Assembly (NCBI RefSeq): GCF_019131995.1
Contig: NZ_JAHONA010000017.1
Location: 1 to 45,533, forward strand
Direction: 5' to 3'
DNA length: 45,533 nucleotides
Origin: Collinsella aerofaciens
GTDB lineage: Bacteria > Actinomycetota > Coriobacteriia > Coriobacteriales > Coriobacteriaceae
Under the pieces are notes generated by a model, which ran no database searches, was not told the origin of the DNA, and was given only the letters and a program-made list of their open reading frames with translations. A program made the translations under genes and the position numbers. Of the stretch, positions 1 through 45,533 are shown piece after piece. How positions within the stretch are numbered: position 1 is the stretch's first letter; each line of letters starts with the position of its first letter.

Positions 1-381
1 AAACGGAATAGACGGACCGGCCGTCCGGCTGAGTCTGGGAAGAGGTGCCGGGCGGCGGGCGGAGCATGGCCACCGGACCCATCGAAACACATCTCCACCG
101 TTCCATCAACTGGGAAAACGGCGCCCCCGGACCCCAGGAGGGGCCGCGGGGGCGTTCAGCTAACTGCGGGAATGGCCTATTTGCTCAATGTGTTCGGCTG
201 AGATCGGAAATCAACCGGACAGACTTAAATGACCAACCTCGCCTAAGTGCCGACAGGTTGCCCAAAGACTGGTCATTTTAGCCTGTCCCCAATGAGTAGG
301 TCGGTGCCCTTTGTGCGGAGGTTGCTTTGATGCTTTATACTGATGCGGTTAGACATCCATCCTGCAATCGAGGAGATTTCC
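1..381. other. Upstream region without a convincing gene
   Basis: No credible coding region is seen here. A GC-rich imperfect hairpin lies at about 121-155 (CCCCC at 124-128 against GGGGG at 148-152, and CCCC at 132-135 against GGGG at 140-143); it has no T-run, so it is not a clear terminator. A TATACT at 336-341 could be the -10 box of the gltX promoter, with a weak TTGTGC at 311-316 as -35 at a long 19-nt spacing. This promoter assignment is tentative. Confidence 0.4.
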
Positions 382-1857
382 ATGGCATCAGACGTTCGCG
401 TCCGCTTTGCACCCTCACCGACGGGCAAGCTGCACATCGGCGGCGCCCGCACCGCTATCTATAACTGGGCTTTCGCCCGCGCAAACGGCGGCACGTTCAT
501 CCTGCGCATCGACGACACCGACCCCACCCGCTCCACCGATGAGAACACGCAGATTATCCTGCGCGCCATGCGTTGGCTGGGCCTGGACTGGGACGAGGGT
601 CCCGAGGTGGGCGGCGATTTTGGCCCCTACGCCCAGACCGAGCGCCTGGACCTGTACAAGCAGGCCGCCCAGAAGCTTTGGGACGAGGGCAAGGCCTATC
701 CCTGCTTCTGCACCAAGGAGCAGCTCGACGCCGATCGCAAGGCCGCGCAGGAGCGCAAGGACCCCTTCCAGGGCTATCAGCGCCGTTGCCGCGACCTTGA
801 TCCCGAGGAGGCCCGCCGCCGCATCGAGGCCGGCGAGTCCTACGTCCTGCGCATCAAGGTGCCCGAGGACCGCGGCGACGTCGTCATCCACGACGCCGTC
901 CACGGCGAGGTGACCTTTGATGCCAAGGAGCTCGACGACTTTGTCATCTTCCGCTCCGATGGCACGCCCACGTACAACTTCGCGACCGTCGTCGACGACG
1001 CCATGATGAAAATCACCCATGTCATCCGCGGCGATGACCACCTGTCGAACACCCCGCGTCAGGTCATGGTCTACGAGGCCCTCGGCGCGCCCGTGCCCAC
1101 GTTTGCTCACATCTCCATGATCTTGGGCGCCGACGGCAAGAAGCTCTCCAAGCGTCACGGCGCCACCTCGGTGGAGGAGTACCGCGACGCCGGCTACCTG
1201 TCCGACGCCTTCGTCAACTACCTTGCGCTGCTCGGCTGGTCGCTCGACGGCGAGACCACGATCATCCCGCGCGATGTCCTGGCCAGCAAGTTCTCGCTCG
1301 ACCGCATCTCCAAGAACCCGGCGACCTTCGACCCCAAGAAGCTCGACTGGGTCAATGCGGAGTACATCAACGGCATGTCCGACGCCCAGTTTGCCGATGA
1401 GGTCATGGTCCCCGAGCTGCACGAGGCGGGTCTTATCGAGGGTAATGTCGAGTACGGCGAGGACTGGATCGACGCACTTGCCGCCATCGTCAAGCCGCGC
1501 ACCAAGATGCCGACCGACGCCGTGACCGTCGCTGCTCCCATCTTCGCTACGGCCGAGACGCTCGAGTATGACGAGAAGTCCGTCAACAAGGGCCTGGCCA
1601 AGGAGGGCATGGGTGTCATTCTGGACGCCGCCAAGGCCGCGCTTGAGGGTGTGGACGAGTGGACCGCCGCCAACATCGACGCCGCGCTTGAGCCGCTGCC
1701 CGAGCAGATGGACCTTAAGAAGCGCGTGGTGTTCCAGGCTGTGCGCGTCGCCGTCTGCGGCAACATGGTGAGCCCTCCGCTGGGCGAGACCATGGCGCTC
1801 GTCGGTCGCGACGACTGCCTGGCGCGTATCGACCGCGCCCGCACGATGGCGCTGTAA
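382..1857 (+). CDS. gltX: Glutamyl-tRNA synthetase
   Basis: Cytoplasmic class I aminoacyl-tRNA synthetase that charges tRNA-Glu (and, in bacteria lacking GlnRS, tRNA-Gln for later amidation). The 491-residue protein begins MASDVRVRFAPSPTGKLHIGG; the HIGH-type motif is HIGG near residue 20 and the KMSKS-type loop is KLSKRHG near residue 257. The Rossmann catalytic half is followed by the helical anticodon-binding half, and the length is typical of the family. The ATG at 382 is chosen because AGGAG at 371-375 sits 6 nt upstream and the family homology starts there; an in-frame ATG at 343 would add 13 unrelated residues. A strong terminator follows, so the gene is probably monocistronic. Nothing unusual is seen in the protein. 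Confidence 0.97.
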   Translation: MASDVRVRFAPSPTGKLHIGGARTAIYNWAFARANGGTFILRIDDTDPTRSTDENTQIILRAMRWLGLDWDEGPEVGGDFGPYAQTERLDLYKQAAQKLWDEGKAYPCFCTKEQLDADRKAAQERKDPFQGYQRRCRDLDPEEARRRIEAGESYVLRIKVPEDRGDVVIHDAVHGEVTFDAKELDDFVIFRSDGTPTYNFATVVDDAMMKITHVIRGDDHLSNTPRQVMVYEALGAPVPTFAHISMILGADGKKLSKRHGATSVEEYRDAGYLSDAFVNYLALLGWSLDGETTIIPRDVLASKFSLDRISKNPATFDPKKLDWVNAEYINGMSDAQFADEVMVPELHEAGLIEGNVEYGEDWIDALAAIVKPRTKMPTDAVTVAAPIFATAETLEYDEKSVNKGLAKEGMGVILDAAKAALEGVDEWTAANIDAALEPLPEQMDLKKRVVFQAVRVAVCGNMVSPPLGETMALVGRDDCLARIDRARTMAL

Positions 1858-1880
1858 TCGCTGCGCAAACGTATGTATCC

Positions 1881-1914
1881 GAGCCCCGTTCACCCGAGCG
1901 GGGCTCTTGTTTCT
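1881..1914 (+). terminator. Rho-independent terminator of gltX
   Basis: AGCCCCG and CGGGGCT form a 7-bp GC-rich stem about 25 nt after the gltX stop codon, followed by CTTGTTTCT. The position fits termination of the gltX transcript. Confidence 0.8.
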
Positions 1915-1932
1915 ATACTGAGCGAGTGGGTT

Positions 1933-2038
1933 GGTGGGACAAAATAATCAGTAGTGTTTGTCCCATGTTCGAGCGATGTAACGAGCTCGACACTCGTATC
2001 GGCCATGGGACAAACACTACTGATTATTTTGTCCCACC
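1933..2038. repeat. Long perfect inverted repeat between gltX and priA
   Basis: Left arm 1933-1967 and right arm 2004-2038 are exact reverse complements over 35 bp, separated by a 36-nt loop (1968-2003). The arms are AT-rich in the middle and end in GGTGGGAC/GTCCCACC. The structure lies after the gltX terminator and ends 26 nt before the priA start codon, so any priA transcript starting upstream would carry it in the 5' leader. There is no T-run typical of a terminator. A second element with the same geometry lies between def and fmt. Function unknown. Confidence 0.9.
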
Positions 2039-2064
2039 CCTTCCAGGCTCGTTTGAGGTGGTGT

Positions 2065-4521
2065 ATGGCTCAACAACTTTCGCTGTTTGGTTTGCCGGAA
2101 CCGGAGAAGACTCCTGCGGAGCCGGCTCGCGCGGCCGAGCAGGTCAAGCTCGAGCCTGCGCCTGAGCCCATCGTCGCCTACGCAAGCGTGGTCCTCGACA
2201 TCCCCACGCGCGCTTTATCTGAGCCATTTGCCTACGGCATCCCACAGTCCCTTGCCAATGAAGAAGCCCAGGTCGGCTCCACGGTCCTGGTCCATTTTGG
2301 CAATCGCGCGGCCGCCGGCTACATCGTCGACATCACCGCCGAGCTGGGCGACCTACAAGGCAACAACGCCCTCGACCCTGCGCGCATTAAGCCCATCGAG
2401 GCCATCCTCAGCAAGCCGCTCTTTACCGCCGAGGCTGCCCGTATTGCGCGCTGGATGAGCCGCGAGTACGTCGCGACGCTTTCCGAGTGCCTGCGCCTGT
2501 TCTTGCCTCCGGGCGGTAGCCCGCGCGTCGTGAAAGGCGATGACGGCGTATGGACCGTCGAGCGCCCCGCCGTCAAACCCATCCAAAATCGTTGGGTCAT
2601 GCTCACGCCCGAGGGCTTCGACTATACGCCGCCCAAGACGGCGGTTCGCCAGCGCCAGCTTATCGAGGCGCTCCAATGCGGCCCGGTCACGACGCGCGAC
2701 CTTAACCTGCTCTATAACAGCATGTCGGCGACTATCAAGGCGCTCGAAAAGCGCGGCGTCGTGGTGGTGGAGGAGCGCCGTGCGTGGCGTGGCTGCAGCG
2801 AGCAGACCACGCTGTCCTCGGCAAGCGGCAAGGCGCCGGTCGCACTCACCAACGGTCAGCAGCAGGCACTCGCGCAGATTGAGCGCGCTCGTCTGGACGC
2901 TCATGGCGACGTGGTGCTGGTCGACGGCGTCACCGGCTCCGGCAAAACCGAGGTTTACCTTTCGGCGATTGAGCGCGTGCTCGCGGCCGGCCGCTCGGCC
3001 TGCGTGCTGGTGCCCGAGATCTCGCTGACGGCCCAGACTGTCGGCCGCTTCCGCTCGCGCTTTGGCGAGACGGTCGCCGTGTTCCATTCGCGTCTTTCTG
3101 CGGGCGAGCGCCTGGACCAGTGGGATATGGTTGCCAGCGGTGCGGCCCGCGTGGTCGTCGGCGCCCGCTCGGCGCTCTTTTGCCCGCTCAGCGACTTGGG
3201 CCTTATCATCATCGACGAGGAGCACGAGACCAGTTACAAGCAGGGTTCCATCCCGCGCTACCATGCGCGCGAGGTGGCGGCCGAGATGGCGCGCCGCTAT
3301 CGCTGCCCGCTCGTGCTGGGGTCGGCCACGCCTTCTGCCGAGGCCCTCGACCGCTGCCGCCGCGGCACGTTTAACGGTGCCACCTGGACACGCGTCGAGA
3401 TGCCCGAACGCCCGGGACACGCTGTGCTGCCCACGGTCCGCATTGCCGACCTGCGCCGTGAGTTTTCGCATGGCAGCCGCTCCATGTTCTCAAAACCGCT
3501 GATGAAAGGCCTGGAGCGCGTTGTAGAGCGTCGCGAAAAGGCCGTGTTGCTGCATAACCGCCGCGGCTTTGCGCCGTTCCTGATGTGCCGCGAATGTGGC
3601 TGCGTGCCCACCTGCAACCACTGCTCCACCGCGCTTACGTACCACGAGCGCACGCACACGCTACAGTGCCACACCTGCGGATCGTCCTGGCGCGTGCAGC
3701 CCTATCCGGCGCCCACGAGTCGCTGTCCCAAGTGCGGCAGCCGCTACCTGGCTAAAATGGGCCTGGGTACGCAGCAGATCGAGGACGCACTGCACCAGAT
3801 GCTTCCCGAGGACGTCGCCATTATTCGCATGGATGCCGATTCCACGCGCGGCAAGGATGCGCACAAAAAGCTGCTCGAGCAGTTCGATGCCGCCGATTGC
3901 GCGGTGCTGTTGGGTACCCAGATGATCGCCAAGGGCCTCGACTTTCCCGAAGTCACGCTCGTGGGCGTGGTCAATGCCGACTTTGCCCTCAAGATGCCCG
4001 ATTTTAGAGCAGGGGAGCGCGCCTACGATCTGCTGGAGCAGGTCGCGGGCCGTGCCGGTCGCGGCGATCGTCCCGGCGAGGTCATCATCCAGACCTACCT
4101 GCCTGAGGACCCGGTCATTCGCGCCGTCGCTGAGCACGACCGTTCGATCTTTACCGACTACGACCTGGACCAGCGCCGCGGCGCGCTGTATCCTCCCTTT
4201 GTGCGCCTGGTCAACATCTTGGTGTGGTCGGCAAACCGAGACGACGCGCAGGACTACATTGGGCGCATTGCAAAGCTTCTTAAGCGCCGCTGGCATGCTG
4301 CCGCGCCCGACTTTTTGAGGGCGGGGAGTGCCATGCCGCAGGTGCTGGGCCCGGCTTCGTGTGTAATCGAGAGAGCCAAGGACCGTTACCGCTTCCATCT
4401 GCTTGTGAAGTCGCCCGTGGGGTACCATGTCTCTGATGATATCGACGCCTGCCTCAAAGAGGTGGGCTCTATGCGCGGCGTGAGCGTGAGCGTTGACGTC
4501 GACGCCTATGATTTGATGTAA
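2065..4521 (+). CDS. priA: Primosomal protein N' (replication restart helicase PriA)
   Basis: Superfamily 2 3'-5' helicase that recognises stalled forks and reloads the replisome. The 818-residue protein has an N-terminal fork-binding domain; Walker A GVTGSGKTE is near residue 288 and the DEEH box (IIDEEHETSYKQ) near 382. A zinc-binding insert follows with CRECG, CNHC, CHTCG and CPKCG between residues about 511 and 560, and a helicase C-terminal domain containing LLGTQMIAKGLDFPEV. All expected motifs are intact. The ATG at 2065 is supported by GAGGTGG at 2055-2061 and by the MAQQLSLF start; an in-frame upstream ATG at 1954 lies within the inverted repeat and is unlikely. The def gene follows after a short gap, so priA-def are probably co-transcribed. 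Confidence 0.95.
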   Translation: MAQQLSLFGLPEPEKTPAEPARAAEQVKLEPAPEPIVAYASVVLDIPTRALSEPFAYGIPQSLANEEAQVGSTVLVHFGNRAAAGYIVDITAELGDLQGNNALDPARIKPIEAILSKPLFTAEAARIARWMSREYVATLSECLRLFLPPGGSPRVVKGDDGVWTVERPAVKPIQNRWVMLTPEGFDYTPPKTAVRQRQLIEALQCGPVTTRDLNLLYNSMSATIKALEKRGVVVVEERRAWRGCSEQTTLSSASGKAPVALTNGQQQALAQIERARLDAHGDVVLVDGVTGSGKTEVYLSAIERVLAAGRSACVLVPEISLTAQTVGRFRSRFGETVAVFHSRLSAGERLDQWDMVASGAARVVVGARSALFCPLSDLGLIIIDEEHETSYKQGSIPRYHAREVAAEMARRYRCPLVLGSATPSAEALDRCRRGTFNGATWTRVEMPERPGHAVLPTVRIADLRREFSHGSRSMFSKPLMKGLERVVERREKAVLLHNRRGFAPFLMCRECGCVPTCNHCSTALTYHERTHTLQCHTCGSSWRVQPYPAPTSRCPKCGSRYLAKMGLGTQQIEDALHQMLPEDVAIIRMDADSTRGKDAHKKLLEQFDAADCAVLLGTQMIAKGLDFPEVTLVGVVNADFALKMPDFRAGERAYDLLEQVAGRAGRGDRPGEVIIQTYLPEDPVIRAVAEHDRSIFTDYDLDQRRGALYPPFVRLVNILVWSANRDDAQDYIGRIAKLLKRRWHAAAPDFLRAGSAMPQVLGPASCVIERAKDRYRFHLLVKSPVGYHVSDDIDACLKEVGSMRGVSVSVDVDAYDLM

Positions 4522-4539
4522 CAAACCGAAAGGATGGCC

Positions 4540-5076
4540 ATGGAAGCCAACGGAATCGTACTGTCGCCCGACCCTCGCCTGCGTCAGGAGTGCGCCGTCA
4601 TCGAGGAGATCACTCCGACGATCGAGGCGCTTGCCGAGAAAATGAAGAAGATGATGTTCGAGAACGGCGGCTGCGGCCTGGCTGCTCCGCAGATCGGCGA
4701 GCTTATTCAGCTCGTCACCATCGACTGCGACTACAGCGACAAGAATGATTATGATCCGTACGTGCTCATCAATCCTGTCATTGTTGAGCAGAGCGACCAT
4801 CTCGTCCCGTTTAGCGAGGGCTGCCTGTCCATCCCCGGCATTAGCTGCGAGATCGAGCGTCCTGATCACGTTGTCGTTGAAGCGTACGACCTGGATGCTA
4901 ACCTGATTCGCTATGAGGCCACGGGCGACCTGTTCTGCGTGTGCTTGCAGCACGAGATCGATCACCTGCATGGCAACACCATGTTCGAGCGACTGAAGCC
5001 GATGCAGCGCATCAAGGCCGTCAAGGAGTACCAGGACGTCCTGGCCCGCGGCGCTCGACCGGGCGAGACTGAGTAG
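4540..5076 (+). CDS. def: Peptide deformylase
   Basis: Metalloenzyme that removes the N-formyl group from nascent proteins, acting with Fmt encoded just downstream. All three family motifs are present in the 178-residue protein: GCGLAAPQIG (motif 1), EGCLSIPG with the metal-binding Cys (motif 2) and QHEIDHLHG with the metal-binding histidines and catalytic Glu (motif 3). The start is placed at 4540 because the AAAGGA at 4529-4534 is 5 nt upstream; an ATG at 4534 overlaps this site. The order priA-def-fmt-rsmB is a common bacterial arrangement. The gene is followed by a long inverted repeat before fmt. Confidence 0.95.
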   Translation: MEANGIVLSPDPRLRQECAVIEEITPTIEALAEKMKKMMFENGGCGLAAPQIGELIQLVTIDCDYSDKNDYDPYVLINPVIVEQSDHLVPFSEGCLSIPGISCEIERPDHVVVEAYDLDANLIRYEATGDLFCVCLQHEIDHLHGNTMFERLKPMQRIKAVKEYQDVLARGARPGETE

Positions 5077-5083
5077 GTCGTCC

Positions 5084-5185
5084 GTCCCTGGGGCTGGCCG
5101 CCTATATATCATCCCGTGCTCAAACATTCTCGCTGCGCTGCGAAACTGCGCGCGGGACGATATATAGGCGGCCAGCCCCAGGGAC
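5084..5185. repeat. Long near-perfect inverted repeat between def and fmt
   Basis: Left arm 5084-5116 and right arm 5153-5185 pair over 33 bp with one mismatch (a T in ATCCCG against a C in CGGGACGA). The loop (5117-5152) is 36 nt, the same length as in the element upstream of priA, though the arm sequences differ. It begins 7 nt after the def stop codon. Without a T-run it is not an ordinary terminator, but it could be one of a family of transcript-end or attenuating structures. Confidence 0.9.
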
Positions 5186-5402
5186 TACGTTGCCGTTCTT
5201 CGCTTCGCCCGGGTGCCTTCGGGCCAGGGAGGGACGTCTTTGCTGATAATTGCTTTGTTGGGAGGGCTGCTTTTGATGCAGTCCTTTCTTTGTTTTTGGG
5301 TATATTTGAACGTGTTGAATTGATCTGGCGTCTTGGTTGGGACTTGGCCTGGCGCTGTTATTTGTAGCCGTCTCGGCTCTTGTTGAGGGGAGACATTGTT
5401 TT
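5186..5402. other. AT-richer leader in front of fmt
   Basis: These 217 nt hold no convincing gene. A TATATT at 5301-5306 could be a -10 box, but no good -35 is spaced correctly. The region may supply a separate fmt promoter downstream of the inverted repeat. Confidence 0.3.
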
Positions 5403-6323
5403 ATGCGTATTGTGTTTATGGGTACGCCCGATTTTGCGGTGCCCTCGCTGACCTCGCTTGTCGAAGCTGGCAACGAGATTTCGCTGGTTATTACTCGTCC
5501 TGATGCTGTTCGTGGGCGTGGTAAGAAGCTTGAGCCTTCTCCTGTTAAGGCCAAGGCGCTTGAGCTGGGGTTGCCGGTTGTTGAGGCTAATCGCATGACG
5601 CCGGAGGTTGTTGAGGCGCTCCGGGCTGCGCAGGCTGATATTTTCTGTGTTGCTGCGTACGGCTGCATTTTGCCTGATGAGGTGCTGCATATGGCGCCGC
5701 TTGGTATTGTGAATGTTCATGCGTCCTTGCTGCCTCGTTGGCGTGGGGCTGCTCCTATTCAGCGTGCGATTCTCGCTGGTGATGAGGTTGCTGGCGTTTC
5801 TATCATGCGCATCGGGCACGGCGTGGATACTGGGGCTTATTGTGCTCAGGCTTCCACGTCGGTTGCCGGTAAGCATGCTGAGGCGCTGACCATGGAGCTT
5901 GGTGAGCTTGGCGGTAAACTGCTTGCCGATACGCTTCCTTCTCTTGCCGATGGCACCGCCGTGTGGACTGAACAGGATGAGGCGCTCGTTACCCATGCTG
6001 CCAAGATTTCTAAGCAGGAGATGCGTCTGGATCCGCACATGGCGGCGCTTGATTGCGTGCGTCATGTGCTGGCCTCGTCCGATACCGCGCCTGCTCGTTG
6101 CGTGATTGCCGGCAAGACTGTTCGTGTGCTCGATGCTGCGCCGGCTGATGTGTCGCTCGGCGAGGGTCAGGTTCTCGTTCAGGCCAAACGTGTTTATCTG
6201 GGCCTTTCTGATGCCTCGGTTGAACTGCTCGAGGTTAAGCCTGATGGCAAGCGTGCCATGTCTGCTTCTGCCTGGGCCGCCGGCCTGCAGGGTGCCGATC
6301 TTTCGTGGGGTGTTTTGTCATGA
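5403..6323 (+). CDS. fmt: Methionyl-tRNA formyltransferase
   Basis: Transfers a formyl group from 10-formyl-tetrahydrofolate to initiator Met-tRNA. The 306-residue protein starts MRIVFMGTPDFAVPSL and contains the folate/catalytic signature with NVHASLLPRWRGAAPIQ (catalytic Asn, His and the SLLPRWRG loop) near residues 105-122, followed by a C-terminal OB-like domain. The ATG at 5403 has GAGGGGAGA at 5385-5393 in front. The stop TGA overlaps the rsmB ATG (ATGA), indicating translational coupling. Codon use is richer in T-ending codons than in gltX or priA, and this continues into the first part of rsmB. Confidence 0.95.
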   Translation: MRIVFMGTPDFAVPSLTSLVEAGNEISLVITRPDAVRGRGKKLEPSPVKAKALELGLPVVEANRMTPEVVEALRAAQADIFCVAAYGCILPDEVLHMAPLGIVNVHASLLPRWRGAAPIQRAILAGDEVAGVSIMRIGHGVDTGAYCAQASTSVAGKHAEALTMELGELGGKLLADTLPSLADGTAVWTEQDEALVTHAAKISKQEMRLDPHMAALDCVRHVLASSDTAPARCVIAGKTVRVLDAAPADVSLGEGQVLVQAKRVYLGLSDASVELLEVKPDGKRAMSASAWAAGLQGADLSWGVLS

Positions 6324-7720
6324 GCAAGCTGTCACCCGCGCGCAAACTTGCGCTCGATGTGTTGATGGAGGCCGATCGCCGCGGCATGTACGCACGCGAC
6401 GTGTTGTCTTCCCGTGCTTCCGCCAAGGCCATTGACCAGCGCGATTCTGCGTTTGCCGCTCGCTTGGCGCTCGGTGTTGCCGCGACGCAGGGTATTTTGG
6501 ATGAGTTGCTCGATCAGTTTTTGGATAAGCCCAAAAAGGTCGCGCCGCGCGTTCGCATGGCGCTTCGCATCTCGGCCTTCGAGATGCTCTACCTGCATAC
6601 GCCGGGCCGCGTTGCCGTGAGCCAGGGTGTTGAGTTGGTGCGCAGCGGTGCTAAGTCTGCTGCGGGCCTGGCAAACGCGGTGCTGCACAAGGTTGCTGAC
6701 AACGTTGAGGACTTTGCCACGGCATCCGACGTGGATGAGTCCGAGCGCCGCCTGGTTCGTCTGTCTCGTTTGATGGGTCTTCCTCGCTGGCTGTGCGCTC
6801 GCATTATGGCGTCGTTTGACACGCCAGAGGGTGCGCTTAACTTTGCCGGCAATCTGGCCCCCGCGCCGCTCGCTTTGCACGAGAACGCCTTTGCAACCAA
6901 ACCTGATCTGTACCTATCGCAGCTTGTGGCGCCTGTGTTCCCTGGCTGCCATGCTCCGGTCGATGCGCAGGCCACGGTTGCGTCGGGCGTGTTTGAGCGT
7001 GCTGCCGCGGTGGCATCTGATCTCAACGCGCAGCTCATCGCCACAGCTGCCACGCGCCCTGGTAGCTGCCTTGAGATTGGTGCCGGTCGTGGCACCAAGA
7101 CCTATGTGATGATGTGCCAGGCCAAGCGTACGGGCTATGAGCGTCAGCATACGGCGCTCGATCTGCATGATCGCAAGTGCGACCTGAATCTCGCTCGCCT
7201 GCATAAGGCCGGTATTCAGGGCGTTCGTACGGTTTCGGGTGATGCCTGCGAGCTTGATGAGGTGCTCACATCGTTTGATGCCAAGCTTGGTAAGCGAGTT
7301 AAGTTTGACACGGTCTTTATCGATGCGCCGTGCTCGGGCACCGGCACCATGCGCCGTCATCCCGAGATCCCATGGCGTCTAACTGAGAATGACGTTACGA
7401 CTGATTTGCCCAAGCTGCAGCTGACGATGCTCAAAGAGGCTGCCGCGCGCGTGGCTGCCGGCGGCGAGCTCATCTATGCGACGTGCTCCGTCTTCGACGA
7501 GGAGAACACGCAGGTGGTGGATGCTTTCCTTGCTTCTCCCGAGGGTGCCGGCTTTAGCGTGGCGCCGCTTTCCAAAGCACAGATTCTGCAACTCCCCGAG
7601 TTCGATCAGGCCAAGAAGCTCGTTTCCGTACGCCAAAACGATCGAGGCCTCTTCCAAAGCGTGCCGGTAAATGCCGATTCCTACGACGGCCACTTCTGCG
7701 CCAGAATAATCCGCAAGTAA
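6320..7720 (+). CDS. rsmB: 16S rRNA (cytosine-5) methyltransferase RsmB
   Basis: SAM-dependent methyltransferase of the RsmB/Sun family (16S C967 in E. coli numbering). The 466-residue protein has an N-terminal NusB-like RNA-binding domain (about 1-140), the SAM-binding CLEIGAGRGTKT near residue 250, the DAPCSGTG motif near 337 and the catalytic YATCSVFDEEN near 386; both conserved cysteines are present. The start is the ATG at 6320 in the ATGA overlap with fmt. An inverted repeat follows the stop codon. The pairing of fmt and rsmB in one operon is common. Confidence 0.93.
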   Translation: MSKLSPARKLALDVLMEADRRGMYARDVLSSRASAKAIDQRDSAFAARLALGVAATQGILDELLDQFLDKPKKVAPRVRMALRISAFEMLYLHTPGRVAVSQGVELVRSGAKSAAGLANAVLHKVADNVEDFATASDVDESERRLVRLSRLMGLPRWLCARIMASFDTPEGALNFAGNLAPAPLALHENAFATKPDLYLSQLVAPVFPGCHAPVDAQATVASGVFERAAAVASDLNAQLIATAATRPGSCLEIGAGRGTKTYVMMCQAKRTGYERQHTALDLHDRKCDLNLARLHKAGIQGVRTVSGDACELDEVLTSFDAKLGKRVKFDTVFIDAPCSGTGTMRRHPEIPWRLTENDVTTDLPKLQLTMLKEAAARVAAGGELIYATCSVFDEENTQVVDAFLASPEGAGFSVAPLSKAQILQLPEFDQAKKLVSVRQNDRGLFQSVPVNADSYDGHFCARIIRK

Positions 7721-7726
7721 CTACTA

Positions 7727-7793
7727 AGTTGCGGTGAAATAGGGATTGAATATCGGCTTCTAACCGCCAAACAGTCTTTATTTCACCGCAACT
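7727..7793. repeat. Hairpin-forming inverted repeat after rsmB
   Basis: AGTTGCGGTGAAATA at 7727-7741 is exactly complementary to 7779-7793; with G-U pairs the RNA stem extends to about 22 bp (7727-7748/7772-7793). The distance between the perfect arms is 37 nt, close to the 36-nt loops of the two other elements. It lies 6 nt after the rsmB stop and could define the transcript end. Confidence 0.75.
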
Positions 7794-7822
7794 CATAAGG
7801 AAACCTGGTTAGCTAAAGAATA

Positions 7823-7858
7823 AGCCCCGCGATCGGTGTCGGTCGCGGGGCTGTTTGG
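7823..7858 (-). terminator. Terminator after the FmdB-like gene, possibly bidirectional
   Basis: AGCCCCGCGA at 7823-7832 pairs with TCGCGGGGCT at 7843-7852. On the minus strand it is followed by TATTCTTT, on the plus strand by GTTTGGTTT, so it can serve the minus-strand gene and back up rsmB on the plus strand. Confidence 0.75.
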
Positions 7859-7861
7859 TTT

Positions 7862-8098
7862 CTAGTGGCTGTGCGGGCAGTTGGCGCAGCAGCCACTCGT
7901 GGCGCTGGTGCTTGAGCCACCGCTGCGCTGGTCGGTGTTGTAGAAGCCGCTGCCCTCAAACTTGATGCCGCTGGCCGAGAACGTCTTGGCGGCCGGAGCG
8001 CCGCAGTTGGGGCACACGACCTCGGGGGTCTCGGACATGGGATGCTCAACCTCAAACACGTTGCCGCAGCTCGAGCACTTGTAATCGTAGCGCGCCAT
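7862..8098 (-). CDS. FmdB-family zinc-ribbon protein
   Basis: A 78-residue protein starting MARYDYKCSSCGNVFEVEHP. Two CxxC pairs (CSSC and CPNC) form the zinc ribbon typical of the FmdB/CxxC_CXXC_SSSS family. The C-terminal part is Ser/Gly-rich and ends with CCANCPHSH, offering extra Cys and His ligands, as is usual in this family. AAGGAAG lies 5-10 nt upstream of the ATG. The cellular role is unknown; members were first named as regulators, but most are uncharacterised. It lies downstream of the glycogen operon but is separated from it by a terminator-like hairpin. Confidence 0.85.
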   Translation of the reverse strand: MARYDYKCSSCGNVFEVEHPMSETPEVVCPNCGAPAAKTFSASGIKFEGSGFYNTDQRSGGSSTSATSGCCANCPHSH

Positions 8099-8116
8099 AA
8101 TACTTCCTTTTCAGCA

Positions 8117-8147
8117 CAAAGCGGGCAGATTACTCTGCCCGCAAAAA
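8117..8147 (-). terminator. Hairpin after the GH13-GH77 gene
   Basis: GCGGGCAG at 8121-8128 pairs with CTGCCCGC at 8135-8142 around a 6-nt loop. On the minus strand it is followed by TTTGTG, a weak T-run. It lies between the stop codon of the debranching enzyme gene and the ribosome binding site of the FmdB-like gene. Confidence 0.6.
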
Positions 8148-8186
8148 TTCAAACGTCTGTAACTGTACCCTATATCGGGCGTTTTA

Positions 8187-11100
8187 TCACGCTTCGCCCC
8201 AGAATCTATGCGTGTTGCGCAGGAGCTGTGCGGTTTTGCCCTCGGCGGCCGCAACGTCGGCCTCGTCAGCCTGCCAGGTCCAGTTGCCCGTGGCCACGCC
8301 CGGCACGTTCATGCGCGCGTCGTCGCCAAGCCCCAGGACATCCTGCAGCGGCATCATCACCAGGGGAGCGTCGCTTGCTAGCGCGTCGCTCATCAGCTTG
8401 GCCGCCACCTCAACACCGCTCGGTTCGTCGCCGCCCGCAAAGGAACGCGTACACCAACCCGCGAGCGTCGACGTGTCGTGCGTCGAGGTATACAGGATCT
8501 TTCCTGGCGTAAGGTGCACGCCGCAACGGACGTCGTAGTCGCCAAACTCCAGCACGTCCATGCCGGGGAAACCACAGCTCGAGGCCATGGCGCGAACACC
8601 GGGCGTCAAATAGCCCAGGTCCTCGGCGATAAAGTTGAGCGGACCCAGCTCGTCATAGGCGGTCTGAAACAGGTCCTTGCCCGGTCCCGCCAGCCATCGA
8701 CCTTCGGCGCAAGCCTTGCCAGCGGGGATACTGAAGTAGCTGTGGAAGCCCAGGAAGTGATCCAGGCGCACGCGGTCGTAGAGCGAGAACGCACGACGTA
8801 GGCGATCCATCCACCAGCTATAGCCGTTCTGCTTCATGTGGTCCCAGCGGAACGTCGGGTTGCCCCACACCTGACCCTCGGGTGCAAAGTTGTCGGGCGG
8901 CGCGCCGGAAATCTCGATTGCTTTGCCGGTATCGGACAGCCAGAAGTTCTCGGGTTCGCTCCACGCATCGGCCGAATCGTCCGAGACATACATCGGGATA
9001 TCGCCGATGACCTCGATTCCTTTCTTGTGCGCATAGTTCATAAGCTCGCACCAAGCCAGGTCAAAGCGGTACTGCATGTACGCCTGAAGCTCCGCCTCGT
9101 CGTGGAAGCGCTTGTCGTCGATTAGATACTCGTTGTAGCGCGCGACATCTGCCGGCCAATCGTGGCGTGACTCGCCCTCAAAGTACTTCTTAACGGCCAT
9201 GTAGACGCAGTACTTCTCGAGCCAATCGGCGTTGCGATGTTTAAACGCGGTGTAGAGCGGATCGGCATCCTCGCCGCCGTGGGTCTTCCAGACAGCAAAG
9301 TCGGCGGCCAGCTCCTCGTGACTCTCGGGCAGTAGGTCGATATTGCCCGCAAAAGCCGAGGGCCCGGCATAGGGGGAGCGGAAGAAATCCGTCGGGTTGA
9401 CGGGCAGGACCTGCCAGTACCGCATGCCCATGGCGGCCAGATGGTCAATAAAGCGACGCGTGGGTGCGCCGATCGTACCGGGCTTGCCATCGTCGGTCGG
9501 TACCGAGGTGATGTGACAAACGACACCCGCGCCGTGATCGAGCGGCTCTTGCAGACGCTGCTCGGCGTGGTGATAGATGATCGACGACCCCAGCGGATAC
9601 AGATCGAGTGTGACAGTGCCATTGTGAATCTCGCACTCGTGACCGCTAATCACATCGCTCGCACATTCGTCGAGCGCCGGAATCGTCACGCGGTGTGAAT
9701 TGCGCAGGCTGCGGTTAATGATTACCGTCGCGGCCTCACCGTCTTTACCGGTGCGCGTGTAGGCGAGTACCTCGTCGTTGAGCGCGAAGGCCTTGATCTC
9801 GCCGTCAACCATAAACGGCAGGGCGCGGCGCACGGCCGAGGCATTTTTAAGGATGGCGAGCGTATCGAAGTCGTGCAGGTCTTCCTTCAAAGGCAGCGTG
9901 CGGCGATTGCCCGGATCGGTGAGACCCTCCAAGCCGTACTCGTCACCGTAATAGATTGAGGGAACGCCCGGGAACGTCATCTGCATGAGCGTCGCCAGCC
10001 AAAAGCGGCTCTTGGCCAGGCCCATGGAGTTCTCGTCCAGGCGCCATTTGCTGCGCTCACTCTCGGGCAGCTGCGACTCGTCAGGGCCGCCGCCGAGCAC
10101 CGAGATAATGCGCGGACGGTCGTGGCTCGAAAGCAGATTAAGCGCGCAAGACAGGGCCTCACGCGGATAGTTCTCGCGCAAGGTCTCGATATCCTCGGCA
10201 GCTTGGTAGGCGTTTTTGTAGCCCATCAAAAAGCCGATGACCATATCGCGGAAGGGGTAATCCATGGTCGAGTCGAGCTCAGAGCCTTGCAGATAGCGAC
10301 GCAGATGACCGTAGCTGATCTTGTTGGAGGCATCTTCCCAGACCTCGCCGAGCAGCAGCGCGTCGGGCTTCTCGGCGAGCACAGCTTTTTTGATCTCAGC
10401 TAGGAAATCGTCGGAAAGCTCGTCGGCCACATCCAGGCGCCAACCGTGAGCGCCGGCGCGCAGCCATTTGCGGATCACGCCGTCCTTGCCCAGGAGCCTC
10501 TCGCGTACCAGTTCGGAGCTCTCATTGATGGCGGGCATATTGCCCACGCCCCACCAGCAGTCGTACGAGCCGTCCTCGTGGAAATAAAACGCATCACGCC
10601 ACGGCGAATCCTCGCTCTGCCACGCGCCCACGCCGGGGTAGTTGCCGTAGCGGTTGAAGTAGATCGAATCGTCGCCCGTGTGGTTGAACACACCGTCCAG
10701 AATGATGGAAATGCCCAGCTTCTCGGCCGCCTCGCACAGCTCGGTAAAGTCCTGCTCGGTGCCCAGAATCGGATCGATCTTGGTGTAATCGGCGGTGTCG
10801 TAGCGGTGGTTGCTCGCGGCTTCAAAGATGGGGTTGAGGTAGATGGCCGTAAAGCCCAGCTCGGCGATGCGGGGCAGGTCATTTTGGATGCCCTTGAGCG
10901 AACCGCCGTAAAAATCCCAGGTCTTGATGGAGCCGTCTTCGGCGCGCTCGTACACAGGCGGCTCGTTCCAGTCCTCGACCATGCGGCGCTGAATGCCCTT
11001 ACGCGGTTTTTCGACCTCGGCCAGCGTGCGCTCGCGCCAGTGCTCGTCGCGGGCATAGCGATCGGGGAAGATCTGGTAGACCATACCGCGCTCGTACCAG

Positions 11101-11483
11101 GTGGGACGGTTCTCACGGTGTTTGTAGACGGTGACCTGGAATGACGGCACCTCAGCGTAGTCGTAGGTTACGCCTTCGCCGCCGGTGCGGCCCTGTGGTG
11201 CGCCCAGGCGAACCTCAGGCTGGCCTTCGATATTGCAGATAAAGCTGTACCAGATAAGACATGGTTCAGTGCACTTGAGTTCTACGCTAAATATGCCGTC
11301 GCCCTCGTGCGTCATGGGATACAGAGACTCACCGATATCATCGACCCAGGTACGCAGGGTAAGCGTTGCCTGGTTGGGGTCGGCATCCTCCAAAATCACC
11401 GAGAGCGAAACGGAAGTTCCAGTGGTCACAGCGCCAAACGGAGTACGAAACTGCGGCAGACGGCTGTTGTGAATCAATCTCAT
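8187..11483 (-). CDS. Fused GH13 alpha-glucan hydrolase / GH77 4-alpha-glucanotransferase
   Basis: A 1098-residue two-enzyme fusion for breakdown of glycogen or maltodextrin. Residues about 1-130 form a beta-sandwich like those of neopullulanases. The GH13 barrel contains region I LDGVFNHTG, region II GWRLDVADEL (nucleophile Asp), region III LLGEVWED (acid/base Glu) and region IV LLSSHDRPR. From about residue 670 a 4-alpha-glucanotransferase (MalQ-like) follows with DRVRLDHFLGF (nucleophile Asp), FIAEDLG (acid/base Glu) and STHDTSTLAGW. Both active sites look intact. The start at 11483 (MRLIHNSRLPQF) is preferred over 11579, although its ribosome binding site is weak. It follows glgA on the same strand beyond a hairpin. 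Its likely role is to shorten and recycle branches left by GlgP. Confidence 0.9.
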   Translation of the reverse strand: MRLIHNSRLPQFRTPFGAVTTGTSVSLSVILEDADPNQATLTLRTWVDDIGESLYPMTHEGDGIFSVELKCTEPCLIWYSFICNIEGQPEVRLGAPQGRTGGEGVTYDYAEVPSFQVTVYKHRENRPTWYERGMVYQIFPDRYARDEHWRERTLAEVEKPRKGIQRRMVEDWNEPPVYERAEDGSIKTWDFYGGSLKGIQNDLPRIAELGFTAIYLNPIFEAASNHRYDTADYTKIDPILGTEQDFTELCEAAEKLGISIILDGVFNHTGDDSIYFNRYGNYPGVGAWQSEDSPWRDAFYFHEDGSYDCWWGVGNMPAINESSELVRERLLGKDGVIRKWLRAGAHGWRLDVADELSDDFLAEIKKAVLAEKPDALLLGEVWEDASNKISYGHLRRYLQGSELDSTMDYPFRDMVIGFLMGYKNAYQAAEDIETLRENYPREALSCALNLLSSHDRPRIISVLGGGPDESQLPESERSKWRLDENSMGLAKSRFWLATLMQMTFPGVPSIYYGDEYGLEGLTDPGNRRTLPLKEDLHDFDTLAILKNASAVRRALPFMVDGEIKAFALNDEVLAYTRTGKDGEAATVIINRSLRNSHRVTIPALDECASDVISGHECEIHNGTVTLDLYPLGSSIIYHHAEQRLQEPLDHGAGVVCHITSVPTDDGKPGTIGAPTRRFIDHLAAMGMRYWQVLPVNPTDFFRSPYAGPSAFAGNIDLLPESHEELAADFAVWKTHGGEDADPLYTAFKHRNADWLEKYCVYMAVKKYFEGESRHDWPADVARYNEYLIDDKRFHDEAELQAYMQYRFDLAWCELMNYAHKKGIEVIGDIPMYVSDDSADAWSEPENFWLSDTGKAIEISGAPPDNFAPEGQVWGNPTFRWDHMKQNGYSWWMDRLRRAFSLYDRVRLDHFLGFHSYFSIPAGKACAEGRWLAGPGKDLFQTAYDELGPLNFIAEDLGYLTPGVRAMASSCGFPGMDVLEFGDYDVRCGVHLTPGKILYTSTHDTSTLAGWCTRSFAGGDEPSGVEVAAKLMSDALASDAPLVMMPLQDVLGLGDDARMNVPGVATGNWTWQADEADVAAAEGKTAQLLRNTHRFWGEA

Positions 11484-11637
11484 AATTCGGTCCAGTTCAA
11501 TAGAATCACGGCCTGCGGGCCATGGCTTTACGCACAGGATGTAAGTATATCTTTTGTACACAGGCTGTATAAACAACATCCGTTTACCATCGGCGAACGG
11601 TTGTCCTAGAAAATCGTTTTACCAACTATCAACAGAG

Positions 11638-11664
11638 AAGGGGCGCCCGGTTGGAGCGCCCCTT
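11638..11664 (-). terminator. Hairpin after glgA
   Basis: AAGGGGCGC at 11638-11646 pairs with GCGCCCCTT at 11656-11664. It lies directly after the glgA stop codon on the minus strand. The following minus-strand tail (CTCTGTTGA) is only weakly T-rich, so it may partially separate glgA from the GH13-GH77 gene. Confidence 0.7.
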
Positions 11665-11700
11665 ACATAGGGTTTGATTAGGTTTTGGATCGTCTGTGGG

Positions 11701-13929
11701 CTAGCGGCGCTTGCGGGTGGCCGTGGCCTTGCGGACGGACGTCTTCTTGGACGGAGCCTTTTTCTCTGCCGGAGCGGCGGGGGAGACCGGGCTCTCCTTG
11801 GCGGGCTCGGGCTTAGTCTCTGCCTTGGGAGTCGTGGTCTTTGCCGTGGTCTTCTTGGCCGTCGTCGTGCGCTTGCGCGTGGTGGTCTTGGCGGCCGGCT
11901 TGGCTTCGACGGTTGCCTCGGCCTTGGTCTCGGCGGGCGTCTCCTCGACTTTGGCGGCCGGCTTTGCGGCTGCCTTCGTTGCAGCGGCCTTGGCGGTCGT
12001 CGACTTGGTAGCCGTCGCCTTCGTAGCTGTAGCCTTCTTGGCGGTCGTGCTCTTGGTCGCGGTCGTCTTCTTGGCTGCTGTCTTGGCCGGAGCCTTAGCG
12101 GCCGGCTTGGCCTCGGCGGCCTCGGCCTTTACCTCGGGGGCAGCCTCGAACTCGGCGGCCTTCTTGGCAGCGGCGGTCGTGCGCTTACGCGTGGTCGTTG
12201 CCTTGGTAGCAGTCGTCTTTGCTGCGGCGGTCTTGGTGGCAGCGGCCTTGGTTGTCGTAGCCTTCTTGGCCGTCGTCTTGCGGGTCGTCGTCTTCTTGGC
12301 AGCAGGCTTCGCAGCCGGCTTAGCCTCAGCCTTAGATTCAGCCTCAACCGGCTTCTCCTCAACCTTGGGCTCCTCAGCCTTGGGTTCCTCAACAACCGGC
12401 TCGGCCTTGGGCTCAGGCTCGGCCACAACCACAGGCTCGTCGACAACCGTCGCCGGCCTCTCGATCTCCGGATGCATAAAGAAATACAGGTCCAGATACT
12501 TATCGGCCGAGCGCGTCCAGCTAAAGTCCTGGCTCATGGCCTGTGTGACCAGCTGGTTCCAGGCATCGCGGTTGTCCCAGAACAGGCGTGCCGCGCGGAA
12601 CACGGCGTCGCCCATCTCGTCGCCGTTAAAGTTGCTAAACGAGAAGCCCGTGCCCTCGCCGGTAAACTCGTTATACGGGATCACCGTGTCCTTCAGGCCA
12701 CCGGTCTCGCGAACAATCGGCAGGGTGCCGTAGCGCATAGCGATGATCTGCGACAGGCCGCAGGGCTCAAACTTCGAAGGCATCAGGAACATGTCGGCGG
12801 CGGCATACATACGCTGCGACAGCGCCGGATCGAACTCGATGCGTGCGGCCATGGTACCGGGGTACTTGTCCTGGAAGTAGCGCAGGCCGTCCTCGTAATC
12901 GCGGTCGCCGGTGCCCAGCACCGCCACCTGAACGCCGCCGGAGAGGATGCGGTCGAGCGCATACATGACCAGGTCCATGCCCTTCTGGCGCGTCAGGCGC
13001 GTGACCATCACCATGAGCGGACGGTCGTCGCGAACCTCGAGCCCCAGCTCCTCCTGCAGCTTGGCCTTGCACGCTGCCTTGCCGGAACGGTCATCAACCG
13101 TGTAGTTTGCGGCAATGCGCTTGTCGGTCGCCGGGTCAAAGCCCGCCACGTCAATGCCGTTCAAAATGCCCTGCAGCGCATAGGAGCGCTCGCGCAGCAC
13201 ACCGTCCAGGCCCTCGCCAAACTCGGGCGTCTGGATCTCGTTGGCATAGGTGGGGCTCACCGTGGTGATGGCGTCGGCATAGCGCAACGCGCCCAGCATG
13301 TAGTTGATGCTGCAGGCGTCGCAACGCAGCTGCGAGGCGGCCGCCGGAATGTGCGCCACACCCAGGATGTCCTCCATCACGGTGTCGCTAAACTGGCCCT
13401 GGAACGCCACGTTATGGATCGAGAACACGGTCTTCACACGGTCGTACAGCGGCAGGCCCTGGTAGAACTCGCGCAGGAACACGGGCGCCAGTGCCGTCTG
13501 CCAGTCGTTGCAGTGCAGGATGTCGCACTCAAAGCCGGCCGGCAGGTGCTGCAGGCTCTCGGTGATGGCCTTGGAGAAGAACGCAAAACGCTCGCCGTCG
13601 TCAAAGAAGCCGTACGGATAGTCGCGCGCAAAGTAGCGCTCGTTGTCGATGAACATATACGTGACGCCGTCGTGCTCGAGCTTCTCGAGCCCACAGTACT
13701 CGTTGCGCCAGCCCAGGCTCACGTAAAAGTCGGAGAAGTGCTCCATCTGCGCCTTGTACTCGTCCTTGATGGTGGCGTACTTGGGCACCATCACGATGAC
13801 TTCGGCGCCGGCGCGCACAAGCGCCGCAGGCAGCGAGCCCGCCACGTCGCCCAGGCCACCGGTCTTAACAAACGGTGCGCACTCGGCCGAGGCAAACACG
13901 ATCTGCATCTTTTTGCTGGAATCTGCCAT
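11701..13929 (-). CDS. glgA: Glycogen synthase with a long histone H1-like C-terminal tail
   Basis: GT5 ADP-glucose:glycogen glucosyltransferase. Residues 1 to about 484 form the complete synthase: KTGGLGDVAGSLPAAL near the N-terminus binds ADP-glucose, and PSKFEPCGLSQ with GTLPIVRETGGLKDT belongs to the C-terminal Rossmann domain. Ordinary GlgA proteins end here at 480-490 residues. This one continues for about 258 residues: first an acidic Pro/Glu/Val segment, then a long low-complexity stretch of Lys, Ala and Thr with repeated KKTTA/ATKA words and RKR clusters, ending TRKRR. The start at 13929 (MADSSKKMQIVFASAECAPF) has GGGAGA in front; an upstream in-frame ATG at 13971 is not supported. 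It is the fifth gene of the glg operon. The tail is predicted to be disordered and strongly basic; its role is unknown. Confidence 0.93.
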   Translation of the reverse strand: MADSSKKMQIVFASAECAPFVKTGGLGDVAGSLPAALVRAGAEVIVMVPKYATIKDEYKAQMEHFSDFYVSLGWRNEYCGLEKLEHDGVTYMFIDNERYFARDYPYGFFDDGERFAFFSKAITESLQHLPAGFECDILHCNDWQTALAPVFLREFYQGLPLYDRVKTVFSIHNVAFQGQFSDTVMEDILGVAHIPAAASQLRCDACSINYMLGALRYADAITTVSPTYANEIQTPEFGEGLDGVLRERSYALQGILNGIDVAGFDPATDKRIAANYTVDDRSGKAACKAKLQEELGLEVRDDRPLMVMVTRLTRQKGMDLVMYALDRILSGGVQVAVLGTGDRDYEDGLRYFQDKYPGTMAARIEFDPALSQRMYAAADMFLMPSKFEPCGLSQIIAMRYGTLPIVRETGGLKDTVIPYNEFTGEGTGFSFSNFNGDEMGDAVFRAARLFWDNRDAWNQLVTQAMSQDFSWTRSADKYLDLYFFMHPEIERPATVVDEPVVVAEPEPKAEPVVEEPKAEEPKVEEKPVEAESKAEAKPAAKPAAKKTTTRKTTAKKATTTKAAATKTAAAKTTATKATTTRKRTTAAAKKAAEFEAAPEVKAEAAEAKPAAKAPAKTAAKKTTATKSTTAKKATATKATATKSTTAKAAATKAAAKPAAKVEETPAETKAEATVEAKPAAKTTTRKRTTTAKKTTAKTTTPKAETKPEPAKESPVSPAAPAEKKAPSKKTSVRKATATRKRR

Positions 13930-13951
13930 ATTGTCTCCCTGTTGCAATTCG

Positions 13952-13987
13952 AGAATAGCCGCCTGGCGCAAACCGGGCGGCTATTCT
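13952..13987 (-). other. Intercistronic hairpin between glgD and glgA
   Basis: AGAATAGCCGCC at 13952-13963 pairs perfectly with GGCGGCTATTCT at 13976-13987 (12 bp). It ends about 20 nt before the glgA start on the minus strand. There is no T-run. It may protect mRNA or tune expression of glgA relative to glgD. Confidence 0.7.
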
Positions 13988-14018
13988 GCATGTTACGAGC
14001 GATGTTGCGGTGCCTACG

Positions 14019-15146
14019 TTAATGCACGATGGTGGTATCGGGAGTTAACGGGGCCTTGCCCAGCACCAGGATGTTCTCGGGCGTGCCGCGAAGCTCGGTG
14101 TTGGTGGGAACCACGTTGTTCTTGTCCAGAATGGCGTTCTCGACGCGTGCGCCGCTCTTGATGATGCAGCTCTGGTTGATGATCGAGTTAGTCACCGAAG
14201 CGCCTTCCTCGACCACGACGCCGCGCGACAGGATCGAGTTGCGCACGGTGCCCTTGATGATGCAGCCGGCCGAGATGATCGAGTTGCACGCGTGGCTGCC
14301 GGTCGCATAGCGCGAAGGCGGCACGTCGTGAGCCTTGGTCAGGATCGGGCGCTCGGGATCGAAGAGATGGTCGGCCACGGTCTGGTCGAGCAGGTCCATG
14401 CTGCGGCGATACAGTGACTTCTCGCTAAACACGCCCACGACCTCGCCCTTGTACTCGTAGCTGCACACGTCGATGTTGCCAAAGTCGCCCTGGAGTGCCT
14501 CGAGCAGGTCCAGATAGTCGGCGGCCTGGTAGTGGTCGATGATCTCGAGCAGCGTATCGCGGTTGACGATGCAGCAGTCCATAGAGGCGTTGTCGCCGTA
14601 CACGACGCCGGCGCTCACGCCCGTCAGGCGGCCGTTCTCGTTAATCTCGAGCTTGGTCTCGTCATCAACATTGCGCGTAGCCTTGCAGTACACCACGGTC
14701 ATCTGGGCGCCAGAGTTCTCGTGCGCCTCGATGATGGTGTTGAGGTCCATGTTAAAGATGATGTTGGTGCCCATCATCACAACATAGGGCTTGTCCGAGC
14801 GCTGGAACAGCGTCTTGTTTGAGATGATGTCGCGCAGCAGGAAGCGCATGCCGCCCTTGGTGGTGCCATACGCGTTGCCGGGCACCATGAACAGGCCGCC
14901 CTTCTTGCGGTCCAGGCCCCAGTCCTTGCCCGAGCCCACATGGTCGATCAGCGAGCGGTAGTTGCCTGGCATGACGACACCGACGGTCTTAATGCCGGCA
15001 TTCATCATGTTGGACAGCGGGAAGTCGATCAGGCGGTAGCGGCCCAAAAACGGAACGGACGCGATGGGGCGGTCCTTGAGCAGCACGCTGCCGTAGGTCG
15101 AAGAGTAGTTAGCGGTGATATAACCGATGGCCTTGCGATTGATCAT
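14019..15146 (-). CDS. glgD: Glucose-1-phosphate adenylyltransferase subunit GlgD
   Basis: A 375-residue nucleotidyltransferase-fold protein starting MINRKAIGYITANYSS, with RYRLIDFPLSN near residue 40 and a C-terminal left-handed beta-helix of hexapeptide repeats. The N-terminal GGxGxRL nucleotide-binding motif of GlgC is replaced by TANYSSTYGSVL, as in the GlgD subunits of Gram-positive bacteria, which assemble with GlgC and stimulate it rather than catalyse strongly. The start at 15146 is preceded by GGGGGAA and lies 4 nt after the glgC stop codon, so the two are translationally linked. Confidence 0.92.
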   Translation of the reverse strand: MINRKAIGYITANYSSTYGSVLLKDRPIASVPFLGRYRLIDFPLSNMMNAGIKTVGVVMPGNYRSLIDHVGSGKDWGLDRKKGGLFMVPGNAYGTTKGGMRFLLRDIISNKTLFQRSDKPYVVMMGTNIIFNMDLNTIIEAHENSGAQMTVVYCKATRNVDDETKLEINENGRLTGVSAGVVYGDNASMDCCIVNRDTLLEIIDHYQAADYLDLLEALQGDFGNIDVCSYEYKGEVVGVFSEKSLYRRSMDLLDQTVADHLFDPERPILTKAHDVPPSRYATGSHACNSIISAGCIIKGTVRNSILSRGVVVEEGASVTNSIINQSCIIKSGARVENAILDKNNVVPTNTELRGTPENILVLGKAPLTPDTTIVH

Positions 15147-15150
15147 CGGA

Positions 15151-16299
15151 TCATTCCCCCTTCCCGATAACGACGTCATTTCCAACGACGGCCGTATCCT
15201 TGGTGGTATCGACAGAGCCGAGCTTCACGCCCTCTTCGACCGTGGAGTTCTCGCCCAAAATAGCGCGGCAGATGTGCGCGCCGCTCTTAACGTGCGCACC
15301 CGGCAGCAGCACGGAGTCCTCGACCACGGCGCGCTCCTCGATGATGACGTCGGTCGAAAGAATCGAGTGGCGAGCGGTGCCGTAAATCTTGCAGCCGTTG
15401 GAGACCAGGCAGTCGTCCAGGCGGCCGTCCGGGCCAATGTAGTGCGGCGGACGCGTGGTGATGTTGGACATGATGGGGAAGTTCTTGTCAAACAGATCGA
15501 ACTCGGGGTTGTTGCCCAGCAGGTCCATCGAGGTCTCGTGGAAGCTGGCGATGGTGCCGACGTCCTTCCAAAAGCCGTGGAACTCGTAGCTGTACAGGCG
15601 CTTGCCCTCGCCGAGCAACTTGGGGATGATGTCTTTGCCAAAGTCGTGGCTCGAGCGCTGGTCCAGAGCGTCCTCCTCGAGCGCCTCGATCAGCACGTCG
15701 GCCGAGAAGATGTAGATGCCCATGGACGCAAGGTTCGAATCGGGCTTCTCGGGCTTCTCGGTAAACTTGGTGATGCGGCCGTCCTCGGGGTCGGTGGTCA
15801 GGATGCCAAAGCGGCTGGCCTCCTCCCACGGCACAGGCATAACGCTCACCGTGAGGTCGGCGTTGTTCTCAATGTGCGTCTTGAGCATCTTGCGGTAGTC
15901 CATACGATACAGATGGTCGCCCGAAAGAATCAGGACGTACTTGGGGTCGTTGGCCTTGATGTAGTCGAGGTTCTGCGTAATGGCGTCGGCCGTGCCCGCA
16001 TACCAGGCGCCGCCGGTCTGCGTCTCGTACGGCGGCAGAATCGACACGCCGCCGTCACGGCTGTCCAAATCCCAGGCCTCGCCGGAACCCACGTAGGCAT
16101 GCAGCAGGTAGGGACGGTACTGCGTCAGAACGCCCACCGTGTCGATGCCCGAGTTGGAGCAGTTGGACAGCGAAAAGTCGATAATGCGGAACTTGCCACC
16201 AAAGCTAACCGCCGGCTTAGCGATCTTTTGGGTGAGTGCCCCCAATCGGCTGCCCTGTCCTCCTGCGAGGAGCATCGCGATGCATTCTTTCTTACTCAT
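15151..16299 (-). CDS. glgC: Glucose-1-phosphate adenylyltransferase, catalytic subunit
   Basis: Makes ADP-glucose from ATP and glucose 1-phosphate, the committed step of bacterial glycogen synthesis. The 382-residue protein has the nucleotide-binding [11 protein letters not shown] at residues 10-20, [15 protein letters not shown], the GTADAI motif, and a C-terminal beta-helix ending in hexapeptide repeats. AAGGAGAAATCG immediately precedes the ATG, a strong ribosome binding site. It lies third in glgB-P-C-D-A, directly in front of its partner glgD. Confidence 0.95.
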
Positions 16300-16339
16300 C
16301 GATTTCTCCTTCTGTCATCGATGTTCCTAAACCCATTAG

Positions 16340-16370
16340 CGACGGGCGCGGCGCTCGGTCGCGCCCGTCG
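16340..16370 (-). other. Intercistronic hairpin between glgP and glgC
   Basis: CGACGGGCGCG at 16340-16350 pairs perfectly with CGCGCCCGTCG at 16360-16370 (11 bp, 9-nt loop). There is no T-run on the minus strand. Like the hairpin before glgA, it separates consecutive glg genes and could stabilise or segment the mRNA. Confidence 0.7.
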
Positions 16371-16407
16371 AGTAATGCCGTGCTGGCATAAGGGAGCTCG
16401 CGCGCCT

Positions 16408-18834
16408 TTACGCGTGCCAGATCTCGTCGCGGTACTCGCGAATGGTGCGGTCGCTCGAGAACCAGCCGGAGGAGGCGGTGTTGAGCAGCGCCTTGCGGTT
16501 CCAGGTCTCCTGGTCGCCGTAGCTTTTCGTGAGCGCCTCCCATGCATCCACGTAGCTGCGGAAGTCTGCCATGACCAGGTCGGGGTCGTTGTTGTTCATG
16601 AGCTCGTTGTAGATGCTCTCGAAGTTGCCCGAAAGGCCCGCAAAGGTGTTGTCCTTGAGCTCGTCCATCACGCGGCCCAGACGCTCGCGGTCGCCGTTGA
16701 GCGTATCCCACGCAAAGTAGCTGTTGGATGCCCAGAGCTGTTCGACCTCGGGAGCGGTCAGGCCAAAGATGGCCTCGTTCTCGCGGCCGGCAAGGTCGGC
16801 GATCTCGATGTTGGCGCCGTCGAGGGTGCCCAGCGTAATGGCGCCGTTCATCATGAGCTTCATGTTGGACGTGCCCGAGGCCTCCTTGCCGGCCGTGGAG
16901 ATCTGCTCCGAGATCTCGGCGGCGGGGTAGATGAGCTGGGCGTTGCTCACGCGGAAGTTGGGGATAAAGCAGACCTTCATGACCTCGTTGACGCGCGGGT
17001 CGTTGTTGATGACGTCGGCCACGGAGTTAATGAGGCGGATGGTCTCCTTGGCGAAGGTGTAGCTCGAGGCAGCCTTGCCGCTAAAGATGAAGGTCGTCGG
17101 CGTCACGTGGAAGTTGGGATCGGCGATGCGACGGTTGTAGATGTCCATCACCTTCATGATGTTCATGAGCTGGCGCTTGTAGGCATGGAAGCGCTTAACC
17201 TGAACATCGAAGACGGTGTTGGGGTCAATGACCAGACCGGTCTCGGCCTTAACGTAGGCAGCCAGGCGCTCCTTGTTGGCGCGCTTGGAGGCACCCACGG
17301 CCTTTAGGAACTCGGTGTCGTTCTGGAAACTTTTAAGCTTCTCAAGCTCAAAGGCGTCCTTGAGCCAGCCATCGCCAATGGCATCGGTGACGAGCTTGGC
17401 ATAGGTGGGGTTGGCCTCGGCAAAGAAGCGACGGTGCGAGATGCCGTTGGTCTTGTTGTTGAACTTCTCGGGCGTTAAGGCATAGAAGTCCTTGAGCACG
17501 ATGTTCTTGATGATGTCGGAGTGGATCTTGGCCACGCCGTTGACGCTATGGCTGCAGATCACGGACAGGTTGGCCATGCGAATCTCGCCGTCCCACAGAA
17601 TAGCGGTCTGGCGCAGACGCTCCTGCCAGCCCTCCTGCGTGGTGTCGAACGACTCGTGCCAACGACGGCTGATCTCGTCGATGATCTGGTACACGCGGGG
17701 GAGGAGCTTGGAGAACGTGCCGATGGGCCACTTCTCCAGAGCCTCGGGCAGGATGGTGTGGTTGGTGTAGCTCACGACCTGCGTCACGATGTTCCAAGCG
17801 TCGTCCCACTCGAGCTTCTTCTCGTCAATGAGGATGCGCATGAGCTCGGGGCCGCACATGGCGGGGTGGGTGTCGTTGGTGTGGATGGCAACAAACTGCG
17901 GCAGCAGCTCCCAGTTCTCGCCGTGCTCCTTCTCAAAGGTGTCGAGCAGGCTGTAGATGCCGGCCGAGACAAACAGGTACTCCTGCTTCAAGCGCAGCAG
18001 ACGGCCGTGCTCGCCGGCGTCGTTGGGGTAGAGGATGGCGCTGATTGCCTCGGCCTCGGCGCGCTCGGCATCGGCCAGGGCATAGTCGCCGCGGTTGAAG
18101 GCCTCCAGGTCAAAGTGCTCCTCGACCGGCTCGGCGGCCCAGACGCGCAGCTTGTTAACGGTCTCGCCGGCATAGCCCACCACGGGGATGTCGTAAGGAA
18201 CGGCCAAGATATCCTGCGTGTCCACCGTGCGGTAGAACGTGCGGCCGTTCTCCTCAAAGCCCTCGACATGGCCACCAAACTTGATGGTCACGGCCTTGTC
18301 CTGACGACGGACCTCCCAGGGATAGCCGTGGGTGAGCCACTCGTCGGTGGCCTCGACCTGGCTGCCGTTAACGATTTCCTGCTTAAACAGGCCATAGCGG
18401 TAGCGCATACCGTTGCCGTAGCCGGCAATGCCCTCGGCTGCCATGGAATCAAGGAAGCATGCGGCAAGGCGGCCCAGGCCACCGTTGCCCAGCGCCGGAT
18501 CGGGCTCCTGGTTCTCGATGACGGACAGGTCGAAGCCCATGTCGTCGAGCGCCTCGGCGACCATGTCGCGCACGCCAAAGTTGAGCAGGTAGTTGTCGAG
18601 CAGGCGGCCGATCAAAAACTCGATCGAGAAGTAGTACACGCGCTTCTTGCCCTCGGCGGTGGCGCGGGCGTCACTCTTGGTGGCAACGGTGCGGGCCTTC
18701 TCGGCCACGAGCTTGGCCAGGGCGTTAAAGCGGTCCAGGTCGCTGGCGGCCTCGACGCTCTTGCCGCTGATGCTCATGACGGCATCGCGATAGAGCTCGG
18801 TAAACTCCTGCTTGTTGTCGAAGATCTTATTCAT
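16408..18834 (-). CDS. glgP: Glycogen/starch phosphorylase
   Basis: GT35 enzyme releasing glucose 1-phosphate from the non-reducing ends of glycogen. The 808-residue protein has the family length. The pyridoxal-phosphate site is EASGTSNMKLMMNGA, whose Lys forms the Schiff base, followed by LGTLDGANIE; KRFHAYKRQL is also present. AAAGGA precedes the ATG by about 5 nt. It lies second in the operon, between glgB and glgC, so synthesis and degradation enzymes are co-expressed and flux must be set mainly by enzyme regulation. Confidence 0.96.
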   Translation of the reverse strand: MNKIFDNKQEFTELYRDAVMSISGKSVEAASDLDRFNALAKLVAEKARTVATKSDARATAEGKKRVYYFSIEFLIGRLLDNYLLNFGVRDMVAEALDDMGFDLSVIENQEPDPALGNGGLGRLAACFLDSMAAEGIAGYGNGMRYRYGLFKQEIVNGSQVEATDEWLTHGYPWEVRRQDKAVTIKFGGHVEGFEENGRTFYRTVDTQDILAVPYDIPVVGYAGETVNKLRVWAAEPVEEHFDLEAFNRGDYALADAERAEAEAISAILYPNDAGEHGRLLRLKQEYLFVSAGIYSLLDTFEKEHGENWELLPQFVAIHTNDTHPAMCGPELMRILIDEKKLEWDDAWNIVTQVVSYTNHTILPEALEKWPIGTFSKLLPRVYQIIDEISRRWHESFDTTQEGWQERLRQTAILWDGEIRMANLSVICSHSVNGVAKIHSDIIKNIVLKDFYALTPEKFNNKTNGISHRRFFAEANPTYAKLVTDAIGDGWLKDAFELEKLKSFQNDTEFLKAVGASKRANKERLAAYVKAETGLVIDPNTVFDVQVKRFHAYKRQLMNIMKVMDIYNRRIADPNFHVTPTTFIFSGKAASSYTFAKETIRLINSVADVINNDPRVNEVMKVCFIPNFRVSNAQLIYPAAEISEQISTAGKEASGTSNMKLMMNGAITLGTLDGANIEIADLAGRENEAIFGLTAPEVEQLWASNSYFAWDTLNGDRERLGRVMDELKDNTFAGLSGNFESIYNELMNNNDPDLVMADFRSYVDAWEALTKSYGDQETWNRKALLNTASSGWFSSDRTIREYRDEIWHA

Positions 18835-18926
18835 ACGTTCCTTTCCCCCGGGGATATCTCCCGGAACGGTTATGACTTACATCCTACGCCCCAGCGGGGC
18901 GGGTGATTGCAGCGGTAACGGCTTTG

Positions 18927-21191
18927 TTACGCGTCCTTAGCGGTCGACTTAACAGAAGCTGACTTGGCCTTGGTAGTTGCCTTTTTGGCAGCCGGCTTCT
19001 TGGTCGCGGGCTTTGCCGCAGCCTTGGCCTTGGTTGCCTTGGTCGTAGCGGCCTTCGCCTTAGCCGGAGCCTTCTTAGCAGCCGCGGTCTTGGGCTTCAC
19101 CGAGGACGCGCGCTTGCGCGTCGTCTTCTTTGGCTCCTCGATCACGGGCGGCTTATAGCTGCTGGGACCGCGGCGCTTAAGCACCACGCCTGCCAGACCG
19201 GGCACCTTGATCTCGATGGAGTCCATCTGCCCGTTCCAGGGATAGGGCTCGCTCGAGCAGGTGTAGGGCTCCTCACCGGCATAGCCGCTGCCGCCAAACT
19301 CGGGACGGTCGGAATCAAAGATGACCTCCCAGTCACCCTCGCGCGGCACGCCCACGCGGAAGCTCTCGTAGCTCGCCGGGTCAAAGTTGATCAAAATCAC
19401 CAGGTCGTCATCGACGTCCTCGCCCTGGCGCACAAAGCTCACGATGGACTGCTTGGAGTTATCCGCGTCGATCCAGGTAAAGCCGTCGTCGGTGTAGCCG
19501 CGCTCGTACAGGGCAGGCTCGGCGGTGTACAGATGGTTGAGCGCCTTGATAAACGCCTGATGATGACGGTGGGTCTCGTACTCCTCGGTCAGGAACCACT
19601 GGATGGACTCGTGGTAGCGCCACTCAATAAACTGGCCGATCTCGTTGCCCATAAAGTTGAGCTTGGCACCGGGGTGCGTCATCTGGTAGAAGGCCAGCGT
19701 GCGCAGACCGGCAAACTGGCGCCACCAGTCGCCCGGCATGCGGCCGATCAGCGAGCACTTGCCGTGCACGACCTCGTCGTGGCTCAGCGGGCAAATAAAG
19801 TTCTCGGTAAAGGCGTACATGATGGAGAACGTGAGCAGCCCGTGGTTGCCGGGGCGCCACGGAAAATCGGTCTGCATGTAGTGCAGGGTGTCGTTCATCC
19901 AGCCCATGTCCCACTTGTAGTGGAAGCCCAGGCCGCCATCCTGCGGCGGGTAGGTCACGAGCGGCCACGCGGTGGACTCCTCGGCCATCATCATCACGTC
20001 GGGGTAGTGTGCCTCTACAGCGCAGTTGACCTGGCGGATAAACGCGCTGGCGTCCAGGTCCTCCTCGGTACCGTACTTGTTGAACTTCTTTTGGCCCGGA
20101 TCGTCGATGCCAAAGTTGAGGTACAGCATACTGGACACGCCGTCCATGCGAATGCCGTCCACGTGGAAGTTCTCGAGCCAATACAGCACGTTGGAGACCA
20201 GGAAGGAGCGGACCTCGCCGCGGGCGAAGTCAAACTTGTGAGTACCCCAGTTAGGGTGAATCTCGTGCTCAAACAGCATGTGGCCGTTAAAGGTTGCAAG
20301 GCCGTGGGAGTCGGCGCAAAAACCGCCGGGCACCCAGTCCATGATCACGCCGATGCTCGCCTCGTGGCACGCATCGATAAAGTGCATGAGCTGCTGCGGG
20401 TTGCCGTAGCGTGACGTGGCGGCGTAGTAGCCGGTCGTCTGGTAGCCCCAGGAGCCATCGAAGGGATGCTCCATAAGCGGCATGACCTCGATATGCGTGT
20501 AGCCCATGTCGCGCACGTAGTCCACGAGCTCCACCGACAGGTCGTCGTAGGTGTAGAACTCGCCGCGCTGCGCGGGGAAGGGATCCATGGGTCCGGGGTA
20601 GTTGCCGTACTCGTCGGGCTCGCCCTGCGGCGCGTCGCCGTGGCGCTTCCACGAGCCAATATGCACCTCATAGATGTTGAGCGGCTGCGACATATGGTTG
20701 TGGCCGGCGCGGCGCTTGAGCCACGCGGCGTCGTTCCACTTGTAGCCATCGAGGGTCCACAGCACGCTCGCGGTACCCGGAGGGCACTCGGCCTTAAAGG
20801 CATACGGATCGGCCTTGTAGAGCTTTTCGCCCTCGTTGGTTTCGATGAGGTACTTATAGAGCTGGCCCTGCTCGGCGCCAGGAATAAAGCCTTCCCAAAT
20901 AGCGCTCGTATGCACGGGCACCAGCGGGTTGGCTTGTTCATCCCAGTCGTTAAATTCGCCAATGACATGGACGCTCTTTACGTCGGGGGCCCAAACGCAA
21001 AAACGCCAGCCGCGCGTACGGTTCTGCGTGTCGGGGTGCGCGCCCATCTTTTCCCAGCTGCGCTCCCACATTCCAATGCCAAACAGGTAGACATCGTCCT
21101 TGGAGAGCTCCGGTGCGTGCGGAGCCGGTTTGCGGGTTGCGGGCTTTTTAGCCGTTGGCTTTAGCTTTGTATCGCTCACGTTTGATCCCAT
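18927..21191 (-). CDS. glgB: 1,4-alpha-glucan branching enzyme with basic N- and C-terminal tails
   Basis: GH13 enzyme that makes the alpha-1,6 branches of glycogen. A CBM48-like domain (FCVWAPDVKSVHVIGEFNDW near residue 65) precedes the barrel with region II GIRMDGVSSM, region III MMAEESTAWP and region IV CPLSHDEVVHGK. Region I reads DWVPGGFCADSHGL; the His usually found after DWVP(A/G) is Gly here. Residues about 676-754 form a Lys/Ala/Thr-rich tail like that of GlgA, and the N-terminal 30 residues include TAKKPATRKPA. First gene of the operon. The start is uncertain: ATG 21191 lacks a clear ribosome binding site, while a GTG at 21179 has GGGAT 5 nt upstream. Confidence 0.92.
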   Translation of the reverse strand: MGSNVSDTKLKPTAKKPATRKPAPHAPELSKDDVYLFGIGMWERSWEKMGAHPDTQNRTRGWRFCVWAPDVKSVHVIGEFNDWDEQANPLVPVHTSAIWEGFIPGAEQGQLYKYLIETNEGEKLYKADPYAFKAECPPGTASVLWTLDGYKWNDAAWLKRRAGHNHMSQPLNIYEVHIGSWKRHGDAPQGEPDEYGNYPGPMDPFPAQRGEFYTYDDLSVELVDYVRDMGYTHIEVMPLMEHPFDGSWGYQTTGYYAATSRYGNPQQLMHFIDACHEASIGVIMDWVPGGFCADSHGLATFNGHMLFEHEIHPNWGTHKFDFARGEVRSFLVSNVLYWLENFHVDGIRMDGVSSMLYLNFGIDDPGQKKFNKYGTEEDLDASAFIRQVNCAVEAHYPDVMMMAEESTAWPLVTYPPQDGGLGFHYKWDMGWMNDTLHYMQTDFPWRPGNHGLLTFSIMYAFTENFICPLSHDEVVHGKCSLIGRMPGDWWRQFAGLRTLAFYQMTHPGAKLNFMGNEIGQFIEWRYHESIQWFLTEEYETHRHHQAFIKALNHLYTAEPALYERGYTDDGFTWIDADNSKQSIVSFVRQGEDVDDDLVILINFDPASYESFRVGVPREGDWEVIFDSDRPEFGGSGYAGEEPYTCSSEPYPWNGQMDSIEIKVPGLAGVVLKRRGPSSYKPPVIEEPKKTTRKRASSVKPKTAAAKKAPAKAKAATTKATKAKAAAKPATKKPAAKKATTKAKSASVKSTAKDA

Positions 21192-21389
21192 CATGACGCG
21201 GCAGCGTGTTGCCTTGGTGACTAGATGCGAAAGGTCCAAGGCTGCACGAATCGAAGGGACGGCGAAGTTTCAGTGATTCGTTCCACCTCGCGTGCTCGGT
21301 GGAACTTTCGGCAGAAACTACGATAACACCTGTGCGTTAGTTTTATGGACGAAAGCGGATTTACGGGGGCGTTTAATCGGTAAGCGACA

Positions 21390-21510
21390 TGTTTATACCA
21401 CTGGCAGAATTACCGTGGTAAAACTCTTGACAGTTTTACCAATTAGGGTTTCAAAATTGTTAGCCTGACGTTTGGTAAAACGTTTTTAGCAGGTTGTTTA
21501 CCATTTGACA
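21390..21510. promoter_or_regulatory. Operator-rich divergent control region between glgB and the HAD gene
   Basis: A perfect inverted repeat TGGTAAAACT (21416-21425) / AGTTTTACCA (21432-21441) has a 6-nt spacer and overlaps a TTGACA at 21427-21432. A second pair of half-sites, TGGTAAAACG (21473-21482) and GTTTACCA (21496-21503), lies 50 nt downstream; the first of these is part of GTAAAACGTTTTTA, a LacI-family-like palindrome with central CG. A further partial site (TTATACCA) is at 21393-21400. The arrangement suggests cooperative binding of a sugar-responsive repressor. No -10 box could be placed with confidence for either gene. Confidence 0.65.
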
Positions 21511-21525
21511 TTGAAAGGTTCGTTT

Positions 21526-22215
21526 ATGTCCCATACCGCCGCTCCCAAGGTTGCTTTTATTTTCGATTGCGACGGCACACTGGTTAATAGTACCCCCGTT
21601 TGGGCCTATGCCCAGCCCGAGTTATTGCACCGCCACGGTGTCGACGTGACGGTCGACGATTTTGCCCAGTTTGAGCATTTGTCGCTGGAGGACGAGTGCC
21701 AGGCCTACCACGACACGTGGGGCATTGGCGCGAATGGTGAGGAGCTGTATCGCGAGCTGGGTGAGATTTTGATTGATGGGTACTCCAAGGTGCCGCCGCG
21801 CGAGGGACTCCTGGCATTTTTGGAGCAGGCGCAGGAGGCCGGCATTGCCATGTGCGTTGCCACGTCCACGCCGGCCGAGCTGGTGCAGTCCGCACTCGCT
21901 GGTGCCGGGCTCGACGCTTACATGGAGTTTGTGACCACCACGGGCGAGGCAGGTCGCTCTAAGCAGTTCCCCGATGTGTACGAGCTGGCGCTGCGTCGCC
22001 TGGAAGAGCGCCATGGGCACAAGTTTGAGCGTGTATGGGTGTTTGAGGACGCCGTCTTTGGCCTAAAGAGCTCTGGCACCGCAGGCTTTAAGCGCGTGGG
22101 TATTTATGACTCGCATGGCCGTATGGAGCGCGACGAGGTGCGCGCCAACTGCGAGATCTTTATCGACAGCTACGAGGAGCTTGACTTGGCCCGCGTGCTT
22201 TCGTTTGAGGGATAG
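21526..22215 (+). CDS. HAD-superfamily phosphatase/phosphomutase
   Basis: A 229-residue HAD hydrolase of the beta-phosphoglucomutase/phosphatase group. Motif I is DCDGTLVNS near residue 13 (nucleophile Asp and acid/base Asp); motif II is VATSTPAEL; the Lys of motif III fits SKQFPDVYELA; motif IV is VFEDAVFGLKSS. A helical cap lies between motifs I and II. GAAAGG precedes the ATG at 21526. The substrate cannot be read from sequence. It faces glgB across a shared operator region, which suggests a role in sugar-phosphate metabolism such as beta-phosphoglucomutase or a sugar phosphatase. The stop is 9 nt before the next gene. Confidence 0.8.
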   Translation: MSHTAAPKVAFIFDCDGTLVNSTPVWAYAQPELLHRHGVDVTVDDFAQFEHLSLEDECQAYHDTWGIGANGEELYRELGEILIDGYSKVPPREGLLAFLEQAQEAGIAMCVATSTPAELVQSALAGAGLDAYMEFVTTTGEAGRSKQFPDVYELALRRLEERHGHKFERVWVFEDAVFGLKSSGTAGFKRVGIYDSHGRMERDEVRANCEIFIDSYEELDLARVLSFEG

Positions 22216-22224
22216 GCGAGAGCT

Positions 22225-22866
22225 GTGGCTTGCAAGGTATTAGTGGTCTGCGGCTCGCCCGTGGTGGCGAGCGCGGATCTGTTGCGTAGGCTGGCAGGGG
22301 ACTGCGATCACGTTGTCGCCGTGGACCGCGGGCTCGACGCGCTGCTGGGTGCCGGCTTGAGCTGCGACGTATATGTTGGGGATGCCGACACGGTGAGCGA
22401 TGCGGGCCGTGCGTTGGTCGATGCCACCGAAGCCTTTGAGGTGGAGCGCCACGACCCCTACAAGGACTATACCGATCTGGCGCTGGCGCTCGATTCCGTC
22501 CGCCGTCGCTGGCCGGGTGCCGAAGTAGTTGCGACCTGCGCCACCGGCGGCCGTCCTGATATGGCCCTAAGCGTCCTAGGCCTACTAGCCAACTACAAAG
22601 ACGCCCCAGTCTGGATTGCCGAGGACAAGGTGGTCTCCCGCATTCTTCACATAGGTGAGTCGTGGACCATCGAGGGCGCCGAAGGCAAGACATTCTCCAT
22701 CATCGCCATAGCGCCTGGGACGGTGGTAAGCGAACACGGTCTAGAGTGGGAGTTAGATCACGCCTCGCTGGGCCTGTTGGCCGACACGGGCATTAGCAAC
22801 GTCGTCAGGTCAACAGCCACAATCCAAGTCTACACCGGCACCGCCATCGCTTACCTCTACAGGTAA
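22225..22866 (+). CDS. Thiamine diphosphokinase
   Basis: Transfers pyrophosphate from ATP to thiamine, giving thiamine diphosphate. The 213-residue protein shows the family pattern: VVAVDRGLDALLGAGLSCDV with DVYVGDADTVS (Asp-rich catalytic loop), KDYTDLALAL, then TGGRPDMALSVLGLL, followed by a C-terminal beta-domain with FSIIAI and GLEWEL that binds thiamine. The start is GTG at 22225, 9 nt after the HAD gene, with GGCGAGAG as a weak ribosome binding site. It is probably co-transcribed with the HAD gene. A long hairpin follows. Confidence 0.88.
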   Translation: MACKVLVVCGSPVVASADLLRRLAGDCDHVVAVDRGLDALLGAGLSCDVYVGDADTVSDAGRALVDATEAFEVERHDPYKDYTDLALALDSVRRRWPGAEVVATCATGGRPDMALSVLGLLANYKDAPVWIAEDKVVSRILHIGESWTIEGAEGKTFSIIAIAPGTVVSEHGLEWELDHASLGLLADTGISNVVRSTATIQVYTGTAIAYLYR

Positions 22867-22880
22867 GGTCTATCGCATCA

Positions 22881-22953
22881 GGGTTTTATCGGGACGGTGG
22901 ATAGAAATAAGCGCTCGAAGAGTGATTATTTCTGCCCCGTCCCAGGAAAACCC
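22881..22953. repeat. Long imperfect hairpin after the thiamine diphosphokinase gene
   Basis: Three blocks pair in order: GGGTTTT (22881-22887) with AAAACCC (22947-22953), GGGACGG (22891-22897) with CCGTCCC (22937-22943), and AGAAATAA (22903-22910) with TTATTTCT (22926-22933), with small internal loops and a 15-nt apical loop. It lies just after the stop codon and without a T-run, like the other long intergenic inverted repeats in this window. Confidence 0.75.
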
Positions 22954-22983
22954 GTAAGTAAGAGATTCAACCCAAAATAGTCC

Positions 22984-23012
22984 TTGCATCAAAGAAAGTC
23001 TTCCCCTATAGT
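22984..23012 (+). promoter_or_regulatory. Promoter of tRNA-Ala
   Basis: TTGCAT at 22984-22989 and TATAGT at 23007-23012 are separated by 17 nt, an ideal sigma-70-type spacing, and the start of the tRNA follows 14 nt after the -10 box. Confidence 0.8.
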
Positions 23013-23025
23013 ATCTCCACGTCAC

Positions 23026-23101
23026 GGGGGCGTAGCTCAGCTGGGAGAGCGCTTGACTGGCAGTCAAGAGGTCAGGGGTTCGATCCCCCTCGTCTCCACC
23101 A
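23026..23101 (+). tRNA. tRNA-Ala (anticodon GGC)
   Basis: A 76-nt cloverleaf with the CCA end encoded. The acceptor stem GGGGGCG pairs with CGTCTCC, including the G3-U70 wobble pair that identifies alanine tRNAs. The D-arm has TAGCTCAG, the anticodon stem CTTGA/TCAAG encloses loop CTGGCAG with anticodon GGC, and the T-arm contains GGTTCGATCC. It decodes GCC and GCU. It stands alone with its own promoter and terminator. Confidence 0.97.
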
Positions 23102-23111
23102 TCGTGAATGC

Positions 23112-23142
23112 AAAGGCCTTCGGAATTCCGAAGGCCTTTTTT
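23112..23142 (+). terminator. Terminator of tRNA-Ala
   Basis: AAAGGCCTTCGG (23112-23123) pairs with CCGAAGGCCTTT around AATT and is followed by a run of T, a textbook intrinsic terminator. Confidence 0.92.
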
Positions 23143-23446
23143 CATGCCAAAAAACCACGCGCCACAAACCCTACCTACGCCAACAAAAAGTTGCACAATT
23201 TATTTCCCATGTCTGTACTTAGTTTGTTTGACATACGCGATTATCAGCGTAGTTCGACGCTTCATTTAGGCGTTCAGTAACGCCCCTAATCACCGCCAGT
23301 ACGTCAATAACCTGCATCAATGTGAACAATTTCCCAAAACCACCCCCTTGAACACGTCAAATGAACGAAATGTTGTCCGGCACAACCAAAATCAGTTTCG
23401 CCATCAGCTTGTGCTAGGATACCTAGCGTTACATGAGTTCAACTGT

Positions 23447-23525
23447 GCTCGCGGCTCCAGCAAGCCATAAAGCGCAGGGTTGATCAGCATCCGGCCGTAA
23501 CGGCGGTGCCAGAGACACCACGAGC
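23447..23525 (+). ncRNA. Candidate structured leader RNA (multi-branched)
   Basis: A closing helix GCTCG (23447-23451) / CGAGC (23521-23525) encloses three small hairpins: GGCT/AGCC (23453-23466), GCCG/CGGC with loop TAA (23494-23504) and GGTG/CACC with a 7-nt loop (23505-23519). The last two directly abut and could stack. The layout resembles a cis-regulatory aptamer, but I do not recognise it as any known riboswitch class. It lies 350 nt upstream of the antiterminator gene. Confidence 0.4.
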
Positions 23526-23617
23526 TCCAATAAAGAAGTCATGCGACGTTATTTATTTGCATTGATGTAATTCCAAGGTGCATTTAATAGCTTGCGTGTC
23601 AAAGCGTAGTAGTCCTA

Positions 23618-23677
23618 CAGCTGTTTGCGTGCGGTCCAGTTTTGTTCCCGCTTGACTGGCTCGCACGCAGCCAGCTG
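23618..23677 (+). promoter_or_regulatory. Leader hairpin upstream of the LoaP-like gene
   Basis: Arms 23618-23639 and 23656-23677 (22 nt each) pair at 18 of 22 positions, with CAGCTG at the base and GCGTGCG/CGCACGC in the middle, around a 16-nt loop. LoaP-type antiterminators are known to need an RNA hairpin in the leader of their target operon; this is the obvious candidate. It could alternatively be a pausing or termination structure. Confidence 0.5.
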
Positions 23678-23870
23678 GGGTCGCGGTCATTTTTGCGATA
23701 CACGTCCGCGACTCTAGCAACTGCTTCTATACATACCGTTCACGGTGGGGCAGAGCCACGTGCTTGTCTGACTGGGCTCAGGGTTTGAATATGGAGCGCC
23801 TTCGCGCACAAGCGCCCTGGCGAAGCCATACCCAAACCCCGTGAGCCACACGTAAGACAGCAAGGGGGTG

Positions 23871-24422
23871 ATGCTCGTGTGGTATGTGATCCAGGTCATT
23901 AACGGTCGCGAAGACGTAATGCGTGAGCGCATCGAGCGCGTGGTGCCGGCTGGCGCCATGGAGGAGCTCTTTTACCCCCAATTTCTAACCGAGATCAAAG
24001 TACACGGCGAATGGGTCAATACAACCAAGCCGCTCTTTCCCGGTTATCTTATCTGCGACACGGCAGATCCCCGCACCGTGCAACAGTATCTGCTGCGCAT
24101 GGACGACTTTGCCCGGGTGCTTGCCCAGGACCGTCAGTTTGTGCCGCTGGCAAAAGAAGAGGTCCAGCTTATTGGCAGCTTTACGCACAGGGGAGACCGC
24201 GTAGTGCCCATGAGCGAGGCCCTAAAAGATGGCGATCAGGTCGTAGTAACGGCTGGTCCGCTGCTGGGCCACGAAGGCCTTATCAAAACCATTAACAGAC
24301 GCAAGAGCACTGCTTATTTGGAGCTCAACCTGTGCGGCCGGCGCGTAACCACCCGCGTTGGCCTCGCGGTGCTTTCAAACGAGCAGCGCGTCATGCGCAA
24401 CATCAAAAAGGCAATCGCCTAG
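23871..24422 (+). CDS. loaP: LoaP/NusG-family transcription antiterminator
   Basis: A specialised NusG paralogue that binds elongating RNA polymerase and promotes reading through terminators in long biosynthetic operons. The 183-residue protein has an NGN domain starting WYVIQVINGRED and including PLFPGYLICD near residue 60, and a C-terminal KOW domain (VVVTAGPLLGHEGLIKTINR, about residues 123-142). The WYVIQV start and the location as first gene of a polysaccharide operon fit LoaP better than housekeeping NusG; an RfaH-like assignment is the alternative. The start may be ATG 23871 or GTG 23877; the latter is better spaced (8 nt) from AAGGGGG and gives the family-typical MWYVIQV. Confidence 0.85.
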   Translation: MLVWYVIQVINGREDVMRERIERVVPAGAMEELFYPQFLTEIKVHGEWVNTTKPLFPGYLICDTADPRTVQQYLLRMDDFARVLAQDRQFVPLAKEEVQLIGSFTHRGDRVVPMSEALKDGDQVVVTAGPLLGHEGLIKTINRRKSTAYLELNLCGRRVTTRVGLAVLSNEQRVMRNIKKAIA

Positions 24423-24476
24423 CTGCTGGCGGTCGCCACACAGAACAGGGAGGATCCCCGACCCGGGGACGAAGTC

Positions 24477-25238
24477 TTGGAAGAAAACGTGTCGGATAAA
24501 ACTCAATTTGCAACGGATGCGCCTGCGGGGGCAGCGCTCATTGCTCAGGCCATGGACCGACGCGAGGGCGCCGGCCGCTACAAGGCCATGCAGTCCATCA
24601 TGGACTGGGATCGTTCGCGCTTGGTCTACCGCGCCGTTAAGCGCGCCTTTGACGTCGTGTTCAGCGGCTGCGTGCTGGCCGTCATCGCCGTTCCCAGCCT
24701 TGTGCTTGCCGCGGCCATCCGCCTTGAGAGCGAGGGCAACCCCTTCTACAGCCAGATCCGCGTGGGCCAGACTCGACCCGACGGCAGCTTGACTACTTTC
24801 CGCATGTGGAAGTTCCGAAGTATGTACAAGGACGCCGACAAGCGCCTCGCCGAGCTCAAGGAGCGCAACGAGATCGCCGGCGCCATGTTCAAGATGAGGG
24901 AGGACCCGCGCGTCACCAAGATCGGGAAGTTCATCCGCAAGCACTCTATCGACGAATTCCCGCAGTTCCTGAACGTGTTCCTGGGGCAGATGTCCGTCGT
25001 GGGCCCGCGCCCGCCGCTGCCCAACGAGGTCGCGGAGTACACCGAGTACGACCTGCAGCGCCTGGCCGTGAAGCCCGGGATCACCGGCTGGTGGCAGGTG
25101 ACGGAGCGCAATTCGATCGGGTTCGACGGCATGGTCCGCCGAGACCTGGAGTACATCGCCAACCGGGGCATTTTTACCGACCTCAAGATCGTTGTCCTCA
25201 CGGTGATCGAGGTCATCACCGGTAAGGGTGCGTGCTAA
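24477..25238 (+). CDS. Polyprenyl-phosphate sugar-1-phosphate transferase (initiating transferase)
   Basis: Starts assembly of the repeat unit by moving a sugar 1-phosphate onto undecaprenyl phosphate at the inner membrane face. The 253-residue protein has an N-terminal extension, one membrane segment (VVFSGCVLAVIAVPSLVLAA, about 60-80) and the conserved catalytic domain: TFRMWKFRSM, KHSIDEFPQFLNVFLGQMSV, VGPRPPLPNEV and KPGITGWWQV. It belongs to the short WcaJ/EpsL-type group. Start codons are weak (TTG 24477 or GTG 24489). A short CCCCG/CGGGG hairpin lies in the 54-nt gap after the antiterminator gene. The 3' end overlaps the next gene (TAATG). Confidence 0.92.
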   Translation: MEENVSDKTQFATDAPAGAALIAQAMDRREGAGRYKAMQSIMDWDRSRLVYRAVKRAFDVVFSGCVLAVIAVPSLVLAAAIRLESEGNPFYSQIRVGQTRPDGSLTTFRMWKFRSMYKDADKRLAELKERNEIAGAMFKMREDPRVTKIGKFIRKHSIDEFPQFLNVFLGQMSVVGPRPPLPNEVAEYTEYDLQRLAVKPGITGWWQVTERNSIGFDGMVRRDLEYIANRGIFTDLKIVVLTVIEVITGKGAC

Positions 25239-26014
25239 TGCTTCAGGACTATTCTAAATTCGTTGAGCTCAAGCGCGTTCCCGTAATCGATGTTCCGATC
25301 ACGGGAACCAATATGTCTGAGTGTGTCGAGTTTCTCACTCGCCATATAGATGAGCTACATGGCGAATATATTTGCGTTTCCAATGCTCATACCTCGGTTA
25401 TGGCCCATGACGACCCTTCCTATTGGGCCTGCCAAGCTGACTCCCTCATGTCCGTTCCCGACGGCAAGCCTTTATCTGTCGTCGGACGTAAAACAATAGA
25501 GTCTATGGGGCGTGTAACTGGACCCGATCTGATGCGAGAGATATTCAATATTTCCTTGCAGCAAGGATGGAGCCATTACTTCTACGGTAACGAGCAGAAG
25601 AATCTCGACGCCCTCAAAAATTCACTTCAAGAGGAATATCCAGGCCTGGAAATCGCTGGCATGGAGCCTTCGGTTTTCCGACCGCTCTCCGACAGCGAGA
25701 AGCGAGACCTTTCGCGACGTATCGCTGATTCGGATGCAGACTTCGCATGGATTGCTCTTGGCGCGCCCCGTCAAGAAGTTCTTATGCGCGAGCTCAAGGG
25801 AGGGCCGCAACCGTTGATGATCGGTGTTGGCGGAGCGTTCAACGTTCTCGCCGGCGTGGTGCCAGAGGCGCCGATGTGGATGCAAAACCTGAGTCTCGAG
25901 TGGCTATACAGACTTATTCAAGAGCCGAAGCGGCTTTTCAAACGATACCTCGTAACTAATACGAAATTTCTCTTTTACCAGTTTACAAAAGCCAAACGTA
26001 AGGAAGGCAAATAG
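25238..26014 (+). CDS. WecG/TagA/CpsF-family glycosyltransferase
   Basis: GT26 enzyme, 258 residues, which typically adds the second sugar (often N-acetylmannosamine) to a lipid-linked first sugar. Family features are VSNAHTSVMAHDD, the conserved SVPDGKPLSVVGR, RVTGPDLM, and the C-terminal GAPRQEVLM, GVGGAFNVLAG and APMWMQNLSLEWLYRL. The ATG overlaps the stop codon of the initiating transferase (TAATG), with GTAAGGG upstream, so the two are translationally coupled; this pairing suits consecutive steps. Base composition is more AT-rich than that of the following capEFG genes. Confidence 0.9.
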   Translation: MLQDYSKFVELKRVPVIDVPITGTNMSECVEFLTRHIDELHGEYICVSNAHTSVMAHDDPSYWACQADSLMSVPDGKPLSVVGRKTIESMGRVTGPDLMREIFNISLQQGWSHYFYGNEQKNLDALKNSLQEEYPGLEIAGMEPSVFRPLSDSEKRDLSRRIADSDADFAWIALGAPRQEVLMRELKGGPQPLMIGVGGAFNVLAGVVPEAPMWMQNLSLEWLYRLIQEPKRLFKRYLVTNTKFLFYQFTKAKRKEGK

Positions 26015-27073
26015 ATGAACGATTCGACCACCTTTAAAGATAAAACCCTGATGATCACGGGCGGCACCGGCTCGTTCGGCAACACCGTGCTCAAGCACTT
26101 CATGAACACCGACCTGGCCGAGATCCGCATCTTCTCGCGTGACGAGAAGAAGCAGGACGACATGCGCCACCGCCTGCAGGAGAGGTCGCCCGAGCTCGCC
26201 TCCAAGGTCCGCTTCTTCATCGGCGACGTCCGCAACGCCCAGAGCGTGCGCGACGCCATGCACGGCGTGGACTACATCTTCCACGCCGCCGCCCTGAAGC
26301 AGGTTCCCTCCTGTGAGTTCTTCCCCATGGAGGCCGTGCGCACCAACGTCATCGGCACGGACAATGTCCTGCACGCCGCGATCGAGGAGGGCGTGGACCG
26401 CGTCGTGTGCCTGTCCACCGACAAGGCGGCCTACCCCATCAACGCCATGGGCAAGTCCAAGGCCATGATGGAGTCCATCATCTACGCCAACGCCCGCAAC
26501 GGCGCCGGCCGCACTACCATCTGCTGCACCCGCTACGGCAACGTCATGTGCTCGCGCGGCAGCGTCATCCCGCTGTTCATCGACCGCATCCGCAAGGGCG
26601 AGCCGCTGACGGTCACCGACCCCAACATGACCCGCTTCCTCATGAACCTGGACGAGGCCGTGGACCTGGTGCAGTTCGCCTTCGAGCACGCCAACCCCGG
26701 CGACCTGTTCATCCAGAAGGCCCCTGCCTCCACCATCGGCGACCTCGCCGAGGCCGTGCAGGAGGTCTTCGGCCGCGTGGGCACCCAGGTCATCGGCACC
26801 CGCCACGGCGAGAAACTCTTCGAGACCCTCATGACCCGCGAGGAGCGACTGCGCGCCGAGGACATGGGCGGCTACTACCGCGTGGCCTGCGACTCGCGCG
26901 ACCTGAACTACGACAAGTTCGTCGTGGACGGCGAGGTGGAGACCCAGGCCGACGAGTCCTACACCTCCCACAACACGGAGCGTCTCGACGTTGCGGGCAC
27001 CATCGCCAAGATCAAGACCGCCGAGTACGTGCAGCTGGCCCTGGAGGGCCGCGAGCACGAGGCGGTGCAGTAG
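26015..27073 (+). CDS. capE: UDP-GlcNAc 4,6-dehydratase/5-epimerase (CapE/FnlA type)
   Basis: First enzyme of UDP-N-acetyl-L-fucosamine synthesis. The 352-residue extended SDR has the NAD(P)-binding TGGTGSFGNTV at residues 12-22, HAAALKQVPSCE, and the active-site region STDKAAYPINAMGKSK, in which the usual Tyr of YxxxK is Met, as in other CapE-type enzymes. AAGGAAGG precedes the ATG, which directly follows the preceding stop codon. It is followed immediately by capF and capG in pathway order. Codons are very GC-rich with C-ending bias, in contrast to the preceding gene. Confidence 0.92.
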   Translation: MNDSTTFKDKTLMITGGTGSFGNTVLKHFMNTDLAEIRIFSRDEKKQDDMRHRLQERSPELASKVRFFIGDVRNAQSVRDAMHGVDYIFHAAALKQVPSCEFFPMEAVRTNVIGTDNVLHAAIEEGVDRVVCLSTDKAAYPINAMGKSKAMMESIIYANARNGAGRTTICCTRYGNVMCSRGSVIPLFIDRIRKGEPLTVTDPNMTRFLMNLDEAVDLVQFAFEHANPGDLFIQKAPASTIGDLAEAVQEVFGRVGTQVIGTRHGEKLFETLMTREERLRAEDMGGYYRVACDSRDLNYDKFVVDGEVETQADESYTSHNTERLDVAGTIAKIKTAEYVQLALEGREHEAVQ

Positions 27074-27074
27074 G

Positions 27075-28292
27075 GTGCGCGTCCTCGTCACCGGCGCGAA
27101 GGGGTTCGTGGGCAGGAACCTCTGCTGCGCCCTCAAGAACATAAGGGACGGCAAGGACCGCCGCGCCAAATACCAGCAACTCCTTCCCCTCGAGGTCATG
27201 GAGTACGACGTCGACTCGACCCAGGAGGAGCTGGAGGACTTCTGCTCCCGCGCGGACTTCGTCTTCAACCTGGCCGGCGTCAACCGCCCAAAGGAGCAAT
27301 CCGAGTTCATGGAGGGCAACTTCGGGTTCGCCTCCACGCTGTTGGACGCCCTCGAGCGCCACGGGAATAAGTGCCCCGTCATGCTCTCCAGCTCCGCGCA
27401 GGCGAGCCTGTCGGGCCGCTTCGAGGGCTCGGTCTACGGCGAGTCGAAGCTGGCGGGGGAGGGCCTGTTCCGCGAGTACTCCGAGAGGACCGGAACGCCC
27501 GTGCTCATCTACCGCTTCCCCAACCTCTACGGCAAGTGGTGCCGCCCGCGCTACAACTCCGCCGTGGCCACCTTCTGCGACGCCGTCGCCAACGGCCGCC
27601 CCTACACCGTCAACGACCCCACCGTCGAGCTGGAGCTTCTCTACATCGACGACCTCGTCGACGAGATGTTGGACGCCCTGCTTGGCGAGGAGCACCGCTG
27701 CGGCTACGAGGGGCTGGAGCGCGTCGACGGTGACGGGTTCTGCTACGTTCCCGGGACCGACGTGAAGACCCTGGGCGAGATCGTCTACCTGCTGGGCACT
27801 TTCCGAGACAGCCGCGAGACGCTCTCGGTGCCCGACCTCGCGGAGGGCTCCTTCTCCAAGAAGCTCTGGAGCACGTTCCTGTCCTACTACGAGCCGGGGA
27901 ACTTCTCCTATGGCCTCAAGCCCAACGTGGACGCGCGCGGCTCGTTCACCGAGTTCCTGCGCACGCCCGAGCGCGGCCAGGTCTCGATCAACGTGTCCAG
28001 GCCCGGGATCACCAAGGGCAACCACTGGCACATGAGCAAGTGGGAGAGGTTTCTGGTGGTGTCCGGCACCGCGTCGATCAAGCTCAGGAAGGTGGGGGAG
28101 GACGCCGACGGCAACCCGTTCCCCGTCGACGAGTATGTCGTCTCGGGTTCCGACATGCGGGCCGTGGAGATGATTCCCGGCTACACGCACTCCATCACCA
28201 ACCTGTCCGACACCGAGGACCTCGTGACGGTCATGTGGGCCAACGAGCCCTTCGACCCCGAGAACCCCGACACCTACTACGAGGAGGTCTAA
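27075..28292 (+). CDS. capF: CapF/FnlB bifunctional reductase (UDP-FucNAc pathway)
   Basis: Second enzyme of UDP-L-FucNAc synthesis; the family reduces and epimerises the CapE product. The 405-residue protein begins MRVLVTGAKGFVGRNL (GTG start at 27075, 1 nt after the capE stop). It has an SDR domain (about 1-285, with SSSAQASLSG and SVYGESKLAGE) and a C-terminal cupin domain containing GNHWHMSKWERFLVV, whose His residues can bind metal, and PGYTHSI. The domain order matches known CapF. High GC content, as in capE and capG. Confidence 0.93.
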   Translation: MRVLVTGAKGFVGRNLCCALKNIRDGKDRRAKYQQLLPLEVMEYDVDSTQEELEDFCSRADFVFNLAGVNRPKEQSEFMEGNFGFASTLLDALERHGNKCPVMLSSSAQASLSGRFEGSVYGESKLAGEGLFREYSERTGTPVLIYRFPNLYGKWCRPRYNSAVATFCDAVANGRPYTVNDPTVELELLYIDDLVDEMLDALLGEEHRCGYEGLERVDGDGFCYVPGTDVKTLGEIVYLLGTFRDSRETLSVPDLAEGSFSKKLWSTFLSYYEPGNFSYGLKPNVDARGSFTEFLRTPERGQVSINVSRPGITKGNHWHMSKWERFLVVSGTASIKLRKVGEDADGNPFPVDEYVVSGSDMRAVEMIPGYTHSITNLSDTEDLVTVMWANEPFDPENPDTYYEEV

Positions 28293-28296
28293 CCGC

Positions 28297-29478
28297 ATGG
28301 GCAAGGACTATTCCGATATCGAATTCAAAGACGACGGCCGCCTGAAGCTCCTGATCATCGTGGGCACCCGCCCCGAGGTCATCCGCCTGTCCGAGGTCAT
28401 CAAGAAGTGCCGCCGCCACTTCGACTGCCTGCTGGCGCACACCGGCCAGAACTACGACTACACGCTCAACGGCATCTTCTTCCGCGACCTGTCGCTGGAC
28501 GACCCGGACGTCTACCTGGACGCCGTGGGCGCGGACCTGGGCGAGACCGTGGGCAACATCATCGCGGCCTCGTACAAGCTGATGGTCCAGGTCCAGCCCG
28601 ACGCGCTGCTGATCCTGGGCGACACCAACAGCTGCCTGTCCGCCATCGCGGCAAAGCGCCTGCACATCCCCATCTTCCACATGGAGGCCGGCAACCGCTG
28701 CAAGGACGAGTGCCTGCCCGAGGAGACCAACCGCCGCATCGTCGACGTGATCTCCGACGTCAACCTGGCCTACTCCGAGCACGCCCGCCGCTACCTGAAG
28801 GACACCGGCTGCGCCCCCGAGCGCACCTACGTCACGGGGTCTCCCATGGCCGAGGTCCTGCGCGCCAACCTTGAGAAGATCGAGGCCTCCGACGTCCTCT
28901 CCGAGCTCGGCCTGGAGCCCAAGCGCTACATGCTGCTTTCCGCCCACCGCGAGGAGAATATCGACACCGAGGCGAACTTCACGAGCCTGTTCACCGCCAT
29001 CAACGCCCTGGCCGAGAAGTACGACATGCCGATCCTGTACTCCTGCCACCCGCGCTCCCGCAAGCGCCTGGAGGCCACCGGCTTCAAGCTGGACCCGCGC
29101 GTGTGCATGCACGAGCCCATGGGCTTCCACGACTACAACTGCCTGCAGATGAACGCCTTCGCCGTGGTGTCCGACTCCGGCACCCTGCCCGAGGAGTCCA
29201 GCTTCTTCGCGAGCGTCGGGCATCCGTTCCCGGCGGTGTGTATCCGCACCTCCACCGAGCGCCCGGAGGCGCTGGACAAGGCATGCTTCACGCTGGCCGG
29301 CATCTCCGAGAGGGGGCTGCTGCAGGCGGTCCACACCGCCGTCGAGCTCGACGCGGAGGGGTCGCTGCCCGAGGCGCCCGTGCCCGACTACGCCGACGAG
29401 ACCGTCTCCACCAAGGTCGTCAAGATCATCCAGAGCTACACCGGCGTCGTGGACAAGATGGTGTGGAGGAAATCTTAG
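28297..29478 (+). CDS. capG: UDP-N-acetylglucosamine 2-epimerase family protein CapG/FnlC
   Basis: Third enzyme of UDP-N-acetyl-L-fucosamine synthesis, C2 epimerisation. The 393-residue GT-B-fold epimerase shows [15 protein letters not shown] near residue 23, [39 protein letters not shown] and [14 protein letters not shown]. The ATG at 28297 has AGGAGG just upstream. With capE and capF it forms a three-gene cassette of uniform, very GC-rich composition, which ends sharply at the next gene. Confidence 0.93.
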
Positions 29479-29480
29479 CC

Positions 29481-29975
29481 ATGGGCGCTGGGTACAGATT
29501 GCTTGATGGTATCTCGCGAGCTTATAACAAATTGCTCTTGCTCCCTGCCCTACGTCGCTCCTTTGCATCATGCGGTAAAAACGTAACTATCGGTCGTCGT
29601 AGTGAAATTCAGGGGATTGAAAATATTTACATGGGACATGATGTATATATTGGCCCAGGAGCAACGTTTCTGACGACCCGTGCGAAGATTCATATCGGCA
29701 ATTACGTCATGAGCGGCCCTCATCTTACAATTATTACTGGAGACCATCGTACAGATGTTCTCGACCGACCCATGATGACGCTTGATGAGTCGGACAAGCT
29801 TCCAGAGAATGATCAAGATGTCGTCATCGGCAATGATGTATGGATTGGCAGCGGCGTAACGATTCTTAAGGGCGTTAGAATTGCCGACCATTGTGTGATT
29901 GCAGCCGGTACGGTAGTGACAAAAGACGTTGGCCCGGAGTTTTCAATCTGGGGGGGCTTCCAGCTCGCCGTCTAA
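29481..29975 (+). CDS. Hexapeptide-repeat acyltransferase, C-terminus altered at a G7 tract
   Basis: A left-handed beta-helix O-acetyltransferase of the maltose/LPS acetyltransferase group, 164 residues as read. Hexapeptide repeats include [25 protein letters not shown] and [14 protein letters not shown], and the acceptor-binding region contains ITGDHRTDV. It probably acetylates the repeat unit. As written it ends WGGFQLAV. A -1 shift in the run of seven G (29950-29956) would instead give [12 protein letters not shown], ending at 29986, which matches the GGxPA(K/R) ending usual in this family. The start at 29481 directly follows capG. It opens the AT-richer block of the operon. Confidence 0.85.
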
Positions 29976-29996
29976 GCTTTCGGTAAGAGGAAATCA

Positions 29997-31079
29997 ATGA
30001 CTAAAGGTTATCCGCACGTCCATGCAAAGGTGTTGATGGTCGGACCTGATCTCTTTCTTCACGGCGGAATCGTCTCAGTCGTGAAAGGTTATCTAGACGC
30101 AGGTCTCCCTGAGGCATGCGATGCCTTTGAGTACCTGGGGACGGGCATCGGTTCCTCAACGCTCGGTAAAACCGTCGCATTTTCCCGAGCGTTGATTCGC
30201 TATGCGATGATCATGCCATCCTATGACATTATTCATTTACATATTAGCGCCCGTGGCTCCTACAAACGTAAGTCAATTATGGCTCGTATGGCCCACAAAG
30301 CAGGCAAGTACGTAATACTCCACGACCACGATGGTGAGTTTAAGAAGGCCTTCGAAGAGGGTGGAGAATCCTACCGTCGTGATGTTAGAAAGACCTTTAG
30401 TATCGCCGACCGAGTTGTGGTTCTGTCGGAAGAGTGGCGCGACTATTTTTCAAAAAACGTTTGCGACCTGGAGAAGATTGACGTTGTTCATAACGGTGTC
30501 AAAGTTCCAGACCAGCCGTGCGCACCTTGTTCGCGTCAAGACGTCCTTTTTTTAGGACGTCTTGACGCGAACAAGAGCCCTGACGTGCTCTTGCGCGCGT
30601 CAAGAGAAATCCTGTCGCGTTTTCCCGACACCAAGGTCGTATTCGGCGGAGACGGAGAGGTCGAAAAGAATAAATCTCTTGCGTCAGAGCTCGGTATTGC
30701 CGACCGCTGCGAGTTCCACGGCTGGGTCGCGGGCGCAGAACGTGAGGAGCTCTTTGAGCGTGCCGCGGTGTACTGCCTCCCCTCCAAAAACGAGGGGCTC
30801 CCCATGAGCGTTCTTGAAGCCATGGCCAGAGGAATTCCAACTGTTGCCACTCCCGTTGGCGGAATTCCTCAAGTAATTAATGATGGTGTTAATGGCGTTC
30901 TGATTCCGGTAGATAACTATCAAGCCCTGGCCGTTGCATTGAATCATCTTCTCGAATCAAGCGAGCTTAGAAAAGAAATGGGAACTTTGGCCCGAAAAAA
31001 GATACTCAGTTCATTTGATATCAACTTGCTCTTGAGCGAAATACTCGGTATCTATTGCAATGCTGTCAGCGGTAATTAG
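29997..31079 (+). CDS. GT4-family glycosyltransferase
   Basis: A 360-residue retaining glycosyltransferase with GT-B fold. The N-terminal part has GPDLFLHGGIVSVVKGY; the C-terminal domain has DVLFLGRLDANKSPDVLL, FHGWVAGAER and the donor-binding PSKNEGLPMSVLEAMARGIPTVATPVGG, with the Glu of the EX7E motif. It should add one sugar of the repeat unit at the cytoplasmic membrane. GTAAGAGG precedes the ATG. A perfect 22-bp palindrome lies within the gene at the codons for the conserved FLGRL strand (listed separately). The next gene follows after 9 nt. Confidence 0.88.
   Translation: MTKGYPHVHAKVLMVGPDLFLHGGIVSVVKGYLDAGLPEACDAFEYLGTGIGSSTLGKTVAFSRALIRYAMIMPSYDIIHLHISARGSYKRKSIMARMAHKAGKYVILHDHDGEFKKAFEEGGESYRRDVRKTFSIADRVVVLSEEWRDYFSKNVCDLEKIDVVHNGVKVPDQPCAPCSRQDVLFLGRLDANKSPDVLLRASREILSRFPDTKVVFGGDGEVEKNKSLASELGIADRCEFHGWVAGAEREELFERAAVYCLPSKNEGLPMSVLEAMARGIPTVATPVGGIPQVINDGVNGVLIPVDNYQALAVALNHLLESSELRKEMGTLARKKILSSFDINLLLSEILGIYCNAVSGN
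30526..30575. repeat. Perfect 22-bp palindrome inside a glycosyltransferase gene
   Basis: Left arm 30526-30547 and right arm 30554-30575 are exact reverse complements, with a loop of six T. The RNA would form a very stable hairpin in the middle of the coding region. The reading frame is intact across it, and the right half encodes conserved residues (GRLDANK), so the left half is the more likely derived copy. Confidence 0.92.
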
Positions 31080-31088
31080 AGGATTAAA

Positions 31089-32174
31089 TTGAATTCAAAG
31101 AAGTTAGCACATGAAGCTGGGCACATTGTCTTTGTTCATCCTTCCTTGATGGGTGGCGGTGCCGAGCGCGTCTCTCTTGCGCTTGCATCGTACTTCGTTT
31201 CTCATGGTATTAGATTTACCTATTTCTTGACTAAAAGTAACGTTATTGAATATGAAGTGCCAGATGGAGTTGAAGTGTGTTCTGAGTTTGCAGACGCTTC
31301 GCTTAAGCCACTCGACCAGGTCAAGCTAATACGGCGTTTTGTTTCCGAACGGCCCAAAGCCACGGTGATTTCATTTTTGCCACATCAAAACATGTATACG
31401 CTTATCGCGACTATCGGACTTCCAAATAGGGTTATTGTTTCAGTGCGAAACGATCCGAGATATGATTTTCCTGGCAATAAGACCCTCCCATTCATTAGAA
31501 ACATGTTGTATCGAAGGTCCGATGCAATTGTGTTTCAGACAAAAAGCCAGGCAAGTTTAATGCCGAGATGCCTTCAGGCGAATTCAAAAATCATCTTAAA
31601 TCCAATATCTAGTGAACTTCCTGAACCGTATTCTGGGCTTAGAAGAAAAGCAATCGTCACAGCGGGACGGCTTGAACTTCAAAAAAATCACTCGATGACA
31701 ATCAGGTCATTTGCGCTATTTCATAAAAAACACCCTGAATATATTCTTGAAATCTTTGGCAAGGGAAGCCTTCAATCAGAACTAGAAAACCTTGTTCATA
31801 GCCTTGACATGGATGATTCAATCAAATTTATGGGCTTTTCTTCTGACGCTCTTTTGCACATTAGAACTGCATCGGCTTTTGTAATGTCATCAAAGTTCGA
31901 GGGTCTATCTAATTCGATGCTTGAGTCCTTGTGCATGGGGGTTCCAACAATTTGCACCAAATGTGGCGGTGGTGGAGCAGAAGCAGTTATTCGGAATGGC
32001 GTGAACGGCATTTTGGTCGATATTGATGACGATCTTGCTGAGAGCGAAGCGTTCAACAGGATCGTTGAAGATCAATCATTCTCGAATCTACTGTCTAATA
32101 ATGCCCTGATGTTAAGGCAGTCCCTATCTTTAGAAACTATTGGCAATGAATGGGCAAATCTTCTCTTTAAATAG
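31089..32174 (+). CDS. GT4-family glycosyltransferase
   Basis: A 361-residue GT-B glycosyltransferase. It has GGGAERVSLALA near residue 22 (the N-terminal glycine-rich loop), AGRLELQKNH, IFGKGSLQSELENL, and SSKFEGLSNSMLESLCMGVP in the donor-binding EX7E region. The start is TTG at 31089 with AGAGGA 5 nt upstream. It probably adds a sugar of the repeat unit; donor and linkage cannot be read from sequence. AT-rich compared with the capEFG cassette, in line with the variable part of such loci. Confidence 0.87.
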   Translation: MNSKKLAHEAGHIVFVHPSLMGGGAERVSLALASYFVSHGIRFTYFLTKSNVIEYEVPDGVEVCSEFADASLKPLDQVKLIRRFVSERPKATVISFLPHQNMYTLIATIGLPNRVIVSVRNDPRYDFPGNKTLPFIRNMLYRRSDAIVFQTKSQASLMPRCLQANSKIILNPISSELPEPYSGLRRKAIVTAGRLELQKNHSMTIRSFALFHKKHPEYILEIFGKGSLQSELENLVHSLDMDDSIKFMGFSSDALLHIRTASAFVMSSKFEGLSNSMLESLCMGVPTICTKCGGGGAEAVIRNGVNGILVDIDDDLAESEAFNRIVEDQSFSNLLSNNALMLRQSLSLETIGNEWANLLFK

Positions 32175-32208
32175 AATCGCCCAAACGTCTCCAATAAGGA
32201 AAACAGAA

Positions 32209-33453
32209 TTGCATTATCAGTTGAAACAATACAATCATAATAGAAGGATCACTGACCTGTTGTTAGCAATAGCAGTGATTTCCGGCCTCATGGTTCCCTT
32301 TCTTCGAGATTTGGGGTCATCATACTCACTTGCTACTGACTGGGAAGTTAACCGCTTTGCATTCAGTACTTCAAACGGACGCTTTGCTTCTTTATTTGAT
32401 TTGATTCAACAGATCAGCTTTTCGATTCTCTTGTTGCGTGCAATTAGTAAATCACGAAAAGCTAATTGGCTCGTTATATCTTGTTCAGTTTTTGGACTAA
32501 TAATTTATAGCTTAATGGCCGTAGTCAATAATGCGGGCGACTTAACCAGCGTGCTCTTTGGAAATGTTCCAACCACTGTATTTATCATTCCTCTATTCTA
32601 CCTATTAACAGAGGATCCAAGAATCGAGCAGTTGATTAAAGAATGGGTCCCGCTGTTATCATTGATTTGTTTTATCGCCTCACTAGCATCAATTATTAAA
32701 TTTAAATATCTTTGTGGCTTTGGATCTTATATCGGATGGTGTCCTGCGAGGGACTATTTTGCATTTGGCATCAGTTTATATTGGTCAACCGTGGTGCTTA
32801 AATCTAATGATGAACACGCCTATTTCATAACGATGGGCATAGGCATCCTGGCCTGCATCACCGCATTAATGCTGGCAACCAGAAGTTGGTTAATCCAACC
32901 AATGCTAGTCATGCTTGTTGCAACTTTTATGGCTAAAGGAATTGACAAAGTTTTTAAACGAACAGTAATTGTTATTTTTGCAACTGGAACGGCACTTTTG
33001 GCATTGTCGTTGATCTATCCTGAAGTTCTTGATTCGTTTTTAAACAGAATCGGAGAAGATACACGGTCTAACCAATATGATATTTTCTATAGCCAGGTTG
33101 AACCGGCATCGCTTATATTCGGCAACGGAATTAGCGCTGGATATAGATATGGCACGAATTCAAATTATCCTTTTTTCGATAATCAAATAATTTATTTGAT
33201 GTTTCATTTTGGCGTTTTAGCCGTTGTTCCGCTTTTGTACGTCCTGTTGCGATGCCTATTTGGTTCTTCCAAAAATAGCCAGTGCAAATTTGTTGCCCTC
33301 TTTTATCTCATGGCGATTCTGGGATTATCAACTTACTACTCTTACACAATTAATGTCGGGGTCGTGCTTCTATTTTCATCCTTTGGTTTTGCCCTAAACA
33401 ACATTGAACCAGAAAGATCTAATCGTATGCGCAATGCGGATGGTGAAAAATAA
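32209..33453 (+). CDS. O-antigen/polysaccharide polymerase-like membrane protein (Wzy)
   Basis: A 414-residue protein with about ten hydrophobic segments (for example LLLAIAVISGLMVPFL near the start and VALFYLMAILGLSTYY near the end) and a longer hydrophilic loop between late segments (about residues 285-325, with RIGEDTRSNQYDIF), as in Wzy polymerases. It would join repeat units on the outer face of the membrane. Sequence conservation in the family is low, so the call rests on topology and on being next to wzx. The TTG at 32209 with AAGGA 8 nt upstream is preferred; an ATG at 32140 would overlap the preceding gene. Its stop codon overlaps the wzx ATG. Confidence 0.8.
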   Translation: MHYQLKQYNHNRRITDLLLAIAVISGLMVPFLRDLGSSYSLATDWEVNRFAFSTSNGRFASLFDLIQQISFSILLLRAISKSRKANWLVISCSVFGLIIYSLMAVVNNAGDLTSVLFGNVPTTVFIIPLFYLLTEDPRIEQLIKEWVPLLSLICFIASLASIIKFKYLCGFGSYIGWCPARDYFAFGISLYWSTVVLKSNDEHAYFITMGIGILACITALMLATRSWLIQPMLVMLVATFMAKGIDKVFKRTVIVIFATGTALLALSLIYPEVLDSFLNRIGEDTRSNQYDIFYSQVEPASLIFGNGISAGYRYGTNSNYPFFDNQIIYLMFHFGVLAVVPLLYVLLRCLFGSSKNSQCKFVALFYLMAILGLSTYYSYTINVGVVLLFSSFGFALNNIEPERSNRMRNADGEK

Positions 33454-34883
33454 TGGCTTCGAACAAGGCTGCAACCAGTATGTTTTGGGCAATAGGTGAG
33501 AGATTTGCCACGCAAGGTACCCTATTTGTTATTTCCCTAATTTTGGCGCGTTTGCTGTCCCCGAGTGATTACGGTACTCTTTCGCTGCTGCTTGTATTTA
33601 CAAATTTGGCAGACGTGCTCGTCACAAATGGACTGGGCGAAGCGCTGATACAAAAGTCTGATATCAATCAAATTGACTACTCGACAATGTTGTCATGTTC
33701 AATTGCATTGTCGAGCATCTTATATGTATTGATATTTTTTGCGGCTCCAAGCATTGCAGACTTCTATGGAAATGCAAATATGTGTCTTTACCTAAGAGTT
33801 CTGGCATTACGTCTTCCTCTTTCGGCACTGAATGCAATTCAAAAGGCCTATATCGCAAAGAACTTTTTATTTAGATTGCAATTTTCTGCATCGTTCCTCA
33901 GCTCCTTGATCTCAGGATTAGCAGCTATCGTAGCTGCAATGTTGGGTTTTGGTATTTATGCGCTAATCATTCAGCAGATACTTACAGTTCTGATGACAAC
34001 GGTACTAATGGCTTGGTTAACAAAATGGACGCCTAGACTAAAATTCGTGGTTGGTTCAGCAAGAGAGCTGTTGCCCCTTGGAATACAATTTACAAGTGCC
34101 AATCTTATTAATTCTATTTATACAGAAGGCCGTTCTTTAGTCATCGGCAAATTCTATTCCTCCGCAGACTTGGCTTTCTTTAATCGCGGCAACCAATTCC
34201 CGGCTTTAATTGTAGGCAACTTAAACACTCCAATTAGTAATGTAATGTTGCCTCTAATGGCTGAAAAGAAAGACAGCCAATACGCGCTCAAATCAGTTCT
34301 TAGAAAAGCGATGCAGCTTTCTGCCTATCTCGTTTTCCCCATGATGGGAATTTTGGCTGCGTGTGCGCATCCTCTAGTTCTTGTTCTTTTGGGTCAAAAA
34401 TGGGCGGAATGCGTCCCGTATCTTCAAGTTGCGTGCTTGTTCTATCTATTTCAGCCCCTCCAATCTATGAATTGGCAGGCACTTAAAGCAGCAGGTCAAG
34501 GCGCCCTTTGTTTTAAGCTTGAGGTCATTAAGAAAGCTATTTCGTTCATCGTTTTAATTATGTCGATTCCTTTTGGTGTATTTGCGATCTCCCTTTCAAG
34601 TGCCATTTGCGGATTTGTCTCAATGTTAATTAACATGACCCCGAATAAAAAAGTGCTCGGCTATGGCATATTTGAGCAGCTTATTGACGTTCTTAAGCCG
34701 TCAATTGCCACATTGTTTTCCGTGGTGATCGCATTATTATTAATCCACATTTCAAACGGGAATCTTATTTCGTTAATCGTTGCCCCTCTCGGATCCTTAG
34801 GGTGTTACATCGTGCTATCTAAGCTGATGAATATCGAAGGATTTAATTTGCTTATGGACAAATTGTCCCTTCGTCGGAATTAA
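33453..34883 (+). CDS. Lipid-linked repeat-unit flippase (Wzx)
   Basis: A 476-residue protein of the polysaccharide transporter (MOP) family with about 12-14 membrane segments. The N-terminal region WAIGERFATQGTLFVISLIL and RLLSPSDYGTLSLLLVF are typical of WzxC-like flippases, as is FNRGNQFPALIVGNL. It moves undecaprenyl-linked repeat units across the membrane for Wzy. The ATG overlaps the stop codon of the polymerase gene (TAATG). Confidence 0.92.
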   Translation: MASNKAATSMFWAIGERFATQGTLFVISLILARLLSPSDYGTLSLLLVFTNLADVLVTNGLGEALIQKSDINQIDYSTMLSCSIALSSILYVLIFFAAPSIADFYGNANMCLYLRVLALRLPLSALNAIQKAYIAKNFLFRLQFSASFLSSLISGLAAIVAAMLGFGIYALIIQQILTVLMTTVLMAWLTKWTPRLKFVVGSARELLPLGIQFTSANLINSIYTEGRSLVIGKFYSSADLAFFNRGNQFPALIVGNLNTPISNVMLPLMAEKKDSQYALKSVLRKAMQLSAYLVFPMMGILAACAHPLVLVLLGQKWAECVPYLQVACLFYLFQPLQSMNWQALKAAGQGALCFKLEVIKKAISFIVLIMSIPFGVFAISLSSAICGFVSMLINMTPNKKVLGYGIFEQLIDVLKPSIATLFSVVIALLLIHISNGNLISLIVAPLGSLGCYIVLSKLMNIEGFNLLMDKLSLRRN

Positions 34884-34932
34884 CCGTTTTTTGTTAACGG
34901 CATTAATGAATCGATCAGGAATGAACTACAGA

Positions 34933-36141
34933 ATGAATAAACAGGTTTTATATTTAGTTCAATCAATTCCGGGGGATAATGCTCCTACAAAACATGCTTT
35001 CGCAATTTCCGATTTGCTGGTTAAATGTGGCTTCAACGTCCATTTTGTTCTTGCTGGAATAATTGAGCCGTCATCCAACGCCATAAGCAGTAATTACGAC
35101 TATCCCTTTGATTTTCCGTTTGAGGTGAAATTCGGGCACCATCAAATAGCCAAAAAGTATTACGAGCGGATCTCTTCTTCCTTCAGCTTTAAAGCCTTCA
35201 CTCGATGTTTCGATCAAATACAGCCCGACTTGGTTATTTATTACGGGATACAACATAAGCTTGCAAAACGGGTTTTAGATCATTGCCATGATTTTAACGT
35301 TCCCGTAATCGTTGATGAGACCGATTGGTTTACTCCGAAATTTACAGGAGATTTAGCTGCTTGGCTTGTGGAGAAATCTCGTTCTAAACGGGTGGCTGAA
35401 GTGGACAGATTGCTAGATGGAGTTATCGCAATCTCGCCCTTTTTTAAAAAACATTTCGATTCACTTTACTCCTCCCAAGGATATCCAAAGGTTTTTTATT
35501 TACCACCCTTAAATAGGGCCGGAGACTCTCTTAGTGACCCTTGCTCTCTAGAAGGATTGAAGCGGAGAACTATAACCAAGTTTGTCTATGCAGGTTCTCC
35601 CGCTGGGGGAAAAGACTCACTTACAGAGTTTATTTCGCTTATAAGTAATGACGCTATTCCTGCAATCACTCAACCAGTACTCGATGTAATTGGAATTGAT
35701 TTAAACCAGGCAGTCAGTTTAATGGGAAACATTGCCAGATCTAATAAGGTTCATTTTCACGGTCGTGTTTCCCATGGCAGCGTAATCAAAATGCTGCAAG
35801 AATCTGACTTTGGAATTCTATTTAGAACTCCTGATTTATATTCTCGCGCCGGATTTTCAACAAAATTCGCTGAGTGCATGTCGAACGGTGTTCCGATGTT
35901 ATGCAACGCGGTCGGAGGAGCCGATCTTATTCTCGAGAATATGATTGATGGAATTGTTATCCCAGATTTAAGCAATCAAGCTCTTCTTGACGGAATTACA
36001 AGCGCATGCAATTTAACTGACCATGAGTTGACCAGCATGAAACGAGCTGCGCTAGAAAAGGCCTTAAAACTCTTTGAATCTGACAATTATATAGATTCAT
36101 TTTCATCATTTCTCAATTCAGTACTTTCAATTCGCGAGTAG
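34933..36141 (+). CDS. Glycosyltransferase, GT4-like
   Basis: A 402-residue GT-B-fold protein. The N-terminus MNKQVLYLVQSIPGDNAPTK with a later VDETDWFTPKF, and the C-terminal VHFHGRVSHGSVIKML, GFSTKFAECMSNGVPMLCN and GGADLILENMIDGIVI fit the GT4 donor-binding half. The start is uncertain among ATG 34906, 34921 and 34933; 34933 gives a normal N-terminus, though AGGA lies 12 nt upstream. It closes the AT-rich block and is followed by the GC-rich uronic-acid genes. Donor and acceptor unknown. Confidence 0.78.
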   Translation: MNKQVLYLVQSIPGDNAPTKHAFAISDLLVKCGFNVHFVLAGIIEPSSNAISSNYDYPFDFPFEVKFGHHQIAKKYYERISSSFSFKAFTRCFDQIQPDLVIYYGIQHKLAKRVLDHCHDFNVPVIVDETDWFTPKFTGDLAAWLVEKSRSKRVAEVDRLLDGVIAISPFFKKHFDSLYSSQGYPKVFYLPPLNRAGDSLSDPCSLEGLKRRTITKFVYAGSPAGGKDSLTEFISLISNDAIPAITQPVLDVIGIDLNQAVSLMGNIARSNKVHFHGRVSHGSVIKMLQESDFGILFRTPDLYSRAGFSTKFAECMSNGVPMLCNAVGGADLILENMIDGIVIPDLSNQALLDGITSACNLTDHELTSMKRAALEKALKLFESDNYIDSFSSFLNSVLSIRE

Positions 36142-36167
36142 TTATTTCGATCATCCAAAGGAGCGAT

Positions 36168-37205
36168 ATGTCAAATAAAATTCTCGTCACCGGAGCGGCC
36201 GGCTTCATCGGTGCCTTCCTCGTCAAGAAGTTGCTCGAGGAGACCGATGACGTGATCGTCGGCCTCGACAACCTCAACAGCTACTACGACCCCGGCATCA
36301 AGGATGCGCGCCTGCGCATGCTGGCCGGGGCCGACGCGGACGGCCGCTTCACTTTCGTGCGCGGCGACTTGTGCGACGCCGCCCTCATCGAGCGCCTGTT
36401 CGCCGAGAACGGCTTCGACGTCGTTGTGAACCTCGCCGCCCAGGCGGGCGTCCGCTACTCCATCGAGAACCCGCGCGCCTACCTCGAGAGCAACCTCATC
36501 GGCTTCTTCAACATCCTCGAGGCCTGCCGCCACCACCCGGTCAAGCACCTGGTCTACGCGAGCTCCAGCTCGGTCTACGGCGGCAACAAGAAGGTGCCGT
36601 TCTCCGAGGAGGACCGCGTGGACTCGCCGGTGTCGCTCTACGCCGCCACCAAGAAGTCCAACGAGCTGATGGCGGCCGCCTACTCCAAGCTCTACTCCAT
36701 CCCGGCGACCGGCCTGCGCTTCTTCACGGTGTACGGCCCCATGGGCAGGCCCGATATGGCCTATTTCGGGTTCACCGAGAAGCTGCGCCGCGGCGACACC
36801 ATCAAGATCTTCAACATGGGAGACTGCCGCCGCGACTTCACCTACGTCGGCGACATCGTCGAGGGCGTGAGGCGCGTCATGGAAGCCGCGCCCGAGGTGA
36901 AGATGGGCGAGGACGGGCTGCCGCTCGCCGCGCACCGCGTCTACAACATCGGCAACTCGCACCCCGAGAACCTGCTCGACTTCGTCGACACGCTGCAGCG
37001 CGTGCTGGTGGAGGAGGGCGTGCTGCCTGCCGACTACGACTTCGAGGCCCACAAGCAGCTCGTGCCCATGCAGCCCGGCGACGTTCCCGTCACCTACGCC
37101 GACACCACGGCGCTCCAGCGCGACCTGGGCTACAAGCCCGCGACGCCGCTCGAGGACGGCCTGAGGGCCTTTGCCAAGTGGTATAAGCGCTACTACAACA
37201 TTTAG
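36168..37205 (+). CDS. UDP-glucuronate 4-epimerase
   Basis: Extended SDR that interconverts UDP-glucuronate and UDP-galacturonate. The 345-residue protein has TGAAGFIGAFLVKKL at residues 8-22, the family-typical DNLNSYYDPGIKDARL, SSSSVYGGNK, and the catalytic YAATKKSNE (YxxxK), then RFFTVYGPMGRPDMAYFGF. The YYD...K.ARL element separates it from UDP-glucose epimerases. AAAGGAG precedes the ATG. It works with the UDP-glucose dehydrogenase downstream. Strongly GC-rich, unlike the gene before it. Confidence 0.9.
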   Translation: MSNKILVTGAAGFIGAFLVKKLLEETDDVIVGLDNLNSYYDPGIKDARLRMLAGADADGRFTFVRGDLCDAALIERLFAENGFDVVVNLAAQAGVRYSIENPRAYLESNLIGFFNILEACRHHPVKHLVYASSSSVYGGNKKVPFSEEDRVDSPVSLYAATKKSNELMAAAYSKLYSIPATGLRFFTVYGPMGRPDMAYFGFTEKLRRGDTIKIFNMGDCRRDFTYVGDIVEGVRRVMEAAPEVKMGEDGLPLAAHRVYNIGNSHPENLLDFVDTLQRVLVEEGVLPADYDFEAHKQLVPMQPGDVPVTYADTTALQRDLGYKPATPLEDGLRAFAKWYKRYYNI

Positions 37206-37211
37206 GAAATC

Positions 37212-37237
37212 ATGGCCCTGTAACAGGGGCCATTTTT
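37212..37237 (+). terminator. Terminator between the epimerase and UDP-glucose dehydrogenase genes
   Basis: ATGGCCC (37212-37218) pairs with GGGCCAT (37227-37233) followed by TTTT. It is a complete intrinsic terminator inside the operon, upstream of the last gene, and so a plausible target for the LoaP-like antiterminator. Confidence 0.8.
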
Positions 37238-37274
37238 AATGCGAATTATTGCTCTTTGACAATTGGAGAATGAC

Positions 37275-38534
37275 ATGAAGATCGCTGTCGCCGGTACCGG
37301 CTACGTCGGCCTGTCCCTCGCCGTCCTGCTCTCGCAGCACAACGAGGTCCACGCGCTTGACATCGTCCCCGAGAAGGTCGAGAAGATTAACAGCTACGTA
37401 TCGCCCATCCAGGACGACGAGATCGAGCGCTTCCTGGCGGAGGCCAAGGCGGGGGAGCGCGAGCTCGACCTGCACGCCACCGTCGACGTGGCGGAGGCCT
37501 ACGCGGGCGCCGACTACGCCGTCATCGCCACGCCGACGAACTATGACTCGGACAGGAACTTCTTCGACACGAGCTCCGTCGAGGCCGCCATCGCCGCCGT
37601 GCGCTCGGTGAACCCGGACGCCTGGATCGTCATCAAGTCGACCATCCCCGTCGGCTACACCGCGGGCCTTCGCGAGAGGCTGGGCGACAGCAAGATCTTC
37701 TTCAGCCCCGAGTTCCTGCGCGAGAGCAAGGCGCTATACGACAACCTGCACCCCAGCCGCATCGTGGTGGGCGCGCCGAAGGAGGACGCCGATGCCGTCG
37801 CGGCGGCGGAGAAGTTCGCCGGCCTGCTCGCGCAGGGCGCCGACCCCGCCGAGCTGGAGCGCGTGAACGCCGACGGCTCCAAAGGCATCCCCGAGCTCGT
37901 GCTGGGCACCACCGAGGCCGAGGCCGTCAAGCTCTTCGCCAACACCTACCTGGCGCTGCGCGTGGCCTACTTCAACGAGCTCGACACCTACTGCGAGGTC
38001 CGCGGCCTCAACACCCGCGACGTCATCGACGGCGTGTGCCTGGAGCCGCGCATCGGCAGCCACTACAACAACCCCAGCTTCGGCTACGGCGGCTACTGCC
38101 TGCCCAAGGACACAAAGCAGCTGCTGGCCAACTACAGGGACGTGCCCCAGAACCTGATCGAGGCCATCGTGGACGCCAACCGCACCCGCAAGGACTTCGT
38201 GGCCGACGAGGTGCTGCAGATGGTGTGGGACCGCGTGTACGAGGGCAAGGAGAAGCCGGTCGTGGGCGTCTACCGCCTGACGATGAAGTCCAACTCCGAC
38301 AACTTCCGCGCGAGCTCCATCCAGGGCGTCATGAAGCGCGTGAAGGCCAAGGGCGTGCCCGTGGTGGTCTACGAGCCCACGCTGGACGCGCCGGAGTTCT
38401 TCGGCTCCGAGGTGACCCACGACCTGGATGCCTTCAAGGCAGGGTGCGACGTGATCGTCGCCAACCGCTGGAGCGACGAGCTCGCGGACGTGGCGGACAA
38501 GGTGTACACGAGGGATTTGTTTAAACGGGACTAG
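37275..38534 (+). CDS. ugd: UDP-glucose 6-dehydrogenase
   Basis: Oxidises UDP-glucose to UDP-glucuronate with two NAD. The 419-residue protein begins [19 protein letters not shown] (NAD-binding GxGxxG) and contains [34 protein letters not shown] with the catalytic Cys, and a C-terminal UDP-binding domain (VVYEPTLDA). It is of the short type found in capsule loci. The ATG at 37275 has GGAGA 5 nt upstream. It supplies the substrate for the preceding epimerase. A terminator ends the operon. Confidence 0.94.
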
Positions 38535-38591
38535 GGGAGAGGGCGGAACCAGGCTGATCCGCTTCAATCATTCGCTATTTTAACCGCGTCG

Positions 38592-38640
38592 AGGGCGGGG
38601 GTGTTCGGCATTAGCCGATACACCCCCGCCCTTCATTGTT
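38592..38640. terminator. Bidirectional terminator ending the polysaccharide operon
   Basis: GGGCGGGGGTGT (38593-38604) pairs with ACACCCCCGCCC (38620-38631), with a further TCGG/CCGA in the loop. It lies between the convergent ugd and hypothetical genes. TTCATTGTTCTT follows on the plus strand. Confidence 0.85.
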
Positions 38641-38659
38641 CTTCGCAGGTAAAATTCGC

Positions 38660-39103
38660 CTAATTCGAGCGATCGCTCAACGTGATTCGTGCCTTGAAAC
38701 CGGCTCCATATTCTCCCGCCCGTGCCTGGTCATCCAACTTGAAGCCGATGTTATACAGCTTCCCCGACTTCGTCTTCCGAACCAGGCCATGCTCCAACAT
38801 GAATGCGACAACGCGGCGATGTGCTTCGACGTCGTCCAAGTTCAGGTAGAAGCAGGCGACGCCTCTGCCGTTCTCGATAACGGACTCGAATGAGCTGTGC
38901 TTGCATTCCGCGACGACCATTCCGAGGGCCGCCTTGCGGCAGACTTCCTCCGCGAACTCGATATCGTTGAAGTAGAACATCCATTTCCCGCACCTGCTCT
39001 CGTCTAGCGCAGGTGCCAGCTCGGTGTCGATGTAGAACGAACACCATGGGTTGTCCACCCTGACGATTCGGCCGTCTTCGCTCAGCATCGTCTTCTCTTC
39101 CAT
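38660..39103 (-). CDS. Hypothetical protein in the defence island
   Basis: A 147-residue protein starting MEEKTMLSEDGRIVRVDNPW. The features DNPWCSFYIDTELAPALDES, CGKWMFYF, GVACFYLNLDDVEAHRRVV and GKLYNIGFKLDDQARAGEYG look like a conserved compact domain, but I do not recognise its function. The frame is open upstream into a recombinase fragment; the ATG at 39103 is preferred because GAGG lies 5 nt upstream and the recombinase-like sequence ends there. It could alternatively be translated as a fusion with the fragment. Confidence 0.6.
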   Translation of the reverse strand: MEEKTMLSEDGRIVRVDNPWCSFYIDTELAPALDESRCGKWMFYFNDIEFAEEVCRKAALGMVVAECKHSSFESVIENGRGVACFYLNLDDVEAHRRVVAFMLEHGLVRKTKSGKLYNIGFKLDDQARAGEYGAGFKARITLSDRSN

Positions 39104-39300
39104 CCATGCCTCATATGGTTTGAGGGTGCTTTCGTAGTACGCGATTGTTCTCGGAGAGCACCCCTCGACTTCCTTGTCGGTAAGGAAGAGACCGAGTAGA
39201 CTCGAGTTGCTGGGCACGCTGCTTTCGGCATGGCTACACATAGTGCTTTCGAGCACTGCTTTTAAGATTGCTTTATCTGCAGATAGTCTAGAACCGGCTA
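39104..39300 (-). pseudogene. N-terminal fragment of a tyrosine recombinase
   Basis: About 65 residues read as LSADKAILKAVLEST...LFLTDKEVEGCSPRTIAYYEST-LKPYEAW. The FL..KEVEGCSPRTIAYY portion is the helical core-binding (SAM-like) domain of phage-type integrases/XerCD proteins. The catalytic domain with R-H-R-Y is absent; the sequence runs in frame into the unrelated hypothetical protein. A 12-bp palindrome, TATCTGCAGATA (39274-39285), lies at the upstream edge. Such recombinases often accompany phase-variable hsdS genes, whose remnant lies just beyond. Confidence 0.65.
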
Positions 39301-39354
39301 CATCTGTGTTAGAACCATATTGATCATCGCTTCCACCGGGGGCTCCTTTCCCCT

Positions 39355-40089
39355 TGGTTCGATGGAAACAATTCTGAAGTGCAGGCCTATGTTCCGGTAA
39401 ATGATTATTTAGCTGAACTCGGAGAAGCCCTTTTTGCTCAAACAATTGAAGAGAACAAGCGAGAAAATCATTACCGTTCAGTCGAGTCATTCTGCGAAGT
39501 CAAGGGCGGTTAGAGGCTCCCTAAAGGTTCAGAGCTAATTGCAGAGGCAAACTCTCATCCATATATTCGAGTCCGCGACTTAAACAACGCTTCTGTTCTC
39601 TTACTCACTTCGGAAATGCTATATATCGACGATGAAACACGATCTAATATTTCGCGCTACGTTGTCAACACTGGCGATCTAATTGTTTCCGTTGTCGGAA
39701 CGATTGGCCTTACGGCGTATATCGGAAAAACGCTCGATGAGGCAAACCTCACAGAGAATTGCAACAAACTTACTTCGTATAAAGGCGACTTTGCGGCGTG
39801 GTCGTATTTCTTTCTTCGTAGCTCAATGGGCATGGAAGCTATTAGGCTTGGAACTGTTGGTGCCGTTCAGACCAAGCTTGCATTAAAAAACATTAAGTCG
39901 ATGAACGTCCCGTTTGCTCCAGCTTGTGCAATAGAAAGAACGACTTCGACGCTCAATGGTATTCTTGAGCTCATATAGGCTAATATACTCAAGTCGTAGG
40001 CTCTTGGCGAACTGCGTGACGCATTGCTTCCCAAACTCATGTAGGGCGAAATCGACGTCTCTCAGTTTGGCGCTGTTCGGATGGATTAG
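39355..40089 (+). pseudogene. Remnant of a type I restriction specificity subunit (hsdS)
   Basis: One frame over about 735 nt shows an HsdS half: NDYLAELGEALF, then CEVKGG-stop-RLPKGSELIAE, SHPYIRVRDLNNAS, GDLIVSVVGTIGLTAYIGK, LKNIKSMNVPFAP, and the conserved end LGELRDALLPKLM-stop-GEIDVSQF. The frame is interrupted by TAG at 39511, 39976, 39997 and 40042 and ends with TAG at 40087; there are no frameshifts. Two of the stops replace normally conserved residues (Lys in KGGKRLPKG, Ser in LMSGEID). Only one target-recognition domain is present, and no start codon is evident. No hsdM or hsdR is in the window. Confidence 0.8.
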
Positions 40090-40118
40090 GTATAGAGCGC
40101 TATGGCAGGGGGGCGAAG

Positions 40119-40970
40119 ATGATGATTGTTGTAAATGAATCGGCTGCTGCTTCATATCTATACCTAATGGGATTAACCATAGACGAAGAGCTGCCGCTTA
40201 CGCAACACCTCTCTCTATTGCCGGCCACGTGCAAGGCCTCGCCGGACGACATGATAAATTCTGTGATGAAATATGGCAGCGGAGATGAGACCGATTTAGG
40301 TGTCTTGATTGCCGTCCTTAGGAAAACTACAGCTCAGTTGCGCGTTGTTGGAGAGGGCAAAGAGCTTGCAGTTCGAGTTTGGAATGCCCAATCTGCAATA
40401 GTTCTATTGTCCGCGCTTTTGAATTGCGAATTGTATTGGCATGTTCAGAGCGATTCGCGGACAGAAGATTTTTCGCCATGCTCGGCAATCAATGTTGTTC
40501 TTTCTACAAGGTTGTTCATTCCAAGAAAATTGAAAGTGATCAACGATTCAGAGAAGCAGTGGATAAGACAGCATTATCGGGACGCATGGGAACTGTTTGA
40601 TAAAAACACGCGATTTGAGACCGCGGTGAATTCCTTGTGGAGCTACAAGCAATCGCTTCGACCTTCAGTTCAAATGGCGATTATATGGGCTGGGATTGAG
40701 TCATTGTTTGGAGTCCGGAGCGAACTTGTTTTTCGTGTCAGTACTCTCGCAGCTTTGTTTCTTGGAGGAGGCAAGCAAAAACAGCAAGAAATAAAGAAAC
40801 TATATAGAGCAAGGTCAGAAGCCGTTCATGAGGGAAAACAACCTTCTGAGTCTTGTGTTTCCGATTCTGCAAAATTATTGCAAGCGCTAATCTTGGAATG
40901 CGTCGAACGGGGCTGTTTACCAAATGAGGACGGTTTGCTTTTCGGATTCGAAGAAGGATCGGCTAAATAA
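40119..40970 (+). CDS. HEPN-domain protein (Apea-like)
   Basis: A 283-residue protein. The C-terminal part SLRPSVQMAIIWAGIESLFG followed by FRVSTLAALFLGGGKQKQQE and LYRARSEAVHEGK matches the Apea-like HEPN domain; RSEAVH gives the RX4H motif of HEPN ribonucleases. The N-terminal half is unassigned. AGGGGGG precedes the ATG at 40119 by 5 nt. HEPN RNases commonly act as toxins or abortive-infection effectors; that role is inferred from family and context. It looks intact, whereas its neighbours are fragments. Confidence 0.7.
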   Translation: MMIVVNESAAASYLYLMGLTIDEELPLTQHLSLLPATCKASPDDMINSVMKYGSGDETDLGVLIAVLRKTTAQLRVVGEGKELAVRVWNAQSAIVLLSALLNCELYWHVQSDSRTEDFSPCSAINVVLSTRLFIPRKLKVINDSEKQWIRQHYRDAWELFDKNTRFETAVNSLWSYKQSLRPSVQMAIIWAGIESLFGVRSELVFRVSTLAALFLGGGKQKQQEIKKLYRARSEAVHEGKQPSESCVSDSAKLLQALILECVERGCLPNEDGLLFGFEEGSAK

Positions 40971-41472
40971 TCATTTATCGCCCTACGAGTATTTGCAGAT
41001 GAGACACCGATGCGTTTCAGTTGCATTGCATAGACAAGATAACGAAAAAGCAGCAAATCAAGAATGGCGATTCGCAAACATGGTTTATCCGGAGTTTTCA
41101 CCAACCGCATCTTTGCGCGCCGCCTCAAATGAAACCCATAATGGAGTTTGGGCCATTCCAGAGTCACTTGCGCAAAGGTATTGCGAGTTTTTGGATCCAG
41201 TGATTTTGAGACGTAGCGTCGCCACTCAGACCGCGAACGCTTCATCGATCTGCAACTTCGGCAAAGCAAAAGGCCGAACATATGACCATGTTTTGATTTA
41301 TCCAGTTGCCGATATGGCCTCTTGGTTGCAAGATGCCTCGACGGATCTGAAGCCGCAAACACGCTCCAAGCTCTATGTTGCAATTACTAGGGCGAGGTTC
41401 AGCGCTGGCTTCGTGGTTGCTGACAATAAAATAAATGAGCTTCCAGACACGCTAAGCGTCTGGAAGCCATAA
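40924..41472 (+). pseudogene. C-terminal fragment of a UvrD-like helicase
   Basis: From about 41160 the reading gives SSICNFGKAKGRTYDHVLIY (UvrD-family motif V region) and RSKLYVAITRARFSAGFVV (motif VI with the ITRAR arginine finger). The N-terminal helicase motifs, including Walker A and DExx, are missing, and the frame overlaps the end of the HEPN gene. The TFD/TYDxVLIYP type is common among UvrD helicases of defence systems such as Gabija. It is most likely a deletion remnant. Confidence 0.65.
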
Positions 41473-41564
41473 ATCAATCACGTGTTTGTTTGTCAGCAAA
41501 AGCGGATCCCTACGTGAACCTAAAGACGGCCTTGATCAGTCATCCGTTGAACCTGGAGATGCAC

Positions 41565-41775
41565 TTACCAGTCAACTTCATCCATATCACCCCAATCCTC
41601 TGAAACAACTCTCATGTCACCCTTCTCTGGCTGCGTCTCGGTTGCGCCCAGCGCCTATTTGGCTACTTCCGCTTGTATCCTGAGTAATAACCTCCGCTGC
41701 TGCAACCAAGGTGGCGAATTGCTGCCTTTGCCATATGGATCTGTATGTAAGTGCTTCGAGGTGATGATGCCGATC
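41565..41775 (-). pseudogene. Frameshifted C-terminal fragment of an unknown protein
   Basis: On the minus strand 41775 to about 41640 reads RHHHLEALTYRSIWQRQQFA followed by TLVAAAEVITQDTSGSSQIG; after a one-base shift the reading continues ATETQPEKGDMRVVSEDWGD and ends MDEVDW-stop at 41565. The two parts look like the end of one gene broken by an indel. I do not recognise the family. The rest of the gap 41473-41937 shows nothing clear. Confidence 0.35.
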
Positions 41776-41937
41776 TCACTTCAATTCATGGACGCACCGA
41801 AATAATAGGGCGGAGTCGCTCTCTCGATCCCGCCTCGCAAACCCGAATAGTTCTGACTTTCCCGTTATCCGGAACATCTGGGGAAGTTCGCGTCCCAGTC
41901 CGGAAAACCCAATGCCTGAAACGACGATGCCAAGGGG

Positions 41938-42510
41938 TTACTCGGTCAGCTTCTTGCATCCGTGCCAGGTCAAGGGAAGGGGCAGCCTGTAGAACGAGGT
42001 TGGCTCCATAGGGATCTCCTCGAGCCTTCCGTTGCCCCGCCGAACCCATGAAGTTCCGCTTGCGTCGGTGAAAGCCGTTTCGGGTGCCGTGCGTACTCCC
42101 ATTCCGTGCCCTTCCGTCGGGAGCCATATGCACCATGCTCCAGGAGGAAGCGCGCCGACGCAGACGCGGTTGGGATAAGCGGGGCGGTTATCCTCACCTT
42201 TGAAAGAGGGGCCGGCCCCGCTAATCCCGACGCAGGTGACGATTACGTCGTAGACGGGGGACTCGCTTTCGTTTCGAAGCACGACGAATTGCCAGACGAC
42301 CCGATTGTCCTCGGGCTGATCAGTTCGGTTTCGATCCCCTTCGTACCATGCCGATATGCGGGATGGCTGATGCCGCTTGATGTCGTCCTCCCTGTTCTTT
42401 TTGCTCTGGTTACTTTGCCAGAGTGCGGCAATCAAGGCCCCCAAGGTAACGAGTCCGATGAATGCTTGGACAATCAGATTGGCGATGTCTATATCGATAT
42501 CAAAAGGCAC
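41938..42510 (-). CDS. Hypothetical membrane-anchored protein
   Basis: A 190-residue protein with one N-terminal membrane segment (LIVQAFIGLVTLGALIAALW, about residues 12-31), a charged linker (QSKKNREDD), and a soluble C-terminal domain beginning VVWQFVVLRNESESPVYDVI, which looks like a beta-sandwich. It starts with GTG at 42510 and has only a weak ribosome binding site. The function is unknown; small membrane-anchored proteins of this layout are common in defence islands. Codon use appears coherent throughout, favouring a real gene. Confidence 0.6.
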   Translation of the reverse strand: MPFDIDIDIANLIVQAFIGLVTLGALIAALWQSNQSKKNREDDIKRHQPSRISAWYEGDRNRTDQPEDNRVVWQFVVLRNESESPVYDVIVTCVGISGAGPSFKGEDNRPAYPNRVCVGALPPGAWCIWLPTEGHGMGVRTAPETAFTDASGTSWVRRGNGRLEEIPMEPTSFYRLPLPLTWHGCKKLTE

Positions 42511-42933
42511 TGGATGGTCACCAGCTTAGCGTCGTGGGGCGATAAATCTAACTCCGAATAATACGGCTTGATCGATGGTCGACGTTACGTAAACGTCAAA
42601 ATGGGTTTGTCTTAACAGCCTTATTTTCTTAAGACAAACTTGCCGCAACGCCAATTCAAAGAGTTTGCCGTGACGCAGACAGATGCAGTTGGTTGCTGAA
42701 AAGCGTGGTTATTTGGGCAGGATTCGCTTCAAAACGCCCGTCGATTATTACGATCTAATGCAGCCTGTAGGGTGGATGTACTTCGATAAGCAGTAGTCGA
42801 CATGCTCTGGTTTTGAACGAAAAGTCCCAGAGACAATCGATAACGATTCTTCTTTGATGATGCGAGCGGCGCTACCATTAGCAGCGCCGCTTGTTTTCCG
42901 CTCGCAGATAGATCCCGCCATGTTGACCACCGA
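42511..42933. other. Intergenic region with a perfect hairpin
   Basis: GTTTGTCTTAA (42605-42615) pairs perfectly with TTAAGACAAAC (42629-42639). It is followed by a 37-codon reading frame at 42683-42796 (MQLVAEKRGYLGRIRFKTPV...) that stops at TAG; I cannot tell whether it is a small gene or the start of a broken one. No promoter is evident. Confidence 0.4.
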
Positions 42934-43224
42934 ATGCATCTTGACCGACGTGCTCGTACTCCTATTCGGGCACAGAAATTGGAGGCGCGGCCCCCAGCGT
43001 CTACTCAGCGAAATTCGTTAAGAAAGCTGACATCGAACACTGTGAACTCCGTCATCGAATCGAATCTCATTGACTGGGATGCGTTCATTAATGATGACTT
43101 TGATGCCTATTTCAAAGCTCGCGTCATGGCTTTGCTGGACGCTATTGAGTTCGCACTGGGCAAGTCCATCTCCGATAGGGGCACCGAGGAAACAGTAAAG
43201 AGATTTGGCCGCTCATTGGAATAA
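42934..43224 (+). pseudogene. Probable C-terminal remnant of a larger protein
   Basis: A frame of 96 codons whose last 45 residues (IDWDAFINDDFDAYFKARVM followed by ALLDAIEFALGKSI) look like a genuine acidic, helical C-terminus, while the N-terminal half is basic and random-looking. There is no ribosome binding site at 42934. The ending faintly recalls the C-terminus of DUF262/GmrSD-like proteins, which I cannot confirm. It lies 42 nt upstream of the TIR-like gene. Confidence 0.35.
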
Positions 43225-43266
43225 GATGCTTCTTAGCTCCGTTATTGGTTATAGAAAGAAGGCTTA

Positions 43267-44028
43267 ATGTCTGATTTTGAAATTTTGCAGCAGTTGTGCG
43301 AAACAGCAGACGAACTTTCAAAGAAATACATCAGCTCTAGTTCGCCTGACTTTAAAGCATGGAAGACAAGGGCGGACAGGCTTTTAATTAGGCGATTTGG
43401 AAAAGACAGCTACGAATTTAAAAGCTTTAACAAAATCAGCTACTCGTTGTCTTTCTTCACCTCCGGTACGCCCGACTCGGCTTTCGTTGAAGCCTGTGCG
43501 GACGGCCTGCGCAGTGCAAAAGCTGTGCTGGAGACATACCTTGATGAGTTTTCAGACGAAGGGGAAACCGGATCGACTGCAAATGTTGGAGATTATTCGA
43601 AGGTATTTATCGTTCATGGTCACAACGGAGAGCTTAGGGAAAGGGTCGCGAGAATCATCGAAAGGCAGGGCCTGACGGCGGTTGTCCTAAACGAGCAGTC
43701 AAATCAGGGCAAGACAATCATCGAAAAGCTGGAAATTGAAGGCGATGCAGCAGGAGCGGTATGCCTTTTTACGGCGGACGACGAAGGAAGAGCCCAGGCA
43801 GAACAGTCGGAAAAGCTCAGGGCTAGACAAAATGTTGTATTTGAAGCCGGATACTTTATTGGTCGGCTTGGCAGGGAAAACGTTGCAATTCTTGTTGACA
43901 AAGGTATCGAGATTCCCTCCGATCTACAGGGCGTCGTTTATACCGGAACAGACAGTTGGGAGTTCGGCCTCTTGAAAGAACTCAAGTCCATGGGATATTC
44001 CATCGACTTTAATAAGATGGATATCTAA
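43267..44028 (+). CDS. TIR-like nucleotide-binding effector
   Basis: A 253-residue protein. The N-terminal 110 residues are an uncharacterised helical domain; the C-terminal half is the predicted nucleotide-binding TIR-like domain (PF10137 type), with SKVFIVHGHNGELRERVARI, EQSNQGKTIIEKLE (the Glu of this region is the expected catalytic residue), NVVFEAGYFIGRLGRENVAI and DLQGVVYTGTDSW. Proteins of this family degrade NAD or related nucleotides in anti-phage defence, as in CBASS/Pycsar TIR effectors. No cyclase, Thoeris or Argonaute partner gene is in the window. AGAAAGAAGG precedes the ATG. It appears intact. Confidence 0.82.
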   Translation: MSDFEILQQLCETADELSKKYISSSSPDFKAWKTRADRLLIRRFGKDSYEFKSFNKISYSLSFFTSGTPDSAFVEACADGLRSAKAVLETYLDEFSDEGETGSTANVGDYSKVFIVHGHNGELRERVARIIERQGLTAVVLNEQSNQGKTIIEKLEIEGDAAGAVCLFTADDEGRAQAEQSEKLRARQNVVFEAGYFIGRLGRENVAILVDKGIEIPSDLQGVVYTGTDSWEFGLLKELKSMGYSIDFNKMDI

Positions 44029-44199
44029 TCTGTTGATCCCTCCTTTCACCGACTGGCAAAACGATTTACACCTAATTGTGGACATTGCCCACACGATTTC
44101 TCTTTGCTCCCGCATTGATCTCGCTAAACTAATAGGTGCTGCTACCAGGGCATTTTTCTGGTGCATATTCTATTGGCTCCTGCGAAGATCGGAGCGGCT

Positions 44200-45342
44200 A
44201 TGTTTGCTGCCGAGTCCCACACCGGCCGTCATCACATCGCGATCGCTGCCATGGCCTGCCTATGCGTTTTGCTGGGCGGGCCTTCTTATGCCGCGGGCGC
44301 GGAGAGCCTCATCATCGCGGGCGCGACGTACTACGAGCCGGGCGTGTCGGGTCCTGGCTGGGCCTGGACCGATGCCGACCACCTGGAGCTTAATGGCTAC
44401 GCGGGCGAGGCCATCGGCGCCGAGGGCGACCTGGTGCTGACGCTTGCCGGGCAGAACTCCGTGACGGAGTCGCATGCGCCCGATGCGGACATCACGCTGT
44501 GCGGCATGGAGGTGTGGGGCAACCTGACGCTTCGCGGCACCGGGACCCTGACGGCGACGGGCTCGCAGTGCGGGATCCACGTGTCGCAGGCGCTCGTGGT
44601 TGACGGCTGCACCGTCGATGCGCGGGCAGACGGGGCCGATATTACAAACGAGGCGGTCGCCGGCGTGATTGCCGGCGACATGGCCGTGCGCGGCGGCGGG
44701 CGCGTCGTTGCCGCGGGCGCCGGGTCCGGAGCGGGCGTGCGCGCCTACGGCGTGTATCTGCAGGACGATGGCATTGGGGATGGCGCGGCCGGCAGTCGGC
44801 TTTCCGTCGATGCCTCGTGGCTGGATGCGACCGGTGCCGATGGCGGGGTTGCTTGCACGGGTGGGTCGCTTGTGTCTGCGCGGTTTGTGGCGCCTGCTGG
44901 CGGGGCCTTTGGCGCCGGCGGCGTGGTGGATGCCTCCGGGGCCATGGCTCCGCATGTGGTGATTGAGCCCGAGGGCGCGACGGCGCCGGCGGGGGAGACC
45001 GACGGGCGCGAGGTGCCCGGTGGCGCGGGCGAGCCGGCTGGTGGCGCCGGTCCTGCCGGTGGGCAGCCCGGTGCCGGGTCCGCGACGGATCCCGCCCTGA
45101 AGCCCGCGACTGCGACGCCCAAGACGATCACGACAACCAAAACGACAGTAAACAGGACCACGGTGTCCACGCCATCCAAGGCCAAGGCTGCCGGCGCCGC
45201 CACCGCCACGCTCCCCAAGACCGCCGACAGCAACTGGATCGCCGCCTCATTAGCGCTATTCCTGCTAGGAGCAGCGCTTATAGCTGCCGCGCACCGCTGC
45301 TCGGTATCGCATGCATCGTCATGGCGGTTGTTCCCGCTTTGA
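44200..45342 (+). CDS. Secreted LPXTG-anchored surface protein
   Basis: A 380-residue cell-wall protein. A signal peptide (hydrophobic IAIAAMACLCVLLGG, likely cleaved after PSYAA near residue 32) is followed by a beta-rich region of repeated strand-turn units such as GDLVLTLAGQNSVTES and GNLTLRGTGTLTATGS, as in carbohydrate-binding/right-handed beta-helix domains. Next comes a Gly/Pro/Ala-rich and Thr/Lys-rich linker, then the sorting signal LPKTA with a hydrophobic segment (IAASLALFLLGAALIAA). The tail after it (HRCSVSHASSWRLFPL) is longer than usual. ATG 44200 with GGAG 5 nt upstream is chosen over 44161. The ligand is unknown. Confidence 0.85.
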   Translation: MFAAESHTGRHHIAIAAMACLCVLLGGPSYAAGAESLIIAGATYYEPGVSGPGWAWTDADHLELNGYAGEAIGAEGDLVLTLAGQNSVTESHAPDADITLCGMEVWGNLTLRGTGTLTATGSQCGIHVSQALVVDGCTVDARADGADITNEAVAGVIAGDMAVRGGGRVVAAGAGSGAGVRAYGVYLQDDGIGDGAAGSRLSVDASWLDATGADGGVACTGGSLVSARFVAPAGGAFGAGGVVDASGAMAPHVVIEPEGATAPAGETDGREVPGGAGEPAGGAGPAGGQPGAGSATDPALKPATATPKTITTTKTTVNRTTVSTPSKAKAAGAATATLPKTADSNWIAASLALFLLGAALIAAAHRCSVSHASSWRLFPL

Positions 45343-45385
45343 GCTACGCAGGCAACCGATTAAAAGCGAGTTTTATGTTTCCCAA

Positions 45386-45423
45386 AGTAGGGGCGCACCG
45401 GCTAACGCCGGCGCGCCCCTACT
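45386..45423 (+). terminator. Terminator after the surface protein gene
   Basis: AGTAGGGGCGC (45386-45396) pairs with GCGCCCCTACT (45413-45423); the loop holds a second small GGC/GCC hairpin. A T-run (GTTTTTATT) follows 13 nt later. The last 110 nt of the window show no gene. Confidence 0.75.
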
Positions 45424-45533
45424 ACTGAACGGACAGTTTTTATTACTAAGGATACGGCAGCAATCCGTACATTCCGCACACTGATATTTTCTGTATTGAA
45501 GACGTCGATGATGCACCCGTATACCATTGACGT

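Follow-up and report, generated by a model that had tools for sequence, protein, structure and literature searches.

The window, the whole 45,533-nucleotide stretch of DNA that was analysed, has Collinsella aerofaciens and other Collinsella, bacteria of the human gut, as its nearest named relatives. Its minus strand carries a glycogen operon made up of glgB, glgP, glgC, glgD and glgA together with a fused GH13-GH77 enzyme, and all features described below lie on that strand. Profile matches identify the branching enzyme gene glgB (18927..21239), whose product has CBM48, GH13 and C-terminal domains, the glycogen phosphorylase gene glgP (16408..18834), glgC (15151..16299), glgD (14019..15185) and the fused GH13-GH77 gene (8187-11579). 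The products of glgP, glgC and glgD are without a tail. GlgB ends in a basic tail of 80 residues (18930..19169) with a net charge of +21 by a charge count on the translation; a tail on GlgB matching that of GlgA had been mentioned in the first-pass annotation, and it is indeed there. The glycogen synthase gene glgA (11701..13971) codes for the catalytic enzyme and a C-terminal tail, in 756 residues from the TTG start in the ORF list or in 742 residues from an ATG at 13929 (residue 15).

GlgA is a member of the ADP-glucose glycogen synthase (GT5) class by both score and motifs. Profile matches, solved structures and an AlphaFold model delimit a complete GT5 catalytic part at residues 22-496 (12484..13908), which covers the full domain of the glycogen synthase model NF001898 at 659.4 bits (curated cut-off, 603) and matches PF08323 at 274.6 bits. 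KTGGL near the start of the protein and FEPCGL near residue 402, which we take to be the catalytic motifs of GlgA, are both present; across 40 aligned sequences residues G38, G39, L40, E402, P403, C404, G405 and L406 are invariant, and K36 is kept in at least 90%. The domain aligns along its whole length with solved glycogen and starch synthases. Among these, PDB entries 2qzs and 1rzu, presumably the E. coli and Agrobacterium GlgA, are matched fully by the catalytic domain, and their chains of 485 residues have no tail of the kind found here.

From the end of the domain at residue 496, the reading frame continues through residue 756 with no stop. An acidic Pro/Glu linker at residues ~501-551 (12319..12471), where the lowest 50-residue net charge is -10, is followed by a Lys/Thr/Ala tail, predicted to be disordered, at residues 552-756 (11704..12318), in which basic blocks reaching +16 per 50 residues are separated by short acidic patches. 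The strain alignment places one TTTRKR at residues 592-597 (12181..12198) and a second at residues 696-701 (11869..11886). The C-terminus itself, KKTSVRKATATRKRR (residues 742-756; 11704..11748), closes with TRKRR, and in 15 of 17 strains the end reads KKTSVRKATATRKR followed by R or H. The 256 residues past residue 500 comprise 69 Ala, 50 Thr, 50 Lys, 29 Glu, 24 Pro, 14 Val, 10 Arg and 7 Ser, and their aromatics amount to one Phe, with no Trp and no Tyr. The first-pass description of an in-frame extension after a complete GT5 domain, first acidic and rich in Pro/Glu, then rich in Lys/Ala/Thr with RKR clusters up to a terminal TRKRR, is thus accurate, with about 256 residues following a domain that ends at 496.

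AlphaFold, run on the 40-sequence alignment, gives a pLDDT of at least 90 for 401 residues of GlgA and below 50 at residues 510-756, a range in which secondary structure is absent, and the tail is predicted to be intrinsically disordered. Its identity as a carbohydrate-binding module is ruled out by the lack of Trp and Tyr, the single Phe in 256 residues and the lack of any such Pfam match. The tail alone gives a weak match to HC2 (PF07382; E 0.0055), which at 17.3 bits falls under the family cut-off of 40 bits and does not make it a member. The Pfam matches of whole GlgA and of the tail include no linker histone, and so no globular H1 domain, and no phasin family. In its composition, its pLDDT and its conserved charge, the tail is a disordered, Lys/Ala-rich basic extension such as is seen in tethers of the PhaF/AlgP type.

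The first-pass annotation had considered that the tail might be an assembly artefact absent from close relatives, and had proposed a survey of its presence and length; the survey finds it present, with lengths of 101-335 aa across the Collinsella clade and 220-309 aa in 17 close strains. All 10 Collinsella loci among the best 80 of 465 confirmed loci carry a GlgA tail, of 259-319 aa, and the 120 proteins listed as nearest to GlgA, out of 7963 scored, measure 734-793 aa. Some GlgA match was obtained for 134 of 197 genomes drawn from the class, and many of these matches are weak and to other glycosyltransferases. Forty of the matching genomes belong to the nearest family, f1, which the locus match L010/L238 suggests to be that of Collinsella, just as L011/L170 suggests f3 to be that of Olsenella. 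The open GlgA frame is at least 612 aa long in 38 of these 40; in two genomes of genus g67 it measures 505 and 532 aa and ends 3 residues past the domain. A tail of at least 101 residues with at least +10 per 50 residues is present in all 31 of the f1 genomes read, out of the 38 with a long frame. GlgA is without a tail in G187 and G117, which are of the same family. An assembly artefact or frame error is ruled out, because in those Collinsella relatives that were read the frame likewise stays open into a tail, and because purifying selection acts on the tail.

Comparison of the 17 close strains provides the evidence for selection. First, pooled pairwise dN/dS is 0.25 in the tail and 0.03 in the core. 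Second, the 60 Lys/Arg columns of the tail are on average 94% identical, and the 164 Ala/Thr/Pro/Ser/Val columns 77% (Mann-Whitney p 1e-10). Third, 26 of the 131 unique nonsynonymous single-base tail variants change the charge where 34-42% are expected, a deficit with p of 3e-4, 7e-6 and 8e-8 at transition weights of 4, 2 and 1; as the strains are related by descent and repeats cannot be aligned with certainty, these p-values are a guide. The substitution patterns indicate that the GlgA tail is under purifying selection that spares Lys/Arg most, and that selection preserves positive charge rather than sequence. The tail of G171 illustrates the point, as it is Arg/Ser/Gly-rich (27 Arg, 15 Lys) and still has a net charge of +23, so that the letters differ and the charge is kept. 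Three RKR modules occur in 15 of the 17 close strains and two in the remaining strains, L145 and L150. The tail-coding DNA is weakly repetitive, with seven TRF arrays scoring 40-64, and the variants relative to the window sequence comprise 213 synonymous and 131 nonsynonymous unique single-base changes, a count that excludes 367 multi-base codon comparisons; the low TRF scores and the mostly synonymous changes rule out DNA repeat expansion alone.

Within the operon, a tail occurs only on the enzymes that extend and branch the polymer, and those for ADP-glucose supply and phosphorolysis have none. When the best 80 of 465 loci, which lean to Coriobacteriia and Oscillospiraceae, were screened for ORFs ending in a low-complexity basic 50-mer (869 non-overlapping ORFs of at least 150 aa, with overlapping ORFs also screened), 54 passed, of which 41 are GlgB and 13 GlgA, with no other gene among them. 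By a per-enzyme criterion of a best 50-residue charge of at least +8 behind the domain, basic tails occur at 69 of 92 GlgB and 37 of 110 GlgA C-ends, and at none of 88 GlgP, 106 GlgC and 105 GlgD C-ends, which rules out a tail on every glycogen enzyme. That count leaves out L143-L150; loci dropped are L075, which is cut by a contig end, and L238, L170 and L210, which repeat genomes already included. Some loci may duplicate the same genome, and L001 and L148 look identical. One of 49 GH13_77 C-ends passes (L036), and its supposed tail of 538 residues is an artefact, produced where the match breaks off and out-of-frame sequence follows.

The nearest genome, G001 (2,188,374 bases, 4173 N), contains five ORFs of at least 100 aa that pass the C-tail screen: GlgA, GlgB, DNA topoisomerase I (TopA), a Gly/Lys/Arg-rich radical-SAM protein and a 238-aa protein without a Pfam match. 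Lys/Ala/Thr-type C-tails are found by this screen on GlgA, GlgB and TopA only, and basic tails as a general habit of the genome are ruled out. The underlying set of 1723 ORFs comes from a simple gene picker, in which TopA was displaced by an overlapping ORF, and is not a clean gene count. The basic tail of TopA is found in the f1 genomes read irrespective of a GlgA tail; in 18 genomes it extends ~20-75 residues past the last zinc-ribbon cysteine and is shorter than the GlgA tails. A 912-aa ORF of G001 with a basic end is a P-type ATPase.

A FastTree phylogeny of 118 GlgA cores places at least three gains or losses of the C-terminal basic tail, all on starred branches. The tailed groups are the Collinsella clade (41 of 41 rows), three Oscillospiraceae (L046, L050 and L055) and L041. 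The record for L041 is named as an uncultured bacterium and falls among the Oscillospiraceae rows. A fourth event is N-terminal: in the Olsenella family, second copies of GlgA have Lys/Ala-rich extensions and no C-tail. A second copy occurs in G193, G111, G194, G181, G169 and G178, and four of these six were read. Four rows were labelled by hand as N-terminal; their extensions are of 204 residues (+29) in L199, 277 (+43) in L200, 347 (+24) in L201 and 103 (+6) in L202, so that three of the four are strongly basic. Outside the class, the C-tails of L041, L046, L050 and L055 combine an acidic and a basic part, like most tails of the Collinsella clade, and their total net charge is -6 to -1, yet each reaches +12 to +18 per 50 residues. 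The distribution on the tree indicates that the tail has been gained several times, on the same two enzymes.

The two tails are distributed differently. Both ends could be read at 91 loci. Both enzymes have a basic C-tail at 30 of these, GlgB alone at 38, GlgA alone at 7 and neither at 16, and the GlgB tail is thus the commoner in relatives. In L011-L040 and L250, GlgA ends at most 13 residues past its domain, and of the 22 GlgB ends that are readable there 19 carry a basic tail. Together with the tail-less GlgA of G187 and G117, the 16 loci without a basic C-tail on either enzyme indicate that the tail is not needed for making glycogen. The first-pass annotation had also proposed that the tails of GlgA and GlgB pair with each other. 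As the main role this is disfavoured, because the two tails are alike in being basic, and because GlgA has no C-tail at 38 of the 68 loci where GlgB has a basic one.

The best explanation that we can offer, at a confidence somewhat short of even, is that the tail is a nonspecific tether to a polyanion (nucleoid DNA most likely, RNA possibly), which would hold nascent glycogen much as PhaF and AlgP hold their granules. A disordered polycation of this kind would bind an anionic polymer with no sequence preference, chromosomal DNA being the likeliest partner and RNA a possible one. The GT5 domain, by known chemistry, acts on glucan, and because GlgA and GlgB both act on the growing glucan, it is the nascent particle that their tails would hold on the nucleoid. 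Tethering could space the particles out and apportion them to the daughter cells, so that a tether fused to the polymer-building enzymes themselves would do the job reported for PhaF and AlgP. This reading draws together the confinement of tails to the polymer builders, the preservation of charge, the tail on TopA and the parallels with PhaF, AlgP and PhaM, and it is from all of these that we infer DNA binding, tethering and segregation. A tether to a polyanion had been put forward in the first-pass annotation, with nucleoid, RNA and polyphosphate as candidates; the selection on positive charge and a C-tail type common to TopA favour the tether, and polyphosphate fares less well as a required partner, as discussed below. 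Against a tether, the acidic linker could serve for contacts of the tail with itself or with some other protein, and the four tails outside the class have the slightly negative total net charge noted above.

Basic tails that position storage granules have precedents. In Pseudomonas putida the phasin PhaF has a disordered, histone-like C-terminal part that reportedly keeps PHA granules attached to the nucleoid and distributes them to both daughters (PMC3574117, PMC13052382, PMC9239181). PhaF joins this basic part to one that binds its storage polymer, and GlgA would do likewise through its GT5 domain; PhaF differs in being a phasin with an amphipathic helix, whereas here the tail is fused to a synthase and a branching enzyme and the polymer is glycogen. 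AlgP of Pseudomonas aeruginosa has an H1-like C-terminal domain of 154 aa with KPAA repeats, sits on polyphosphate granules and influences their number, size and spacing (PMC9239181). It resembles GlgA in its H1-like C-terminal tail, but its granule is of polyphosphate, and it is not described as an enzyme there. The Cupriavidus necator protein PhaM has a histone-like DNA-binding end and complexes with the PHB synthase PhaC, and PhaM alone suffices to suppress polar PHB granules in E. coli (PMC13052382); it is a separate protein working with the synthase, whereas in GlgA the synthase carries the tail itself. For actinobacterial TopA, the lysine repeats have been reported to confer processivity and to stabilise the complex with DNA (PMC7398561), and the Collinsella TopA has a C-tail of the same Lys/Ala/Thr type as GlgA, although on a DNA enzyme and shorter. 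The likeness of TopA, PhaF and AlgP to the GlgA tail is compositional, and homology is not implied.

An H1-like granule tether is therefore known, and such a tether built into glycogen enzymes appears to be new. No mention of tails of this kind on GlgA or GlgB was found in a literature surveyed by titles and abstract openings, with subscription papers and preprints mostly outside it. In 300,000 characters of text from a Chem Rev review of glucan enzymes the words "tail", "disordered" and "lysine-rich" do not occur, a paper on the N-termini of branching enzymes has neither "lysine" nor "Collinsella", and a review of glycogen in gut commensals has none of "Collinsella", "C-terminal" and "disordered". 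A 2025 review of compartment positioning covers carboxysomes, magnetosomes, PHB and polyphosphate granules, and the word glycogen does not occur in it (PMC13052382).

The main rival to a polyanion tether is a charge-driven condensate or metabolon, in which GlgA, through its acidic linker and its basic blocks, and GlgB, through its tail, would cluster by complex coacervation, concentrating glycogen synthesis with no link to the nucleoid; condensation of the glycogen enzymes was among the ideas of the first-pass annotation. Its appeal lies in the acidic block beside the basic one, which is found at -7 or lower per 50 residues in 31 of the 41 Collinsella-clade rows (5 others lie at -6 to -2 and 5 at 0 or above) as well as in all of L041, L046, L050 and L055; since both groups have the acidic-plus-basic layout, it has more than one origin. 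The tailed GlgA of the L046/L050/L055 clade, moreover, is paired with a short GlgB tail of 20-33 aa, as if a single carrier were enough. However, five loci (L204, L205, L209, L233 and L234) retain a basic GlgA tail with no acidic block, their lowest 50-residue charge being 0 or above, and the 38 loci in which GlgB alone is tailed argue against clustering as the sole role, so that a condensate seems on balance unlikely. A generic electrostatic anchor to RNA, ribosomes or an anionic membrane, rather than to DNA, has a still smaller chance of being right. A polycation of such kind should bind any polyanion, and nothing in the tail sequence singles out DNA. Among the stretches listed for G001 are a basic one of Lys/Arg/Ala/Thr close to the N-terminus of Rho and a Lys/Arg-rich one in IF2, both ahead of the folded domains. 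Rho bears slightly on the question, since it is an RNA-binding protein and such sequence is thus not a mark of DNA alone. Yet as a C-terminal tail the Lys/Ala/Thr type is otherwise found only on a DNA enzyme, TopA.

Two further readings are each very improbable. A low-complexity tail arising by repeat slippage and merely tolerated, with no selected function, would account for the variable length and for evolution far faster than that of the core, but it sits poorly with a dN/dS of 0.25, with Lys/Arg columns as the best kept, with the under-representation of charge changes and with repeated gain on the same two enzymes. Slightly less credible again is polyphosphate as a required partner that would join glycogen and polyphosphate granules. 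The position of AlgP, with its H1-like tail, on polyphosphate granules (PMC9239181) speaks for it, as does a PPK1 in 37 of the 40 f1 genomes with a GlgA match. G155, G173 and G185, however, are 97-99% complete and have no PPK1 or PPK2 match, although incomplete assembly could hide the gene in any one of them, and their GlgA tails are 210, 164 and 110 residues long; it is this retention of the tail that disfavours polyphosphate as a requirement.

If the tails do tether glycogen to the nucleoid, common gut bacteria could share a carbon store between their daughters. Glycogen would then be the third storage polymer with an evolved tether of this sort, after PHA and polyphosphate, and the tether would have evolved several times; more generally, a metabolic enzyme could become a granule tether by acquiring a polycation tail at one terminus or the other, and could do so repeatedly. 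The broader proposition that glycogen in Collinsella, its kin and some Oscillospiraceae may be a chromosome-tethered organelle, pinned by the tails of the synthase and branching enzyme and shared at division, is one that we hold tentatively and, on balance, lean against. In E. coli, GlgA-GFP collects at the old poles, more so in csrA mutants than in the wild type, and in the mutants glycogen accumulates at the old pole and is inherited unevenly (PMC4836754).

The longest C-terminal tail found on the branching enzyme GlgB, at 272 residues, occurs at locus L250 of genome G105, where it lies next to a glycogen synthase, GlgA, that has no C-tail. At L208 (genome G171), both GlgA and GlgB carry Arg/Ser-rich tails, unlike the DNA topoisomerase I (TopA) of the same genome, whose tail is still Lys-rich. 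Second copies of GlgA, at about 45% identity to the window's GlgA, are present at four loci of the Olsenella family, L199 (8404–10446), L200, L201 and L202; in these the C-tail is absent and a Lys/Ala-rich extension is found at the N-terminus. Locus L199 also encodes an 802-residue L,D-transpeptidase (YkuD; 3368–5776, minus strand) with an N-terminus that is itself Lys/Arg-rich; its gene is two genes away from that of the N-tailed GlgA. The Rho protein of the Collinsella genome G001 (L131, 14064–16601) contains a basic Lys/Arg/Ala/Thr stretch close to its N-terminus, preceding the RNA-binding domain.

Genome searches for both polyphosphate kinase families, PPK1 and PPK2, returned zero matches in G155, G173 and G185, which are small genomes (1.6–1.7 Mb) of the Collinsella genus group that keep GlgA tails.

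The window's glycogen operon ends with a GH13–GH77 fusion of 1130 residues (8187–11579, minus strand), found at almost full length in several relatives. Domain matches in the window liken its GH13 part to a maltodextrin-glucosidase or cyclomaltodextrinase and identify the GH77 part as a 4-alpha-glucanotransferase.

An AT-rich island (30000–36141; GC about 0.40 versus 0.60) encodes glycosyltransferases and a polysaccharide biosynthesis protein, adjoins sugar-nucleotide enzymes, and is probably an acquired surface-polysaccharide cluster. A second, separate lower-GC stretch contains a gene for a CAP12/Pycsar-type TIR domain protein (43267–44028, plus strand; PF10137, E 8e-36), which, going by its family name, may be an anti-phage effector.
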